In this document: positions 1-64,000 of the stretch, piece by piece
Position numbering within the stretch: position 1 is the first letter of the stretch
Layout: the number at the start of each line of letters is the position of its first letter
Assembly: GCF_019139535.1 (NCBI RefSeq)
Contig: NZ_CP077073.1
Location: 3,810,501 to 3,874,500 of the forward strand
Length of the DNA: 64,000 bases
DNA from: Pseudomonas muyukensis
GTDB lineage: Bacteria; Pseudomonadota; Gammaproteobacteria; Pseudomonadales; Pseudomonadaceae
Reading direction: 5' to 3'
Notes under the pieces: model-generated
What the model was told of the DNA's origin: nothing
The model's database searches: none
The model's input: only the letters and a program-made list of their open reading frames with translations
Position numbers and translations under genes: made by a program

Positions 1-121
1 CCGGGCTCAGGGTACAGGCACTGAGCATCGCCACGCACAGGCCGGCGCCGAGCAGGCGCGACCCGCGCCCCTGGGTCAGCAGCTTGAGGGCGCGGTGGAT
101 GCGGGTATGGGCAAAGTTCAT
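1..121 (-). CDS. opmB: Outer membrane efflux lipoprotein, N-terminal fragment (OpmB-like)
   Basis: The first 40 codons of a minus-strand gene that runs off the left edge. The start ATG (121-119) overlaps the stop of the preceding permease gene as ATGA. The visible protein starts [15 protein letters not shown], followed by a hydrophobic stretch ending in a lipobox-like LSAC, as in outer membrane factors of the TolC/OprM family. Outer membrane factors form the exit duct of tripartite RND pumps, and the position directly after muxC is that of opmB in Pseudomonas. The assignment rests on the lipoprotein signal and the operon context, because no mature domain is visible. Confidence 0.8.
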   Translation of the reverse strand, partial: MNFAHTRIHRALKLLTQGRGSRLLGAGLCVAMLSACTLSP

Positions 122-3100
122 AGCGGGGTATCCAGGGCAGCGTCGGTGCGCACGCCGCGCCAACGGTTGAAACGGTGGCGCAGACGGTCGAGGTACAGGT
201 AGACCACCGGCGTTGTGTAGAGGGTCAGGAGCTGGCTGAACACCAGGCCGCCGATGATGGTCAGGCCCAGCGGCTGGCGCATTTCGGCGCCTTCGGCGCG
301 GCTGAGCAGCAGCGGCAGCGCGCCGAGGATGGCCGCCAGGGTAGTCATCAGGATCGGTCGCAGGCGCAGCAGGCAGGCACGCCGGATCGACTCTTCCGGC
401 GACAGGCCTTCGTGGCGCTCCAGTTGCAGGGCCAGGTCGATCATCAGGATGGCGTTCTTCTTCACCACGCCGATCAGCAGGAACAGCCCCAGCAGCGAGA
501 TCAGGCTGAACTCGCCGCCGGTCAGGTACAACGCCAGCAAGGCGCCGACCCCGGCCGACGGCAGTGTCGAGAGGATGGTCAGCGGGTGGATGTAGCTTTC
601 GTAGAGGATGCCCAGCACCAGGTACACCAGCAACAGCGCGCCAAGGATCATCAGCGGCTGCCCTTCGGCGGTCTTGCTGAAGGCATCGGCGGTGCCGCCG
701 AGCTTGGCGATCACCGACTCGGGCAGGCCCAGCTTGGCCACCGCGCGCTCCAGCGCAGCCATGGCCTGGTCGGGGCTGTAGCCTTCGGCGACGTCGAAGG
801 CGATGTCCTCGGAGGCGAACTGGTCTTCATGGCTGACCCGGTCGTTGGCCAGCGAGTTCTCGTAGCGGGCAAAGCTCGACAGCGGCACGCGGGCGCCATC
901 GGCGGTGATCACCTGCACCTGCTCCAGGGTGCTGGGGTCCCAGGCGTACTTGGGGTTGATCTCCAGCACCACCTGGTACTGGTTGAGGCTGTCGTAGATG
1001 GTCGAGATCTGCCGCTGGCTGTAGGCGTTGTTGAGCACCGCGGTGACCATGGCCATGTCGATCCCCAGGCGCTTGGCCTGGTCGCGGTCGACCACCAGGG
1101 TCACCTGCTGGGTGCCGGCGCCGTCATGGGCGTCGATGGCGGTCAGCTCGGGCAGCTTGCGCAGTTCGGCGGCGACTTTCGGGAACCACTCGCGCAGTGC
1201 CGCCAGGTCGCCACTCTGCAGGGTGTAGAAGTACTGCGAGGTGCTCTGGTCGCGGCCGCCGCCGCCCAGTTGCAGGTCCTGGTCGGCCATCAGGTACAGG
1301 CGCCCGCCCGGCACCTTGGGCATCTCCTTGCGCAGGCGCTCGATGACTTTCTGCGCGCTCTCCTTGCGCTCGGCGATGGGCGTCAGGCGCACCAGCATGA
1401 AGGCATTGTTGGTGCCGCTGTTGCCGCCGATGAAGCCGGCCACGCTCTGCACCGCCGGGTCCTTGAGCAGCGCCCGGCGGTAGATCTCCATCTTCGGCTG
1501 CATCACGCTGAACGACAGGCCGTCGTCGCCACGGATGAAACCTTGCAACTGGCCGGTGTCCTGCTGCGGCATCAGGGTCTTGGGCACCACCACGTACAGG
1601 GCGATGTTCAGGCCGATGGTCGCCAGCAGGCTGAACAGGGTCAGGCGCTTGTGCCGCAGGGCCCAGCCCAGGCTGCGGTCATAGCCGGCGACCATGCGCC
1701 GGTGAATGCCGTCGCTCCAGCGCTGCAGGCGCGTCTGCTGTTGCGGGCCGTGGACCTTCAACCAGCGCGAGCAGAGCATCGGCGTCAGGGTCAGCGACAC
1801 CACCAGCGAGACGATGATCGCCGCCGCCAGGGTGATCGAGAACTCCTTGAACAGGCCACGGACGATACCACCCATGAACAGGATCGAGACGAACACCGCC
1901 ACCAGCGAGACGTTCATCGACAACAGGGTGAAACCTACCTCCCTGGCGCCCTTGTAGGCCGCCTGCAGCGGGCCCTCGCCGTTCTCGATATGCCGGGAGA
2001 TGTTCTCCAGCACGACGATGGCATCGTCCACCACCAGCCCGGTGGCGAGGATCAGCGCCATCAGCGACAGGTTGTTCAACGAGAACCCGCACAGGTACAT
2101 GACCGCGAAGGTCCCCACCAGCGACACCGGCACCGCCAGGCTGGGGATCAGCGAGGCGCGGAAGTTGCCGAGGAACAGGTACACCACCAGGATCACCAGC
2201 ACCACGGCGATCAGCAGTGTGTGCTCGGCTTCCTTGAGGGTGGCCTTGATCACCGGCGAACGGTCCATGGCCACGTTGAGCTTGACGCTGGCCGGCAGCA
2301 GCGATTGCAGGGCCGGCAGCTCGGCCTTGATCTGCTCGACGGTCTGGATGATGTTGGCCCCGGACTGGCGGTTGACCACCAGCAGCACCGCGCTTTCATC
2401 GTTGAAGAAGCCACTGTTGTAGCGGTTTTCCACGCCGTCGCTGACCCGGGCCACGTCGGATAGGCGCAGGATCGCGCCGTTCTGCTGGCGGATCACCACC
2501 GGCTTGTAGTCCTCGGCCTTCTCCAACTGGTCGTTGGCGCGCACCTGCCAATTGCGCTCGGCATCCTCGACGAAGCCCATTGGCCGGCGCTGGTTGGCGT
2601 TGGCCACCGCGCTGCGCACATCGTCCAGGGCCAGGCCGTACTGGTTGAGCAACTGCGGCTCCAGCTCGATGCGCACGGCGGGCAGCGAGCTGCCGCCGAT
2701 CTGCACCTCCCCTACCCCGGTGACCTGGGACAGGCTCTGCGACAGGATGGTGTCGGCCAGGTCGTACAACTGGCCCTTGGACAGCACCTCGGAGGTCAGC
2801 GACAGCACCATGATCGGTGCCTGGGACGGGTTGATCTTCTTGTAGGTGGGCATGCTGCGCATGCCGCTGGGCAACAGGTTGCGGGTGGCGTTGATCGCCG
2901 CCTGCACCTCGCGAGCGGCGCCGTCGATGTCGCGGCCCAGGTCGAAGCCGATGATCACCCGGGTGGAGCCCTGGCTGGAGCTGCTGGTCAGGGTGCTGAC
3001 CCCGGCGATGCTGCCGAGCTTGCGCTCCAGCGGCGTGGCCACGGTGGAGGCCATGACCTCGGGGCTGGCACCGGGCAGGCTGGCCTGCACCACGATCACC

Positions 3101-3228
3101 GGAAAATCCATCTGCGGCAGGGGCGACACCGGCAACAGGCCGAAGCTCACCCCGCCCAGCAACATGATCGCCAGGCTCAGCAGCATGGTCGCTACCGGCC
3201 GGCGGATGAAAGGCCCGGACAAATTCAT
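118..3228 (-). CDS. muxC: RND multidrug efflux permease MuxC (MdtC-like)
   Basis: A 1036-residue inner-membrane RND transporter, the usual length for the HAE1 family. The N-terminus [20 protein letters not shown] is the first membrane helix. The TM4 proton-relay pair is visible in [15 protein letters not shown] near residue 400, and the second half repeats the fold ([15 protein letters not shown]). In MdtBC/MuxBC pumps two different permeases assemble as a heterotrimer with one periplasmic adaptor and one outer membrane channel. It is the third gene of muxA-muxB-muxC-opmB, with 4-bp ATGA overlaps on both sides that point to translational coupling. MdtC could equally be used as a name. The substrate cannot be read from the sequence. 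Confidence 0.93.
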
Positions 3229-6200
3229 GCTTCGGCCTGCTGCTCGGTCACCGGGCGCCAGCGCCGCGCCAGACGATCGAAGTACAGGTAGATCACCGGT
3301 GTGGTGAACAGCGTCAGCACCTGGCTCACCAGCAGGCCGCCGACCATCACCAGGCCCAGCGGCTGACGCAGCTCGGCCCCCGAGCCGCTGGCGAGCATCA
3401 GCGGCACCGCGCCGAACAGCGCGGCCAGGGTGGTCATCAGGATCGGCCGGAAGCGCAGCAGCGCCGCCTGGTAGATCGCCTCACGCGGGCTCATGCCCTG
3501 GTGACGCTCGGCTTCCAGGGCGAAGTCGATCATCATGATGGCGTTCTTCTTGACGATACCGATCAGCAGGATGATGCCGATGATGGCGATCATGCCCAGG
3601 TCGTTGCCGCTGAGCAGCAGCGCCAGCAAGGCACCCACCGCCGCCGAAGGCAGCGTCGAGAGGATGGTCACCGGGTGGATGTAGCTCTCGTAGAGCACCC
3701 CCAGGACGATGTACATGGTCACCACGGCGGCGAGGATCAGCAGCAAGGTGCTCGACAGCGAGGCCTGGAACGCCTCGGCGGCGCCCTGGAAGCGGGTCTG
3801 CACGCCCAGCGGCATGCCGATGTCCTGTTGCACCTGCTCGATCACCTGCACCGCCTCGCCCAGGGAGGCGCCGGGTGCCAGGTTGAACGACATCATCACC
3901 GAGGGGAACTGGCCGATGTGGGAAATGGCCAGCTGCGCCTGGCGCTGCTCGATGCGCGCCAGCGCCGACAGGCGCACCTGGCCGCCGTCGGCGGCCTTGA
4001 CGTGGATCGACTCCAGCGCCTGCGGGCCAAGGCTGGCGGCGGTCTGCGACTGCAGCACCACGCGGTACTGGCTGGCCTGGGTATAGATGGTCGAGATCTG
4101 CCGCTGGCCAAAGGCGTCGTACAGGGCGTTGGTGATCTGCGCCACGTTGATTCCCAGGCGGCTGGCCATGTCGCGGTCGATCACCAGGTACACCTGCAGG
4201 CCTTTGTCCTGCAGGTCGCTGGCCACATCCTGCAACTCGGCGCGGTCCTTCAGCGCGCGCACCAGCTTGCCGCTCCACTCGGCCAGCAGGTCGGCGTCGG
4301 GGGACGACAGGCTGAACTGGTACTGGGTGCGGCTGACCCGGTCCTCGATGCTCAGGTCCTGCACCGGCTGCATGAACAGGCGGATGCCCACCAGCCGGTC
4401 GAGTTGCGGCTGCAGGCGGGCGATCACCTCGGCGGCGCTGACGGCGCGCTCGCCGTGGGGCTTGAGGTTGATCAGCAGACGGCCGCTGTTGAGGGTGGCG
4501 TTGTCGCCGTCCACGCCAATGTAGGACGACAGGCTCTGCACCGCCGGGTCATCGAGAATGACCTTGGCCAGTGCCTGCTGGCGCTCGCTCATGGCGCTGA
4601 ACGAGGTGGCCTGGGGCGCCTCGGAAATGCCCTGGATCACCCCGGTGTCCTGCACAGGGAAGAAGCCCTTGGGCACCATCAAGTACAGCACCACGGTCAG
4701 CGCCAGGGTGGCCACGGCCACCAGCAGGGTCAGCGGCTGGCGCTTGAGCACCCAGGTCAGGGCCGTGCCGTAATGCTGGATCAGCCAGTCGATCCAGGCC
4801 CCGCTGGCACGGTAGAAGCGGCCTTGCTCATGGGCCTGGGGTTCGCGCTTGAGCAGGCGCGCGCACATCATCGGCGTCAGGGTCAGCGACACCACCAGCG
4901 AAATCAGGATGGCCACCGCCAGGGTGATGGCGAACTCGCGGAACAAGCGGCCGACCACATCGGCCATGAACAGCAGCGGGATCAACACCGCGATCAGCGA
5001 GAAGGTCAGCGAGATCAGGGTGAAGCCGATCTGCCTGGCGCCCTTGAGCGCGGCCTGCAACGGCGTCTCGCCCTCTTCGATGTGGCGGGAGATGTTCTCC
5101 AGCATGACGATGGCATCGTCCACCACGAAACCGGTGGCGATGGTCAGCGCCATCAGCGTCAGGTTGTTGACCGAGAAACCGGCCAGGTACATCACGCCGA
5201 AGGTGCCGATCAGCGACAACGGCACGGCGATCGACGGAATGATCGTCGCCGAGACCCGGCGCAGGAACAGGAAGGTCACCATTACCACCAGGGCGATGGC
5301 GAACAGCAGCTCGTGCTGCACGTCGCGCACCGCGGCGCGGATGGTCTGGGTGCGGTCGGTGAGCACGCTGACATCCAGGCCGGCCGGCAGGTTGTCGGTG
5401 ATCGACGGCAACAGGTCCTTGATCCGGTCGACCACCTCGATGACGTTGGCCCCCGGCTGGCGCTGGATATTCAGCAGCACCGCCTCGTTCTGGTTGGCCC
5501 AGGCGGCCAGGCGCTCGTTCTCGGCGCCGTCGACGATCTCGGCGACGTCCTTCAGGCGCAACGGCGCACCGTTGTTGTACTTGAGGATGAGCTCGGCGTA
5601 CTCGGCCGGCGAGCGCAACTGGTCGTTGGCGTCGAGCATCGACACCCGGGTCGGGCCGTCGAAGTTGCCCTTGGGCTGGTTGACGTTGGAGGCGCCAATC
5701 AGCGTGCGCACGTCGTCCAGGTTCAGGCCGTTGGCGGCCAGGGCGTCGACATTGACCTTGATTCGCACCGCCTGGCGCTGGCCGCCAGCGATGCTGACCA
5801 TGCCCACGCCGCTGATCTGGGCGATCTTCTGCGCCACGCGGGTATCGACCAGGTCGTTGAGCTTGGGCAGCGGCATGGTTTTCGACGAAATCGCCAGGGT
5901 CAGCACCGGGGTGTCGGCCGGGTTGACCTTGTTGTACACCGGCGGCGCCGGCAGGTCGCTGGGCAACAGGTTGCTGGCGGCGTTGATCGCCGCCTGCACC
6001 TGTTGCTCGGCGACATCCATGTTCATGTCGAGGTTGAAGCGCAGGGTCAGCACCGAGGCGCCGCCCGAGCTGGTCGAGGCCATCTGCTCCAGCCCCGGCA
6101 TCTGGCCGAACTGGCGCTCCAGCGGCGCGGTCACCGCGCTGGTCATCACCTGCGGGCTGGCGCCGGGGTACAGGGTCATGACCCGGATGGTCGGGTAGTC

Positions 6201-6320
6201 GACCTGGGGCAAGGCCGCCACCGGCAGCATCTTGTAGGCGATCAGGCCGGCCAGGACGATGGCCAGCATGCTCAGGGTGGTGGCGACCGGCCGCAGGATG
6301 AACAGGCGCGAGAGGTTCAT
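3225..6320 (-). CDS. muxB: RND multidrug efflux permease MuxB (MdtB-like)
   Basis: A 1031-residue RND permease, homologous to but distinct from its neighbour MuxC. The N-terminal helix [19 protein letters not shown], the TM4 motif [16 protein letters not shown] and the repeat-half motif [15 protein letters not shown] are all present, so the proton-relay aspartates are intact. Adjacent, non-identical permease genes are the hallmark of the MdtBC/MuxBC subfamily, in which B and C together form the working trimer. The start ATG overlaps the muxA stop (ATGA, 6317-6320) and its own stop overlaps the muxC start, so the four genes are almost certainly one transcript read from upstream of muxA. Confidence 0.93.
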
Positions 6321-7588
6321 GCGCCCGCCTTGGAGCTCGACTCACCAACCTGGGCCGAGCCCTTGGCATCCTGGCCCTGCAGGTGCTGGCCAGGGGTGGT
6401 GGGCACTTGCGAGCTGTCGTCGACCACCTCGACCTGGGTGCCTTCGCGCAGGCGGTCGGTGCCTTCGAGCACCAGGCGCTCGCCGGCGCCCAGGCCCTCG
6501 ACGATCACGCTGCGCTGACCGTCGCTGGCGCCGACCTTGAGCTTGCGGATAGTGACCTTGCTGTCCTTGTCGACCACATAGGCAAAGGTGCCGTCGGTGC
6601 CGAACTGGATCGCCGCGGTCGGTGCCAGCACCACCTGCTTGAGGGTGTCGGCCAGCAGGCGCACGTTGACGAACTGGTTGGGGAACAGCGCGTGGTCGCG
6701 GTTCTGGAAGGTGCCCTTGAACTTCAGGGTGCCGGTGGTGATGTCGATCTGGTTGTCGAGGCTGCCCAGCACGCCGCTGGCCTGCAGCTTCTGGTCGCCA
6801 CGGTCCCAGGCCTCCACCGCCAGGCTGGCGCCGCTGCGGTAGCGGGCCAGTACGGTGTCGAGCTGGGTTTCCGGAAGGGTGAAGGCGACGCTGATCGGCT
6901 CGGTCTGGGTGATCACCACCAGCGCGGTGGTGTCGTTGGCCGCCACCAGGTTGCCCAGGTCGAGCTGGCGCAGGCCGACCCGGCCGCCGATGGGCGCGCG
7001 GATCTGGGTGAAATCGAGGTTCAGGCGGGCATCGTTGACCTGCGCCTGGTTGGTCTTGACCAGCCCGAGGAACTGCCCCACCTGCGCCTCGGCGGTGTCG
7101 AGGGTCTGCTTGGCGATGCTGTCCTCGGCGTACAGGCCTTTATAGCGGGCCAGGTCGACCTGGGCGTTTTTCAGCTGCGCCTGGTTCTGCGCCAGGGTAC
7201 CCTCGGCCTGCTGCAGGGCGATGCGGTACGGGCGCGGGTCGATTTCGGCGAGCAGGTCGCCGGCCTTGACCTGCTGGCCTTCCTTGAAGTGGATCTTGAC
7301 CAGCTCGCCCGCCACTCGGCTGCGTACATTGACCGTGTTGGTCGCGGTGACGGTGCCCAGGGCCTTGTAGTACAGCGGGAAGTCGCCCACCCGCACCGGT
7401 TCGACGCGCACCGGCACCGGGTCGGCGGAAGCGCCGAAGCCCGGCCGCCCACCCTTGCCCGGCCGCCCGCCCGCCTCCTTGTGGGCCGGCGTTGCAGGCC
7501 ACAGCCACCAGGCCAGCAAGGCCACCAGCAGCAGGATCAGCAGGCCGAACAGCCAGCGACGGGGGGAACGGGAGTTGGAGGCGTGCAT
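6317..7588 (-). CDS. muxA: RND periplasmic adaptor MuxA (MdtA-like)
   Basis: A 423-residue membrane fusion protein. An N-terminal anchor helix lies at about residues 13-31 ([19 protein letters not shown]). It is followed by a lipoyl/barrel-sandwich half-motif ([20 protein letters not shown]), an alpha-hairpin rich in Q/A/L (residues about 110-190), the matching lipoyl half ([20 protein letters not shown]) and beta-barrel domains. The C-terminal 35 residues are Gln/Ser-rich and probably disordered. The protein links MuxBC in the inner membrane to OpmB in the outer membrane. It is the first gene of the operon; the 215-bp upstream region holds a spaced inverted repeat (7640-7681) that could be an operator. 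Confidence 0.93.
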
Positions 7589-7639
7589 GGGTCGAACGAA
7601 CCTTGTTCAGAGAAAGACGGCGTGAAGAGCGTGAACGAT

Positions 7640-7681
7640 AAGCACTGGCATCGTTTTAGCAAAGGGGCTTTACCAGTGCTT
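7640..7681. promoter_or_regulatory. Inverted repeat upstream of muxA, possible operator
   Basis: The 9-bp arms AAGCACTGG (7640-7648) and CCAGTGCTT (7673-7681) are perfect inverted copies separated by 24 bp. They lie about 50-95 bp upstream of the muxA ATG. The placement fits a regulator site or a transcript hairpin; no regulator gene lies next to the operon. The arms are seen directly, the role is inferred. Confidence 0.35.
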
Positions 7682-7721
7682 TACCTTCGGCTGACGTTGG
7701 CAAAAGCGGCAATTTTAAATG

Positions 7722-7749
7722 AAAACGGCCTGGAGCAGGGTCCAGGCCG
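7722..7749 (-). terminator. Intrinsic terminator downstream of tpx
   Basis: Read on the minus strand, a perfect 9-bp stem (CGGCCTGGA paired with TCCAGGCCG, 6-nt loop) is followed by a T-rich run (TTTTCATTT). It lies about 55 bp beyond the tpx stop and separates tpx from muxA. Confidence 0.8.
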
Positions 7750-7803
7750 TAACCGCGTGTAACCAGGTGCGCGGGCAAGCCCGCTGCCACAGGGTGGCGC
7801 GAC

Positions 7804-8304
7804 TTACTTCAGCACCGCCAGCGCCGCCTCGTAGTTCGGCTCGTTGGCGATTTCGCCCACCAGCTCGGCGTGCAGCACCTTGTCCTGCTCGTCCAGAACC
7901 ACCACCGCACGGGCAGCCAGGCCGGCCAGCGGGCCGTCGGCGATGGCGACGCCGTAGTTCTGCAGGAACTCGACACCACGCAGGGTCGACAGGTTCTTCA
8001 CGTTCTCCAGGCCTTCGGCGCCGCAGAAACGCGCCTGGGCGAACGGCAGGTCGGCGGAGATGCACAGCACCACGGTATTGGCGAGGTCATTGGCCTGGGC
8101 GTTGAACTTGCGCACCGAGGTGGCGCAGGTCGGGGTGTCGACGCTTGGGAAGATGTTCAGCACCTTGCGCTTGCCGGCAAAGTCTTTCAGCGACTTGTCG
8201 GACAGGTCGCCAGCGACCAGGGAGAAGGCTGGCGCCTGGGCACCGGCCTTGGGCAGCTCGCCTTTGACCTGTACCGGGTTGCCTTTGAGAGTCACTTGAG
8301 CCAT
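7804..8304 (-). CDS. tpx: Thiol peroxidase Tpx
   Basis: A 166-residue atypical 2-Cys peroxiredoxin that reduces hydrogen peroxide and organic peroxides with thioredoxin. The peroxidatic cysteine is C60 in the family motif [14 protein letters not shown], and the resolving cysteine is C94 (ARFCGAEG); both match the canonical Tpx positions. Thr57 of the Pxxx(T)xxC motif is also present. The length is typical. It is a single gene with its own terminator downstream and the permease terminator upstream, so it is probably monocistronic. Confidence 0.96.
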
Positions 8305-8415
8305 GGCGGAAATCCTTATGCGGGTTTGGAAAAAGACCCCGAGTTAAGCATGAAGCCGCGCAAGTGCCTATAAGCAAAGATGAAATTGTTGTATTGCCAG
8401 ACAATTATCGTGGAC

Positions 8416-8452
8416 AAAAAAATGCCCGGGTGGCGACAAGACACCCGGGCAT
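8416..8452 (-). terminator. Intrinsic terminator after the HAAAP permease
   Basis: On the minus strand an 11-bp perfect stem (ATGCCCGGGTG with CACCCGGGCAT, 9-nt loop) runs directly into six or seven T residues. It lies about 20 bp after the permease stop. This is one of the clearest terminators in the window. Confidence 0.9.
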
Positions 8453-8470
8453 TACGCTGTCAGCGCGGCA

Positions 8471-9751
8471 TCAGGCCAGCAGGCCGTACACCACCGAGGT
8501 CAGGGCCACCAGGCCAACGACCACCACGAACAGGTTGGACAGCGCACCGCTGTACTTGCGCATCGAAGGTACGCGGCGAATGGCGTACATCGGCATCAGG
8601 AACAGCAGCACGGCGATGATCGGCCCGCCGAGGGACTCGATCATGCCCAGGATGCTCGGGTTGAGGGTGGCGACGATCCAGCACACCACCAGCATCAACG
8701 CGGCGACCACGCGATCCAGGGCCTTGGCGCCCGGGCGCATGCCGGCCTTGGTGATCATGCCCTTGAGACCTTCGCTGGCACCGATGTAGTGGCCCAGGAA
8801 CGACTTGGCGATGGCGATGAAGGCAATCAACGGCGCGGCGAAGGCGATGGCCGGTTGCTCGAAGTGGTTGGCCAGGTATGACAGGATCGACAGGTTCTGT
8901 GCCTTGGCCTCGGCCAGCTGGGCGCTGTCGAGGGTCAGCACGCAGCTGAACACGAAGAACAGCACCATCAGCACCATCAGCAGGTGGGCGCGACGCAGGA
9001 TCTGGCCGCTGCGCTCATCGGCATGCTCGCCGTAGCGACGCTTCTGGTCGACGGCAAAGGCCGAGATGATCGGCGAGTGATTGAACGAGAACACCATCAC
9101 CGGGATCGCCAGCCACACGGTGTGCAGGAAGGCCGAACCCGACGGCACCTGGGTGGCGGTGTCGAGGATGCCACCGGTCCAGTGCGGCACCAGGTACAGC
9201 GCCAGCAGCGCCAGGGCGACGATGAACGGATAGACCAGCAGGCTCATGACCTTGACCGTGGCCTGCTCGCCGCAGCGCACGATGCCCAGCAGGCCGAGGA
9301 TCAGCAGGAACGACAGGATCGCCCGCGGCGGTGGCGCCATGTGCAACTGGTGCTCCATGAAGCTGCTGACGGTGTTGGTCAGGGCCACGCTGTAGATCAG
9401 CAGGATGGGGAAGATGGCGAAGAAGTACAGCACGGTGATCAAGGCCCCGGCAGTGATGCCGAAGTGCTCCTCGACCACGTCGGTGATGTCGCCGCCCTTG
9501 CTCCCGGAGAGCACGAAGCGGGTCAGCCCGCGGTGGGCGAAGTAGGTCATCGGGAAGGCCAGCGCGGCGAGCACCAGCAACGGCCAGAAGCCGCCGAGGC
9601 CGGCGTTGATCGGCAGGAACAGGGTCCCGGCGCCGATGGCCGTGCCGAACAGGCCCAGCATCCAGGTGGTGTCTTGACGCGACCAGCTGCCGAGGGTGGC
9701 GGGGGTCGATTCTACAAAGCGTTGTTCAACGCTTGGGGCCTGCTCATTCAT
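8471..9751 (-). CDS. Serine/threonine-type amino acid permease (HAAAP family)
   Basis: A 426-residue polytopic membrane protein with about 11 predicted helices. The N-terminal motif GTAIGAGTLFLPINAGLGG is characteristic of the hydroxy/aromatic amino acid permease family (SdaC/TdcC/YhaO). The family imports serine, threonine or aromatic amino acids by H+ or Na+ symport. I use the ATG at 9751 (MNEQAPSVEQ): it has GGAG 8 bp upstream, whereas the longer reading frame adds 37 residues with no membrane or family character. The gene ends at a strong terminator. The exact substrate is uncertain. Confidence 0.88.
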   Translation of the reverse strand: MNEQAPSVEQRFVESTPATLGSWSRQDTTWMLGLFGTAIGAGTLFLPINAGLGGFWPLLVLAALAFPMTYFAHRGLTRFVLSGSKGGDITDVVEEHFGITAGALITVLYFFAIFPILLIYSVALTNTVSSFMEHQLHMAPPPRAILSFLLILGLLGIVRCGEQATVKVMSLLVYPFIVALALLALYLVPHWTGGILDTATQVPSGSAFLHTVWLAIPVMVFSFNHSPIISAFAVDQKRRYGEHADERSGQILRRAHLLMVLMVLFFVFSCVLTLDSAQLAEAKAQNLSILSYLANHFEQPAIAFAAPLIAFIAIAKSFLGHYIGASEGLKGMITKAGMRPGAKALDRVVAALMLVVCWIVATLNPSILGMIESLGGPIIAVLLFLMPMYAIRRVPSMRKYSGALSNLFVVVVGLVALTSVVYGLLA

Positions 9752-9930
9752 TCCGGGTGAAGCTCCACTCGCAAGACTGCAACAGGCTGAGAATGGCGAA
9801 ATAGACGTTTCGCCCAACTCAACCGGGGAAGAGAGGCGCGATTGTGCATGCAAAGGTTGCACTTGGGGAAGCCCCGCCCGAGGGACGGTTGCACTTGTCT
9901 TTACAAGAAAAGAAAACCCGGACAGCCTCG

Positions 9931-9983
9931 TTCGCCGGCAAGCCGGCTCCTACAGGGCGCGTAGGAGCCGGCTTGCCGGCGAA
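9931..9983. repeat. REP pair, perfect inverted repeat
   Basis: Two 23-bp perfect inverted copies of the Pseudomonas REP core (9931-9953 and 9961-9983) are separated by 7 bp. The pair sits just after the amaC stop (9992 on the minus strand), so its RNA hairpin could act as a 3' end or stabiliser for amaC. The same core recurs in the arrays at 26.3 kb, 31.9 kb and 40.3 kb. Confidence 0.9.
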
Positions 9984-9991
9984 CGGCTGGG

Positions 9992-11188
9992 TTACTTCTG
10001 CACGGCGGCGAACGCCTCGGCCACCTGGCGCAGGTTGGCCGGACGCAGGCCGGACATGCACACCCGGCCACTGTCGATCAGGTACACGCCGAACTCGTCA
10101 CGCAGGCGACGCACCTGCTCGACGCTGAAGCCGGTGTAGCTGAACATGCCGCGCTGGCGCAGGAAGAACTGGAAGTCCTGGCCCGGCAGCAGCTCGCCAA
10201 GCAGGTCGACCAGGCCCTGGCGCATGGCCAGGATACGCGTGCGCATCACTTCGACTTCCGCCACCCACTGGGCGTTGAGGCCGGCGTCGCCGAGCACGCC
10301 GGCCACCAGCTGCGCGCCGAAGAACGGCGGGCTGGAGTAATTGCGGCGCACGGTGGCCTTGAGCTGGCCGAGCACGCTGACAGCGCTGTCGGCGTCGTCG
10401 CAAACCACCGACAAGCCCCCTACCCGCTCGCCGTACAGCGAGAAGATCTTCGAGAACGAGTTGCTCACCAGGCACGGCACGCCGGCACGGGCCATCTCGC
10501 GGATGGCGTAGGCGTCGGCCTCCAGCGATTCGCTGAAGCCCTGGTAGGCGATGTCGAGGAACGGGATCAACTGGCGCGCCTTGACCACTTCGATCACTTG
10601 CTGCCACTGCTGCTGGTCGAGGTCGGCACCGGTAGGGTTGTGGCAGCACGGGTGCAGCAGCACGATGCTGTTGGCCGGCAGGGTCTGCAGGGTGTCGAGC
10701 ATGCCGGCGAAGTTGACGCCGCGGCTGGCCTGGTCGAAGTACGGGTAGCTGTGCACCTTGAAGCCGGCGCCTTCGAAGATCGCCCGGTGGTTATCCCAGG
10801 TCGGGTCGCTGACCCAGACCTCGGAGCCGGCGAAGTAGCGCTTGAGGAAATCGGCGCCGACTTTCAGCGCGCCGGAGCCGCCGACGGTCTGCACGGTGGC
10901 CACGCGGCCAGCGCTGAGCGCGGGGTGCTCGGCGCCGAACAGCAGGGCCTGGATCGCCTGGCGGTAGCTGGCCAGGCCTTCCATGGGCAGGTACAGCGAG
11001 GCTTCGTGGGGTTGCCCGGCCAGGCGTTTTTCCACCTCGGCCACCGCCGCCAGCTGCGGTACCACGCCCGCTTCGTCGTAGTACAGGCCGATGCTCAGGT
11101 TGACCTTGTCGGCACGGGGATCGGCCTTGAAGGTTTCCATCAACGAGAGGATCGGGTCGCCGGCATAGGCATCGACATGTTTGAACAC
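9992..11188 (-). CDS. amaC: Class I aminotransferase, AmaC (D-lysine/aromatic amino acid aminotransferase)
   Basis: A 398-residue PLP-dependent aminotransferase of the aspartate/aromatic (TyrB/AspC) subgroup. The PLP lysine is K247 in [17 protein letters not shown]; the N-terminal [11 protein letters not shown] and the substrate-carboxylate arginine region [13 protein letters not shown] are present. By sequence alone it would be called TyrB. In P. putida KT2440 the corresponding gene next to dpkA (PP_3590, from memory) is amaC, which transaminates D-lysine to the precursor of Delta1-piperideine-2-carboxylate. The next gene, dpkA, encodes the enzyme that reduces that product, which supports the amaC reading. 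It has its own 320-bp upstream region, so it is probably not cotranscribed with dpkA. Confidence 0.85.
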
Positions 11189-11508
11189 AGCGTGCAGCTC
11201 CTTGGTACGGATGGGTCGCGAATAGAAGATGGCATCGAGAATAGCGCCTGCCGGCGCGGGTTACATCCCCTGGCCGGCAATCGTATATGGCAGCGTTGCA
11301 AAGAGCCGCTGTCAACTCGCGTTCGCAGGGGGCTTGCCTGGCTGATGTTGGCCGGGAGGATTGCAGCGCCTGTCAGGTTGGGTTGGTGTTCTGCGAAAGA
11401 ACGGCGGCGCCTGTCAGATCGAGCGCCGCGCGGGCGGCGCTCGATCTGATCGGCGCTGCAATTCGCTCGTCCAACACCTCGCAGCCCCACCCCAACCCCA
11501 CCCCAACC
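11189..11508. other. Gene-free region between amaC and dpkA, with GATCGAGCGCCGC palindrome
   Basis: This 320-bp stretch has no convincing gene. It contains the amaC promoter side and, at 11415-11448, a perfect palindrome with 15-bp arms (CAGATCGAGCGCCGC and its complement) around a 4-nt loop. The same ATCGAGCGCCGC core recurs in the inverted repeat at 53581-53781, so it is a dispersed repeat rather than a local operator. A short proline-rich run of CCCCACCCCAACC copies precedes the dpkA stop. Confidence 0.7.
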
Positions 11509-12534
11509 TCACCCCACCAGCGCCTGCAACCCCACCCACTCCTGCTCGCTCAACGCCACCCCCTCCCGCCCGGCCACTTCGCGCTCGCGATAACGACGTT
11601 CCCCCGGCATCCGGCTCAGCCCCACCGCCTGCATCTGCTCCACCAGTTCACGGCTACGCAGGGCAAAACGCTCGCCCTCGGCCTTGGACGGGTCGATGAC
11701 GATGAGCAACTGCCCGGTCCAGGGCGTCTTCGCCCCCGGGTGCCCGGACCAGTCGAACTCCCAGGAGAAATGCCCGCCGGTCAGCGCCGCCGCCAGCAGC
11801 TCGACCATCATCGACAGCGCCGAACCCTTGTGCCCGCCGAACGGCAACAAGGCGCCGCCGTCGAGGATCGCCTGGGGGTCGCAGGTCGGCTGGCCGCTGG
11901 CATCCACGCCCATGCCTTCGGGCAAGCGCTGCCCGGCTCGCGCGGCGATCTGCACATCGCCATGGGCCATGGCACTGGTGGCCATGTCGAACACGATCGG
12001 GTCGTGCCCGGCGCAAGGCGCGGCAAAGGCAATGGGGTTGGTGCCGAACAACGGCTGGCGCGCGCCATGGGGCACCACGCAGGTCATGCTGTTGACCACG
12101 CTCAGGGCCACCAGCCCCTGCTCGGCGAACGGCTCGACATCCGGCCACAAGGCGGCGAAATGGTGGGAGTTATGGATAGCCAGCACGGCGATACCGGCGC
12201 TGCGCGCCTTGTCCACCAGCAAGCGGCGGGCCGCGGCCAAGGCAGGCTGGGCAAAGCCACCGCGGGCGTCCACCCGCACATACCCCGAGGCCACATCGCT
12301 CACCAGCGGCTGGGCCTTGCCATCGACCCAGCCACTGGCCAGCGTCGAGACATAACCCGGTATGCGGAACACCCCATGGCTGTGGGCGCCATCGCGCTGG
12401 GCGCTGGCACAGTTGTGGGCAAGCACGGCGGCCACGGCCTCGCTGCAACCGTGGCGCTGCAAGATCGACTGCAACAGCGCCTGCAGCTCGGCAAACGGCA
12501 CGCGCACGACTGCGCCGGTGGTAGGTGCGGACAT
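11509..12534 (-). CDS. dpkA: Delta1-piperideine-2-carboxylate reductase DpkA
   Basis: A 341-residue member of the malate/L-lactate dehydrogenase-like (LDH2) NADPH-dependent family. Family signatures include QRDGAHSHGVFRIPGYV near the N-terminus, SMTCVVPHGARQPLFGTNPIA in the middle and LLPFGGHKGSALSMMVELLA towards the C-terminus. Known family members DpkA reduce Delta1-piperideine-2-carboxylate to L-pipecolate in D-lysine catabolism and also act on pyrroline-2-carboxylate. The start at 12534 (MSAPTTGAVV) has AGGAG 9 bp upstream; the longer frame adds 51 residues crossing the divergent promoter and is rejected. It is divergent from the RpiR-transporter-amaD operon with a shared control region, and it ties amaC and amaD into one pathway. 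Confidence 0.92.
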   Translation of the reverse strand: MSAPTTGAVVRVPFAELQALLQSILQRHGCSEAVAAVLAHNCASAQRDGAHSHGVFRIPGYVSTLASGWVDGKAQPLVSDVASGYVRVDARGGFAQPALAAARRLLVDKARSAGIAVLAIHNSHHFAALWPDVEPFAEQGLVALSVVNSMTCVVPHGARQPLFGTNPIAFAAPCAGHDPIVFDMATSAMAHGDVQIAARAGQRLPEGMGVDASGQPTCDPQAILDGGALLPFGGHKGSALSMMVELLAAALTGGHFSWEFDWSGHPGAKTPWTGQLLIVIDPSKAEGERFALRSRELVEQMQAVGLSRMPGERRYREREVAGREGVALSEQEWVGLQALVG

Positions 12535-12605
12535 CTGGAGCTCCTTTATTGGTATTGGATTCGCTACAGCGCAACGCCCTCGACTCTCCCGCGAATGACA
12601 GCTAT

Positions 12606-12630
12606 CTGTCAAATATTGACTTGATGACAG
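12606..12630. promoter_or_regulatory. Nested palindrome in the dpkA/rpiR divergent promoter, candidate operator
   Basis: The region holds CTGTCA (12606-12611) with inverted partner TGACAG (12625-12630). Nested inside is GTCAAATATTGAC (12608-12620), in which GTCAA and TTGAC flank 3 bp. It lies between two divergent genes, about 70 bp from each start. RpiR-family repressors bind imperfect palindromes in their own promoters, so this is a good candidate site. No experiment supports it here. Confidence 0.5.
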
Positions 12631-12677
12631 AAAACGGCCATTTTCTTCTCCACGCCAGAAATCAGCCGGAGCCGTCC

Positions 12678-13550
12678 ATGAGCCCATCGATCAGGCAACG
12701 CCTGGAAAGCAGCCTGCACAGCGCTGCCGCCTCGGGCCGCAAGATCGCCAGCTACATGCTCGCCAACCTGCATGAACTGCCGTTCCAGACCTCCGCCAGC
12801 ATCGCCGCCAAGCTCGATGTCAGCGAGTCCAGTGTCGGCCGCTTCTGCCGCGCACTCGGCTATGCCCACCTCAAGGCGCTCAAGCAGGATTTGCAGAGCG
12901 ACCTGGGCCAAGGCCCTTGGCTGGTAGGCGATCGCCTGCAGGAATACCGCCAGGCCGCCGCACCGTCGGACCACGACGGCTGCCTGGAAAAGGAAATCGC
13001 CGCGCTGGTGCGCGTGCACGAATACAGCCGCACCGAGGCCTGGCACCAGGTCGCCCGGCGCCTGGCCGATTCGCCACGGGTGTTCATCGCCGGCTTTCAG
13101 ACCGAGCGCGGCGTGGCCATGTGCATGGCCCACCTGCTGCAATACCTGCGCGACGGCGTGCAACGGGTCGATGGCAGCGCCGGGCATTTCGGCGAAGTGC
13201 TGCTCGGCCAACCGCAGGCCAGCGCCCTGGTGGTGTTCGAGGCGCGTCGTTATTCACGCCATGCCCTGCAACTGTGCCAGCAGGCGCGCGCGCGGGGCAT
13301 CCCGGTGACCCTGGTCACCGATACCTTCTGCGAGTGGGCCGACGACAACGCCGACGAGGTGTTCCGCATCCCCACCGAATTCAACCTGTTCTGGGAGTCC
13401 ACCGCGACGATGCTGTCGTGGGTGCACCTGATGGTCAACGAGGTCTGCAAGAAGCTTGGACCGGACGTTGAAACACGCTTGGAAGCAACTGCCGCTCTAC
13501 ATAACGAGTTCGTCGGCTACACCTCGTGGCCGGCGGGCAAACAACAATAG
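12678..13550 (+). CDS. RpiR/HexR-family transcriptional regulator
   Basis: A 290-residue regulator. The N-terminal RpiR helix-turn-helix (about residues 1-77) includes LPFQTSASIAAKLDVSESSV and GRFCRALGYAHLKALKQDL. The C-terminal SIS domain (about residues 115-250) includes VFIAGFQTERGVAMCMAHLL and ALVVFEARRYSRHALQLC. SIS domains usually sense phosphosugars; here the neighbours suggest a D-lysine pathway metabolite, which is inference. ATG 12678 has GGAG upstream; an upstream ATG at 12624 lies inside the palindrome and is less likely. It is the first gene of a run with the ABC transporter and amaD, 26 bp before the binding-protein gene. Confidence 0.9.
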   Translation: MSPSIRQRLESSLHSAAASGRKIASYMLANLHELPFQTSASIAAKLDVSESSVGRFCRALGYAHLKALKQDLQSDLGQGPWLVGDRLQEYRQAAAPSDHDGCLEKEIAALVRVHEYSRTEAWHQVARRLADSPRVFIAGFQTERGVAMCMAHLLQYLRDGVQRVDGSAGHFGEVLLGQPQASALVVFEARRYSRHALQLCQQARARGIPVTLVTDTFCEWADDNADEVFRIPTEFNLFWESTATMLSWVHLMVNEVCKKLGPDVETRLEATAALHNEFVGYTSWPAGKQQ

Positions 13551-13576
13551 CAAGAGTGCTGGTACAGAGGTGCAAC

Positions 13577-14329
13577 ATGAAAAGAACCCTGGCTATGGTG
13601 GGCGCGTGCGCCCTGCTGCTGGCGGGCCACGCCAGTGGCGAAACCCTGCGCTTCGCCACGGAAGGCGCGTACCCCCCGTTCAACTATGTCGATGCCGACA
13701 ACAAGCTGCACGGCTTCGATGTCGACATCACCCAGGCCCTGTGCGCACAGATGAAGGTCGAATGCACCCTGGTGGCCCAGGACTGGGAAGGCATCATCCC
13801 GGCGTTGATGGCGCGCAAGTACGATGCCGTGGTGGCCTCGATGATCGATACCCAAGAGCGACGCAAGAAGATCGCCTTCACCGACCACTACTACCGCACC
13901 CCACTGACCGTGGCGGTGGCCAAGGATAGCCAGATCGACGACGCGCAGACCGACTTCAAGGGCTACACGGTCGGCGCGCAGTCCGCCTCGACCCAGGCAA
14001 TCTACGCCGAGGACGTGTACGGCAAGGCCGGCGCGGACGTGAAGCTGTACCCGACCCTCGACGAAGCCAACGCCGACCTTGCCGCCGGGCGCCTGGACGG
14101 GGTGATCGCCGACAAGTTCCCGCTGCATGAGTGGCTGAACAAGAACGGCCAGGCCTGCTGCAAGATCCTCGGTGACGTCGACGGCACCAAGGCCGACGCG
14201 GCGATTGCCGTGCGCAAGGACGACCAGGCCCTGCGCACGCGGCTCAACGAAGCGCTGGCGGCCATCGTCGCCAATGGCACCTACCAGAAGATCGCGAGCA
14301 AGTACTTCGCCTTCGATATCTATAACTGA
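13577..14329 (+). CDS. Polar amino acid ABC transporter, periplasmic binding protein
   Basis: A 250-residue SBP family 3 protein. The signal peptide is about residues 1-21 (MKRTLAMVGACALLLAGHA). The mature protein starts ETLRFATEGAYPPFNYVD and has the family motifs HGFDVDITQALCAQM and DAVVASMIDTQERRKKIAFT, as in lysine/arginine/ornithine-binding proteins. It should capture the amino acid, probably D-lysine or a related basic amino acid given the cluster, for the two permeases and ATPase downstream. AGAGG precedes the ATG. The next gene is 113 bp away across a REP hairpin, unlike the tight junctions elsewhere in the operon. Confidence 0.92.
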   Translation: MKRTLAMVGACALLLAGHASGETLRFATEGAYPPFNYVDADNKLHGFDVDITQALCAQMKVECTLVAQDWEGIIPALMARKYDAVVASMIDTQERRKKIAFTDHYYRTPLTVAVAKDSQIDDAQTDFKGYTVGAQSASTQAIYAEDVYGKAGADVKLYPTLDEANADLAAGRLDGVIADKFPLHEWLNKNGQACCKILGDVDGTKADAAIAVRKDDQALRTRLNEALAAIVANGTYQKIASKYFAFDIYN

Positions 14330-14368
14330 TACGAATCCTGTGGCTGCTGCGCAGCCCTTTCGCGATAC

Positions 14369-14414
14369 AAGGCCGCTCCCACAAGGCGTGCGCGGTTCCT
14401 GTGGGAGCGGCCTT
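14369..14414. repeat. Intercistronic REP hairpin inside the ABC operon
   Basis: AAGGCCGCTCCCACA (14369-14383) and its perfect complement (14400-14414) form a 15-bp stem with a 16-nt loop between the binding-protein gene and the first permease gene. REP hairpins after binding-protein genes are known to protect the upstream mRNA from 3' decay. That would give more binding protein than permease; the role here is inferred. Confidence 0.8.
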
Positions 14415-14442
14415 GCGCCCCGCCGACCTCGAGGATGTACCC

Positions 14443-15162
14443 ATGCTCGATCAACTCTCGCTGCTCTCCTTCGCCAGCGGCGGCTGGGGCCAGGCGCTGC
14501 TGGCCGGTGCCCTGGTCACCGTGTCGCTGGCCCTGGCCTGCCTGCCCATCGGCCTGCCCCTGGGGCTGCTGGTGGCCCTGGCGGCGCGCTCGCGCAAACG
14601 CCTGCCACGGGCCTGGGCCACCACCTTTTCCACGGTGTTCCGCGGCCTGCCCGAACTGCTTACGCTGCTGATCATCTACTACGGCTGCCAGATCGCCGCG
14701 CAGAAGATCCTCGCCGCCCTGGGCTATGAAGGCGAGGTGCTGATCAATACCTTCCTCGCCGCCATGGCCGCCTTCAGCCTGGTGTTCGCCGCCTTCTCCA
14801 GCGAGATCTGGCTGATGGCCTTCAAGACCCTGCCCAAGGGTCAGCTCGAGGCCTGCTCGGCCCTGGGCCTGAGCCGGCGCACGGCGTTTTTCAAAGTGCA
14901 ACTGCCGCAACTGGCGCGCATCGCCCTGCCGGGCTTGTCGAACAACTGGCTGAGCCTGCTCAAGGACACCTCGCTGGTCTCGACCATCTCGCTGATCGAC
15001 CTGATGCGCCAGACCAACCTGGCGGTCAGCGTGACCAAGCAGCCGATGCTGTTCTATGGCGTGGCGTGCCTGGTCTACCTGCTGTTCTCGGCGCTTTCGG
15101 GGCGGGTCTTCGCCCTGCTGGAGCGACGTAGCAACCGCCACCTGCAAGGAGCCCGGCCATGA
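14443..15162 (+). CDS. Polar amino acid ABC transporter, permease 1
   Basis: A 239-residue HisQ/ArtQ-type inner membrane subunit with about five helices. The EAA loop is seen in LEACSALGLSRRTAFFKVQL, and the paired NNWLSLLKDTSLVSTISL motif follows. ATG 14443 (MLDQLSLLSF) has GAGGA upstream; the extra 14 residues of the longer frame are REP-derived. Its stop overlaps the start of the second permease (ATGA, 15159-15162), which fits a heterodimeric membrane pore for the binding protein upstream. Confidence 0.92.
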   Translation: MLDQLSLLSFASGGWGQALLAGALVTVSLALACLPIGLPLGLLVALAARSRKRLPRAWATTFSTVFRGLPELLTLLIIYYGCQIAAQKILAALGYEGEVLINTFLAAMAAFSLVFAAFSSEIWLMAFKTLPKGQLEACSALGLSRRTAFFKVQLPQLARIALPGLSNNWLSLLKDTSLVSTISLIDLMRQTNLAVSVTKQPMLFYGVACLVYLLFSALSGRVFALLERRSNRHLQGARP

Positions 15163-15869
15163 CCTTCGAGCAATTGCTGGCCTATGTGCTCGACCCCGAC
15201 CTGCTGGAACGCTACGGCGCTCGCTTCATCGACGGGCTGCTGGTGACCGCCAAGCTGGTGGCGATCTCGTTCACCCTCGGCGCGCTGCTGGGCATGCTGC
15301 TGGCCCTGGCGCGGATGTCGCGCAGCACCGCCCTGCGACGCCTGGCCGCCGGCTATGTGTATTTCTTCCGTGGCTCGCCGCTGCTGGCCCAGCTGTTCTT
15401 GCTGTACTACGGGCTGGGCTCGCTCAAGGGTTTCTGGCAGGACCTCGGGCTGTGGTGGTTCTTCCGCGAAGCCTGGTACTGCGCCCTGCTCGCCTTCACC
15501 CTCAACACCGCCGCCTACCAGGCCGAGATCTTCCGTGCCAGCCTGATGGCCGTCGCCCCCGGCCAGTACGAAGCGGCCCGGGCCCTGAACCTCAAGCGCT
15601 CGACCACCTTCTTCAAGGTGGTGCTGCCGCAGTCGCTGCTGGTGGCCATCGGCCCACTGGGCAACGAGCTGATCATGATGATCAAGGCCAGCGCCATCGC
15701 CTCGCTGGTGACCATCTACGACCTGATGGGGGTGACCAAGCTGGCCTTCTCGCGCAGCTTCGACTTCCAGATCTACCTGTGGGCGGCAGTGCTGTACCTG
15801 CTGATCGTGGAGATCGTCCGGCGCGCGCTGAAACACCTGGAGGCCCGCCTGGGCCGCCACCTGAACTGA
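15159..15869 (+). CDS. Polar amino acid ABC transporter, permease 2
   Basis: A 236-residue HisM/ArtM-type permease and partner of the preceding gene. The family features RGSPLLAQLFLLYYGLG, the EAA loop YEAARALNLKRSTTFFKVVL and NELIMMIKASAIASLVTIYDL are present. It starts with a 4-bp overlap with permease 1, and amaD follows after 16 bp. The protein should form the translocation channel together with permease 1. Confidence 0.92.
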   Translation: MTFEQLLAYVLDPDLLERYGARFIDGLLVTAKLVAISFTLGALLGMLLALARMSRSTALRRLAAGYVYFFRGSPLLAQLFLLYYGLGSLKGFWQDLGLWWFFREAWYCALLAFTLNTAAYQAEIFRASLMAVAPGQYEAARALNLKRSTTFFKVVLPQSLLVAIGPLGNELIMMIKASAIASLVTIYDLMGVTKLAFSRSFDFQIYLWAAVLYLLIVEIVRRALKHLEARLGRHLN

Positions 15870-15885
15870 TTGAAGGAAGGTTTCC

Positions 15886-17130
15886 ATGTATTGCCAGACC
15901 ATCGTCCTGGGCGCCGGCATCGTCGGTGTCTGCACCGCCCTGCACCTGCAAGCCCGCGGGCGCCAGGTGATCCTCATCGACCGCGACGAGCCCGGCAGTG
16001 GCACCAGCCATGGCAACGCCGGGCTGATCGAACGCTCCAGCGTGATTCCCTATGCCTTCCCGCGCCAGTTCAGCGCCTTGCTGCGCTACGGCCTGAACCG
16101 CCAGCCCGACGTGCGCTACAGCCTTGCCCACCTGCCCAAGGCGGCGCCCTGGCTGCTGCGCTACTGGCAGCAGTCGGCGCCGGGGCGCCTGGCCAAGGCC
16201 GCGGCAGACATGCTGCCGCTGGTGCAGCGCAGCGTCGAGGAACACGACGCGCTGATCGAGGCCGCCGGCCTGCAGGCCCTGGTCCAGGCCAAGGGCTGGA
16301 TCGAGGTGTACCGCGACGACGCCTTGTTCGCCAAGGCCAAGCAGGAGCTGCCGGGCCTGGCCCGTTATGGCCTGCGCTACGAAATCCTCGATCGCGCGGC
16401 GCTGCAGGCCCGTGAGCAACAGCTCGACGGCGACGTCAAGGGGGGCATCCACTGGCTCGACCCGAAGACCGTGAGCAACCCCGGTGGCCTCACCCGCGGC
16501 TATGCGGCGCTGTTCGTCCAGCGCGGCGGGCAGTTCCTTCACGGCGATGCCCGCAGCCTGCGCCAGGTCGCGGGTGGCTGGCAGCTGGACAGCCGCCGTG
16601 GCACGGTCAGCGCCGACGAGGTGGTGGCCTGCCTGGGCCCGCAGTCGGCCGAGCTGTACGAGCGCCTGGGCTACCACTTCCCGCTGGGCATCAAGCGCGG
16701 CTATCACATGCACTACAGCACCCGCGACGGCGCCGAACTCAACCATTCGCTGTGCGACACCCAGGGCGGCTACGTGCTGGCGCCGATGGCCCGGGGCGTG
16801 CGCCTGACCACGGGCATCGAGTTTGCCGCCAGCGACGCCGCCGTCAACGAAATCCAGCTGCGCCGCTGCGAGGCGCTGGCGCGCAAGCTGTTCCCGGCCC
16901 TGGGCGAGCGCCTGGACGACAAACCCTGGCTGGGCCGTCGCCCGTGCCTGCCGGACATGCGCCCGGTGATCGGCCCGGCGCCGCGGCACCGCAACCTGTG
17001 GTTCAACTTCGGCCACGCCCACCACGGCCTGACCCTGGGCCCGGTCAGTGGCCGCCTGCTGGCGGAGCTGCTGACCGGCGCGCCCCCCTTCACCGACCCG
17101 GCGCCCTACAGCGCCGCGCGTTTCGACTGA
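15886..17130 (+). CDS. amaD: FAD-dependent D-amino acid oxidoreductase, AmaD (DadA-like)
   Basis: A 414-residue DAO-family flavoprotein. The N-terminal FAD-binding Rossmann motif is VLGAGIVGVCTALHLQARG, followed by the acidic residue pair IDRDEPGSGTSHGNAG; the C-terminal FAD-contact motif is FGHAHHGLTLGPVSGRL. In P. putida the gene in this position (PP_3596, from memory) is amaD, which oxidises D-lysine to Delta1-piperideine-2-carboxylate, the substrate of DpkA. It is placed between the permeases and the ATPase gene, so uptake and oxidation are coexpressed. AAGGAAGG lies upstream of the ATG. A general D-amino acid dehydrogenase is the alternative if the cluster context is ignored. Confidence 0.87.
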   Translation: MYCQTIVLGAGIVGVCTALHLQARGRQVILIDRDEPGSGTSHGNAGLIERSSVIPYAFPRQFSALLRYGLNRQPDVRYSLAHLPKAAPWLLRYWQQSAPGRLAKAAADMLPLVQRSVEEHDALIEAAGLQALVQAKGWIEVYRDDALFAKAKQELPGLARYGLRYEILDRAALQAREQQLDGDVKGGIHWLDPKTVSNPGGLTRGYAALFVQRGGQFLHGDARSLRQVAGGWQLDSRRGTVSADEVVACLGPQSAELYERLGYHFPLGIKRGYHMHYSTRDGAELNHSLCDTQGGYVLAPMARGVRLTTGIEFAASDAAVNEIQLRRCEALARKLFPALGERLDDKPWLGRRPCLPDMRPVIGPAPRHRNLWFNFGHAHHGLTLGPVSGRLLAELLTGAPPFTDPAPYSAARFD

Positions 17131-17153
17131 CGACCCTGCGGGAGAACAACAAC

Positions 17154-17936
17154 ATGACCGCCCCCTTGAGCCTTGCCAGCCTGTCCCCTGCCCCCGACCC
17201 GCGCCCGGAGCTGATCCGCATCGAGGGTCTGAACAAGCATTACGGTGCTTTCCATGTGCTGCACGATATCGACCTGTCGGTGCGCGAGGGCGAGCGTATC
17301 GTGCTCTGCGGCCCGTCGGGCTCGGGCAAGTCGACGCTGATTCGCTGCATCAATCGCCTGGAGGTCGCCGAGCAGGGCAGCGTCCAGGTAGCGGGCATCG
17401 ACCTGGCGGGCAACAGCCGCCAGGCCAGCCAGGTACGCAGCGAGATCGGCATGGTGTTCCAGCACTTCAACCTGTTCCCGCACATGAGCGTGCTCGACAA
17501 CTGCCTGCTGGCGCCGATGAGCGTGCGGGGCTTGTCGCGCCGGGAGGCCGAGGAGCGCGCGCGGCTGTACCTGAGCAAGGTGGGTATCGAGAACCAGGCG
17601 CACAAGTACCCCAGCCAGCTTTCCGGTGGGCAGCAGCAGCGCGTGGCGATTGCCCGGGCGCTGTGCATGAAGCCGCGGATCATGCTGTTCGACGAGCCGA
17701 CCTCGGCGTTGGACCCGGAGATGGTCGCCGAGGTGCTGGAGGTGTTGGTGCAGTTGGCGGACACCGGGATGACCATGCTGTGCGTGACCCACGAGATGGG
17801 GTTTGCCCGGCAAGTGGCGCAGCGGGTGCTGTTTCTTGAGGGCGGGCAGATCATCGAGGACAGCAGCCCGCAAGTGTTCTTCGGACAGCCCCGGACGGCG
17901 CGGGCGCAGGCGTTCTTGAAGCAGATCCTGCACTAG
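17154..17936 (+). CDS. Polar amino acid ABC transporter, ATPase
   Basis: A 260-residue GlnQ/HisP-type ATPase. Walker A is GPSGSGKST near residue 55, the signature is LSGGQQQRVAIARALC, Walker B is IMLFDEPTSALDPE, and the switch histidine is in CVTHEMGFA. It powers the transporter encoded upstream. ATG 17154 has GGGAG upstream; the much longer frame that overlaps amaD is not coding. It closes the operon. A weak hairpin (GGCCTTTCAGGCC) follows the stop and then the repeat block starts. Confidence 0.94.
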   Translation: MTAPLSLASLSPAPDPRPELIRIEGLNKHYGAFHVLHDIDLSVREGERIVLCGPSGSGKSTLIRCINRLEVAEQGSVQVAGIDLAGNSRQASQVRSEIGMVFQHFNLFPHMSVLDNCLLAPMSVRGLSRREAEERARLYLSKVGIENQAHKYPSQLSGGQQQRVAIARALCMKPRIMLFDEPTSALDPEMVAEVLEVLVQLADTGMTMLCVTHEMGFARQVAQRVLFLEGGQIIEDSSPQVFFGQPRTARAQAFLKQILH

Positions 17937-17970
17937 CGATTAACGGCCTTTCAGGCCAGAACCAATGCTC

Positions 17971-17999
17971 GCTGTTGCTGTTGCTGTTGCTGTTGCTGT
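17971..17999. repeat. GCTGTT hexanucleotide microsatellite
   Basis: Four perfect copies of GCTGTT and a partial fifth. It lies at the outer end of the left copy of the large inverted repeat. Confidence 0.95.
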
Positions 18000-18051
18000 C
18001 ACCGATCAAAAGGCTAGCGTCAACCCCAGCCAGCGACAGCTGCGCCAGTGC

Positions 18052-18690
18052 AGGCGCCGCGCGTAACTTCGCGACTTCAGGAGGCCGAACGCAGGCCTTG
18101 CGTAGGGAGGTGACGGGCATGGATGCCCGTCAAGCGCTGGGGCCCAGGATGGGCCCTACAGCGCGGTCCTCCCGGGAGCAAGGCCGGAGTGAGGGAACCC
18201 GGAGCGGAGCGTAGGGCCGGATGAATGGAGCGCAGCGTTTTTTGGTTACTTTTTGTCGCGTTTGACAAAAAGTGACTCGCCGTAAGGGCGAAAAGGTGAT
18301 TAAGCGTCGATATAGCAAATGAATGCGTTTACATCTGTGAATACCCACGCCGATTGACTTTGACTTTGACTTTGACTTTGACTTTCAGAGCGTGAGTTTT
18401 GAAAGCTATACGCGTATTCATTGGCGATGGCGACGCATAGTCACCTTTCCGCCCTTACGGCGGGTCCCTTTTTTAAGGATCAAAAAGGAACCAAAAAATC
18501 CTCGCTCCATTCATCCGGCCCCTACGCTGCGCTCCGGGGTCCCCTCGCTCCGTTCTTGCTCCCGTGGGTACCGCGCTGTACGCCCCATCCTGGGGCGCAG
18601 CGCTCGACGGCCATCCATGGCCGTCGCCCCACTACGCAAGAACTCCACTCGGCCTCCTGAAGTCGCAATTGGCGGCGCCTGAACTATCGC
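18052..18690. repeat. Two inverted copies of a ~280-bp intergenic element
   Basis: The left arm (about 18052-18330) and the right arm (about 18410-18690) are inverted copies, about 80% identical by eye over most of their length. Shared landmarks in both orientations are CGCTCCATTCATCCGGCCC, CCGCGCTGTA, the CCCATCCTGGG block, CTACGCAAG and TCGGCCTCCTGAAGTCGC. The arms carry spurious short frames on both strands but no codon-like structure. I recall similar sequence as a dispersed intergenic family in Pseudomonas, but cannot name it firmly. The block lies between the end of the ABC operon and a DUF2784 gene and contains no real gene. Confidence 0.8.
18356..18385. repeat. GACTTT hexanucleotide microsatellite
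   Basis: Five perfect tandem copies of GACTTT, lying in the spacer between the inner ends of the two element copies. Confidence 0.95.
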
Positions 18691-18714
18691 GCGCTTAGAA
18701 GCAAAATCAAAAAC

Positions 18715-18804
18715 AGAGCAAGAGCAAGAGCAAGAGCAAGAGCAAGAGCAAGAGCAAGAGCAAGAGCAAGAGCAAGAGCAAGAGCAAGAGCAAGAGCAAG
18801 AGCA
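18715..18804. repeat. AGAGCA hexanucleotide microsatellite, 15 copies
   Basis: Fifteen perfect tandem AGAGCA copies (90 bp) at the outer end of the right element copy. On the minus strand it would encode alternating Ser-Cys in a frame with no support as a gene. Perfect arrays of this length are prone to slippage, so copy number should vary between strains. Confidence 0.97.
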
Positions 18805-18941
18805 TTCTGTCGCCGTCAAAACGACTGGGCGTCGACATCGCCAATGAATGCGCATACAACGCTTAAAAGCCCCCTCCAACCCCAAGCACCCAGTCACGAA
18901 AAACCGCCATACCCCACCGCCCACAACAAGGCCCCAACACC

Positions 18942-19316
18942 ATGCTCTATCGCCTGGCCGCCGACGCCCTGGTCGTGCTTCACCTCTGCTTCATCCTGCT
19001 GGCCCTGTTCGGCGGCCTGATGGTGCTTTGGCGCCACCGCGCCCTGTTCATCCACCTTCCCGCCCTCGCCTGGGGCCTGGCCGTGGAAGGCCTGCACCTG
19101 CAATGCCCGCTCACCGACTGGGAAAACCACCTGCGCCGCGCCGCCGGCGACGCCGGCTACCCAAGCGGCTTCATCGAACACTACCTCTGGCCGCTGATCT
19201 ACCCCGCCGGCCTGACCCCACAGATCCAACTCTGGCTCGGCGCCGCGCTATTGGCCATCAACCTTGGCATCTACGCCTATGTACTGCGGCACCTAGCGCG
19301 TCGCCACCACGAATAA
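18942..19316 (+). CDS. DUF2784 family membrane protein
   Basis: A 124-residue protein of the DUF2784 family, function unknown. It has three or four hydrophobic helices (LVVLHLCFILLALFGGLMVL, then LPALAWGLAVEGL, and LGAALLAINLGIYAYVL) and the family motif QCPLTDWENHLR with GFIEHYLWPLIYP. The 3' end overlaps the convergent tam gene by 24 bp. The family is usually a single inner-membrane protein with no operon partner, as here. Confidence 0.88.
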   Translation: MLYRLAADALVVLHLCFILLALFGGLMVLWRHRALFIHLPALAWGLAVEGLHLQCPLTDWENHLRRAAGDAGYPSGFIEHYLWPLIYPAGLTPQIQLWLGAALLAINLGIYAYVLRHLARRHHE

Positions 19317-20069
19317 CCGCGGGAACGGCAACAGCACCTTGCCATCGCTGGCCGGCGGATAATCGCGCTGCATGGCCTGCAGATACAGTTGCAGGAAATC
19401 CCCCTGCTCCTGCTCATCCAGCCGCGCCAGGTACGGCCGCAACGCCGAACCCTTGAACCACTCCACCACCGCCTCGGCGCCGCCGGCCAACGGGTGGTGA
19501 TAGGTCGTGCGCCACACATCCACCCGCGCGCACAGCGGGCTCAGCAGGTCGTAGTAAAACGCCGCGTTATGCCGCGCTGGCAAGCTGAAGTCAGCGAACT
19601 TGGCAGCCCAGGGCCCACGGCCGGCGATCTCGCGCAGCTGCCGGTGGGCCGGCTCGTCGAGGTTGTCCGGCGTCTGTACCGCCAGGCTGCCACCCTCGCT
19701 CAGTTGCCGCACCAGGTGCGGGTACAGGCTGCCGTGCTCCGCCAGCCATTGCAGCGAGGCATTGGCGAGGATCAAGTCCTGCGGCTCCTGGGCCGTCCAG
19801 CTGGCAATATCGGCGATTTCGCAGCGCACCCGGGGAATGCTCAGGCGCGGGCGCTGCCGGGCCTTGTCGATCATGTCGGCATCGCTGTCCAGCGCCGTGA
19901 CCTGGGCATCGGCATGGCGCTGCAAGAGCACTTCGGTGGAGTTGCCCGGGCCGCAGCCCAGGTCGGTGGCATGGCGTACCGGGCGCGGCGGCACGGCGGC
20001 AAGCAGGTCGCGAACGGCGCGGGTACGTTCGTCTTCGAACAGCGAATACTGGGTGGCGGACCAAGCCAT
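19293..20069 (-). CDS. tam: Trans-aconitate 2-methyltransferase
   Basis: A 258-residue class I SAM-dependent methyltransferase. The SAM motif I is DLGCGPGNSTEVLLQRH, with motif II ALDSDADMIDKARQ, a downstream LILANASLQWL and the Tam-like N-terminus MAWSATQYSLFEDERTR. Tam methylates trans-aconitate formed spontaneously from cis-aconitate and so relieves aconitase inhibition. The start at 20069 has AGGAG upstream; the longer frame adds 14 residues. The 3' end overlaps the convergent DUF2784 gene by 24 bp. Confidence 0.92.
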   Translation of the reverse strand: MAWSATQYSLFEDERTRAVRDLLAAVPPRPVRHATDLGCGPGNSTEVLLQRHADAQVTALDSDADMIDKARQRPRLSIPRVRCEIADIASWTAQEPQDLILANASLQWLAEHGSLYPHLVRQLSEGGSLAVQTPDNLDEPAHRQLREIAGRGPWAAKFADFSLPARHNAAFYYDLLSPLCARVDVWRTTYHHPLAGGAEAVVEWFKGSALRPYLARLDEQEQGDFLQLYLQAMQRDYPPASDGKVLLPFPRLFVVATR

Positions 20070-20187
20070 AGACAACGCTCCTTCGGTGGCGGTGCGCCTA
20101 GCATACGCCATCGCCAGGCATCACTGCGCGACAGAGCGGCAACCGACCCCGTATGCTCAGGCTCCATACCGCACGCCGAACGCCCCG

Positions 20188-20640
20188 ATGAAAACCACCC
20201 TGGCCGTCATTCTCCTTGCCCTGGTCGCCGCCTGCGCCCTGCTCGGTTCGCCCTGGATGAGCCAGCGCTTCGACCTGGCCGACCTGCGCACCACGGCCAG
20301 CCAGCAGCTGTCGCGCCACCTGGACGATGGCACGCTGCTGGTGCTGCAGGCCAACAGCGCCGTCGACGTGGAGTACGACGGGCAACAACGGCGCGTCACC
20401 CTGCTCGAAGGCCGGCTTGCGGTGGACGTCGCCGATGACGACCCACGGCCGTTCCTGCTGGTTACCGAGCACGGCACCCTGGCCACCCACGACGCCCAGC
20501 TGTCGATGACCCGCCAGGGCGGCGCGGTCACTGCCAACCTGCAAGCCGGCAGCGCCGAACTCGACAGCGCCGGCCAACGCCTGCTGCTGCAAGCCGGCCA
20601 GTCGGTGCAATTCGACCGCAGCGGGCCGCGCACGCCATGA
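20188..20640 (+). CDS. FecR-like periplasmic domain protein without cytoplasmic anti-sigma part
   Basis: A 150-residue protein with an N-terminal signal/anchor helix (KTTLAVILLALVAACALLG). The rest resembles the periplasmic FecR domain: a beta-rich segment with VLQANSAVDVEYDGQQRRV, VTLLEGRLAVDVADDDPRPF and NLQAGSAEL. True FecR regulators have an extra N-terminal cytoplasmic domain that binds an ECF sigma factor; that part is missing and there is no sigma factor or TonB receptor gene nearby. It is probably a stand-alone envelope protein. No strong ribosome binding site is visible before ATG 20188, and the function is unknown. Confidence 0.7.
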   Translation: MKTTLAVILLALVAACALLGSPWMSQRFDLADLRTTASQQLSRHLDDGTLLVLQANSAVDVEYDGQQRRVTLLEGRLAVDVADDDPRPFLLVTEHGTLATHDAQLSMTRQGGAVTANLQAGSAELDSAGQRLLLQAGQSVQFDRSGPRTP

Positions 20641-20647
20641 ACGCAAA

Positions 20648-20675
20648 CGGCCGGGCCCCCTGCAGGACCCGGCCG
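20648..20675. terminator. GC-rich hairpin between convergent genes
   Basis: CGGCCGGG (20648-20655) pairs with CCCGGCCG (20668-20675). Followed on the minus strand by TTTGCGTT, it could terminate the permease gene; there is no good T-run on the plus strand. Confidence 0.45.
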
Positions 20676-20694
20676 CCCTATAACTCAATGGCGC

Positions 20695-22104
20695 TTAATG
20701 CGTCTTGGCGCCCCGCATCTGGTGCACCACGCCCATGGCTACCACGATCGCCGCGGCGATACCGGTGGAGATCACCAGGATCTGGTAGTCCGGCATGAAC
20801 GCCATGGTCACCAGCGCGGCAATGATGAAGGCGATCACCAGGTAGGTCAGCCATGGGAACAACCACATTTTCAGGCGCACTTCCTTGCCCTCGGCAATCA
20901 GCTTGCGGCGCATGCGCAGCTGCGAGAAGGCGATCACCAGGTACACCAGCAAGGCAATCATGCCGGTGGTGTTCATCAGCGTTTCCAGCACATCCTTCGG
21001 CCGCAGGGTCTCGCTGAAGTTGATCAGCGCACAGAACACCGCCACCAGGCACGAGCCGATGATCGCGTTCACCGGCACCCCGGTACCAGTGCGGGTGAAC
21101 TTGAACAGGCGCGGCGCATCGCCACGCTGGGCCAGCGAGAACAGCATGCGCGAAGCGGTGTAGTGGCCGGAAATCAGGCAACTGCTCACCGAGGTCAGCA
21201 CCACGAAGTTCATCAGCAGCTCGGCATAGGGCACGCCCAGCAGCTCGAGGGTCCGCCGGTAGGCGCCATAGCCGGAAACGCCCAACTGCGGGTCGTTCCA
21301 CGGCACCAGGCAGACGATCAGGAAGATCGAGCCGACGTAGAACAGGCACACCCGCCAGACCACCGAGTTGGTCGCCTTGACGATCTGCGTGGCCGGGTCC
21401 TTGGCTTCGGAGGCGGCGATGGTGACGATCTCGGCGCCGAGGAAGGCGAACATCACCCCCAGCAACGCGCCAATCACCGTGGTGATGCCGTTGGGCATGA
21501 AGCCTTCGGCGGTCAGGTGGCTGATGCCGCGCACTTCACCGAACTGCCAGACATTCATCACCGCCGCGGTGCACACCACCAGGAAACAGACGATCGCCAC
21601 CACCTTGATCAGCGCGAACCAGAACTCGAACTCGCCGTAGTGCTTGACGTTGAAGAAGTTGACGGTGATCAGCAGCAAGGTCGTGGCCAGCACGAACACG
21701 TTGACGCTGACATCGGGGAAGAAGCCGTGCAGGATCTTGCCCGCCACATAGGCTTCCCAGGCCATCAGGATCACCCAGTACCACCAGTACAGCCAGCCGA
21801 TGGTGAAGCCGGCCCAGCGGCCGATGGCGCGGTCGGCGTAGGTGGAGAACGAGCCCGTGTCGGGCGATGAGGTGGCCATCTCGCCGAGCATGCGCATGAT
21901 CAGCACCACCAGGATGCCACCGGCCAGGTAGGCCAGCACGGCCGCCGGGCCGGCGCTGTGGATCACGCTGCCGGAACCGACGAACAAGGCGCCGCCGATC
22001 ACCCCGGCGATGGACATCATCGTCAGGTGGCGCGACTTCAACGAGGCGCTGAGCTTGCTCTCGTGCCCGTCCTTCGCGGTGGTGGATGTGGATGTAGCTT
22101 CCAT
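20695..22104 (-). CDS. APC-family amino acid permease (GabP/AnsP-like)
   Basis: A 469-residue transporter with 12 predicted helices. The first-helix signature SIAGVIGGALFVGSGSVI and the GEMATSSPDTGSFSTYADR loop mark the amino acid transporter (AAT) subfamily of APC, which includes GabP, LysP and AnsP. It would import an amino acid or GABA by proton symport. It is divergent from a MocR-type regulator whose family includes GabR, so GABA or a related omega-amino acid is a reasonable but unproven substrate. It ends near a GC-rich hairpin shared with the FecR-like gene. Confidence 0.87.
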   Translation of the reverse strand: MEATSTSTTAKDGHESKLSASLKSRHLTMMSIAGVIGGALFVGSGSVIHSAGPAAVLAYLAGGILVVLIMRMLGEMATSSPDTGSFSTYADRAIGRWAGFTIGWLYWWYWVILMAWEAYVAGKILHGFFPDVSVNVFVLATTLLLITVNFFNVKHYGEFEFWFALIKVVAIVCFLVVCTAAVMNVWQFGEVRGISHLTAEGFMPNGITTVIGALLGVMFAFLGAEIVTIAASEAKDPATQIVKATNSVVWRVCLFYVGSIFLIVCLVPWNDPQLGVSGYGAYRRTLELLGVPYAELLMNFVVLTSVSSCLISGHYTASRMLFSLAQRGDAPRLFKFTRTGTGVPVNAIIGSCLVAVFCALINFSETLRPKDVLETLMNTTGMIALLVYLVIAFSQLRMRRKLIAEGKEVRLKMWLFPWLTYLVIAFIIAALVTMAFMPDYQILVISTGIAAAIVVAMGVVHQMRGAKTH

Positions 22105-22535
22105 CAGTCAATTACCCCGTGCTTCTTTTTATCCAAGGAAAAACTGTGAAACCCCGATGGCTATCGGACTCACCTGTACATCAGTGCGGGCAGGGAGGTG
22201 TGCGGTGCACACGCAGGCCATCCGTGGCGGCCTGCTTACGCGGCCAGGGCGCGGACCCTGGTCGAACTGAACCATGCTGGGGACGGGCACTGGGCGCCCG
22301 GCCTCGGGAAAAGAGGGTGCGAGACGAGGCTCGACTGAGGTGCAGCGATATTGTGATTATTCATGGCGCTGTCGCGTGCTGTGTTGGCGATATCTGACAC
22401 GTAATGTAAAAATGTCGAACACTTTGAGCCATGCACAGCGGCACGATTTACGCACTGCACTGTACAGGTCGCCCATGCAATACACCTGCGATGCCCAGCA
22501 GACGCCTGCCGTCTGGCACACCTGAAGGCCCCTGA
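22105..22535. other. Gene-free divergent promoter region of the permease and MocR genes
   Basis: This 431-bp region has no supported gene. Near the MocR start there are related short sites: CAGGT (22465-22469), ACCTG (22484-22488) and CACCTG (22518-22523), the first two in inverted orientation 14 bp apart. MocR regulators often bind repeated sites between themselves and a divergent gene, so these are possible sites at low confidence. Confidence 0.5.
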
Positions 22536-23954
22536 ATGCTCCAGCTACATCCGGACTCCGCCACCCCGCTGGTCAACCAGATCATCGATGGGCTGCGCGC
22601 CCTGATCGACGACCAGACCCTCAAGCCCGGGGCCAAGGTGCCGTCGATCCGCGCCTTCGCCGCCACCTATTCGGTGAGCACCTTCACCGTGGTCGAGGCC
22701 TACGACCGCCTGGTGGCCCAGGGCCTGCTGGTGAGCAAGGGCAATGCCGGCTTCTTCGTCAATCGTGCGGCGAACGAGCTGTTGGACGCGCAGCAGCTCG
22801 AGGCCGATACCGCCCGTCCGACCTTCAACTCCGAGTGGTACCTGCAGCAGATCTTCGAAATCCGCCAGCTGCCGTACAAGCCCGGTTGCGGCTGGTTGCC
22901 CAATGAGTGGATGTACGAGGAAGGCCTGCGCCGCGGCTTGCGCCAGGTGGCCGGCAGCCCGCTGGAGCTGTCGGGCTACGGCGACCCCATGGGCCTGCCC
23001 GAATTACGTGCCTTGACCGCGCAGAACCTGCAACAGGAGCTGTCGATCGTCGCCAACTCGGCGCAGCTGATGCTCACCCATGGCGCCAGCCAGGCCCTGG
23101 ACCTGGCGGTGCGCACCCTGGTGCGCCCTGGCGACGTGGTGCTGGTGGACGATCCCGGCTACCCCAACCTGATGAGCATCCTGCGCACCCAGGGCGCCAC
23201 CCTGGTGGGCGTGCCGCGCACCCCTGCCGGCTACGACCTCGACCAGCTCGAGCGCCTGCTGGCGCACCATCGCCCTACCGCGTTCTTCACCCAGCCGCAC
23301 CTGCACAGCCCGACCTGCTCGCGCACGCCGCTGGCGCAGTTGCACCGCCTGCTGCAACTGGCCAGCCAGCACGGTTTTCGCCTGGTGGAGAACAACCTGT
23401 ACGCCGACATGATCGCCGAGCCCCAGCCCTGCCTGGCCAGCCTCGATCACCTGCAGCAGGTGGTGTACGTCGGCAGTTACTCAAAGAGCATTTCACCCAA
23501 CGTGCGGGTCGGCTACCTGCTGGCCAACCCCGAGCTGATGCAGCAGTTGCTGCACCTGAAGATGCGCTCGGGGCTGACCACCTCGCAGGTGATGGAACGG
23601 GTGGTGTACGCGGCGATCATCGATGGTCGCTGGCGCAAGCACCTCAAGCGCCTGCGCCAGCGTCTGGCCGAAGCACACCAGGAAGTCGGTCGGCACCTGC
23701 ATCGGCTGGGCTTCGAGCTGTTCATCGAGTCGGACGAGGGCATGTACATCTGGACCCGCCACCCGGCGATTCCGGACAGCGCGGCGTTGCTCGACGATGC
23801 CCTGGAGCAAGGCATCATGCTCGGGCCCGGGCAGTTGTTCATGGTCGATGCCCAGGCCACCGGGTGGATGCGCTTTAACGTGGCGTTCAGTACCGATGCC
23901 TCGATGTGGGAGTTGCTGGAGAAGGTACTGGTCAAGCATGTGCGGCGGGGGTGA
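22536..23954 (+). CDS. MocR/GabR-family regulator (GntR HTH plus aminotransferase domain)
   Basis: A 472-residue regulator. The N-terminal GntR winged helix (about residues 5-75) includes KVPSIRAFAATYSVSTFTVV. The C-terminal class I aminotransferase-like domain (about residues 100-465) keeps the PLP lysine K317 in VGSYSKSISPNVRVGYLL and the DDPGYPNL motif. The family senses amino acids or PLP by forming an aldimine. It is divergent from the APC permease, which is the likely target. MocR proteins are usually not active transaminases. Confidence 0.9.
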   Translation: MLQLHPDSATPLVNQIIDGLRALIDDQTLKPGAKVPSIRAFAATYSVSTFTVVEAYDRLVAQGLLVSKGNAGFFVNRAANELLDAQQLEADTARPTFNSEWYLQQIFEIRQLPYKPGCGWLPNEWMYEEGLRRGLRQVAGSPLELSGYGDPMGLPELRALTAQNLQQELSIVANSAQLMLTHGASQALDLAVRTLVRPGDVVLVDDPGYPNLMSILRTQGATLVGVPRTPAGYDLDQLERLLAHHRPTAFFTQPHLHSPTCSRTPLAQLHRLLQLASQHGFRLVENNLYADMIAEPQPCLASLDHLQQVVYVGSYSKSISPNVRVGYLLANPELMQQLLHLKMRSGLTTSQVMERVVYAAIIDGRWRKHLKRLRQRLAEAHQEVGRHLHRLGFELFIESDEGMYIWTRHPAIPDSAALLDDALEQGIMLGPGQLFMVDAQATGWMRFNVAFSTDASMWELLEKVLVKHVRRG

Positions 23955-24124
23955 TTCGAATTATTCGGGAGCGGCGCTGCGTTGATGGCTCGAGGTGAGC
24001 TAGCGACAGCTGCGTCAGTGCCTGGAGCGCAGTACTCGAGGTGGCAGCAACTGCATAAAGCACTCGCCAAGCGCCACATCTAGGTGCACCCTGATGATCT
24101 CGCACACAAGGACCAGCAACGTTC

Positions 24125-26317
24125 ATGGCGAAATGGCTAGACGGCGGCGGGCTCATGGCCGAGCGCATCCGCAACCACGATTGGGCTGCCACCTCCCTGG
24201 GCCCGTTGCATACCTGGCCTGAAGTGCTCAAGACCAGCGTCGCCCTCTGCCTGGGCTCGCGTTTTCCGCAAGCCGTGCTGTGGGGCGAAGCCCTGATCAC
24301 CCTGCACAACGACGCCTTCACCCAGATCCTCGGCGACAAGCCACTGGCCCTGGGGCGGCCGTTCAGCGAGGTGTGGCAGGAAGCCTGGAGCGACATCGCC
24401 CGCATGGCCCAACGCGCCCTGGAGGGCGAGGCGGTGTACATCGAGGACTTCCCGTTGCAGATCGAACGCCACGGCAGCCCGGAACGCGCCTACTTCACCT
24501 TCTGCTACAGCCCGATCCGCGACTACCACGGCAAGGTCGTCGGCATGCTCGACACCGTCACCGAAACCACCGCCAGCGTGATCGCCAACCGCCGCCTGAG
24601 CTTCCTCGACAACGTCGGGCGCGCCGTGGCCACGGCCACCGACCCGGAGCGGATCATGGCCACCACCACCCGCTTGCTCGGCGAACACCTGCAACTGTCG
24701 AGCTGTGCCTACGCAGTGGTCGAGCCCGATGAGGACAGGTTCACCATTTGCGGCGACTGGGTAGCCCCCGGCTCGCCCAGGCTGGTCGGCCAGTATCGCC
24801 TGGCTGATTTCGGTGGCCTGGCCGTCAGCCGCCTGCGCGCCGGCCTGGCGCTGGTGATCGATGACAACCTGGCGCAATTGCCCGCGCGCGAGGCCGCGAC
24901 CTTCCAGGCCATTGGCATCACCGCGACCATTTGCATGCCGCTGGTCAAGGACGGTCGCCTGACCGCACTGATGGCCATCCACGACAAGTTCCCGCGCACC
25001 TGGAGCGCCTACGAGCAAACCCTGATCAGCGAAGTGACCGAACGTTGCTGGGCGCATATCCAACGGGTCCAGGCCAACGCCGAGGTGCGCGAGGCGATGC
25101 TCGCCCTCGAGGCCCTCAACGCCACCCTCGAGCAACGGGTCGAGGAGCGCACCGGGCAGTTGCTGCATACCGAGGCCATCCTGCGCCAGACCCAGAAACT
25201 CGAGGCCATCGGCCAGCTGACCGGCGGCGTGGCCCACGACTTCAACAACCTGCTGACCATCATTCGCTCCTCGCTGCACTTCCTGCAGCGCCCAGACCTC
25301 GACGAAACCCGCCGCAACCGCTATTTCAAGACGGTCTCCGATACCGTCGAGCGCGGCGCCAAGCTGACCGGCCAGTTGCTCGCCTTCGCCCGGCGCCAGG
25401 CCCTGAACCCGCAGGTGTTCGAAGCCGGGCCGCGACTCGAGGCCATGGCCGACATGCTCGATACCGCCACCGGCGCGCATATCCAGGTCAGCCTCGAGCT
25501 GCCAGAGGCCCCCTGCCATGTGCATGCCGACCTGGGCCAATTGGAGACGGCGGTGATCAACCTGATGATCAATGGCCGCGATGCCATGGCCGGCGCCGGG
25601 ACCTTGCGCCTGCGCCTGGAGGCCAACCGCAGCCTGCCGGGCCTGCGCGGCCAGCCCGCGCAACAGGGGCCGTTCGCCGCCATCTCGGTGATCGACAGCG
25701 GCGTCGGCATCGCCCCACACCTGCTGGAACGCATTTTCGACCCGTTCTTCACCACCAAGGCGCCGGGCCAGGGCACCGGGCTTGGGCTGTCGCAGGTGTT
25801 CGGCTTCGTCAAGCAGTCGGGCGGCGAGGTGCAGGTCAGCAGCACCGAAGGCCAGGGCACCACCTTCACCCTCTACCTGCCGCAAGTGCCCCAGCCCGCG
25901 GTCCAGGCCGACACGCACAACGCCCAGCCCATGCCGCCAGGCGAGCGACGGCGGATCCTGGTGGTCGAGGACAACCCCGATGTTGGCAGCTTCACCGCGC
26001 AGATCCTGCGCGACCACGGCTACCAGATTCGCTGGGCGGCCAGCGCCGAAGAGGCCCTGGCGCAGCTCGCCGCCGGCCAGGCAGGGTTCGATGCGGTGTT
26101 TTCCGATGTGGTGATGCCGGGGATGGGCGGGCTGGCCCTGGCCCGTCAGCTACGGCAAAGCCATCCAGGGCTGCCGGTGATCCTTACCTCAGGCTACAGC
26201 GAGGCCATTGCCGAAGGTGGCCACCAGGGCTTCGCCTTCCTGGCCAAACCGTATTCAGCCGAGCAGGTGTGCAGGCTGCTGAACGAGGTGCTGCAGGCAG
26301 GCAACGCCGCCCTGTAG
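24125..26317 (+). CDS. Hybrid sensor histidine kinase (PAS-GAF-HisKA-HATPase-REC)
   Basis: A 730-residue soluble hybrid kinase with no membrane helix. An N-terminal PAS-like domain (about 15-160, [15 protein letters not shown] and [18 protein letters not shown]) is followed by GAF (about 165-320) and a coiled linker ([20 protein letters not shown]). HisKA follows with H371 in [11 protein letters not shown], then the HATPase with [16 protein letters not shown] and GTGLGL boxes. The C-terminal receiver has its phosphoacceptor in [11 protein letters not shown]. An internal ATG at codon 11 ([10 protein letters not shown]) is an alternative start. No response regulator gene is adjacent. It is a paralogue of the convergent kinase at 27081-29237, with a REP array between them. 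Confidence 0.92.
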
Positions 26318-27022
26318 GCGCCGGCTTGCCGGCGAACCAGGCGCTGCGGTGGTTGCAACATGATGGCTTTGATTCAAGAGCGCCGGGGCTGCTTTGCAGC
26401 CCTTTCGCGACACAAGGCCGCTCCTACAGGCAACCGCGCCCCCCTGTAGGAGCCGGCCTTGCCGGCGAACCAGGCGCTGCGGTGGTTGCAACATGATGGC
26501 TTCGATTCAAGAGCGCCGGGGCTGCTTTGCAGCCCTTTCGCGACACGAGGCCGCTCCTACAGGTGACCGCGCACCCTGTAGGAGCCGGCTTGCCGGCGAA
26601 CCAGGCGCTGCGGTGGTTGGAACATGATGGCTTCGATTTAAGAGTGCCGGGGCTGCTTTGCAGCCCTTTCGCGACACGAGGCCGCTCCTACAGGTGACCG
26701 CGCACCCTGTAGGCGCCGGCTTGCCGGCGAACCAGGCGCTGCGGTGGTTGCAACATGATGGCTTTGATTCAAGAGTGCCGGGGCTGCTTTGCAGCCCTTT
26801 CGCGACACAAGGCCGCTCCTACAGGTGACCGCGCACCCTGTAGGCGCCGGCTTGCCGGCGAACCAGGCGCTGCGGTGGTTGGAACATGATGGCTTCGATT
26901 CAAGAGCGCCGGGGCTGCTTTGCAGCCCTTTCGCGACACAAGGCCGCTCCTACAAGCAACCGCGCCCCCCTGTAGGAGCCGGCCTTGCCGGCGAACCAGG
27001 CGCTGCAGTGGTTGGAATCTGA
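26311..27022. repeat. Tandem array of 131-132-bp REP units (about 5.4 copies)
   Basis: Units start with CCTGTAGG at 26311, 26443, 26575, 26706, 26837 and 26969, giving a period of 131-132 bp. Each unit holds a GTAGGAGCCGGCTTGCCGGCGAA-type core, a spacer with GCGCTGCGGTGGTTG and GATGGCTTCGATTCAAGAG, then an inverted TTTCGCGACACAAGGCCGC core. Units differ at a few positions (GGCGCC or GGAGCC, CAAGAG or TAAGAG). This is a BIME-like mosaic amplified in tandem between two convergent genes. No gene is present. Confidence 0.93.
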
Positions 27023-27080
27023 CGTTTGAATGCTAGAGGGCCGGGGCAAGCCCCCCTGCCCAAAAGCCAACCCCACCGCC

Positions 27081-29237
27081 TCAGCCCCTGCCGCGCAACA
27101 GCTGCGCCAGGCTCTGCGCCAGCTCATCCTGGCGGAACGGTTTGCGCAGCACCTCGAAACCATGCAGTTCGCGCGGCGTCAGGTTGGCATAGCCGGTGAT
27201 GATCAGCACCGGCAGGTCCGCCAGGCGCTCGCGCACCTGCTGGGCGAAACGCACACCGGTCATCTCGGTCATGACATGGTCGGTCAGCAACAAATCCGGG
27301 CGTAGCCCCTGGTCAAGCAGGGCCAACGCCTGCAGCGGCCCCTCGGCCTCGCTCACCTCATACCCCAGGGCCTGCAACTGCATCTGCGTGGCATGGCGCA
27401 CCAAGGCTTCATCATCCACCAGCAACACCCGCCGCACACGACCTGTCAGGGGCAGCTCGGCAGGCGCGCGGGCCACCTGGGGCGCTTCACCCACCGGCAA
27501 CCACAGGGTCGCCTCGGTGCCCTGCCCGGCCCTTGAATGAATCGCAAAACCGCCACCGGACTGCAACGCCAGCCCCTGCACCATCGGCAAGCCCAGCCCG
27601 GTGCCGCGGCCTGCCCCCTTGGTCGAATAGAACGGCTCGACACAGCGCCCCAAAACCTCCTCGCTCATGCCGCAGCCGTTATCCTCCACCTGTAGCCAGA
27701 CCTGACGCCCCGCCAAAGGGTTCGGCGCCTGGTGCCCATCGTCTTCACCCAGGCCTGCGCAAATGGTCAACTGGCCGCCTTCGGCCATTGCATCGCGGGC
27801 GTTGACCACCAGGTTGAGCACGGCCAGCTCCAACTGGTGCGGGTCCACCAGCACCCCGGGCAATGCCGTGTCGATACGAATGCGCAGGACGATGGTCGGC
27901 CCCAGCGAGCGGGTCATCAGTTCGTGCATGTCCTCGATCAGCGTGGCCAACGAGACCACCAAGGGTTTCAAGGTTTGCCGCCGGGCGAAGCTGAGCAGCC
28001 GCCCAACCAGGTTGCGCGCTCGCTCCGCGGCCTGCAGGCCGCCGTCGATCAGGCGCTCGGCGCGCTCCGGCTGCGGATGCCGGCGCAGCAGTTCGAGCGA
28101 GGCGATGATGGGCGTCAGCATGTTGTTGAGGTCGTGGGCGATACCGCCGGTGAGTTGGCCGACCATTTCCATCTTGCGCGCCTCATGCAACTGCAGCAGG
28201 GCAGACTCGCGCTGGGCCAGCATGCGCGCCACACGCTCCTCGAGGTTCTCGTTCAGCGCGTGCAGGGCGCGCTCGGCACGGGCATGGGTCAGCGCCGCCC
28301 AGACCTGCTTGGCGGTCTCCTCGACCAGCAGGCACTCATCCTCGCCGAACAGGTGCGAACCATGGAAGTGCACCGCGAGCATCGCCTCCAGGCGTTCGGC
28401 GCGCAGTACCGGAACATACAGGCTGGCGCCCCGCTGCGGCGTATCGGCCAGGTGCTCGTGACGCACCCGCTGGCCGGCCAGCAGCGCGCCGTACAGCGCC
28501 GGATCAAGGCCGGCGTAGGGGTTGTCGCCGACCAGCGAAGGCACCCCAGCGGCCCACTCCTGGCTTACCCGGTAGTGGCAGGCATCGCCCAGGTCCTCAC
28601 CGAAGCACACCCGCGCCGCGCCCAGTTCCTCGCCCAGGCGGCGGATCGCGTGGGCCTCGATGCGCTCGGCATCGCCCAACCCCGGCAAGGCCTGGCGCAG
28701 CTCCAGCAAAAAGGCCTGGCGACGCTGGAAGCGCACCCGTTCGGTGGTATCGGTGACGATGCACAGCACCCCGCCGACGCTGCCGTCGGCCTCGCGTACC
28801 GCCGAGTAGGACACATCGAAATAGGTCGTCTCGCCCAGGCCCTGGCGTTCGATGTAGAACGGCCGGTCCTTGGCGGCGAACGTCCTGCCGGTCTCCCGCA
28901 CGCCGCGCAGCAGCGGCTCCAGGTCGCTCCACAGCTCGCGCCAGTTTTCCTCGGCCGGCCGCGCCAGCGCCCGCGGGTGCTTGATACCGATACTCGGCCC
29001 GTAGGCATCGTTGTACAGGGCAATGTACTGCACGCCCCAGAACAGCACGATCTGCGCCTGGGCCGGCAACAGCATGGCCATGATCGCCTGCAGCCCCGGC
29101 GACCAAGCCTGTGGCGGCCCCAGGGGCGAATCACACCAGTCCATGGCGCGCAGCAGGCCACTGACCGCGTCGCTGCCCAGCAGGCAAGGCGGCGGTGACT
29201 TCAGGTTGACAGCTTTGCTCTGCTGGCGTGTTTTCAT
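27081..29237 (-). CDS. Hybrid sensor histidine kinase (PAS-GAF-HisKA-HATPase-REC), paralogue
   Basis: A 718-residue soluble hybrid kinase with the same domain order as the gene at 24125-26317. The PAS-like segment (about 35-170) includes SPLGPPQAWSPGLQAIMAML and TYFDVSYSAVREADGSVGG, and GAF follows at about 175-320. HisKA has H368 in GGIAHDLNNML. The HATPase has NLVVNARDAM, DNGCGM and GTGLGL. The C-terminal receiver has its Asp in LLTDHVMTEM. The two kinases converge on the REP array. Their outputs are unknown because neither has a DNA-binding partner nearby. The ribosome binding site before ATG 29237 is weak, so the exact start is uncertain. Confidence 0.9.
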   Translation of the reverse strand: MKTRQQSKAVNLKSPPPCLLGSDAVSGLLRAMDWCDSPLGPPQAWSPGLQAIMAMLLPAQAQIVLFWGVQYIALYNDAYGPSIGIKHPRALARPAEENWRELWSDLEPLLRGVRETGRTFAAKDRPFYIERQGLGETTYFDVSYSAVREADGSVGGVLCIVTDTTERVRFQRRQAFLLELRQALPGLGDAERIEAHAIRRLGEELGAARVCFGEDLGDACHYRVSQEWAAGVPSLVGDNPYAGLDPALYGALLAGQRVRHEHLADTPQRGASLYVPVLRAERLEAMLAVHFHGSHLFGEDECLLVEETAKQVWAALTHARAERALHALNENLEERVARMLAQRESALLQLHEARKMEMVGQLTGGIAHDLNNMLTPIIASLELLRRHPQPERAERLIDGGLQAAERARNLVGRLLSFARRQTLKPLVVSLATLIEDMHELMTRSLGPTIVLRIRIDTALPGVLVDPHQLELAVLNLVVNARDAMAEGGQLTICAGLGEDDGHQAPNPLAGRQVWLQVEDNGCGMSEEVLGRCVEPFYSTKGAGRGTGLGLPMVQGLALQSGGGFAIHSRAGQGTEATLWLPVGEAPQVARAPAELPLTGRVRRVLLVDDEALVRHATQMQLQALGYEVSEAEGPLQALALLDQGLRPDLLLTDHVMTEMTGVRFAQQVRERLADLPVLIITGYANLTPRELHGFEVLRKPFRQDELAQSLAQLLRGRG

Positions 29238-29322
29238 GTCTCGGTCATCCCGGGCACGTTGTCATCCCTGAGGGTAAGAAATCACCCGTGGGCAAAACGT
29301 TCCCTTGGCATTACCGCGACGT

Positions 29323-29958
29323 TCAGTGCCGCCCTTCGGCCAGCATGCGCAGGGCCAGCCCGGCCAGCACGGTGCCCATCAACCAGCGCTGCAACTGCTG
29401 CCACAAGGGCCGTCCGGCGAGAAACACGGCAATCGAGCCGGCCATCAAGGCGATCAGCGCGTTGACCGTGACGCTGATAGCGATCTGGGTAGTACCCAGC
29501 ACCAGCGACTGCGCCAGTACGCTGCCGTGGCCCGGCTCGATGAATTGTGGCATCAGCGACAGGTACATGACGGCGATCTTGGGGTTGAGCAGGTTGGTCA
29601 GAAACCCCATGGCGAACAACCGGCGCGGGCTGTCGGCCGGCAGGTCGCGCACCTGGAACGGCGAGCGGCCGCCGGGGCGCAACGCCTGCCAGGCCAGGTA
29701 CAGCAGGTACAAGGCACCGCCGATGCGCAAGGCGTCATAGGCAAACGGCACCGCCATCACCAGGGCGGTGATGCCCAGCGCGGCGCAAAGCATGTAGAAG
29801 ATGAAGCCCAGGGCCACCCCGCCCAATGAAATCAGCCCTGCCACGCGGCCCTGACAGATGGAACGGGAAATCAGGTAGATCATGTTCGGCCCGGGGGTCA
29901 GGACCATGCCCAGGCTGATCAGGGCGAACGCTAACAGGTTGCTGGTTTCGGGCATCAT
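29323..29958 (-). CDS. LysE/RhtB-family amino acid exporter
   Basis: A 211-residue membrane protein with about six helices. The LysE signature GMVLTPGPNMIYLISRSICQG is near the N-terminus and the mid-protein motif NLLNPKIAVMYLSLMPQF is intact. The family exports basic or neutral amino acids, homoserine lactones or related compounds. The ATG at 29958 has AAGGA 8 bp upstream; the first ATG of the frame (29964) overlaps that site. It is one of four intact LysE-family genes within 15 kb. Confidence 0.88.
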   Translation of the reverse strand: MMPETSNLLAFALISLGMVLTPGPNMIYLISRSICQGRVAGLISLGGVALGFIFYMLCAALGITALVMAVPFAYDALRIGGALYLLYLAWQALRPGGRSPFQVRDLPADSPRRLFAMGFLTNLLNPKIAVMYLSLMPQFIEPGHGSVLAQSLVLGTTQIAISVTVNALIALMAGSIAVFLAGRPLWQQLQRWLMGTVLAGLALRMLAEGRH

Positions 29959-30045
29959 GCACATCCTTGTTGTTGTGAGTGGGGCAAGTGTATCCGCAGA
30001 TGAACCTGCCTTGAAACGCTTCGCTGAGCCCGGTAACCTTGCGCC

Positions 30046-30134
30046 GCTGCTGTAAGTCCAGCAGCCGGGTTTGGTAGCCCGCGATCAATCAAGGCGCACT
30101 AGCGCCGCTTAGCGATTCGGTTGGCGCTTTTTTT
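30046..30134 (+). ncRNA. Candidate small RNA or leader with two hairpins and a terminator
   Basis: On the plus strand between lysE and the DUF3077 gene there is a stem (GCTGCTG with CAGCAGC) followed by GGCGC-ACTA-GCGCC. Then comes an AGCGCC (30101-30106) with GGCGCT (30123-30128) stem running into seven T residues. The terminator is well formed and does not follow any plus-strand gene, which suggests a short transcript or an attenuator. A similar TTTGGTAGC...ATCAAGG phrase appears twice, at about 30069 and 30238. I cannot match it to a named RNA. Confidence 0.35.
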
Positions 30135-30284
30135 GTGCCCGCTGTTTCGATTTATGGCGGCTGTGCGTGGGGCGCCTTCGTGCGCGCCGGTTTCCTTGAT
30201 TCCCGGTCTACCAACCTGCGTACAGCCGTCACCATTCGTTTGGTAGCGATTTGTGGCGGCTCCATTGAATCAAGGAGCGACACA

Positions 30285-30590
30285 ATGACGAAAGGTCTAC
30301 CCGATCCCCCTTCCCGCGCCACCACGGCCCCTTGTAGTTTCGGCAATTGCGAGTGCAGCCACCCGTCGCTGTTCGCCGTGCGCGAGGGCGTCGATCTCGA
30401 AGATGCGCTGGTGCACCTGTCCACCCTGCTCAAGGGCGCGTTCGCCACCAACCTAAAGGCCATGGAACTGGCAAGCGGCACCTGCCAGGACTTGCTGATG
30501 GCCAACGACCACGGGCTGGATGCCGCCAAGGCGGTGGTCGAGGCGTTGCTCGATGGGGTGGAGATGCAACAGGTGGCGCCGGTTCTGTAA
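30285..30590 (+). CDS. DUF3077 family protein
   Basis: A 101-residue small soluble protein. The DUF3077 features are SLFAVREGVDLEDALVHLS, a helical middle and LDAAKAVVEALLDGV. Pseudomonas genomes carry several copies and the function is unknown. ATG 30285 has AAGGAG upstream. The longer frame adds 50 residues of upstream sequence and is rejected. The N-terminus has three cysteines in CSFGNCECSHP, which is unusual for such a small protein. Confidence 0.8.
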   Translation: MTKGLPDPPSRATTAPCSFGNCECSHPSLFAVREGVDLEDALVHLSTLLKGAFATNLKAMELASGTCQDLLMANDHGLDAAKAVVEALLDGVEMQQVAPVL

Positions 30591-30659
30591 CGCGGTGGCG
30601 GGCACCGGCTACGCCGGCGCCTGCAACGATCGCCTTTGCCCTGACGCTGCGGATCGCGC

Positions 30660-31274
30660 CTACGCCAACTGCCCCACCACCAACCCCAGGGCAATGGCGA
30701 TCATCGCCACCCCCGACACCCGCCCGACCAGCCGCGCCGCCGCCGGGCGGGTACGCAGCACCGCCTTGGCGCCGTACCCCACCAACAGGTAGATCACCAG
30801 CGAACTGCACAGGTGCACCAGCCCCAGCAGCAGGATCTGCAACGGCAGTGGCCAGTTCGATTGCGGGTCGGTGAACTGCGGCAGCAATGCCAGGAACAAC
30901 AGGAACACCTTGGGGTTGAGCCCGCTGACGCAGAACCCCTTGAGCGCCCAGCGCGAGCCGCTGTCGCCCTCGCCGCTCGCCCCTGCCTCGGGCACCGCCG
31001 GGTTGAGCAGCAGGTTGCCGCCCAGCCACAACAGGTACAGGCAGCCGGCCAGGGTCAGCAGGGTCAGTGCCAGCGGGTGCCCGGCGATCAGGCTGCCGAC
31101 CCCGGCAGCGACGATCAAGGTGGCGAGAAAATGCCCGGACAGCATGCCCGCCACCGCCGACACCACCCAACGGCCACGCATGCCGGCGGAGATGGCATAG
31201 GCCCAGTCGGCGCCCGGGGTGATCACGAACAGGAACGAGACGGCCCAGAACGCCGCCAATACACTCATGGCCAC
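30660..31274 (-). CDS. LysE-family exporter, divergent from an Lrp regulator
   Basis: A 204-residue six-helix exporter with the N-terminal motif FLFVITPGADWAYAISAGMRG and the mid-protein motif SGLNPKVFLLFLALLPQF. The start is GTG at 31274 with AAGGA 10 bp upstream; the ATG at 31268 (two codons in) is possible but is 16 bp from that site. It is divergent from an Lrp/AsnC regulator, a common arrangement for amino acid exporters (compare BrnFE and Lrp), so export of the regulator's effector amino acid is the likely role. Confidence 0.88.
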   Translation of the reverse strand: MAMSVLAAFWAVSFLFVITPGADWAYAISAGMRGRWVVSAVAGMLSGHFLATLIVAAGVGSLIAGHPLALTLLTLAGCLYLLWLGGNLLLNPAVPEAGASGEGDSGSRWALKGFCVSGLNPKVFLLFLALLPQFTDPQSNWPLPLQILLLGLVHLCSSLVIYLLVGYGAKAVLRTRPAAARLVGRVSGVAMIAIALGLVVGQLA

Positions 31275-31298
31275 TTCGATGGTTTCCTTTCACAACGG

Positions 31299-31309
31299 TT
31301 TCAGTGAAA
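31299..31309. promoter_or_regulatory. Palindrome in the lysE/lrp intergenic region
   Basis: TTTCAGTGAAA is a perfect 11-bp palindrome between the divergent exporter and Lrp genes, 25 bp before the exporter start. A second TTTCA lies 10 bp away. Lrp proteins bind AT-rich palindromes, so this is a candidate operator. Confidence 0.35.
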
Positions 31310-31387
31310 GCAAGATTACGGATATCGCCGGGGGACTTTCTTTCGTATATTTCCCATTCAAGCCGCCAAACTGGAATATTCTCCCCC

Positions 31388-31840
31388 ATGGATCGCACCG
31401 ATCGAAAAATCCTTGCCGAGCTGCAAAAAGACGGGCGCCTGTCGGTGACCGAACTGGCCGATCGCGTGGGCTTGAGCCTGTCGCCCTGCCACCGCCGGCT
31501 CAAGGCGCTGGAAGAGTCCGGCGCCATCCTCGGTTACCACGCGCGCCTGGCCCCGGCCGCACTGGGCCTGAACTTCGCCGCGCTGGTGTTCGTGACCTTG
31601 CGCGAGGTCACCCGCCAGCCGGTCGCCGACTTCGAGGCGGCCCTGGGCGAGATCGCGCAGATCGTCGAGGCGCAGCGGCTGTTCGGCGACCCGGACTACC
31701 TGCTGCACGTGGTGGCCAAGGACCTGCCGGCGTTCCAGAAGCTGTACGACGAGCAGTTGACCAGCATCCCCAACGTCAGGCGGCTCAGTTCGACGCTGGT
31801 GATGAAGGAGGTGATCCAGGACCGGGTGTTGCCGATGTAG
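31388..31840 (+). CDS. Lrp/AsnC-family transcriptional regulator
   Basis: A 150-residue regulator. The N-terminal helix-turn-helix (about residues 1-60) includes DRTDRKILAELQKDGRLSVT and VGLSLSPCHRRLKALEESG. The C-terminal RAM effector-binding domain (about residues 68-145) includes GDPDYLLHVVAKDLPAFQ. The ATG at 31388 gives the canonical Lrp N-terminus; the longer frame adds 28 unrelated residues. It is probably the regulator of the divergent LysE exporter. Confidence 0.9.
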   Translation: MDRTDRKILAELQKDGRLSVTELADRVGLSLSPCHRRLKALEESGAILGYHARLAPAALGLNFAALVFVTLREVTRQPVADFEAALGEIAQIVEAQRLFGDPDYLLHVVAKDLPAFQKLYDEQLTSIPNVRRLSSTLVMKEVIQDRVLPM

Positions 31841-31929
31841 GCGCGGCCTTGCCGAGGCGTCGGCCCGGTCGGAAAGGGCCGCATAGCGGCCCCGGCCCGC
31901 TTGAATTCAAACCGTCAGACTCCAACCAC

Positions 31930-32100
31930 CACAGCGCCTGGTTCGCCGGCAAGCCGGCTCCTACAAGGGCCCACAGTCCCCTGTAGGAGCGGCCTTGTGT
32001 CGCGAAAGGGCCGCATAGCGGCCCCGGCAATATCAGCTTGATACGCAGAACGGGGGGCGCTGCGCACCCCTATCGCGACACAAGGCCGGCTCCTACAGGG
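31930..32100. repeat. Cluster of three REP elements
   Basis: REP cores lie at 31941-31964, 31981-32009 and 32071-32099 in alternating orientation, so that neighbouring pairs can form hairpins. They fill most of the 466-bp gap between the Lrp gene and the NCS1 permease. The remaining part (32100-32306) is more AT-rich (TTTAACGTCCATAAGC) and probably holds the permease promoter. Confidence 0.85.
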
Positions 32101-32306
32101 GTCACGCTAAATCAATGAGTGCGATTTGTTCCATGAACGCAGCATGCGCACGCCCCAGCCTTAGGTTTTTTAACGTCCATAAGCACAAATTTACTAATTT
32201 CCCCCGCTCCACCCGCCCCGCATCATCGCTCCAACAAGAACGCGTCGCCCGTTGCCGGCACGCACCTGGGCAGCCTCGCTTGCCCCACCTTGCCTTGGAG
32301 TCCGTC

Positions 32307-33719
32307 ATGACCCGTGCAGCCAATTCGGCCCCCCTCATCGAGAAACACACGATCGGCTACGTGCCGCCGCAAGACCGCCATGGAAAGGTAAGGGACCTGT
32401 TCACCCTGTGGTTCGGCGGCAACATCGCCCCGCTGCCCATCGTCACCGGCGCCCTGGGCGTGCAGTTGTTCCACCTCAACCTGCTGTGGGGCATCGTCGC
32501 CATCCTGGTCGGCCATCTGCTCGGCGGCGTGCTCATGGCCCTGCACTCGGCCCAGGGCCCGCAGATGGGCATCCCGCAGATGATCCAGAGCCGCGCCCAG
32601 TTCGGTTCGCTCGGCGCCCTGCTAGTGGTGGTGATCGCCGGGGTGATGTACATCGGCTTCTTCGCCTCCAACATCGTGCTCGCCGGCAAATCGCTGCACG
32701 GCGTGGTCGACGCCGTGCCGGTACCGGTGGGCATCGTCGTCGGCGCGTTGGGCTCGGGCATCATCGGCATCATCGGCTACCGCTTCATCCACGTGCTCAA
32801 CCGTATCGGCACCTGGGTGTTGGGCATCGGCATCGTGGTCGGCTTCGGCTACATCTTCAGCCATGTGCAAAGCGACGACTTCCTCACCCGTGGCGGCTTC
32901 AACCTGGCCGGCTGGCTGGCCACCGTGTCGCTGGCGGCGCTGTGGCAAATCGCCTTCGCCCCCTATGTGTCGGACTACTCGCGCTACCTGCCGGCCAACG
33001 TGAAGGTTTCCTCGACCTTCTGGACCACCTACCTGGGCTCGGCCCTGGGTTCGAGCCTATCGTTCATCTTCGGCGCGGTCGCGGTGCTGGCGATCCCGGC
33101 GGGCATGGACACCATGGACGCGGTAAAACTCGCCACCGGCACCCTCGGCCCACTGATGCTGGTGCTGTTCCTGCTCAGCGTGATCAGCCACAACGCCCTC
33201 AACCTGTACGGCGCGGTGCTGTCGATCATCACCCTGGTGCAGACCTTCGCCTACCGCTGGATCCCCACCGCCAAGAGCCGCGCCGTGCTGTCGCTGATCG
33301 TCCTCGCCGCCTGCTGCGTGGTGGCGGTGTTCGCCTCGGCAGACTTCATCGGCCACTTCGTCGACATGGTACTGGTGCTGCTGGTGGTGCTGGTGCCGTG
33401 GACGGCGATCAACCTGATCGACTTCTATGTCATCCACAAGGGCGACTACGACATCGACTCGATCTTCAAGGTCGACGGCGGCATCTACGGGCGCTACAAC
33501 CCGCAGGCGCTGATCGCCTATGCGGTGGGCATCGCGGTGCAGATCCCGTTCATGAACACGCCGCTGTATGTCGGGCCGGTGTCCGCGCACATCAATGGCG
33601 CCGACCTGTCGTGGCTGGTGGGGCTGGCGATCACCTCGCCGCTGTACGGGTGGCTGGCCAGTCGGGACAGCGCGTATCGTCGTCGGCAGGTGGGTGCGAA
33701 GCTGGCGGCGGGGGTGTGA
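32307..33719 (+). CDS. NCS1-family cytosine/purine/allantoin-type permease
   Basis: A 470-residue transporter with 12 predicted helices. Family features include the N-terminal TLWFGGNIAPLPIVTGALG, PQMGIPQMIQSRAQFGSLGA and PYVSDYSRYLPANV. NCS1 permeases (CodB, PucI type) import nucleobases, hydantoins or allantoin. The ATG at 32307 has TTGGAG upstream; the longer frame adds 64 residues of REP-flanking sequence. No catabolic gene lies beside it, so the substrate is open. A terminator follows at 33747. Confidence 0.88.
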   Translation: MTRAANSAPLIEKHTIGYVPPQDRHGKVRDLFTLWFGGNIAPLPIVTGALGVQLFHLNLLWGIVAILVGHLLGGVLMALHSAQGPQMGIPQMIQSRAQFGSLGALLVVVIAGVMYIGFFASNIVLAGKSLHGVVDAVPVPVGIVVGALGSGIIGIIGYRFIHVLNRIGTWVLGIGIVVGFGYIFSHVQSDDFLTRGGFNLAGWLATVSLAALWQIAFAPYVSDYSRYLPANVKVSSTFWTTYLGSALGSSLSFIFGAVAVLAIPAGMDTMDAVKLATGTLGPLMLVLFLLSVISHNALNLYGAVLSIITLVQTFAYRWIPTAKSRAVLSLIVLAACCVVAVFASADFIGHFVDMVLVLLVVLVPWTAINLIDFYVIHKGDYDIDSIFKVDGGIYGRYNPQALIAYAVGIAVQIPFMNTPLYVGPVSAHINGADLSWLVGLAITSPLYGWLASRDSAYRRRQVGAKLAAGV

Positions 33720-33746
33720 GTCCGCCGGACTGAAAATTGACAAGAG

Positions 33747-33768
33747 GACCCGCTGCGGCGGGTCTTTT
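33747..33768 (+). terminator. Intrinsic terminator after the NCS1 permease
   Basis: GACCCGC paired with GCGGGTC (4-nt loop) is followed by TTTT, 28 bp after the permease stop. Confidence 0.85.
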
Positions 33769-33781
33769 GCCCTTGCCAGGC

Positions 33782-34050
33782 AAGCAGGCGCTGCCCGGGC
33801 TGGCCGGTGTGCGGCAGAACCGGCTCAGGGAAGAAGAGAAGGAGCTGGTCTCCGCCCGCAGCGCCTAGGACGTCGAGGCCAAGCGCCAGCAGACCCAACG
33901 TACCACCGAAACCAAGACCGAGAAGCAGCTCACGCTGATCAACGTCGAACGGGAAAACGTCAGGCCGAGAGCGGCAAGCAAACCGCCGAGTTGCTTCGTG
34001 ACATGGCCAAGGTCAACGCCGAGGCCACCAAGATCACCGCCGACGAGGCA
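33782..34050 (+). pseudogene. Decayed fragment of a band-7/SPFH-type coiled-coil protein
   Basis: In frame from about 33782 the sequence reads as a charged coiled coil (RLREEEKELVSARSA). It is then broken by TAG at 33866-33868 where the homologous reading would be CAG, and continues DVEAKRQQTQRTTETKTEK and QLTLINVEREN. Near 33961 a frameshift moves the reading to QAESGKQTAELLRDMAKVN and AEATKITADEA. This Gln/Glu/Ala-rich pattern resembles the C-terminal helices of band-7 proteins, by pattern recognition only. There is no start and no N-terminal domain. It abuts the immunity pseudogene at 34051, which suggests debris joined during an insertion or deletion. Confidence 0.6.
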
Positions 34051-34447
34051 TTAGACACACTTGACCTGCACCAGGAGAGCAACGAAAGCCATCCAAACAA
34101 CAGCGATCAGAATGCAGTACATACCTAGCTTCATGCGCCTTTTCAGGTAGACCGGAAATCGCGACCATCCTCCGGATTCGGCCACCCCTGACGAATCTTA
34201 ACTTAGGCCAGAACATGCCGGCCGTCATGGCACTCACTGTCATCAGTCGAAACTTTAGCGTCAGCGCGCCACCGTTTTTCAGTTCTTCGCGAAGACCTTC
34301 GCTTCGCTGCAATGCTTCGCACATTACCTAGAAATGGCGCGAGCCTGCGATATGCAACTGAATTGCAAGCCCGGCCAGCAGAATAACGAAAGGAGCGAGT
34401 AGCAACACTATCCTCAATTCCACAGGCCACCAGCTCAAATCAATCAT
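34051..34447 (-). pseudogene. Degenerate paralogue of the immunity candidate
   Basis: Read on the minus strand from ATG 34447, the product MIDLSWWPVELRIVLLLAPF is clearly homologous to the intact gene at 34466-34864. Codon 40 is TAG (34330-34328), where the intact copy has Asp40. Downstream, the matching EELKNGGALTLKFRLMTVSA continues in the same frame. Two single-base losses (near 34200 and 34158) are then needed to keep the match, ending YLKRRMKLGMYCILIAVV and a TAA at 34051. It is a tandem duplicate that has lost function, or a remnant of a different immunity allele. Confidence 0.75.
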
Positions 34448-34465
34448 AAGCACGCACGCAGCGTT

Positions 34466-34864
34466 TCAAGGCCGAGTAAAATCAACGAAAAAAACAATAA
34501 ACGCCGATCCGCTCAAGGCAGTAAAAATACAACAAGCCGCAACCCTCATACGCCTTTTTAGATAGAGCGGAAACTCACGATAGTCTTCAGCATTCAGACT
34601 ACCTCTCCGAATTGACAAAGTCGGCCACAATAGCTCACCCGCCATAGCACTAACCGTCATAGATCTAAATTTCAAAGTGTAACCTCCCCCCTTCTTCAGC
34701 TCATCACGCAGACACTGACTTCGATGAAGTGCCGCACACATAACATCGAATTGCCTGGAGGAGGCCATATGCGTAATTAGTACAATACCGGCAAATGCAC
34801 TCACGAATGGCACCAATAATATCGCAATCCTCAGCCCAGCTGGCCAATGGCTCAAGTCAATCAT
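34466..34864 (-). CDS. Small two-helix membrane protein, candidate immunity protein
   Basis: A 132-residue protein with hydrophobic helices at about residues 11-31 (LRIAILLVPFVSAFAGIVLI) and 106-127 (RVAACCIFTALSGSAFIVFF), and a polar loop of about 75 residues between them. Its start overlaps the end of the PAAR effector candidate by 8 bp (ATGATTGA), so translation is coupled. Small membrane proteins encoded directly after a membrane-active type VI effector are commonly its immunity protein. Base composition is visibly richer in AT than the flanking genes. A degenerate copy lies immediately downstream. The function is inferred from context. Confidence 0.7.
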   Translation of the reverse strand: MIDLSHWPAGLRIAILLVPFVSAFAGIVLITHMASSRQFDVMCAALHRSQCLRDELKKGGGYTLKFRSMTVSAMAGELLWPTLSIRRGSLNAEDYREFPLYLKRRMRVAACCIFTALSGSAFIVFFVDFTRP

Positions 34865-36254
34865 ATGCAGCCTCGTAAATTATCTCTCCAGTCCTCTCTC
34901 CGACTTGCCCCAAAACAGTACTACCCACAAAAGAGCCGGCCCCGACCATCGCGACTCCACAGGCTACTCTCCCCAACGGACCTAAAAAACAAACGTACTT
35001 ACTTGCCATTTGTCCGCCCCAGGCCCCAGCGGCTCCTCCTCCAAGGGCTCCAGTAAAGCTACCGGTTTCAGTAAGCCTGACCTTTTTGCACGCTTCAGTT
35101 TCTCCCGCACGGCAAGCTTCGTAAATCTTCATGTAAGAAGATGTCGCCCCCAAGCCCACTGCCACATGCCCGCCATACTTCAAATACTTCGTCATCCTCG
35201 CCACTTCATCCAAATGCGTCGCATACCCCGGTACTGCTCCCGGCGCACCAGCCTTGGACCAGTGATGCACGAGGCTTTTAGTAGAGATATTCAAGCTCTT
35301 GCGCAGACTGTCATGCCCACCGAGGTTCAGGTACTTGCCCAGAAACGCACTACGCAGTTGTGCATCCAGCTGCTGATAGAGCGCTCGACGTGATGCGAAG
35401 AATTGCGGGCTATTGAGATGCCCATGCAAGGTGAACTCGCGCTGATGCAGGCTTTCCAGCCCCTTGAGCGTATCTCCCACCTGCCCCAGCCCGCGCGACA
35501 GCATGTCCTTGCCAACGCCCATGGATTGACTCGCACCATTGAGCACCCCGGCGACCTCGCCAATGTGCTGCATCATGAAGTTGGCCTCCTGCTCGTCGAG
35601 CACAGCCAGTGCCTCCCGCGCCCGCTGCGCCGCAGCCATCAGGTCGGCTTCCTCACGGGTGCAGGCGTGGTGGTTGTCGGGGTCACCGAGGACAAAGATT
35701 TCACCGGCCTTGAAACCTTGCTCGAAGGTAGGGTTCAGGCGCTGGATACGTGCAATAGGCAGTGTGCTGTCCTGCGCCAACAACTGCGCCAGTACCTGGG
35801 GGCCGGACATGCTGCGGGGGACGATATGAAAACCGGGTTCCAACCCGACTTGCACAGAGGCGATGGCGCCAGGCATCTGTGCGCTGGCTGGCGCATGGAG
35901 AGTGCGGGCGCTGGGGGCCGTCGCCGCGTTTGTCTGCCTGCCATGCATGGGATGACTGGACGGCGCCATTCCACCCAGAGGAGCAACCACCCTGTTACTG
36001 CCGTTCGGGCAGCCACAGGCAACCAGGGAACCATCCATCGCCAGTGGCTGACCGTCGGAAATCCACCCGAGGTAGCCCTCTACAACGACGCCAGGTTGGC
36101 AGCAGAGCGGACATTCGGTAGTCGAGTCCCCGACCCGCAGGACCTTGCGCCCATCACAGATGTAACCCTCACCGCTGGCGATGCAGATTGCACCCGTGGT
36201 GGTGACATCACCATCTACTGCCTGGCCTTTACCATCAAGACTGACGCGATACAT
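34857..36254 (-). CDS. PAAR-domain type VI secretion effector candidate with LysM-like segment
   Basis: A 465-residue protein. The PAAR domain (about residues 1-90) includes DGDVTTTGAICIASG, VLRVGDSTTECPLC and LAMDGSLVACGCPNGSNRVV. A LysM-like segment (about 145-200) includes IARIQRLNPTFEQGFKAGEI. A helical middle follows (REEADLMAAAQRAREALAVL). The C-terminus from about 360 is glycine-rich and hydrophobic (GSFTGALGGGAAGAWGGQMA, VACGVAMVGAGSFVGSTVLG), like a glycine-zipper membrane insertion region. PAAR proteins cap the VgrG spike and deliver C-terminal toxins. ATG 36254 has AAGGA 8 bp upstream, better than the TTG at 36284. No VgrG or T6SS structural gene is in the window, so it is an orphan effector module. 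Pore formation is inferred. Confidence 0.8.
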   Translation of the reverse strand: MYRVSLDGKGQAVDGDVTTTGAICIASGEGYICDGRKVLRVGDSTTECPLCCQPGVVVEGYLGWISDGQPLAMDGSLVACGCPNGSNRVVAPLGGMAPSSHPMHGRQTNAATAPSARTLHAPASAQMPGAIASVQVGLEPGFHIVPRSMSGPQVLAQLLAQDSTLPIARIQRLNPTFEQGFKAGEIFVLGDPDNHHACTREEADLMAAAQRAREALAVLDEQEANFMMQHIGEVAGVLNGASQSMGVGKDMLSRGLGQVGDTLKGLESLHQREFTLHGHLNSPQFFASRRALYQQLDAQLRSAFLGKYLNLGGHDSLRKSLNISTKSLVHHWSKAGAPGAVPGYATHLDEVARMTKYLKYGGHVAVGLGATSSYMKIYEACRAGETEACKKVRLTETGSFTGALGGGAAGAWGGQMASKYVCFLGPLGRVACGVAMVGAGSFVGSTVLGQVGERTGEIIYEAAYD

Positions 36255-36432
36255 GAGCAGGTTCCTTTTGCCCTGAAAGCTCAAGAACCTAACAAATGAA
36301 GTTCGCCCTGTTACCCGAGAAAAAGCGAAAGAGACCTTTCCTACCCCGCCTAGAGAAAAGTCTTAAAACCAACCCTGTAACCAGCCTGCTCAGGCGTGCA
36401 GCCGAACCTGAGCAGGCGGGTCACGATGCTCG

Positions 36433-37662
36433 TCAGTGCCCGCTACGCAACATCTCCTTCGGCACGTACTTGCCGATCTCGTACTTGCCAATCGCCGCCC
36501 GGTGCACTTCGTCCGGCCCGTCGGCCAGGCGCAGGGTGCGCTGCATCGCATACATGTAGGCCAGCGGGAAATCACCACTCACCCCTGCCCCGCCATGGAT
36601 CTGGATGGCCCGGTCGATCACCTTGAGCGCGACATTGGGCGCCACCACCTTGATCTGCGCAATCTCGCTGCGCGCCACCTTGTTGCCGACGGTGTCCATC
36701 ATGTAGGCAGCCTTCAGGGTCAGCAGGCGGGCCATGTCGATTTCCATGCGCGAGTCGGCGATCTTGTCGACGTTGCCGCCCAACCGCGCCAGCGGCCGGC
36801 CGAAGGCGGTGCGCTCGACCGAGCGCTTGCACATCAGCTCAAGGGCGCGTTCGGCCATGCCGATCGAACGCATGCAATGATGGATGCGGCCTGGGCCGAG
36901 GCGGCCCTGGGCGATTTCGAAACCACGGCCCTCGCCGAGCAGCACGTTCTCGTAAGGCACCCGCACGTTCTCGAACACCACTTCAGCATGGCCGTGAGGC
37001 GCGTCGTCGTAGCCGAACACCGGCAGCGGGCGAACGATCCTCACCCCGGGCGCGTCGGTGGGCACCAGGATCATCGAATGCTGCTGGTGGCGCGGGCCTT
37101 CGGGGTTGGACAGGCCCATGAAGATCATCACCTTGCAGCGCGGGTCGCAGGCACCGGAGGTCCACCACTTGCGACCGTTGATCACCCACTCATCACCGTC
37201 GCGCACGGCGCTGGCGGCCATGTTGGTGGCGTCCGAGGAGGCCACGTCCGGCTCGGTCATGGCGAACGCCGAACGGATCTCGCCACGCAGCAGCGGCTCG
37301 AGCCACTGGCGCTTCTGCGCCTGGCTGCCATAGCGCACCAGCACTTCCATGTTGCCGGTGTCCGGCGCCGAGCAGTTGAACGGCTCCGGCCCCAGCAGCG
37401 AACGGCCCATGATCTCGGCCAGCGGCGCGTACTCCAGGTTGTTCAGCCCGGCGCCATACTCGGACTCGGGCAGGAACAGGTTCCACAGCCCTTCGTCACG
37501 GGCCTTGGCCTTGAGCTGCTCCATGATCGCGGTAGGCTGCCAGCGGTCGCCCTCGGCAACCTGGCGCTCGAACACCGGCTCGGCCGGGTACACGTATGCA
37601 TCCATGAACGCGCTGACACGCTCGCGCAGCGCCTGGACCTTGGGCGAATAGGCGAAATCCAT
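36433..37662 (-). CDS. Acyl-CoA dehydrogenase (ACAD10/11-like)
   Basis: A 409-residue FAD enzyme of the acyl-CoA dehydrogenase family. The N-terminal helical domain has [20 protein letters not shown]. The middle domain has [17 protein letters not shown] and [12 protein letters not shown]. The C-terminal helices have [35 protein letters not shown] and [14 protein letters not shown], which matches the ACAD10/11 subgroup active on long or branched acyl-CoA and 4-hydroxy acids. It is divergent from a LysR gene with a 140-bp gap, so LysR control is likely. No other beta-oxidation gene is adjacent. Confidence 0.9.
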
Positions 37663-37802
37663 CGGGGCTACCTTCCGTCAATGAAGAACATGGGGCTGAG
37701 CCTAGAACAGTCACCCTTCATCCACCTAGTCTATTTTCTGCGTGTATAAACATTCATAACCGATATATGATCGACCGATAACTCCAACAAAGAGCGGCGC
37801 CC

Positions 37803-38729
37803 ATGAACCTCAGCAAGGTCGACCTCAACCTGTTCATCGTCTTCGACGCCATCTACACCGAAGCCAACCTGACCCGCGCCGGGCAAATCGTCGGCATCAC
37901 CCAGCCAGCCGTGTCCAACGCCCTGTCACGCCTGCGCGAAACCTTCAACGACCCGCTGTTCGTGCGCACCGCCCAGGGCATGGTGCCCACGCCCATGGCG
38001 CAGAACATCATCGGCCCGGTGCGCAACGCCCTGTCGCTGCTGCGCACGTCGGTGCAGGAGAGCCGCATCTTCAACCCGCTGCAGGCCAGCAAGACCTTTC
38101 GCATCAGCATGACCGACCTCACCGAGGCGGTGATCCTGCCGCCGCTGTTCCAGCGCCTGCGGCGCCTGGCCCCGGCGCTGGTGATCGAGAGCTTCCTGTG
38201 CAAGCGCCGCGAAACCACCAAGGAACTGGCCGCCGGGCGCCTGGACTTCGCCGTCGACGCACCGCTGAACACCGACCCGCAGGTGCGCCACGTCAAGCTG
38301 ATGCAGGACCACTACGTGTGCGCCATGCGCCCTGGCCATCCGCTGGCCGAGAGCAAGCTGACCCTGGACAGCTACCTGGGCATGACCCACATCCATATTT
38401 CCAGCCGCCGCAACGGCCTGGGCTACGTCGACCTGGCCCTGGGCAAGATGGGCGTGCAGCGCCGCGTGGCGCTGCGCTCGCAACACTACCTGATGGCCTC
38501 GCAGGTGTTGCAGCAGACCGACATGGTGATGACCGTGCCCGAGCGCTTCGCCCGTCGCCACCAGTTGCGCCACCAGCCGTTGCCGGTGGAGATCCCGGCC
38601 CTGGAGACCCACCTGTACTGGCACGAAAGCACCGACCAGGACCCCGCCAACCGCTGGATGCGCGAGCAGATCATCGAGTTGTGCGAGCGGGTGGTGGCCC
38701 AGGACCAGCAGGCGCTGGAAAGCGCCTGA
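37803..38729 (+). CDS. LysR-family regulator
   Basis: A 308-residue LysR regulator of the NodD/LeuO-type branch. The HTH has LFIVFDAIYTEANLTRAGQI and QPAVSNALSRLRETFNDPLF, and the effector-binding domain (about residues 95-300) includes RISMTDLTEAVILPPLFQRL. It is divergent from the acyl-CoA dehydrogenase and probably regulates it. A hairpin-like CTACAGCCCCCCGTAG follows about 120 bp after the stop, ahead of the NifS-like gene. Confidence 0.9.
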   Translation: MNLSKVDLNLFIVFDAIYTEANLTRAGQIVGITQPAVSNALSRLRETFNDPLFVRTAQGMVPTPMAQNIIGPVRNALSLLRTSVQESRIFNPLQASKTFRISMTDLTEAVILPPLFQRLRRLAPALVIESFLCKRRETTKELAAGRLDFAVDAPLNTDPQVRHVKLMQDHYVCAMRPGHPLAESKLTLDSYLGMTHIHISSRRNGLGYVDLALGKMGVQRRVALRSQHYLMASQVLQQTDMVMTVPERFARRHQLRHQPLPVEIPALETHLYWHESTDQDPANRWMREQIIELCERVVAQDQQALESA

Positions 38730-38918
38730 GCGCTGTAATGGTGCATGCCCGCGAGGCGCCAGGAGAAAAATTTTCTTCCTTGCGTTGAAACACGGTTTTT
38801 TTATTTCACAAAGACCGCGAACTACTGGCACATAGGAAAAACATTCACCTACAGCCCCCCGTAGGATGCAGTACATGGACGCCGACAGGCGGCGTCCCTG
38901 CACGGACTCGCCGCAATC

Positions 38919-40073
38919 ATGCCCAGCACCCCGCTCTACTTCGACTACGCCGCCACTACCCCGGCCGATGACCGCGTCATCGCCGCCATGCTCAGTTGCC
39001 TGGGCCGCGACGCCACGTTCGGCAACCCGGCCTCCAGCGGCCATGCCCATGGCCAGGCCGCCCGCGAAGCGGTCGAGCAGGCCCGGGCCCAGGTTGCCGC
39101 GCGGGTTGGCGCCCAGGCCGATGAGCTGGTGTGGACCTCCGGTGCCACCGAATCCAACAACCTGGCGCTCAAAGGCATCGCCCAAGGCTGCGGGCAACCG
39201 GGGCACCTGATCACCAGCCAGCTCGAACACAAGGCCGTGCTCGACACCGCTGCCGAGCTGGAGCGCCTGGGCTGGGCGGTGACCCGCCTGGCGCCGGACG
39301 ACCAGGGCCTGATCCAGCCCGACGCCGTGCGCGCGGCGCTGCGCCCGGACACCCGGCTGGTGTCGCTGATGGCGGTGAACAACGAACTGGGCACGGTCAC
39401 CGACTTCGCCCAGCTCGGCGCCCTGGTACGCGCGCATGGCGCGCTGCTGCATGTGGACGCCGCCCAGGCGGTGGGCAAGGTGCTGATCGACCTGGGCCGG
39501 CAGGCGGTCGACCTGATGTCGTTCTCGGCGCACAAGGTCTATGGCCCCAAGGGCATCGGCGCCTTGTATGTCGGCCCCCGCGCGCGCGCGCTGATGCGCG
39601 CGCAGATGCATGGCGGCGGCCATGAGCGCGGCCTGCGCTCCGGCACCCTGGCCACCCACCAGATCGTCGGCATGGGCAGCGCCTTCGCCCTCGCTGGCCA
39701 ACCGGGCGAACCGGAGTACCAACACATTGCGCACCTGGCCCAGCGGTTGCGCGACGGTCTGCTGGCCCTGCCCGGGGTGAGCCTCAATGGCTGCCCGTTG
39801 CAGCGAATCCCGCATACCTTGAACCTGTGCATCGACGCCAAGGGTTTCAACAGCCTGGCCCTGGCTGGCGAGCTGGCGCTGTCCAGCACCTCGGCGTGCA
39901 ACTCGGCGAGTAATGCGGCCTCGCATGTTCTGCTGGCGCTGGGCCTGGACGAGCGCCAGGCGCGCAACAGCGTGCGCCTGAGCCTGGGGCGTTATACCCA
40001 GGAGGCCGATATCGACGTCGCGCTGGCGGTGTTCGGGCGGGTGGTGAATGGGGCGGCGGTAGCGCTCTGGTAA
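38919..40073 (+). CDS. Cysteine desulfurase-like class V aminotransferase (NifS/IscS-like)
   Basis: A 384-residue PLP enzyme. The family N-terminus is YFDYAATTPADDRVIAAM. The ATESNN motif, the PLP lysine K206 in SFSAHKVYGPKGIGALY and the catalytic-loop cysteine C327 in STSACNSASNAASHVL are all present, so desulfurase activity is possible. It is not in an isc or suf operon: the neighbours are a LysR gene and a LysE remnant. It may serve a specialised sulfur transfer. ATG 38919 has no strong ribosome binding site, but the conserved N-terminus fixes the start. Confidence 0.85.
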   Translation: MPSTPLYFDYAATTPADDRVIAAMLSCLGRDATFGNPASSGHAHGQAAREAVEQARAQVAARVGAQADELVWTSGATESNNLALKGIAQGCGQPGHLITSQLEHKAVLDTAAELERLGWAVTRLAPDDQGLIQPDAVRAALRPDTRLVSLMAVNNELGTVTDFAQLGALVRAHGALLHVDAAQAVGKVLIDLGRQAVDLMSFSAHKVYGPKGIGALYVGPRARALMRAQMHGGGHERGLRSGTLATHQIVGMGSAFALAGQPGEPEYQHIAHLAQRLRDGLLALPGVSLNGCPLQRIPHTLNLCIDAKGFNSLALAGELALSSTSACNSASNAASHVLLALGLDERQARNSVRLSLGRYTQEADIDVALAVFGRVVNGAAVALW

Positions 40074-40082
40074 GCAGAACCA

Positions 40083-40226
40083 GGCAGTAGCTTGAACGGC
40101 GCCGTGGCCATGGGCGTGGACGCCCTGCTGGTGTCGCTGCCCACGGCGTTCCTGCTGTTGAAGCTGGCCGGCGCGGCCTGGCTGATCTCCTTCGGCCTGC
40201 GCCAGCTGCAGGCCCGGGCGGTGTAA
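40083..40226 (+). pseudogene. Truncated LysE-family exporter remnant
   Basis: In one frame the sequence reads SLNGAVAMGVDALLVSLPTA then FLLLKLAGAAWLISFGLRQL and a TAA at 40224-40226. This matches the middle of a LysE exporter (helix 2-3 with SPTAF-like and KLAGAAYL-like motifs) followed by an early stop. There is no family N-terminus or PGP motif. It begins within 20 bp of the NifS-like stop and is followed at once by the REP array, so the rest was probably lost when repeats expanded. Confidence 0.6.
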
Positions 40227-40249
40227 GCCCGGCACACCTGTGTCGTCTG

Positions 40250-40745
40250 TTTCGCCAGCAAGGCTGGCTCCTACAGCGCACGGGGCATCGTCGTGTAGGA
40301 GCCAGCTTGCTGGCGAACCAAGCGACGCGGTAGATGGCACCGGCTGCGCCGGTGTTCGCCGGCAAGCCGGTTCCTACAACGCTTACGGCCTGCAATACCC
40401 GTAGGAGCCAGCTTGCTGGCGAACCAGGCGACGGGGTGGCTGGCACCGGCTGCGCCGGTGTTCGCCGGCAAGCCGGCTCCTACAACGCTTACGGCCTGCA
40501 ATACCCGTAGGAGCCAGCTTGCTGGCGAACCAGGCGACGCGGTGGCTGGCACCGGCTGCGCCGGTGTTCGCCGGCAAGCCGGCTCCTACAACGCTTACGG
40601 CCTGCAACACCCGTAGGAGCCAGCTTGCTGGCGAACCAGGCGACGCGGTGGCTGGCACCGGCTGCGCCGGTGTTCGCCGGCAAGCCGGCTCCTACAACGC
40701 TTACGGCCTGCAACACCCGTAGCCAGCCTTGCTGGCGAACACCGC
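40250..40745. repeat. Tandem array of 106-bp REP units
   Basis: GTAGGAGCCAGCTTGCTGGCGAA-type cores begin at 40295, 40401, 40507 and 40613, with a truncated unit at 40719, an exact 106-bp period. Each unit has that core, GGCACCGGCTGCGCCGGTG, and an inverted TTCGCCGGCAAGCCGGCTCC core plus ACGCTTACGGCCTGCA. The unit differs in length and sequence from the 131-132-bp array at 26.3 kb. No gene lies in this 543-bp gap. Confidence 0.93.
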
Positions 40746-40769
40746 CAACGCCGGTGCCAACCTGCGCCA

Positions 40770-41423
40770 TCAGAGGAAGGTGAACACCTCGGCAGCCGGC
40801 AGGCGCGACTTGCTCAGCCCGGCGTTGAAGTCTTCCTCGCTGCGATAGCCCAGGCTCAACAGCACCACGCTGGTGTAGCCACGCTCACGCAGGCCCAGCT
40901 CGGCATCCAGGGCCTTGGCATCGAAACCTTCGATCGGCGTGGCGTCCAGCCCATGGGCGGCGGCGCCCAGCAACGCGGTACCCAGGGCCAGGTAGACCTG
41001 TTTCTCCATCCAGTGCTGCACGTCCTTGAAGTCATGGCGGTGCAGGTTCACATAACCGCGACGCGTCTGGTCCTGGGTATCGCGCGACTGCTCCGTGCGA
41101 AAACGGCCGTCGCTGGCCTCCTGCTGCAACACCGCCTGCAGGTGGGCTTCGGTCATCTCGGTACGGGCGGCGAACACCAGCACATGGGAGGCATCGCGAA
41201 TTTTCGGGCTGTTGTAGGCAAAGCGTTCATCGGTGGCCTTGGCCAGGCGCGCCTTGCCTTCGGCGCTGTCGGCGACGATGAAGTGCCAGGGCTGCGAGTT
41301 GACCGACGAAGGGCTGTGACGCAGTTGCTCGAGCAAGGCATCAAGGGTGGCCTGAGGGATCTTGCGGCTGGCATCGTAGGCTTTGGTGGTGTAACGGCGC
41401 TTGGCGAGAGTAACGGTGTCCAT
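40770..41423 (-). CDS. Oxygen-insensitive NAD(P)H nitroreductase (NfsB-like)
   Basis: A 217-residue FMN-dependent nitroreductase. The N-terminal signature MDTVTLAKRRYTTKAYD and the FMN-binding LRHSPSSVNSQPWHFIVA are typical of NfsB. The C-terminal LGYRSEEDFNAGLSKSRLP also matches. The family reduces nitroaromatics and quinones. It is divergent from a LysR gene with about 100 bp between, so the LysR protein probably regulates it. Confidence 0.9.
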   Translation of the reverse strand: MDTVTLAKRRYTTKAYDASRKIPQATLDALLEQLRHSPSSVNSQPWHFIVADSAEGKARLAKATDERFAYNSPKIRDASHVLVFAARTEMTEAHLQAVLQQEASDGRFRTEQSRDTQDQTRRGYVNLHRHDFKDVQHWMEKQVYLALGTALLGAAAHGLDATPIEGFDAKALDAELGLRERGYTSVVLLSLGYRSEEDFNAGLSKSRLPAAEVFTFL

Positions 41424-41526
41424 CTACGGCAATTCCTCAAGGGATCGTGAATGAGGCAAATCTTATCTTCCCGCCACGAAAGAAAAACCAGCACAATGCA
41501 GCAACACTTTCATCCCTGGAGTGAAA

Positions 41527-42447
41527 ATGCTGCGTATCACCGACCTGGAACTGTTCACCCGGGCCAGCGCCCTGGGCAGTTTCACCGCGGCCGCCCACGA
41601 GGCCGACCTGCTGCCGGGCCAAGTGGCGGCGGCGGTCAAGCGCCTGGAACGCGAGCTCGATGTGCGGCTGTTCGCCCGCACCACCCGCAGCCTGCGCCTG
41701 ACCGCCGAGGGCGAGCTGTACCTGCCCACTGCCCAGCGGGTGCTCGAAGCCCTGCGCCAGGGCCGCGAAGACCTGCATGGCAGCCACAGCTGCCTACGCG
41801 GCGTGCTGCAGGTGGCGGCGCCTTCGGACATGGGCCGCAACCTGCTGCGGCCATGGCTCAGCGCATTTCGCCGCGAGCATCCAGGGCTGGGCCTGCGGTT
41901 CTTTCTCTCCGACCAGTTGGCCGACCTGTACCGCGACCCGGTGGATGTCGCCATCCGCTACGGCCTGAACGAAGACGCCAACTACATCGCCCTGCCCCTG
42001 GCGCCGTGGAATCGCCGGGTGCTGGTGGCCTCGCCCGACTACCTGGCCCGCCATGGCCGCCCGCGCAGCCCCGACGACCTGCTGCAGCACGACTGCCTGC
42101 TGTACCTGCAACAGAGCCGGGTGTACGACAAGTGGCGCCTGGGCAACCGCACCGTGCAGGTGCGCGGGCCGCTGTTCAGCGACGACGCCGATGTGGTGCG
42201 GCGCTGGGCCCTGGAGGGCGAAGGGATCGTCTACAAGTCGTGGCTGGATGTCAGCCGCAACGTCGCCGCCGGCGAACTGGAGGTGCTGTTGCCCGAGCAC
42301 CCGGGCGAGCTGACCCCAGTGACCCTGGTGTGCCCGCACCGCAAGCAGCTCACCCCTGCCGTGGCGCAGTTGCACCAGTGGCTGGGCGAACGCTTCGCCA
42401 CCCTGCGCCCGGAGGAGATGTTGCAGCGCCTGGCACCGGGCGTATAG
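41527..42447 (+). CDS. LysR-family regulator
   Basis: A 306-residue regulator of the CrgA/AaeR-like group. The N-terminal HTH has MLRITDLELFTRASALGSFT and GQVAAAVKRLERELDVRLFA, and the substrate domain (about residues 90-290) includes LQVAAPSDMGRNLLRPWL. ATG 41527 has CTGGAG 5 bp upstream; a GTG two codons earlier is less likely. It is divergent from the nitroreductase and 34 bp upstream of a LysE gene, and could control either. Confidence 0.9.
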   Translation: MLRITDLELFTRASALGSFTAAAHEADLLPGQVAAAVKRLERELDVRLFARTTRSLRLTAEGELYLPTAQRVLEALRQGREDLHGSHSCLRGVLQVAAPSDMGRNLLRPWLSAFRREHPGLGLRFFLSDQLADLYRDPVDVAIRYGLNEDANYIALPLAPWNRRVLVASPDYLARHGRPRSPDDLLQHDCLLYLQQSRVYDKWRLGNRTVQVRGPLFSDDADVVRRWALEGEGIVYKSWLDVSRNVAAGELEVLLPEHPGELTPVTLVCPHRKQLTPAVAQLHQWLGERFATLRPEEMLQRLAPGV

Positions 42448-42481
42448 TGCATCCACCGCCGACTGCAAGGAGCTGCCTGCG

Positions 42482-43096
42482 ATGCCGAGCCTGGAATTTC
42501 TGCTTACCGCCCTGATCATCGTGCTGATCCCCGGCAGCGGGGTCATCCTCACCGTCTCCAGTGCCCTGGTGGCCGGGCGCCGCGCCTGCCTGTGGACCGC
42601 CTCGGGCTGCACCCTGGGCATCGTCCCGCACCTGCTGGCCTCGGTGCTGGGCCTGTCGGCGCTGCTGCACACCAGCGCCCTGGCGTTCCAGGGGCTGAAG
42701 TTCGCCGGCGTCGCCTACCTGCTGTACCTGGCCTACGCCACCTGGCGCGATCGCGCGGCCTTCGCCGTGGACGCCAAGGCCGCCCCCGCCAGTGCCGGGC
42801 AGCTGGTGCTCAAGGCCTGTCTGCTGAACATCCTCAACCCCAAGCTGACGCTGTTCTTCCTGGCTTTCCTGCCGCAGTTCATCGACCCGCACGCGGGCTC
42901 CGCGACCGGGCAGATGCTCGGCCTGAGCGCCGTGTTCATGGCCATGACCTTCGTCGTGTTCGTGCTCTACGGCCTGCTCGCCCACCTGTTCCGCCGCGCG
43001 GTGATCGACTCGCCCAAGGTCCAGGCCTGGCTGCGCCGCGGCTTTGCCGCCTCGTTCGCCGGGCTGGGCATCAACCTGGCGTTCGCCCAGCGTTGA
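42482..43096 (+). CDS. LysE-family exporter
   Basis: A 204-residue six-helix exporter. The N-terminal motif LIIVLIPGSGVILTVSSALV is a PGP variant (PGS), and the mid-protein motif is NILNPKLTLFFLAFLPQF. The loss of the second Pro is a departure from the family motif. It follows the LysR gene by 34 bp and may be its cotranscribed target. AAGGAG precedes the ATG. Confidence 0.88.
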   Translation: MPSLEFLLTALIIVLIPGSGVILTVSSALVAGRRACLWTASGCTLGIVPHLLASVLGLSALLHTSALAFQGLKFAGVAYLLYLAYATWRDRAAFAVDAKAAPASAGQLVLKACLLNILNPKLTLFFLAFLPQFIDPHAGSATGQMLGLSAVFMAMTFVVFVLYGLLAHLFRRAVIDSPKVQAWLRRGFAASFAGLGINLAFAQR

Positions 43097-43171
43097 TGGC
43101 TGCACAATCGTTCTAAACCGCCGGCAGGTTCTGCGCTAAGGTAAGCGCCTCGACGCAGCACGGCCATCGCC

Positions 43172-44002
43172 ATGAACAACTGGATCGACCTCAGACAAGA
43201 CGCCGACAGCGGCATCGAGTCGGTGCGCGCGCACTTCGTCGGCCACGCCTACGACCCGCACTGGCACGACAGCTTCCTGGTGGGCTTCACCGAGCAAGGC
43301 GTGCAGCAGTTCAACTGCCGCCGCCAGCGCCATCAGAGCACGCCTGGGCAAGTGTTCCTGCTGGAGCCCGCCGACCTGCACGACGGCCACGCACCGACCG
43401 CGGACGGCTTCACCTACTCCACGCTGTACCTGGACCCCAACTGGCTCGATACCGAGTTGCGCGCGCTGTTCGAGCAGGCACCGCGGGACGCCCTGCCCGG
43501 TTTCAGCGCCCTGCTGCACCATGACTCGCGGTTGGCCGGGGCCACCGCCCGGGCGTTCACGACGGTCCATCAGCAGGAGCTGCGCATCGTCCGCCAGACC
43601 GCCCTGGACGACCTGCTGGCCTGCCTCACCGGCCACCTGCACTGGCGCAAGCGCCTGGACCCCGACCCACGCCTGCCGCTGACCGCGCAGCTTGCCCGCG
43701 ACTACCTGCATGCCCACCTGGACCAGGACATCGGCCTGGCCGAGCTGGCCCAGGTGTGCGGCGTCGACCGCTTCCGCCTGACCCGCGCCTTCAAGGCCGC
43801 CTTCGGCCTGGCCCCGCACGCCTACCTGATCCAGCTGCGCCTGGCCCGGGCGCGACGCCTGCTGGCCGGTGGCCAGACGCCCGCCGCCGTGGCCTCGGCC
43901 CTGGGCTTCGCCGACCAGAGCCACCTGGGTCGCTGGTTCCGCCGCGCCTACCGACTGACCCCGGCGGACTACCGCAAGCGCTGCTCAAACCTTCCAGACT
44001 GA
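43172..44002 (+). CDS. AraC-family regulator
   Basis: A 276-residue regulator. The N-terminal cupin-like sensor domain (about residues 1-160) has HAYDPHWHDSFLVGFTEQGV and LLEPADLHDGHA. The C-terminal double HTH (about 170-270) has IGLAELAQVCGVDRFRLTRA and ALGFADQSHLGRWFRRAYRL. Such AsnC-like cupin AraC proteins often control an adjacent LysE exporter. The LysE gene at 44052 starts 50 bp downstream. Confidence 0.9.
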   Translation: MNNWIDLRQDADSGIESVRAHFVGHAYDPHWHDSFLVGFTEQGVQQFNCRRQRHQSTPGQVFLLEPADLHDGHAPTADGFTYSTLYLDPNWLDTELRALFEQAPRDALPGFSALLHHDSRLAGATARAFTTVHQQELRIVRQTALDDLLACLTGHLHWRKRLDPDPRLPLTAQLARDYLHAHLDQDIGLAELAQVCGVDRFRLTRAFKAAFGLAPHAYLIQLRLARARRLLAGGQTPAAVASALGFADQSHLGRWFRRAYRLTPADYRKRCSNLPD

Positions 44003-44051
44003 ACACCCGCCCAAGGCGAGCATGGGGCTTCGAACAACCGGAGCTTTCGCC

Positions 44052-44636
44052 ATGTCGCATACGCTGTTGCCCTTCATCCTCTTCGCCGTCGCCGCCAGTA
44101 TCAGCCCGGGGCCGACCAACCTGCTGATCCTCGCCCATGGCGCCCGTCACGGCCTGCGCGCCAGCGCCGCGCCAATCATCGCCGCCTGTCTGGCGGCGGC
44201 CTTGGTGGTGCTGATGGTCGGGCTTGGCTTGGGGCAAGTACTGCTGCGCTACCCGCTGGCGCAGCAGGCGATGAGCTGGGCGGGGGCGCTGTGGCTGAGC
44301 TGGCTGGCGTGGAAGATGCTACGCAGCGCCGGTGCGCCGCTGGCGCAAGGCACCAGCGCTGGGCTGGCGCCACTGAGCGCGGCGACCTTGCAGGTGGTCA
44401 ACCCCAAGGTCTGGGTGACGGCGGTGGCCATGGTCGGCCTGTTCGCCAGCCCGGCGTTGCCGATGTGGTGGCTGACCCTGGTGTTTTTGCTGGTGGCCTT
44501 GCCAAGCATGACCGCCTGGGCGCTGATGGGGGTGGGCAGCGCCCGCTGGTTACGCTCGCCACGGCGGTTGCGCGGGTTCAACCAGGGGTTGGCGGGGTTG
44601 TTGCTGGTGTCGGCGTGGTCGGCCTTGCTGATCTGA
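44052..44636 (+). CDS. LysE-family exporter
   Basis: A 194-residue exporter with the N-terminal motif FAVAASISPGPTNLLILAHG and the mid-protein motif ATLQVVNPKVWVTAVAMVGL. ATG 44052 has GGAG 8 bp upstream; the 10 extra residues of the longer frame are rejected. The gene follows the AraC regulator by about 50 bp in the same direction, which suggests coregulation. It is the fourth intact LysE gene in the region. Confidence 0.88.
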   Translation: MSHTLLPFILFAVAASISPGPTNLLILAHGARHGLRASAAPIIAACLAAALVVLMVGLGLGQVLLRYPLAQQAMSWAGALWLSWLAWKMLRSAGAPLAQGTSAGLAPLSAATLQVVNPKVWVTAVAMVGLFASPALPMWWLTLVFLLVALPSMTAWALMGVGSARWLRSPRRLRGFNQGLAGLLLVSAWSALLI

Positions 44637-44702
44637 AGGGTGGCAGCGAGCATGCCGCTACTCGCCGAGCAAGCCCGCCCCCTGTGCCCCGCCGCCGCCC
44701 AA

Positions 44703-45989
<1,287 letters not shown>

Positions 45990-46119
45990 TTATTGAAAGG
46001 ATGCCCGGCATGGTACGCATCAAGCCCCAGCCTCACAACCACAGGCGCGGACGGAGTACCATGCACCGTTTTGATGCACCCTTCCTGACAACATTGCGGA
46101 ACAAGGAGTTCGATCCGCC

Positions 46120-47436
46120 ATGAACAAGCAGCACCCCCAGCAGCAGTGGCGCGAGGCGGTGATCGCCCATGCCGAGGCCGTCAACCAGTACGTCGCGCAG
46201 GGCCGCGCGCACGGATGGGACGATCTCGCGCAGCCGCCGGCGCCGGCCACCGGGCACCTGCTCGAGGCCTGGCAGGCCGCCCTGCTGGCGATCAACCGGC
46301 CTGGCGTCGACGAGCCGCAGCGCCAGCTGTTCCGCGAAGCCTGGCCGCCTGCGCACCAGCCGCTGGTGCCGTTACTCGACGCACAGGCCCAGTGGGTCGG
46401 CCCCCTGTTGCTGCTGGAGGACGGCAGCCTGCTGGCGCGGGTCGGCCTGCCCCAGGACAAGGGCCAGGTGCTGCGCATCGACGCCCACAGCGTCACCCCG
46501 GTGATCGGCATCAGCCATTTCGGCCGCTGCCCGCAACGGCGCTACTATGCCCTGGCCAACGCCGAGGGGGTGCGCGTCACCGATGGCTGGGGCGGCCCGC
46601 TGGTGGCCCGGCTGGCCTGGCCCCACGGCCTGGAGGGGCTGCCCCCGGGCTATCCGTTCGAACCGCTGGACCTGCCGCCGGCGCCCATCACGCTCACGCC
46701 CTTCCCTTGCGGCCAGCGGGTGCTGCTGGTGAGCGACGACGGCATCTTCGTGCTCGCCGCCAGCGGCGCCACCCGCCTGCTGCCGCGCCAGCAGGCCATC
46801 CTCGACGACCTGCTGCGCGGCGTCGACCCGGATGACATCGCCCTGGGCCTGGCCATGGCGCACGCGGCCCTGGCCCCGGATGGCCGACTGATCGCCCTGG
46901 GCGAGCAATATGGGCGCCACCTGGTGCTGGACGACCAGCTGCAACCGGTGGCGGCCATCGGCCCGGCCAGCGAGTGCCCGCATTTCGCCCTGTTCAACCG
47001 CCGTGGCGACCAGTTGCTGCTCAATGCCTGCCACCGCTACCAAGGCGCCAGCCTCGGCGTGCGGGTCGCCGACCTGCCTGGCCTTGATACCGAGCCCGGC
47101 AGCGACCATCCACGCACGCCGCTGCTACACCAGGGGGCGCGCATCCATTCCGGGGTCGCCCGCCACGGCGAGTACATCGTCGGCGATGCCCATGGCTACC
47201 TGCGCGCCTTTGGCGAGGACGGTGGCGAACACTGGCAGCACTACCTCGGCTCGACCATCAGCGCCCTGGACATCAGCGCCGACGGCCGCACCCTGGTGGC
47301 GGCCAGCCACGCCGGGTTCATCTCGTTGATCGCCCTGGACAGCGGCCGGCCGCAATGGCAGATCGGCACCGGCGCCCACGCCGAGGTGCGGCGCTGGGTA
47401 TGCTGGAAAGGCTTCGACGCGCCCCTGGCCTGGTAA
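46120..47436 (+). CDS. Cytoplasmic beta-propeller protein, function unknown
   Basis: A 438-residue protein without signal peptide or membrane helix. A helical N-terminal region (about 1-100, HAEAVNQYVAQGRAHGWDDL) is followed by WD/PQQ-like repeats from about 110, seen as recurring blades: GRLIALGEQYGRHLVLDDQL, ARHGEYIVGDAHGYLRAFGE and SALDISADGRTLVAASHAGF. It resembles WD40-like proteins found scattered in Pseudomonas. No operon partner is visible: the upstream MFS gene is divergent and a hairpin (47474-47503) separates it from the cyclase gene. I do not recognise a specific function. Confidence 0.7.
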   Translation: MNKQHPQQQWREAVIAHAEAVNQYVAQGRAHGWDDLAQPPAPATGHLLEAWQAALLAINRPGVDEPQRQLFREAWPPAHQPLVPLLDAQAQWVGPLLLLEDGSLLARVGLPQDKGQVLRIDAHSVTPVIGISHFGRCPQRRYYALANAEGVRVTDGWGGPLVARLAWPHGLEGLPPGYPFEPLDLPPAPITLTPFPCGQRVLLVSDDGIFVLAASGATRLLPRQQAILDDLLRGVDPDDIALGLAMAHAALAPDGRLIALGEQYGRHLVLDDQLQPVAAIGPASECPHFALFNRRGDQLLLNACHRYQGASLGVRVADLPGLDTEPGSDHPRTPLLHQGARIHSGVARHGEYIVGDAHGYLRAFGEDGGEHWQHYLGSTISALDISADGRTLVAASHAGFISLIALDSGRPQWQIGTGAHAEVRRWVCWKGFDAPLAW

Positions 47437-47473
47437 CACCCGCGCTCTTTGCCTGCCAGGCAAAAGTCATTGT

Positions 47474-47503
47474 CCCGGCGCCGGCTTTTTCCCCGGCGCC
47501 GGG
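47474..47503. terminator. Strong GC hairpin after the propeller gene
   Basis: An 11-bp perfect stem (CCCGGCGCCGG with CCGGCGCCGGG) surrounds a T-rich loop. There is no T-run after the stem, so it may be a stabilising hairpin rather than a true terminator. A second hairpin (TTTGCCTG-CCAGGCAAA) is just upstream. Confidence 0.5.
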
Positions 47504-47553
47504 CTGCCCAGAATCCACTCCTGACAACGCCTTGCCCCTTCAGGAGACACCCC

Positions 47554-48489
47554 ATGAAAGCCTTCAAGCCCCTGCTGCTCGCCGCCGCCCTGGCTGCCAC
47601 CGCCCACTCGGCGATCGCCGCTGACTGGCAGCAGTCCCCTTATGGCGCCAATGACGAAATCGGCGCCGCCAACCTGCTCACCCCCGAAGTGGTCAAGCAA
47701 GCCGTCGGCCTGGTCAAGACCGGCAAGACCTACCCACTGGCCGTGCCGGTGAGCAAGGACCTGCCCGCCTTCCGCCACCGCAGCTTCCACCTGTACAACA
47801 TCCAGCCGGGCGAACAGGCCGGGCAAAGCCTGGGCCGCAACAAGTTCACCTTCAACGATGAACTGGTCAACGGCTGGACCGGCGTCGGCACCCAGCTCAA
47901 CGGCATCGGCCACATCGGTATCGACAACGTCTACTACAACGGCAACAAGGCCGCCGACTTCGTCACCGTCGAAGGCGTGAAGAAGCTGGGCGTCGAGAAG
48001 GTGCCACCGATGGTGACCCGCGGCGTGGTGCTGGACATGACCGCCCACTACGGCAAGGCCATCGTGCCCGGCGGCACCGCCTTCACCGTCGCCGACCTCA
48101 AGGCGGTGCTGAAGAAACAGAACATCACCCTGCGCAAAGGCGACGTGGTGCTGTTCAACACCGGCTGGCTGGAGCTGATCGGCAAGGACAACCAGCAGTT
48201 CCTGGCCACCGAGCCGGGTATCGACCTGGCCGCCGCCCAGTGGCTGGCCGACCAGGGCATCGTCGCCTTCGGCGGCGACACCTGGGCCTCGGAGGTGTAC
48301 CCGAACCCGACCGGCGAAGAGTTCCCGGTCAACCAGTTCATGCTGGCCAAGCGCGGGATCTACAACCTCGAACTGATCGACAGCCGTGAACTGGTCAAGG
48401 ACAAGGCGTTCGAGTTCCTGTTCGTGCTGGGCCAGCCGTTGTACAAAGGCTCGACCCAGGTGAACATCAACCCTGTGGCCATTCACTGA
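47554..48489 (+). CDS. Exported cyclase-family protein
   Basis: A 311-residue protein of the cyclase/kynurenine formamidase-like family (metal-dependent hydrolases). The signal peptide is about residues 1-22 (MKAFKPLLLAAALAATAHSA), so it acts in the periplasm. The canonical HxGTHxDxxxH metal motif is changed: the aligned stretch reads GVGTQLNGIGHIGID, where the first His is Gly, the second His is Gln and Asp is Asn, with the last His kept. GTQ-type variants are seen in part of this family. ATG 47554 has CAGGAG upstream; the longer frame is rejected. The substrate is unknown. Confidence 0.85.
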   Translation: MKAFKPLLLAAALAATAHSAIAADWQQSPYGANDEIGAANLLTPEVVKQAVGLVKTGKTYPLAVPVSKDLPAFRHRSFHLYNIQPGEQAGQSLGRNKFTFNDELVNGWTGVGTQLNGIGHIGIDNVYYNGNKAADFVTVEGVKKLGVEKVPPMVTRGVVLDMTAHYGKAIVPGGTAFTVADLKAVLKKQNITLRKGDVVLFNTGWLELIGKDNQQFLATEPGIDLAAAQWLADQGIVAFGGDTWASEVYPNPTGEEFPVNQFMLAKRGIYNLELIDSRELVKDKAFEFLFVLGQPLYKGSTQVNINPVAIH

Positions 48490-49232
48490 GCACGCTTGCT
48501 CCCCTCAGCGACTGCCCTGCAGGGGCGCTTCAGATTACGGTAACCGAGCACCAGCACCGCCCCCGACAGCGCCGCCAGCAGCAGCACCAGTTCGCGGCTG
48601 TAGCGCGCCACCCAGGCGGGGAAGCCGACGAACTCGCGCACCAAGTGGATCTGCGCGCTGGCGCCGCCCTGGCGGATGCCGATGCCGCCCTGGCGGATCT
48701 GCGAATAGTCGGCATCGAAATACACCCAGACCTTGGCCTCGCCCTGGGCGTCGATGACCGGGATGTCGATGAGGTTGGTCGGTGCCGGGATCAAGGTATC
48801 GTTGCCGGCAGCATCGCGCACCTGGACCAGGCCCTTGCCCGGCAGGCGGATCTGCACGTCCTGCAGCGCCTGTTGGCGCGGGTTGTGCAACTCGATGAGC
48901 AGGCCGGTGCGGTGATCCACCAGGCCGGCTTCGAAGGGCCGGGCGAACAGTTGCAGGTACGGCGCCTGGGCCAGCTCGACCAGCTTGTCGACCTGCTGGT
49001 GGTCGAGGTTGCCGGCGGCGATGGCGCCGACGCGCGCGTGCAGGCGTTCGTACTTGAGCAGGTCGTTGGCCTGGGTGACGCGCTCGTTGAACTGCCCGGG
49101 GTAGGTCAGGTGGGCGTAGGTCAGGCGCGCCTGCAGCCGGTCGTCGTCACGCAGCACCGTGTAGAAGGCCGCGACGCAGACCGCCACGACCAGCGACGCG
49201 GCCAGTGTTTTACCGACTTTTTCCCAGCTCAC
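48483..49232 (-). CDS. Bitopic membrane protein of unknown function
   Basis: A 249-residue protein with an N-terminal helix (about 8-27, TLAASLVVAVCVAAFYTVLR) and a C-terminal helix (about 220-240, LVLLLAALSGAVLVLGYR). About 190 residues lie between them and are probably periplasmic, with a beta-rich part (GLLIELHNPRQQALQDVQIR) and YDxQ-like segments. The start is GTG 49232 with AAGGA 8 bp upstream; the longer frame from ATG 49343 includes non-coding sequence. It overlaps the convergent cyclase gene by 7 bp. I do not recognise the family. Confidence 0.65.
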   Translation of the reverse strand: MSWEKVGKTLAASLVVAVCVAAFYTVLRDDDRLQARLTYAHLTYPGQFNERVTQANDLLKYERLHARVGAIAAGNLDHQQVDKLVELAQAPYLQLFARPFEAGLVDHRTGLLIELHNPRQQALQDVQIRLPGKGLVQVRDAAGNDTLIPAPTNLIDIPVIDAQGEAKVWVYFDADYSQIRQGGIGIRQGGASAQIHLVREFVGFPAWVARYSRELVLLLAALSGAVLVLGYRNLKRPCRAVAEGSKRAQ

Positions 49233-49487
49233 CTTGAGGGTTCCTTGTGTTGACGAGACGCAATGGCTGGCAAAGGGTGCCAAGAAGCCGAGGCTGGGGC
49301 AAGGGTTGATGAGCTTTGACGCCCATGATGAGCAACGCCTCAAGGCGCCGCCGCGGCTCGCCGCTCAGGTTCCGAGCCGTAGGCGGCGCCCCAGGGCTGG
49401 CGCTGAAGACACACTAGGTAACGCCTGAACGGCGCCGCCCTGGCATTTGGTCTTCAACTCGATGGCCCCCCCTCTGCGCCAGGCAGC

Positions 49488-51713
49488 CTACAGCCGCCAG
49501 TCCAGGCTGACCAGCAGCGTGCGCGGCTCCCCCATGTAGACCCCGTTGTAGAAGCCGACGTTGTTGAAGTAGTGCTGGTCGAACAGGTTCTTGACGTTGA
49601 CCGACGCCGACAGGTGCTCGTCGAAGTGGTAGCGCCCCATCAACCCGACCACGGCGAACGCCTGCTGGGTGATGCGATCAGGGGTGGTGACGATATTGCC
49701 CTTGGCATCGCGGCCAATCGGGCGCCGCCCCACGCCGAAGGTATCGCTCTGCCAGTCGAGGCTGCCGCCCAGGGTCAGTTGCGGTGACAGCTTGTAGGTA
49801 CTGGAGAAACGCACCAGGTTCAGAGGCTGCTCGGTGTTCTTGCGGGTCTTGTCGCCACTGGCGGCATGGGTGTAGCTATAGCCCAGGCTCATTTGCCAGT
49901 CAGGCATCACCTCGCCGGCCAGTTCGGCCTCGAAGCCCTCCACCACCACGCCCTTGCCACCGGATTTGTAATATTGCTGGCCGTTTGGCCCAGGCGGCAC
50001 CGAATCGTCGAGTTCGGGGACGTTGTCCTGCTTGCTGCGGTACAGCGCCGTGCTCAGGTGCGCGCGGTCGTCGAACAGGCTGCCCTTCAGGCCCACCTCG
50101 TAGACCTTGCCGACAATCGGCTCGAGGAACTTGTCGCTGACATCCTTGCGCGTCTGCGGGTTGAAGATATCGGTGTAGCTGGCATACACCGTGTACTGCT
50201 CGGTCAGGTCATAGAGCACCCCGGCATAGGGCGTCCACTGGTCGTTCTGGGTCTGCTGGCTGCGGCTGGCGCGGGTCAGGTTGAGGTTGGCGTCGTAGTT
50301 CCAGCTGCGGCTTTCGCTCTGCCAGCTGCCGTAGCGGCTGCCGAGCACGAAGTGCAGGCGGTCGGTGGGGTTGAGCCGGGTGGCCAGGTAACCGGCCTTC
50401 TGCCGGGTGAACGAGCGCGTAGCATCCAGGCCGCTGTCGCGGTCGACGAACTTGGGGATCGCCCCCATGTACTTCCAGTCGTCGATCTTCGAGTAGCCGG
50501 GCGGGTCGCTGCGCCCGGTATAGAACGGCGAGCTGCTGCTGAGCTTGGAAACCCCATAACCGACCATGAAGTCATGGCTGCGGCCGAACAACCCATAGGG
50601 CCCAGCCAGGTTGAAATCCACCGCGCGCATGCGCTCGACCCCAGAGAAGTGCGAGGTCCAGGCATTCATGCCGCTGCGGTCGGCGGCGGGAAAACCGTTG
50701 CCGCCGTAGTACACCTTGCCGTCACTGTCGCTGCGCCGCTGGGTATAGGCGGCCTTGAGCAGCCAGTCTTCGCCCAGGCGCTGGTCGAGGCTGGCGAACA
50801 GGGTCTGGTCCTTCAGCGGCCAGGACGACCAGGGTGTCGCCAGGTTGGTCGAGCGCGCCATGTGCGCCTTGCCGCCTTCGGCGTTCCAGTACGGCACGGT
50901 GCCCCAGGAGGCGCCTTGCACATGCTTGTTCTGGTAGTCGTAGCCAACCGCCAGCACGGTGCTGTCGGTCAGGTCGGCCTCGAGGATGCCGTAGGCCACT
51001 TCACGCTGGCTGGCGTACTTGTCCATGAACGATTGGCTGTCGCGGTAGGCCAGTACCGTGCGCCCGCGCAGGCGCCCTTGCCACCCCAACGGCCCGCCGA
51101 CATCGAGGTAGCCGCGGTAGTTGTCGTAGCTGCCGGCGCTCAGCCCGGTCTGCACCGCCAGTTGCCCGGTCGGGCGCTTGCGCACCATGGCGATGGTCCC
51201 GGACGGATCGCCGGCGCCGGTGGTCAAGCCGGTGGCGCCACGCACCACCTCGATACGGTCGTAGATGATCGTGTCCGAGTCGGACTTGAGCCCCGAGAAG
51301 GTGTTGAGCATCCCGTCGATCTGGAAGTTGTTGATCGCATAGCCGCGGGCGTAATAGGCCGGTCGCTCCGAGTCGTTGCGCTGTACCGTGACGCCGGTGA
51401 CATGGGCCATGGCTTCGGAGAGTGAGTCGAGCCGGAAGTCGTCGAGTTGCTGGCGAGTCAGTACCGAGACGGACTGCGGGGTATCCTTGATCGACAGGTT
51501 AAGGCGCGTGGCCGCGCTCATGCTGCCGGTGGTGTAGGAGCCGGTGTGCTCCGTGGTGCTGCCCAGGCCCTGGGCCAGCACCTCGGTGGCGCCGAGCTCC
51601 AGCACACCGTCCTCGGCCTTCGGCTCGGCCTCTTCAGCCAGGGCTAGCGGGCTGATCACGGTGGCACACAGACCCAGGGTCAGGGTCATGGAACGGCTGA
51701 TGGGCGCGAACAT
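49488..51713 (-). CDS. TonB-dependent siderophore receptor
   Basis: A 741-residue outer-membrane receptor. The signal peptide is about residues 1-26 (MFAPISRSMTLTLGLCATVI). A plug domain with SIKDTPQSVSVLTRQQLDDF and EVVRGATGLTTGAGDPSGTI is followed by a 22-strand barrel, with the terminal EPRTLLVSLDWRL. The FhuA/FpvA-like motif indicates ferric siderophore import. It lacks an N-terminal STN signalling domain and no sigma/anti-sigma pair is adjacent, so it is not a transducer type. ATG 51713 has AAGGAG upstream; the longer frame runs through a REP pair. A possible Fur box lies at 51788-51806. Confidence 0.93.
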   Translation of the reverse strand: MFAPISRSMTLTLGLCATVISPLALAEEAEPKAEDGVLELGATEVLAQGLGSTTEHTGSYTTGSMSAATRLNLSIKDTPQSVSVLTRQQLDDFRLDSLSEAMAHVTGVTVQRNDSERPAYYARGYAINNFQIDGMLNTFSGLKSDSDTIIYDRIEVVRGATGLTTGAGDPSGTIAMVRKRPTGQLAVQTGLSAGSYDNYRGYLDVGGPLGWQGRLRGRTVLAYRDSQSFMDKYASQREVAYGILEADLTDSTVLAVGYDYQNKHVQGASWGTVPYWNAEGGKAHMARSTNLATPWSSWPLKDQTLFASLDQRLGEDWLLKAAYTQRRSDSDGKVYYGGNGFPAADRSGMNAWTSHFSGVERMRAVDFNLAGPYGLFGRSHDFMVGYGVSKLSSSSPFYTGRSDPPGYSKIDDWKYMGAIPKFVDRDSGLDATRSFTRQKAGYLATRLNPTDRLHFVLGSRYGSWQSESRSWNYDANLNLTRASRSQQTQNDQWTPYAGVLYDLTEQYTVYASYTDIFNPQTRKDVSDKFLEPIVGKVYEVGLKGSLFDDRAHLSTALYRSKQDNVPELDDSVPPGPNGQQYYKSGGKGVVVEGFEAELAGEVMPDWQMSLGYSYTHAASGDKTRKNTEQPLNLVRFSSTYKLSPQLTLGGSLDWQSDTFGVGRRPIGRDAKGNIVTTPDRITQQAFAVVGLMGRYHFDEHLSASVNVKNLFDQHYFNNVGFYNGVYMGEPRTLLVSLDWRL

Positions 51714-51787
51714 CGCTGCCTTTCTCCTTGTTCGATTCGAGGGGTGTCCTTGGCTGCCGGTGTGAGGCAGCCATAGGAGAACGATTC

Positions 51788-51806
51788 TCGGATGCGAATC
51801 GTTATC
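51788..51806 (-). promoter_or_regulatory. Candidate Fur box upstream of the TonB receptor
   Basis: On the minus strand GATAACGATTCGCATCCGA matches the Fur consensus GATAATGATAATCATTATC at 11 of 19 positions, concentrated in the first half. An additional GATTCTC lies just downstream. It is about 75 bp before the receptor ATG, the expected place for iron control. Confidence 0.55.
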
Positions 51807-51874
51807 GAATCTTGTAGAGTCCAGCCGTTTCCGGTTTGTGGATTGTCTTGAAGACCTTGGGGCTGCTGCGCAGC

Positions 51875-51946
51875 CCTTTCGCGACACAAGGCCGCTCCCA
51901 CAGGGAATTGCAATCTCCTGTGGGAGCGGCCTTGTATCGCGAAAGG
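51875..51946. repeat. REP pair with 30-bp arms
   Basis: Arms 51875-51904 and 51917-51946 are near-perfect inverted copies (CCTTTCGCGACACAAGGCC to its complement, one or two mismatches) around a 12-nt loop. It lies between the TonB receptor promoter and the 3' end of the AtoE-family gene and may form its transcript end. Confidence 0.88.
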
Positions 51947-51997
51947 ACCGCAAAGCGGTCCCAGGTTCTCGAACTAAACCAACGCACTTCGGAAGAA

Positions 51998-53416
51998 TTA
52001 CGGCATCACAGGCGGCACGTACTGCAAGGTGGTACCCAGCGCCCACAGCAACACCAGTACCAGCGGGATATGCACCAGCAACTGCACGAACGAGAAACCG
52101 ATCAGGTCACGCGCCTTGAGCCCTAGCACGCCCAACAGCGGCAGCATGTAGAACGGGTTGATCAGGTTCGGCAACGCCTCGGCGGCGTTGTAGATCTGCA
52201 CGGCCCAGCCCAGGTGGTACTGCAGGTCGTTGGCCACCAGCATCACGTACGGTGCCTCGATGATCCACTTGCCGCCCCCGGACGGGATGAAGAAGCCGAG
52301 CACCGCCGAGTACACGCCCATCAGCAGCGCATAGGTATCGTGGGTGGCGATCTGGGTGAAGAACAGCGAGATGTGGTGGGCCAGGGTCTGGGCATCGGCG
52401 CCCTTGACCTGGGTGAGGATGGCGGCGATCGAGCCGTACAACGGGAACTGGATCAACACCCCGGTGGTGGTCGGCACGGCGCGCGCCACGGCATCGAGGA
52501 AGCTGCGCGGACGCCAGTGCAGCAAGGCGCCGAGCATGATGAACAGCAGGTTGTAGGTATTCAGCCCGGAGATCGCGGTGATCGCGGGCTTGGTGGCGAA
52601 CTCCTGGTACAGCCAGCCGCCGGCCAGGGCCACCAGCAACAGGATCAGGATCGGGCTGTACTCCAGCCATTCGCCCGGGCGGCTGCGCTGTGGCGACGGC
52701 GGCGCGCTGAAGCTTGGATCGACCCCGCAGTCCTCGGCGCTGCGCGCGCTGTTCGGGCCTGGGGCGGTGGCGTAGGCGATCACCAGCGAGACGATCACCA
52801 ACGCCGCCAGCAGCACCCCGGACTGCCAGAGGAAGATGGTCTCGGTGAACGGAATCACCCCGGTGATCGACAGGATCGACGGTGGCAGGCTGGCCGGGTT
52901 GGCCTGCAGCTGCGCGGCCGACGACGACAAGCCCAACGCCCAGACGGCGCCCAGGCCCAGGTAGGCGGCGGCGCCGGCGGCGCGGTAGTCCATCTTCAGG
53001 TCCTTGCGCCGGGCCAGGGCCCGTACCAGCAGGCCACCGAACACCAGCGACAGGCCCCAGTTGAGCAGGGACGCGAGCATCGAGATCAGCGCCACCCAGC
53101 ACACCGCCGAGCGGCCGTTGTTCGGCAGGCGCGCCAGGCGGTCGATCAACCGCGCGGCGGGTGGCGAACTGGCCACCACATAGCCGCCGATGACCACGAA
53201 GGCCATTTGCATGGTGAACGGGATCAGGCTCCAGAAGCCATCGCCAAAGGCCTTGGCGGTGTCGGTGGGCTTAGCGCCCATGGCCAGGGCGCCCAGGGAC
53301 ACCAGCATCACGGCCAAAGCGGCGAACACCCAGGAGTCGGGGAACCAGCGTTCGGCCCAGTTGGAGCAGCGCAGGGCAAAGCGGGCGGAGCGGCTGTCTT
53401 GAATTTCAGCGGCCAC
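51998..53416 (-). CDS. AtoE-family short-chain fatty acid transporter
   Basis: A 472-residue membrane protein with about 12 helices. The family (AtoE, TIGR00366-like) moves short-chain fatty acids such as butyrate. Signatures include FTMQMAFVVIGGYVVASSPP, LISMLASLLNWGLSLVFGGL and the C-terminal FFIPSGGGKWIIEAPYVMLV. GTG 53416 (VAAEIQDSRS) has AAGGA 7 bp upstream, while the frame from ATG 53548 adds 44 residues with no match to the family. No beta-oxidation or CoA-transferase gene is beside it. Confidence 0.88.
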   Translation of the reverse strand: MAAEIQDSRSARFALRCSNWAERWFPDSWVFAALAVMLVSLGALAMGAKPTDTAKAFGDGFWSLIPFTMQMAFVVIGGYVVASSPPAARLIDRLARLPNNGRSAVCWVALISMLASLLNWGLSLVFGGLLVRALARRKDLKMDYRAAGAAAYLGLGAVWALGLSSSAAQLQANPASLPPSILSITGVIPFTETIFLWQSGVLLAALVIVSLVIAYATAPGPNSARSAEDCGVDPSFSAPPSPQRSRPGEWLEYSPILILLLVALAGGWLYQEFATKPAITAISGLNTYNLLFIMLGALLHWRPRSFLDAVARAVPTTTGVLIQFPLYGSIAAILTQVKGADAQTLAHHISLFFTQIATHDTYALLMGVYSAVLGFFIPSGGGKWIIEAPYVMLVANDLQYHLGWAVQIYNAAEALPNLINPFYMLPLLGVLGLKARDLIGFSFVQLLVHIPLVLVLLWALGTTLQYVPPVMP

Positions 53417-53800
53417 GGTAATGTCCTTTTCTTGTTGGATTGTCGGATTACCGGGCGAGTCTATAAGGGGTGCGTGGTTGGGGGCCTCCATGAACCGAGG
53501 GGCTACGACTAAAGTATTAGCCTGGCGCGAGAGGTGTGTTGCGTCCAAGTGCTTGGCGATGGGGCTGTGCCGTGCTCAAGATCGAGCGCCGCCCGCGCGG
53601 CGCATCGCGGATGAATCTGCTCCTACATGTCTTTCGGGCCAGTTAGGCCTGTGGGGCCATGGGCGCCCGCCTTGGCGCATGCCTTGATATTGTGTCGGGC
53701 CAACGAATACCTCCCAGGATTGGCCCGAAACACATGTAGGAGCGGATTCATCCGCGATGCGCCGCGAAAGCGGCGCTCGATTTCATGGACGCTACAACGG
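53417..53800. other. Gene-free region between the AtoE-family gene and the LamG operon
   Basis: This 384-bp stretch holds the promoter of the AtoE-family gene and, from 53581, the large inverted repeat annotated separately. I see no gene in it. Confidence 0.7.
53581..53781. repeat. Inverted repeat with 60-bp arms
   Basis: Arms 53581-53640 and 53722-53781 are inverted copies with about 5 mismatches in 60, running from ATCGAGCGCCGC to a shared TTTCGGGCC. The 81-bp loop is unrelated sequence. Each arm itself contains a GCGCCGC-GCGGCGC hairpin. The ATCGAGCGCCGC core also occurs at 11415-11448. It sits just beyond the last gene of the LamG operon and could act as its 3' boundary. Confidence 0.9.
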
Positions 53801-54829
53801 CTACTTAGGCCCGATGTCGGTGTAAAGCGTGGTGACACTGCCCGCCACGATCAGCTTCACCGGCCCCCCCGTCGCATCCAGGCGCACCGCGCGGGTGTGT
53901 GGATGCGGGTCGGCAAAGTACGCCGCCGGGTTGTGATACAGCCGGTCGGCGGCGCCTTGCACCAGCTCGCCGCGGATGGTCACCTTGGGCTTCTTGCCCG
54001 CAGGGATGCCCGACCAGTCGCTGCCGAACGACAGGGTGAAGGTGAACAGCGTCTGCCAATTGGCGGGGATGTCCTGGCCGACCCAGGCGTACTTGAAGTC
54101 GTTGTCCAGGGTGTTGTTGTCGGAATGGCTGAGGGTCTTGCCATTGAGCGGCGTGCCCGAGGAAATGGTGTACTTGGTGCCTTTGGGGATGTTCTCGAAT
54201 ACCACCGCCAGGTCCACCAGCGCGCCTTCGTCGCCCTGGTTGTAGCCGGCTGTGCTGACCACCTGCGGCAGGTCGCCGCGGACCATCTGCACGTTGCGCT
54301 GGGCAATGTTGGCGTTCTTCGACAGCACGTCCGCCAGGTCGGTGATGTTGGTCACGCCCTTCAGCGGGTTGGGGTGGTCCGGGGTGCTGGCCACCGCGAT
54401 CATGCAGTAGTGGTCGCTGGTGTCTGGCGGCACCCAGGTGAAGCAATCGAGGGACGCGCCGATGGCCCCGGCCTTGATGGCGAACGGCGGGTTCTTGTCG
54501 CCCCCCGAGGTCTTCAACTGGTTGCCTTCCCACAGGTACGGGTACAACAGGATGTTGGGGGTGGCCCAGAACAGGTTCCAGTACCCCGCCAGCTCGCCGG
54601 CGGTGTAGTTCTTGCCACGCACGTAGAGGTAGTTGGGCAGGCCGATGTACAGCTTGTTGTCGTAGCCGTTGTTGTAGTTGGCCGGGTCGGTCAGTACCGA
54701 GGGGACGGCCAGCGGCTCCTTGCCGGCGAGGATGATGTCGGGCGAGGACGACGAGGCGCTGCGCGGTACCGTGCCATTCTCCGCCAGGGTCGCGCGCACG
54801 ACGATGCCGCTCCAGGTTTCAGTAGCCAT
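53801..54829 (-). CDS. Protein of unknown function in LamG operon (342 aa)
   Basis: A 342-residue protein without signal peptide or membrane helix, last gene of the operon. The N-terminus is MATETWSGIVVRATLAENGT, then SSSSPDIILAGKEPLAVP and the tract YLYVRGKNYTAGELAGYWNL. The middle is beta-rich with aromatic and Asp/Asn-rich segments, as in lectin-like or carbohydrate-binding folds (DNDFKYAWVGQDIPANWQTL). I do not recognise the family. It starts 21 bp after the 181-aa gene, so all members should be translated from one transcript. Base composition is normal for the genome. Confidence 0.75.
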   Translation of the reverse strand: MATETWSGIVVRATLAENGTVPRSASSSSPDIILAGKEPLAVPSVLTDPANYNNGYDNKLYIGLPNYLYVRGKNYTAGELAGYWNLFWATPNILLYPYLWEGNQLKTSGGDKNPPFAIKAGAIGASLDCFTWVPPDTSDHYCMIAVASTPDHPNPLKGVTNITDLADVLSKNANIAQRNVQMVRGDLPQVVSTAGYNQGDEGALVDLAVVFENIPKGTKYTISSGTPLNGKTLSHSDNNTLDNDFKYAWVGQDIPANWQTLFTFTLSFGSDWSGIPAGKKPKVTIRGELVQGAADRLYHNPAAYFADPHPHTRAVRLDATGGPVKLIVAGSVTTLYTDIGPK

Positions 54830-54850
54830 GTTGCGTGCTCCTTGCAGGGG

Positions 54851-55396
54851 TTATTTCGACAGGTTGATCTGCACCTTCTGCAGCAGGGTCTTCTTCACCG
54901 GCCCACCCGAGCTGCCATCGATGCTCGACAGGCTCAGGGTGATCGACGAGGTGCTCTTGAGCTGCTCGGGCTTGGCCACCCACAGGTTGAGGCTCAGGTC
55001 CATCTCGAAGGCTTCCTGCTTCTTGCTCTGCTTGCCCAGCAGGCTGGTGCCGGCGATGTCCTGGCGCGAGACCGCAAGCTTGGGGTTGCTGGCATCCACC
55101 GACACTTGCGTGTCCGCCGGGATGTCGGTGTAGCGCACCTCCAGGTCCAGTTCGGCGAAGGTGACGATCTGCGCGTACTGGGCACTGACCACCAGGCTGG
55201 CCGGGTCGTTCACCGCCTGGGTGTTCGCGGCGGTGAGCAAGGTGTACGGCGTGCCGTCGGAGGTCTGCTGGCGGGCGATGGCGTAGCCGGTCTGCGCCGA
55301 GACGCTCGAGGCGACGTTGACCAGGCCGCCGATGCCAGTCGAGACAATCTGCAGGCCGGAGAAGATTCCGGTCACTGCAAAGCTTGTATCTGCCAT
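54851..55396 (-). CDS. Protein of unknown function in LamG operon (181 aa)
   Basis: A 181-residue protein. The N-terminal 30 residues are glycine-rich and hydrophobic (GIFSGLQIVSTGIGGLVNVA), probably not a cleavable signal because there is no basic start. The remainder is beta-rich (VTFAELDLEVRYTDIPADTQ, SSITLSLSSIDGSSG). I do not recognise the family. GGAG precedes the ATG, 29 bp after the stop of the giant gene and 21 bp before the next gene. The conserved spacing suggests a stoichiometric partner of the giant protein, which is inference. Confidence 0.75.
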   Translation of the reverse strand: MADTSFAVTGIFSGLQIVSTGIGGLVNVASSVSAQTGYAIARQQTSDGTPYTLLTAANTQAVNDPASLVVSAQYAQIVTFAELDLEVRYTDIPADTQVSVDASNPKLAVSRQDIAGTSLLGKQSKKQEAFEMDLSLNLWVAKPEQLKSTSSITLSLSSIDGSSGGPVKKTLLQKVQINLSK

Positions 55397-55425
55397 GTTC
55401 GTAGCTCCTTTACGTGGGTTGTGGG

Positions 55426-58400
55426 TCAGTTGGTGCGGTAGTGCTCTGCTTCGTACTTGCTGGCCATGTAGTTCAGCAAGTCGACCCGCAGTTCGGCCAG
55501 CTCGAGGAACTCGTCACTCCCGTACACCTTGGCCGCCGTGTAGAAGGCAGCCCACCAGGGGATCAGGTCCTTGAGCAGGCCTGGGCCGGCGCTGGGGCTG
55601 CCCAGCACCGTGTCGATCGCCGTCCCGATCTCCAGGCGAGTCGGGTCGGTCTTGTCCAGTTGCTTGTCGATCACGCTCACCAGCCAGTGGTTGGATGGCA
55701 GGTTGGCCGGGGGCGTGATGTTGGGTGCGTTGGTGTCGGCCTTGACCGGCTGGAACGCCGCTGGCACGCGGCTGACATAGGTGGTGCGGTACATCACCCG
55801 CCACGGCTCGCTGGGGTTGTTCATGGCCTCGCGCATGGCAGCGGCCGAGGCGCTGGTGGAATTGTTCAGCCAGTTCTGGTCCACCACCTGCGCCAATACG
55901 CTGAAGTTGTCGGCGGCCGGCGCCAGCAGGAACGACATGTAGCGGTAGGCATCGACCTTGCCCGGTGCGGCGTTGGGCCCATAGCCGCTGAACTTCAGGT
56001 TGCCGCCCTCCTGGGTGAGGATCGGCGCGGGCAGGAAGTTGGTCGGGCTTACGCTGCAGCTCAGGGCAAAGCCGTTGGACAGTGCCTCGACCTTGGTCGC
56101 GGTCATGGTCCAGGTGTTGCCCAGCAGGGTGTCGGCCTCGATGTAGTAGCCGCCGAACGGCGTGCCGATATCGGCCTTGAACTCCAGCCCCGCGGCGAAG
56201 GTCAGGCTGCTGGTGCCGGTGTAAGTCTCGCTATAGCTGTTGGCGAAGCTGTGCTCTTCCTTGTGCAGCCCCCCCGCCGCCGTCCACACGTAGTTGTTGT
56301 AGAGGCTGCGCAGGTTGCGCTGGTTGGCGAAGTCGTAGAACTGGTTGGACTTGAGCTTGTCGCGCAGGCTGTCCATGGCCGCCACCGTGCGGTACTTCTT
56401 GACATCGAACTGGTCGTAGTAAGCCTTGAGCTGCTGCTCCTGCTTCTCGATCCTGCGCTTGGTGTCGTAGGCTTCGAGCGGCTTGAAGTAGCTGCCGCGC
56501 TCATCGTTGGCTTCGGGGTAGTCCGGGTCGTTGACCAGGCCGACCTTGCCGTCCAGGGTGCCGTTCTTCACATAGCGCGGGTTGATCGGAAAATCGATGA
56601 TGTTGGTGTCCACCGGGATCGTGGTGTTCGGCGCCAGCACATAGCCGACGGGGGTTTGCGTGCCCTTGAGCGCCTGCATGTAGAGGTCGGCGGTGGACGA
56701 CTTGACCAGGGCAATGCCCACGTTGTTCTGGATATAGCGCCGCCCCACCGTCAGGTTGAGCACCGCGTTGGCCGCCTCCCAGTTGCCGGTGGGGGTCATC
56801 GAGGTGGCCAGGCTCACGCTGCTGGAATGGTTCTGCGACACCTCCAGGCCGTCGCCCAGGTTGCCCGACAGCACCATCTTGGCGCCGCCGGTGATGGTGG
56901 TCTCCAGCACCATGGTCTCGGCCTCGGCGCCCAGGCCCACCGACACATCGCTCTTGCTCTTCTGGTACAGGCCGCCCTTGAGGTTGAATTCGCCGTTGAA
57001 GGTCGAGGTCTTGTTGCCGGTGAAGGTCCAGCTCTTGCTTTCGCTCTCCTGGTAGGTGACCGAGCAGGCCGAGGCGTAGTCCGACGCCGGGCCACCCATG
57101 TCGCCGACCCAGTAGGCCAGGGTCTGGTTCTCGCTGGGCAGCGGTGGGCCGCCTTCGATGAAGCCGATGATGGTTGGCTTGCTCTGCACCTGGCCGACGA
57201 ACAGGGTGTCCAGGTCACCCACTTTGTAGCCCACCTCCAGCGCCGTCACGCCGTCGCTGCTCTGGTAGAAATAGCCGCGCTTCATCACGCTGAAGATCTT
57301 GCCGTAGGCGTCCTTCTCGGCACTGGCGTACTCGATCACCGAAGGCTGGCCCTGGATCCGCGCGACGTAGTAGTCCGGCGTGCCGCCGAGGGTGTTGACC
57401 ACGTACTGCGCCTCGTTCTGGATCGGCGCCGCGGCGCTGCTCCACTGCGGCGGGCTACCCGCCGGGGTCAGCGTGCCGTTGTTGCCAAGGCCTGTGAAGT
57501 CGAACAGCGTCGGGCCGGAGCCGGCCTCGATGCGCCAGTAGCCGGCCAGGTGCTCCTCGCCACCGGTCAGCGCCTTGTTCATGCTCTCGCGGATCTGCTG
57601 CTCGGTCAGGCGCGTGGAGAACAGCCGTACATCGTCGATGCGGCCGCTGTAGGGCAGCGTCAGCGTCGTGCCCTGGCGGGCGCCGCCGAAGGTGAACTGG
57701 CTATCCTGGTAGCCGCCGACATCGGCCACCTTCAGGCGCAGCGGCAGGCTGCCGCGGCCGTTGACCACCAGGCTGGCCTGGGCCACGTCCTGCCAGATCG
57801 TCCACAACTGGTTGCTGCTCAGAATCAGGGTGTTGTTGCCGGTCAGGTCCTTGGCGTTGGTGCCGGCCATCTCGTCGAAGTCCCAGGCAGCCACCAGGCC
57901 ATCGGTGGAGGCTGGCGTGAGGCGCAAGTCGTAGGTCTGGGCGATCTGGTCGGTGGCCAGGGTGCGGTTCCACACCCGCACGTGGGAAATCAGGCCCTCG
58001 TAGTTGAAGGTCAGGTCGTCGTTGACCCCCAGGTAGAAGGACGAGGTCTGCGTACGCACCGTGGCCGGGCGCGCCAGGTCGTTGCGCATCTGCTCGGCCA
58101 CCAGGGCGCCGTTGAGGTACAACCCGGCCCGCACGTAGTACTTCTGCGCCACGTACTCCTTGCTGCCGCTGTCGTTGGCCACGGTGCCGGTACTGAAGTT
58201 CAGGGCCACGTAGGTGGTCACCCCGGCCGTGATGGCGAACTTCACCTCGTGGGTGAAATTGACAGGTGGGTCGTCGTACTTGGGTGGGTCCATCTGCAAC
58301 TGCACGGTCAGGCACACCTGGCCGAGGGTGTTGATGTACAGCGAATAGCTGCCGTTCTTCTCCAGCAGGATCTGCTTGCGGTTCAACGCCGACGGTGCGA

Positions 58401-61400
58401 TCCAGGCTTCCAGGGCGAAGGTGCTGGAGGGGTTGAAGGCATCGCCGTCGCTGACCTTGCCGTAGTTGCTGGCCAGCAGCCTCAGCCCATGCCCTTGGCG
58501 CGAGGCCAGCGCGACATGGGTCCAGCCCTTGAGGATGCGGTTGGAGGTCAACACCAGCTCGTTGCGCCCGGCATAGGGCACCTGGAATGCTCCCTGCGCG
58601 CTCCAGGCGGGGCTGGCCGGGTTGGTCAGCGTGGCGTTGTACTCGACGCCGGTGGCGGCCGAGTTGGTGATCACGATGCCGCTGCCTTCGGCCAGGTTCC
58701 AGCGGATGCCGAGCATCGAGTCGGTGTCGGCGAAGCCTTGGCTGAAGCTGTTCTGCATCTGGCTGTCGCTCAGCGCCCGCTGCCAGAACGCCACGCCATT
58801 GACCCGGGCCGGCAGGCTGCCGCCCTGGTTGCTGCCCAGCATCAACGCGCCGAGGTCGCCGCTGAAGCTGTTGCTGGCCGTGGCCTTGACCGGGGCCCCG
58901 GCGTTGACCGACAGCTTGAGCGTCACCTGCCCTTGCCCGGCGAGCTCCACTACTGCGGTGAGGCAGGTCCAGGCCCCCACCGGCAGCGGCTGGGCCGTTT
59001 TCACCTCGCCCTGGTCGTCCAGGAAGGTGAACACCGCCTTGCCATACTCATCCACCGCCAACTGCACGTACTGGTCGCTGCCGCGCACCTGCGAGACCGA
59101 CAGCAGCGTGCCACTCAGGCCGCTCTGCGGCAGGTAGACATAGACCTGCAAGGACAACGCCGGCGGCTTGAAGTTGAAGGCCCGGGTCACGTAGGTGCTG
59201 TCGCTCATCTCCAGGCCCGGGCCCTGGCGCGCGCCAATCATGTATTGCACCGGCAGGTCCGGGTGCTTGCGGTTGCCCAGCACGTTATAGGACAGCGCCC
59301 GCGACGACGGGTTGATGCGGCTGTCGCTCAGGGCCAGCCAGGCCTCCACGGTGAGGTCGTCGGTGATCGCCAATTGGTCCGAGGGCGAGTACGCCTTGTC
59401 GACATTGAACGCCACGTAGTTGCTCTTGTTCGGCGGGTTCAGGTCGAGGCTGAAGCTCGGAGGCAGCGGCATCCAGCCGCCGTTGACCCCAGGCGTCAGT
59501 ACCGGGGCGATGCCGCCCGGGTGCACCGAGGTGTTGGTCAGCCGCCCTACCCCGCCGTCGGTGGGCGGTGCGTCGACCAACGCCCCGAACAGCATCGAGC
59601 CACGAATGGCGTCGTCCCGGCCATTGAACGCCAGCCGCGCGCCCTGGATCACTGCGGCGCTGGTCAAGGCCTGGGGGGCCATCCCGGGCGCATCGTAGCT
59701 TGGCCCCTGGAACAATACGCGCAGCAGCCCGGCATAGGCGAACGCGCCACCTTCGGGCGCGGGTGCCGGGGTGTCGACCACATCGGCGCTCAAGCCGTTG
59801 CCCAGGGCATAGATCAAGGTCGCCAGGCCGCCCTGGTAGCCGCTGGGGTAGGCGTAGCCGCTGGCGTCGCCATTGAGCACCTTGACGAACCCGGCCTGCT
59901 CGCGGGGCACGTCGGGCAGGCTGACGCCGCAGATGAGCACGTTGCACAGCAGCGGCTGCGTGGCGGCACTGACCGTCACCGTGAAGTCCTTCTGCTCGTC
60001 GCGCACGAACACCAGCACATGGCTGACCTGCTCGTCGGAGCGTGCCAGGCTCAGGGGCAACCCGTAGGCACGGCTGCCAGCGGTGGTCACGCTGCTGTAG
60101 TCATAATGCGGCGCCTTGCCGGCGAACACATCGAGCAAGGTGCGTGGCGTCGCCGGCACGGCGGGCCAATGCTGGTTGAGGGTGGCGCTGGCCGGCCAGC
60201 GCGGCGGCGCCGCCAGGCTGATGTCGACCACCACGAATTCATCGCTGGCCCCGGCTGCGACCGCCACCGAAGTCAGCTTGACCGGCAACTGCGGCACCGA
60301 GGTCAGCAGGAAGAAGCTGCCGTTGCCGCCCGCGCGGGTGGGCACCAGCACCGCCGGCGCGCTGCCTGCATAGTCGAAATAGGGTGTGGACTGGTCGAGC
60401 ACCTGGGGGTCGTCCGGGTTGTTGGAAGCAGCGCCGTTCCAGATCTGCGTCAGCTGTGCGATATCCCGTGGCAGGCCCCGCCAGGTCTCCGTGCCGACGC
60501 TTTGCGCGGCCTCCACAAGGATGTCGCAGAGCAGCTCGGACACGCTGGAGGCGGCGACCGTGATCTGCGTGCTGTTCATGTAGGTGCCGACCCGGTGGGC
60601 GACGAAATTCACGAAGCCGCTCTGGGTGGCGTCCGGGGCCACCAGCAGCCGCGCGGCCACCGGTGCCCAGTGCTCGCAGCTGACGCCCCGGTACAGCGCC
60701 ACCGAGGTCGCGGGCAGCTCCAGCGCCGCCGCCCTGGCCCCGCTGCTGCCCCATTGGGTGGTCCAGTCGACGGTGAAGGTGGCACGCGCCGACTGGGTGG
60801 AGAACTGCGCCACCGTCAGCAGGTCGCCGTCGCCGGGGTAGTACAGGTGCAGCAGACCGTCGGAGCCGTCGATCAGGCAGGTGGCCGCGTTCGGGCGGAT
60901 GAACCCGGCAAGGCCCGCGTAGTAGGTCAGGCCCATGGCATCAATGTAGAACTCACCGCTCATGTCGCTGTTGACCGGCGAGGCCGAAGGTTCCAGGCGC
61001 GCGCCCTGCACCGTCACTTTCACGCCCGAAGCGGCCTGGTTGAGCGTGGTCGGCGGGTTGTCGCCGTAGTTGACGCTGTTGCAGTCCAGCTGCACTACGG
61101 CGGTGCCCGCCACCGTGATAACGAGGCGTTTCAACGCGCCGATGAAGCCGTTGCTGTCCGCCGCCACCAGCGCCATGGCCGTGCCGCAGGGCTCGGCCGT
61201 GGTGCTGCAGGGCGTGAGGGGTACCGGTGCGTCGTTCACCGTCAGGGTGAAGGGGTTGTCGCCCTTGCCCGCATAGCGGACGTGCAGGTCGCTCCACACG
61301 TCGTTGAACAGCACCGGGTGCAGGGTGCGGCAGCTGACCCGCGCGCTGCCATTGCCAAAGCCCACTTCGAGCTTGTCGCCATCGACGATCCAGACATAGG

Positions 61401-62538
61401 GCGCGAGGGTCTTCTCCTCGCCCTGGGGCGCACCGCCCAGCACCTTCAGCCCGTCGCCCTTGACGCCTGGCGCCAGCATCAGGCCGATCTCGAACGGGCC
61501 CTTGATCGCCAGCGGGTTGGTGCCGCTGGCGGGCTGCAGCAGGTTGAGGCTGGACACGCCGTCGAAACGCAGGTCGAACTCGGCCGGGACGATGTTGGAG
61601 GTGACGATCACCCCCGAGAGGTTGGCCATGGTGCCGTTCACGCCGATGGCCGAGTCCAGCGTGACGGTGCCGTCGGCGACCGTCAGGGTGATCATCACCC
61701 GGGTGGCGCGGCGCACGCCGATGCTCGAACCATCGGGCTGCACCACCTTCTCATGCTTGACGTAGGTCACCGCGCGGGGCGCCGAGGTGATCGCCAGCGC
61801 GGCGCTGGTGCCGGCCTTGGCCACGCCGAACACGCTGTCCGGCTGGATGCGCAGGTCGCTGCCCACGGGTTTGCCGGCCACCTCGAACAGGCCATTGTCA
61901 GTGGCGGGGAAGTTGAACAGCTTGACCGAGGTGGCGCTGCTGTCCAGGGCCAGGAACTGCCAGGCGAAACGCTCGCTGCCGGCGATCGGCAGCAGCAGCG
62001 CGTCGAAATGGCCGTCGCTCACGCCGGTGATCATCGACAGCTCGAGGGAAGGCTCCAGGAAAGGCTGGCCGTCGGGGTCGAGGAAGTCCTGCTTGTCGGA
62101 CTTGTCGGCGGGCACGTCTTCCTTGTGGCTGCGGGCGTAGCGGACTTCCCACGCCGGTGACAGTTCGTAGTCGGTGGTCTTCTGGTCGGTGCCCGACTTG
62201 GTCTTGAGCAGGCGAAAACGGTTCACGTACAGGGTGCCGTTCATCGACTGCTGGATGACCGAAATGTACTTCTGGTCGGTCACCACCCGAAACGGCGCCA
62301 GCGACGGCACCAGGGTCGAGGCATCGCAGTCCACGGCGATGATGCTCATGCCCACCTGGCGCACCTGCTGGGTGAAGGTCACCGCGGTGAAACCCGACCA
62401 GTCGAGGTCATCGTCGTCGCTGTCGACGTCCTGGCCGAGCACATCGAAGTAGATGGCCTGCTTGCCCGCCACTTCGCGGCCGAACACCACCACCACACCC
62501 TGGAAATTGACCGATACGATCTGATTGAACTGCTGCAC
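55426..62538 (-). CDS. Giant LamG/concanavalin-like repeat protein (2370 aa)
   Basis: A 2370-residue protein of unknown function. The start is GTG 62538 (reads QQFNQIVSVNFQGVVVVFG) with GGGAGGGG upstream, 23 bp after the oxidoreductase stop; the longer frame is a shadow of that gene. The N-terminal ~1000 residues are beta-rich with no family I recognise. LamG/ConA-like segments lie at about 1050-1250 (LTVEAWLALSDSRINPSS), about 1370-1535 (FALEAWIAPSALNRKQILLE, SHVRVWNRTLATDQIAQTYD) and about 1580-1650 (YSGRIDDVRLFSTRLTEQQI). A Ser/Thr-rich alternating stretch (about 1820-1910) follows, then a charged helix (RRIEKQEQQLKAYYDQFDVK) and a helical C-terminus. There is no signal peptide and no membrane anchor is visible. 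Its role may be a carbohydrate-binding surface or secreted protein, or a toxin; none is shown. Confidence 0.85.
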   Translation of the reverse strand: MQQFNQIVSVNFQGVVVVFGREVAGKQAIYFDVLGQDVDSDDDDLDWSGFTAVTFTQQVRQVGMSIIAVDCDASTLVPSLAPFRVVTDQKYISVIQQSMNGTLYVNRFRLLKTKSGTDQKTTDYELSPAWEVRYARSHKEDVPADKSDKQDFLDPDGQPFLEPSLELSMITGVSDGHFDALLLPIAGSERFAWQFLALDSSATSVKLFNFPATDNGLFEVAGKPVGSDLRIQPDSVFGVAKAGTSAALAITSAPRAVTYVKHEKVVQPDGSSIGVRRATRVMITLTVADGTVTLDSAIGVNGTMANLSGVIVTSNIVPAEFDLRFDGVSSLNLLQPASGTNPLAIKGPFEIGLMLAPGVKGDGLKVLGGAPQGEEKTLAPYVWIVDGDKLEVGFGNGSARVSCRTLHPVLFNDVWSDLHVRYAGKGDNPFTLTVNDAPVPLTPCSTTAEPCGTAMALVAADSNGFIGALKRLVITVAGTAVVQLDCNSVNYGDNPPTTLNQAASGVKVTVQGARLEPSASPVNSDMSGEFYIDAMGLTYYAGLAGFIRPNAATCLIDGSDGLLHLYYPGDGDLLTVAQFSTQSARATFTVDWTTQWGSSGARAAALELPATSVALYRGVSCEHWAPVAARLLVAPDATQSGFVNFVAHRVGTYMNSTQITVAASSVSELLCDILVEAAQSVGTETWRGLPRDIAQLTQIWNGAASNNPDDPQVLDQSTPYFDYAGSAPAVLVPTRAGGNGSFFLLTSVPQLPVKLTSVAVAAGASDEFVVVDISLAAPPRWPASATLNQHWPAVPATPRTLLDVFAGKAPHYDYSSVTTAGSRAYGLPLSLARSDEQVSHVLVFVRDEQKDFTVTVSAATQPLLCNVLICGVSLPDVPREQAGFVKVLNGDASGYAYPSGYQGGLATLIYALGNGLSADVVDTPAPAPEGGAFAYAGLLRVLFQGPSYDAPGMAPQALTSAAVIQGARLAFNGRDDAIRGSMLFGALVDAPPTDGGVGRLTNTSVHPGGIAPVLTPGVNGGWMPLPPSFSLDLNPPNKSNYVAFNVDKAYSPSDQLAITDDLTVEAWLALSDSRINPSSRALSYNVLGNRKHPDLPVQYMIGARQGPGLEMSDSTYVTRAFNFKPPALSLQVYVYLPQSGLSGTLLSVSQVRGSDQYVQLAVDEYGKAVFTFLDDQGEVKTAQPLPVGAWTCLTAVVELAGQGQVTLKLSVNAGAPVKATASNSFSGDLGALMLGSNQGGSLPARVNGVAFWQRALSDSQMQNSFSQGFADTDSMLGIRWNLAEGSGIVITNSAATGVEYNATLTNPASPAWSAQGAFQVPYAGRNELVLTSNRILKGWTHVALASRQGHGLRLLASNYGKVSDGDAFNPSSTFALEAWIAPSALNRKQILLEKNGSYSLYINTLGQVCLTVQLQMDPPKYDDPPVNFTHEVKFAITAGVTTYVALNFSTGTVANDSGSKEYVAQKYYVRAGLYLNGALVAEQMRNDLARPATVRTQTSSFYLGVNDDLTFNYEGLISHVRVWNRTLATDQIAQTYDLRLTPASTDGLVAAWDFDEMAGTNAKDLTGNNTLILSSNQLWTIWQDVAQASLVVNGRGSLPLRLKVADVGGYQDSQFTFGGARQGTTLTLPYSGRIDDVRLFSTRLTEQQIRESMNKALTGGEEHLAGYWRIEAGSGPTLFDFTGLGNNGTLTPAGSPPQWSSAAAPIQNEAQYVVNTLGGTPDYYVARIQGQPSVIEYASAEKDAYGKIFSVMKRGYFYQSSDGVTALEVGYKVGDLDTLFVGQVQSKPTIIGFIEGGPPLPSENQTLAYWVGDMGGPASDYASACSVTYQESESKSWTFTGNKTSTFNGEFNLKGGLYQKSKSDVSVGLGAEAETMVLETTITGGAKMVLSGNLGDGLEVSQNHSSSVSLATSMTPTGNWEAANAVLNLTVGRRYIQNNVGIALVKSSTADLYMQALKGTQTPVGYVLAPNTTIPVDTNIIDFPINPRYVKNGTLDGKVGLVNDPDYPEANDERGSYFKPLEAYDTKRRIEKQEQQLKAYYDQFDVKKYRTVAAMDSLRDKLKSNQFYDFANQRNLRSLYNNYVWTAAGGLHKEEHSFANSYSETYTGTSSLTFAAGLEFKADIGTPFGGYYIEADTLLGNTWTMTATKVEALSNGFALSCSVSPTNFLPAPILTQEGGNLKFSGYGPNAAPGKVDAYRYMSFLLAPAADNFSVLAQVVDQNWLNNSTSASAAAMREAMNNPSEPWRVMYRTTYVSRVPAAFQPVKADTNAPNITPPANLPSNHWLVSVIDKQLDKTDPTRLEIGTAIDTVLGSPSAGPGLLKDLIPWWAAFYTAAKVYGSDEFLELAELRVDLLNYMASKYEAEHYRTN

Positions 62539-62561
62539 GCTATCCCCTCCCTGTTGATCGG

Positions 62562-63608
62562 CTATGGCTGCAGGAACACCGGCTGGCCGCTGCGGCTGGA
62601 CTCGAGAATGGCTTCGGCCAACTGCACCGCGCGCAGGCCGTCGCGGGCCTGGCACACCGGCGGCGTGCCATGGCGGATGCAGGCGTACAGGTGGCGGTGT
62701 TCGTTGGGAAAGGCGTCGTCGTTGGTGCCCCAGTCGTGCTGCCAGGTCCAGGTGCTGACCGGCTGCTCGGGCCGGTCGTAGCGGTAGAGGCTCAGGACCT
62801 TCTCGCCCTGGGCATTGGGAAACTGCAGCACGCCCTGCTCGCCGACCACATCGAAGCTCGGGCGGATCCCGCCGCGCCCCACGCACAAGGGCTCCCAGCC
62901 CAGGCCGCTGGCGGCCCAGGACTCCGACCACAGCGCCTGGTCGCCGGCGACGAAATCGATCACCGCGATCACCGTGTCATGGGCACTGGTCGGCCCGCGC
63001 TTGAGCTTGCGGGTCGAGGCATAGACCTTGTGTGCCGGGCCGAACATCCAGGTCACGAAATCCAGCCAGTGGGTGTGCTCGAACACCACCCCGCCGCCCA
63101 GCTCGGCATCGTGGATGGCCGGGCTTTCAGCCCCCTTGCACACCGCCCAGACATCGCGGAACACCAGCGGGCGCCCCAGCACGCCGCTTTGCACGACCTT
63201 GCGCAGGTTGCCCGCGTCGGCGGAAAAGCGCATCGGGTAGCCCAGCAGGAACACCCGCTGGCTGTCCTCGGCCACCCGCACCACCTCCTGGCATTGCGCC
63301 GAGGTCTTGGCCAGGGGCTTTTCGCAGAACACGTGCTTGTTGGCCCGCAGCGCCGCGATGGCCAGTTCGGCGTGGTTGAACGGCGGCGTGAGGATCCACA
63401 CGCACTCGATCAGCGGGTCGTCCAGCACCTGCTGCACGTCCTCGGTCCAGCCCGCTACCCGCCACTTGCGCGCCAGCGCCTGGGCCTTGCCCGGCACGCT
63501 GTCGCACAGGCAGCGCACGTCGAACAGGTCCCTGAGCTTGTCCAGCTCTTCCAGGTGCCAGTCGCACACCGTACCGCAGCCGATCAAGGCCGTTCGTATC
63601 GCGCTCAT
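62562..63608 (-). CDS. Gfo/Idh/MocA-family NAD(P)-dependent oxidoreductase
   Basis: A 348-residue oxidoreductase. The N-terminal Rossmann fold has ALIGCGTVCDWHLEELDKLR and the EKP motif HVFCEKPLAKTSAQCQEVVR; the C-terminal GFO_IDH_MocA domain has HDAELGGGVVFEHTHWLDFV. The family acts on sugars and inositols, including UDP-sugars. ATG 63608 overlaps the asparagine synthase stop (ATGA, 63605-63608) and has GGAGGAG upstream; the longer frame is rejected. With the asparagine synthase it suggests modification of a sugar or glycoconjugate within the operon, by inference. Confidence 0.9.
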   Translation of the reverse strand: MSAIRTALIGCGTVCDWHLEELDKLRDLFDVRCLCDSVPGKAQALARKWRVAGWTEDVQQVLDDPLIECVWILTPPFNHAELAIAALRANKHVFCEKPLAKTSAQCQEVVRVAEDSQRVFLLGYPMRFSADAGNLRKVVQSGVLGRPLVFRDVWAVCKGAESPAIHDAELGGGVVFEHTHWLDFVTWMFGPAHKVYASTRKLKRGPTSAHDTVIAVIDFVAGDQALWSESWAASGLGWEPLCVGRGGIRPSFDVVGEQGVLQFPNAQGEKVLSLYRYDRPEQPVSTWTWQHDWGTNDDAFPNEHRHLYACIRHGTPPVCQARDGLRAVQLAEAILESSRSGQPVFLQP

Positions 63609-64000
63609 CCGCTCCTCCGCAAGCTGAAGGCCCGGCTGCTGTCGAGCCATTGTTGAAACATCAGCACCGACCACAGCCGCTCTTCCCTGAAGTGCTCGCC
63701 GTGGTGCAGCAATCGCGTCCACTCCCAGCGCACCTGGGCCACATCGAAGAAACCTTCGTCACCCAGGCGACCCGGCGCCAGCAGGTGCTCGGCCCAGTCG
63801 CGCAGGGGGTGGCGCAGCAGCGGGCTCACCCAGATGCTGAAGCCCAGCTTCTTGCGTTCGAGCAAAGCCCTGGGGATGTACTGGTAGGCCACCTGGCGCA
63901 GCAGCCACTTGGAGGTGTTCTTGCGGTGCTTGAGGTGGTGGGGCAAGCCCCTGGCGAAGTCCAGCAGCGCCCCGTCGAGAAATGGCATGGCCACCCGCAG
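63605..64000 (-). CDS. Asparagine synthase (glutamine-hydrolysing), C-terminal part
   Basis: The last 131 residues of an AsnB-like protein that runs off the right edge. The sequence has the ATP-pyrophosphatase C-terminal pattern MPFLDGALLDFARGLPHHLK followed by KNTSKWLLRQVAYQYIPRAL and RKKLGFSIWVSPLLRHPLRD. AsnB-like proteins transfer an amide from glutamine and occur in surface-polysaccharide and natural-product clusters as well as in asparagine synthesis. The stop overlaps the oxidoreductase start. The frame is open to the window end. Confidence 0.85.
   Translation of the reverse strand: MRVAMPFLDGALLDFARGLPHHLKHRKNTSKWLLRQVAYQYIPRALLERKKLGFSIWVSPLLRHPLRDWAEHLLAPGRLGDEGFFDVAQVRWEWTRLLHHGEHFREERLWSVLMFQQWLDSSRAFSLRRSG

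Follow-up and report, generated by a model that had tools for sequence, protein, structure and literature searches.

A gene block of Pseudomonas muyukensis that joins aminocyclitol-type enzymes to a giant LamG protein

Gene order and sequence conservation support the view that, in some Pseudomonas, a set of aminocyclitol-type enzymes and a trio consisting of a giant LamG protein and two smaller proteins (p181 and p342) may act as one unit. The trio lies at the right edge of the window, the 64,000-nucleotide stretch of P. muyukensis DNA that was analyzed (NZ_CP077073.1, positions 3,810,501 to 3,874,500). Tentatively, the products are interpreted as a large complex that binds glycan, possibly forms a pore or acts in delivery, and bears or recognizes a dedicated aminocyclitol oligosaccharide.

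Results

The five genes at the right edge of the window (Table 1) are the end of a longer run. The first-pass annotation had described them as a five-gene operon, which proved too small, as they close a run of 13 co-directional genes. It had also predicted that the operon continues past the right edge, and eight further genes were indeed found beyond AsnB once the sequence was extended rightwards. Rechecked coordinates place all five genes on the minus strand with junctions, from AsnB to p342, exactly as claimed: a 4-bp ATGA overlap (63605-63608) and gaps of 23 bp, 29 bp, and 21 bp. Strong promoters or terminators in these junctions would have argued against an operon, and no promoter-like or terminator-like match is present in any of the four. 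A terminator-like site follows p342 on the minus strand (53730-53712), but terminator- and promoter-like sites are no commoner than in shuffled sequence, so this site is weak.

Table 1. Coordinates of the genes and features at the right edge of the window (window positions unless a contig is named).
Feature	Coordinates	Strand	Remarks
atoE-like gene	51998-53548	minus	just outside left edge of inserted block
Left edge of inserted block	53549..53800		spacer, p342 stop to atoE-like gene
p342	53801..54829	minus	342 aa; two tandem Ig/CARDB-like beta sandwiches predicted
p181	54851..55396	minus	181 aa; profile weakly like p342 second half
Giant LamG protein	55426..62538	minus	GTG start, 2370 aa
Giant C-terminal module	55429..57756	minus	residues 1595-2370; four modelled beta strands, 30-39 residues each
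Giant N-terminal conserved region	61579..62538	minus	residues 1-320; HMM match in 50/57 giant loci
Gfo/Idh/MocA oxidoreductase	62562..63608	minus	inositol-dehydrogenase-like; candidate aminocyclitol dehydrogenase
AsnB-like amidotransferase, 3' part	63605..64000	minus	whole gene L002:605-2497, 630 aa
Run, right part	ends G000:C1:3884294; hddA/hddC to G000:C1:3886440		run ends with radical SAM gene; hddA/hddC divergent

The run is part of an inserted block. It encodes a cyclase, an aminotransferase, MocA, a radical SAM protein, GT4 and GT2 glycosyltransferases, and a PIG-L deacetylase, together with further enzymes (UDP-GlcNAc 2-epimerase-like, methyltransferase, and AsnB genes), and its last three genes are those for the giant, p181, and p342. 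With a divergent hddA/hddC pair (kinase/nucleotidyltransferase) it makes up 15 genes, which fill 22.5 kb of inserted DNA between atoA and atoE; the left limit of the insertion is just left of p342. The block occupies this site in the source genome (G000), G329, and Pseudomonas entomophila COR5 (L008), while atoA adjoins atoE with no block in three of 17 relatives' loci (L095-L097). The dN/dS values fit real genes under purifying selection: 0.04-0.53 for 12 genes compared with COR5, 0.04-0.28 for 15 genes compared with G329, and 0.11-0.30 for 15 genes compared with Pseudomonas lactucae, several of the last being aligned in part only.

Two of the enzymes appear to catalyze the first steps of aminocyclitol formation. 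The cyclase scores 210 bits against 2-deoxy-scyllo-inosose synthase (2d2x) and 130 against a dehydroquinate synthase. It reaches 214 bits with the aroB model, under the cut-off of 305, and a separate AroB above the cut-off is encoded elsewhere in the genome. Judged by sequence, it is a putative 2-deoxy-scyllo-inosose synthase. The aminotransferase is similarly assigned as an L-Gln:2-deoxy-scyllo-inosose aminotransferase, as its best PDB match is that enzyme (5w70) with 376 bits and the next kind has 183 bits. The candidates for the dehydrogenase of a second amination are the radical SAM/SPASM gene and MocA, which matches the Pfam Gfo/Idh/MocA family with 96 bits. The structure of BtrN is present in the PDB.

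The giant protein contains LamG/ConA-like domains, with three Laminin_G_3 stretches at 89 bits (Pfam cut-off, 27.6). Databases name its family "LamG-like jellyroll fold domain-containing protein", uncharacterized. The database giants belong to the same family as the one described here, but their names cover the LamG domain alone and not the conserved ends or the neighboring genes. By sequence the giant has no PDB match at E 1, and no signal peptide is visible. Of the structural comparison proposed at first pass, p342 and the giant's C-terminal module were modelled, giving Ig-like sandwiches for the former. For the predicted structure of the latter, secretins head the Foldseek list and CytK, aerolysin, and alpha-hemolysin stand lower; absence of other folds from the VIA lists counts as no evidence. 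The long S/T/G-rich strands of the model weakly resemble those of pore proteins. Two hairpins have an S/T/G fraction of 0.35, compared with 0.235 for the whole module, and in a test for amphipathic strands the hydrophobic alternation lay at the 63rd-82nd percentile, which is not significant and gives the pore idea no support.

The two smaller proteins, described earlier as unrecognized, are still so: neither matches a Pfam family at E 1, and neither exceeds the cut-off of any NCBIfam family. No signal peptide was seen by eye in p342, and its only PDB match by sequence is a chitodextrinase (0.036).

The giant is paired with p342 widely, but with the enzymes only in one lineage: p342-like genes adjoin the giant at 15 of 57 loci and aminocyclitol genes at two, both in Pseudomonas. 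The other adjoining partners are collar-group proteins (10 loci) and Hint-like proteins (three). Judging from record titles, the 15 loci with giant and p342 side by side span several phyla. It had been suggested that conserved gene order in unrelated species would support a system. The order is kept in COR5, in G329, and in P. lactucae, where all 15 genes have matches at a different chromosomal site, but the enzyme link is not general: none of the 55 other giant loci has a tblastn match to any of nine run enzymes (those matching in L008 and L013). This absence is partly due to contig ends, since only 30 of the 57 loci span at least 26 kb. Pseudomonas aegrilactucae (L032) has the giant/p181/p342 trio and lacks the enzymes. 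Among the recurrent neighbors near giant loci, cluster 10 reads as dehydrogenases and lies far from the giant.

Discussion

The enzymes may modify the giant protein or make its ligand. In the proposed scheme, cytoplasmic enzymes would build a small aminocyclitol oligosaccharide, converting glucose-6-phosphate to 2-deoxy-scyllo-inosose and then to 2-deoxy-scyllo-inosamine, which would be oxidized by MocA, glycosylated, deacetylated, methylated, and amidated. The giant, p181, and p342 would form one large complex, in which the LamG domains would bind glycan, Ig-like p181 and p342 would be accessory subunits, and the C-terminal module would contribute the beta hairpins of an oligomeric pore or channel. 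The complex would carry the oligosaccharide as a covalent decoration or a bound ligand. It could leave the cell with no exporter dedicated to it and act against other cells, either as a weapon or as a delivery particle.

As a somewhat unlikely alternative, the trio would be an adhesin or a complex of the biofilm matrix, and there would be no pore. Its LamG and Ig-like domains would bind surface glycans, and the pathway product would be a glycan of the surface or matrix to which the giant binds. Glycosylation islands are known to adjoin large surface proteins, for example at serine-rich repeat adhesin loci, and both there and here the genes of glycan enzymes are linked to that of a single very large protein. 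The block differs from those loci in that no secretion genes were seen, the giant lacks a visible signal peptide, and the chemistry is of aminocyclitol type.

It is unlikely that the enzymes form an aminoglycoside-type small-molecule cluster merely lying beside an unrelated giant module and moved together with it. Enzymes of 2-deoxy-scyllo-inosose type are present, the trio occurs without them in other taxa, and the P. lactucae draft copy has five split frames, which takes weight from the glycan-complex reading and adds it to that of chance neighbors. Against this, gene order and a short gap between MocA and the giant (23 to about 35 bp) are kept in four genomes (the source, COR5, G329, and P. 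lactucae) at two chromosomal sites. Furthermore, a close aminotransferase (93-100%) occurs in three of 298 sampled genomes of the genus, the source included, and the same three are those with a close giant (97-100%), although G270, which is among the three, is probably the same genome as COR5.

Clusters for 2-deoxystreptamine aminoglycosides include those of the butirosin and neomycin/paromomycin type. They have in common with the block a 2-deoxy-scyllo-inosose synthase-like cyclase, a Gln:2-deoxy-scyllo-inosose aminotransferase, a PIG-L deacetylase, GT4, and candidate dehydrogenases. In contrast to them, the block has MocA, AsnB, epimerase, and hddA/hddC genes, its radical SAM protein has no PDB match at 1e-3, and it runs directly into the giant trio. 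The export and self-resistance genes of such clusters were not found either: Pfam and NCBIfam searches of the 15 genes gave no transporter or resistance family, whereas a comparison cluster in G364 carries an ABC transporter. This lack also speaks against the small-molecule explanation. As far as tested, the block is not an ordinary aminoglycoside cluster. An aminoglycoside-like cluster is reported in Pseudomonas Ps639 (PMC8719888), and this favors the small-molecule explanation.

The block is also not a member of the Tc toxins, and it is very improbable that it encodes these or another known injection machine. Like Tc complexes, it combines a very large protein with smaller partners, with no signal peptides seen, and annotated Tc toxin genes on a plasmid of Burkholderia ubonensis have a distant p342 homologue immediately upstream. 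However, no Tc-type Pfam or NCBIfam family is found in the giant, p181, or p342, the block has no RHS or TcC-like family, and HMMs of the giant's regions at E 1e-3 miss the ORFs of the Tc locus L085. The giant shares no domain at E 1e-3 with the large neighbors of distant p342 genes that were compared, namely a 1,183-aa protein in L087, a DUF6603 protein in L089, and the Tc genes in L085.

With considerable doubt, the giants may be seen as a class of lectin/pore complexes that has not been described before, very large and modular, lacking signal peptides, and spread across bacterial phyla; in these Pseudomonas the complex would have acquired its own aminocyclitol biosynthesis. The ends of the giants would be conserved and their partners exchangeable (Ig-like p181/p342, tail-collar, or Hint-like sets), and the aminoglycoside-type sugar would work within a protein machine instead of as a free antibiotic. 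If the glycan-complex reading is true, chemistry of the 2-deoxystreptamine type would serve not only as an antibiotic scaffold, its known role, but also to modify a giant protein complex or to provide its ligand. LamG proteins of roughly 2,000-3,000 residues, a widespread family, would then have a testable role and defined partners. Even without the glycan link, the giant and p342 found together in distant bacteria amount, so far as observed, to a multi-protein system not described before. No literature report linking LamG giants with aminocyclitol clusters was noticed; in the portion of PMC9111745 consulted, LamG and aminoglycoside genes occur in separate matters.

Two other identities were rejected. 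For anti-phage defense, PADLOC gave no match at 0.01 for the giant, MocA, p181, p342, or AsnB (five of the 15 genes scanned). For a phage tail component, tblastn gave no match of the giant's C terminus (1e-3) or p342 (1e-2) in 50,697 phage records. Two PHROG families with no assigned function match residues 1630-1692 in the LamG region of the giant.

Gene content of the block

A 15-gene block of 22.5 kb lies between atoA and atoE, and a giant 2370-residue LamG protein is encoded in it. The first-pass annotation described a minus-strand operon of five genes, for an AsnB-like amidotransferase (AsnB), a Gfo/Idh/MocA oxidoreductase (MocA), the giant, and proteins of 181 and 342 residues (p181 and p342). 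Its five frames and four junctions match exactly on re-reading, and same-strand genes go on beyond AsnB, as it had expected. The table lists them in the right extension (L002). The genome (G000) is one contig of 5.53 Mb, and the window is G000:C1:3810501-3874500.

Genes of the block in the right extension, L002
Feature	Position	Orientation
AsnB	605-2497	same strand as run
UDP-GlcNAc 2-epimerase-like gene (upstream of AsnB)	2494-3852	same strand
DHQ-synthase-family cyclase	3890-5068	same strand
DegT aminotransferase	5065-6339	same strand
GT2	6336 to about 7145	same strand
PIG-L deacetylase	7126-7833	same strand
GT4	7830-8921	same strand
Methyltransferase	8918-9739	same strand
Radical SAM/SPASM protein	9736-10794	same strand
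hddA-like gene	11161-12204	divergent
hddC-like gene	12221-12940	divergent

Most junctions upstream of AsnB are 4-bp overlaps. G+C falls to 0.583 over L002:10001-11500, around the divergent spacer that separates hddA from the radical SAM gene and is likely a control region. The G+C of the block as a whole differs little from that of the rest of the window (0.667 versus 0.657). The dN/dS values of the block genes are compatible with purifying selection. Each GT2 comparison contains one in-frame stop, attributed to the start first used (L002:7169), which is too far upstream.

Putative aminocyclitol enzymes

By sequence similarity, the enzymes of the block read as an aminocyclitol pathway with a putative order of steps and product. 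For the cyclase, the match to 2-deoxy-scyllo-inosose synthase reaches 210 bits, versus 130 for a dehydroquinate synthase, and a separate AroB is found above the cut-off elsewhere in the genome. The aminotransferase scores 376 bits to glutamine:2-deoxy-scyllo-inosose aminotransferase, with the next kind at 183, and MocA resembles inositol dehydrogenase. Because of these similarities AsnB and MocA appear to sit inside the pathway. In AsnB and its counterparts in Pseudomonas entomophila COR5 (L008) and P. lactucae (L013), a leader of about 16 residues precedes the class-II amidotransferase Cys-Gly-Gly. For the catalytic Cys to stand at position 2, this leader would have to be cleaved off or translation would have to begin at a different start.

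No transporter or resistance family is found among the 15 genes, which points to a product retained by the protein and not to a released antibiotic; export is possibly encoded elsewhere. We infer the product class, complex formation, a glycan link and a pore. A literature search, with subscription papers mostly outside its reach, noticed no paper on such an enzyme-giant unit. As far as seen, the pieces are of known kinds, and their combination and the partner sets of the giant are undescribed.

The block as one insertion

The block is conserved in gene content and order, is inserted at one site, and recurs at another site in P. lactucae. The atoA loci of 17 relatives were compared (own locus excluded, about 1.5 kb of flank on each side). 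atoE directly adjoins atoA in three (L095, L096, and L097), and it was not found within these flanks in the other 14. The 15 genes of the block sit between atoA and atoE in G000 and G329, and in L008 p342 is followed by atoE. Among named organisms, P. entomophila strains have the nearest relatives of the cluster, at 97% for p342, p181, and the giant.

In P. lactucae each of the 15 genes has a match, with gene order unchanged, at a different chromosomal site; neither atoA nor atoE is present in its locus L125, and there is no atoE in the 2 kb after p342. In this draft the giant is broken up over three frames, in four pieces. The genes for AsnB, the cyclase, PIG-L, and the radical SAM protein are split as well, and the stretch contains no N. 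The split frames (L013 and L125, MAFF 301380) may reflect decay, sequencing error, or a true split. Intact database giants exist at 84-87% identity (P0006 from Pseudomonas sp. ADAK18, and P0007). A long reading frame, helical by eye, follows p342 in P. lactucae (L013:18750-20863), beside the genes for p342, p181, and the giant.

One PAS gene and one isocitrate-lyase-like gene, named by eye, lie on the flank of the P. lactucae block, and look-alikes lie near a distant giant in G071 (L090). This giant is in two ORFs (L090:7288-13634), through error, decay, or a true split, and genes adjoining it recur in P. orientalis (L037). The surroundings in these three organisms are possibly a shared integration hotspot.

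Distribution in Pseudomonas

The aminotransferase is found in eight of 298 same-genus genomes, three at 93-100% identity (G000 included) and five at 46-47%. The giant is found in four of the 298, namely those three and G071; a larger draw of 398 gives five, adding a distant one in G455. G270 is probably the same genome as the COR5 record that contains L008. The five genomes with 46-47% aminotransferases are absent from the p342 and giant match lists. One of them, G364, carries a separate aminoglycoside-like cluster (L128) with genes for a DOI synthase-like cyclase, an aminotransferase, PIG-L, GT4, a GMC oxidoreductase, a class-III aminotransferase, and an ABC transporter; it looks more antibiotic-like than the block. 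It also encodes a 1,234-residue protein to which no Pfam family matches at 1e-5. An aminoglycoside-like cluster has been published for Pseudomonas Ps639 (PMC8719888).

The giant family and its partners

Of 7,993 database proteins scored as candidates, at least 99 match the giant, and 57 giant loci were found by scanning GTDB species genomes. Record titles include Pseudomonas, Rhodobacteraceae, Desulfoluna, Leekyejoonella, Amycolatopsis, Sphingobacterium, cyanobacteria, and others. Both search patterns came from the C-terminal module, so its HMM presence in 56 of the 57 loci is built into the search. The N-terminal 320 residues did not serve as a pattern and are found by HMM in 50. Plasmid-borne relatives occur in Salipiger, Nostoc, Planktothrix, Calothrix, and Streptomyces.

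p342 matches adjoin the giant in at least 15 of the 57 loci by tblastn (L008-L019, L024, L032, and L056), and aminocyclitol enzymes are found in at least two (L008 and L013). p181 matches occur in at least eight loci by tblastn and at least ten by HMM, one of which (L056) is a p342-like frame. These partner counts are lower bounds, since just 30 of the 57 loci have at least 26 kb of sequence. In L126, from a same-class genome outside the scan, the giant is found with p342 and a third small gene that matches the second half of the p342 profile (4e-7).

Other loci have other partners. One protein cluster adjoins the giant in ten loci (L020-L023, L026, L028, L031, L042, L043, and L051), and both tested members have a Pfam Collar domain. 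In three more (L036-L038) the giant adjoins Cys-rich proteins, with sub-threshold pretoxin-HINT/Hint matches only, and a protein of roughly 200 residues. No partner was identified in the other 29 loci.

Sequence comparison suggests that p342 may be an accessory of several large proteins. It has a match at 1e-6 in four of 274 genomes of the class, G000 included. Weak homologues form tandem pairs in G277, G171, G248, and G339, adjoining a protein of roughly 1,180 residues in three genomes and a DUF6603 protein in one. On the Burkholderia ubonensis plasmid pRF23, a single weakly similar p342-like gene (L085:15004-16059) is the immediate upstream neighbour of genes annotated as Tc toxin genes. In P. 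aegrilactucae two p342-like copies share one reading frame beside the giant (L032:17538-19763).
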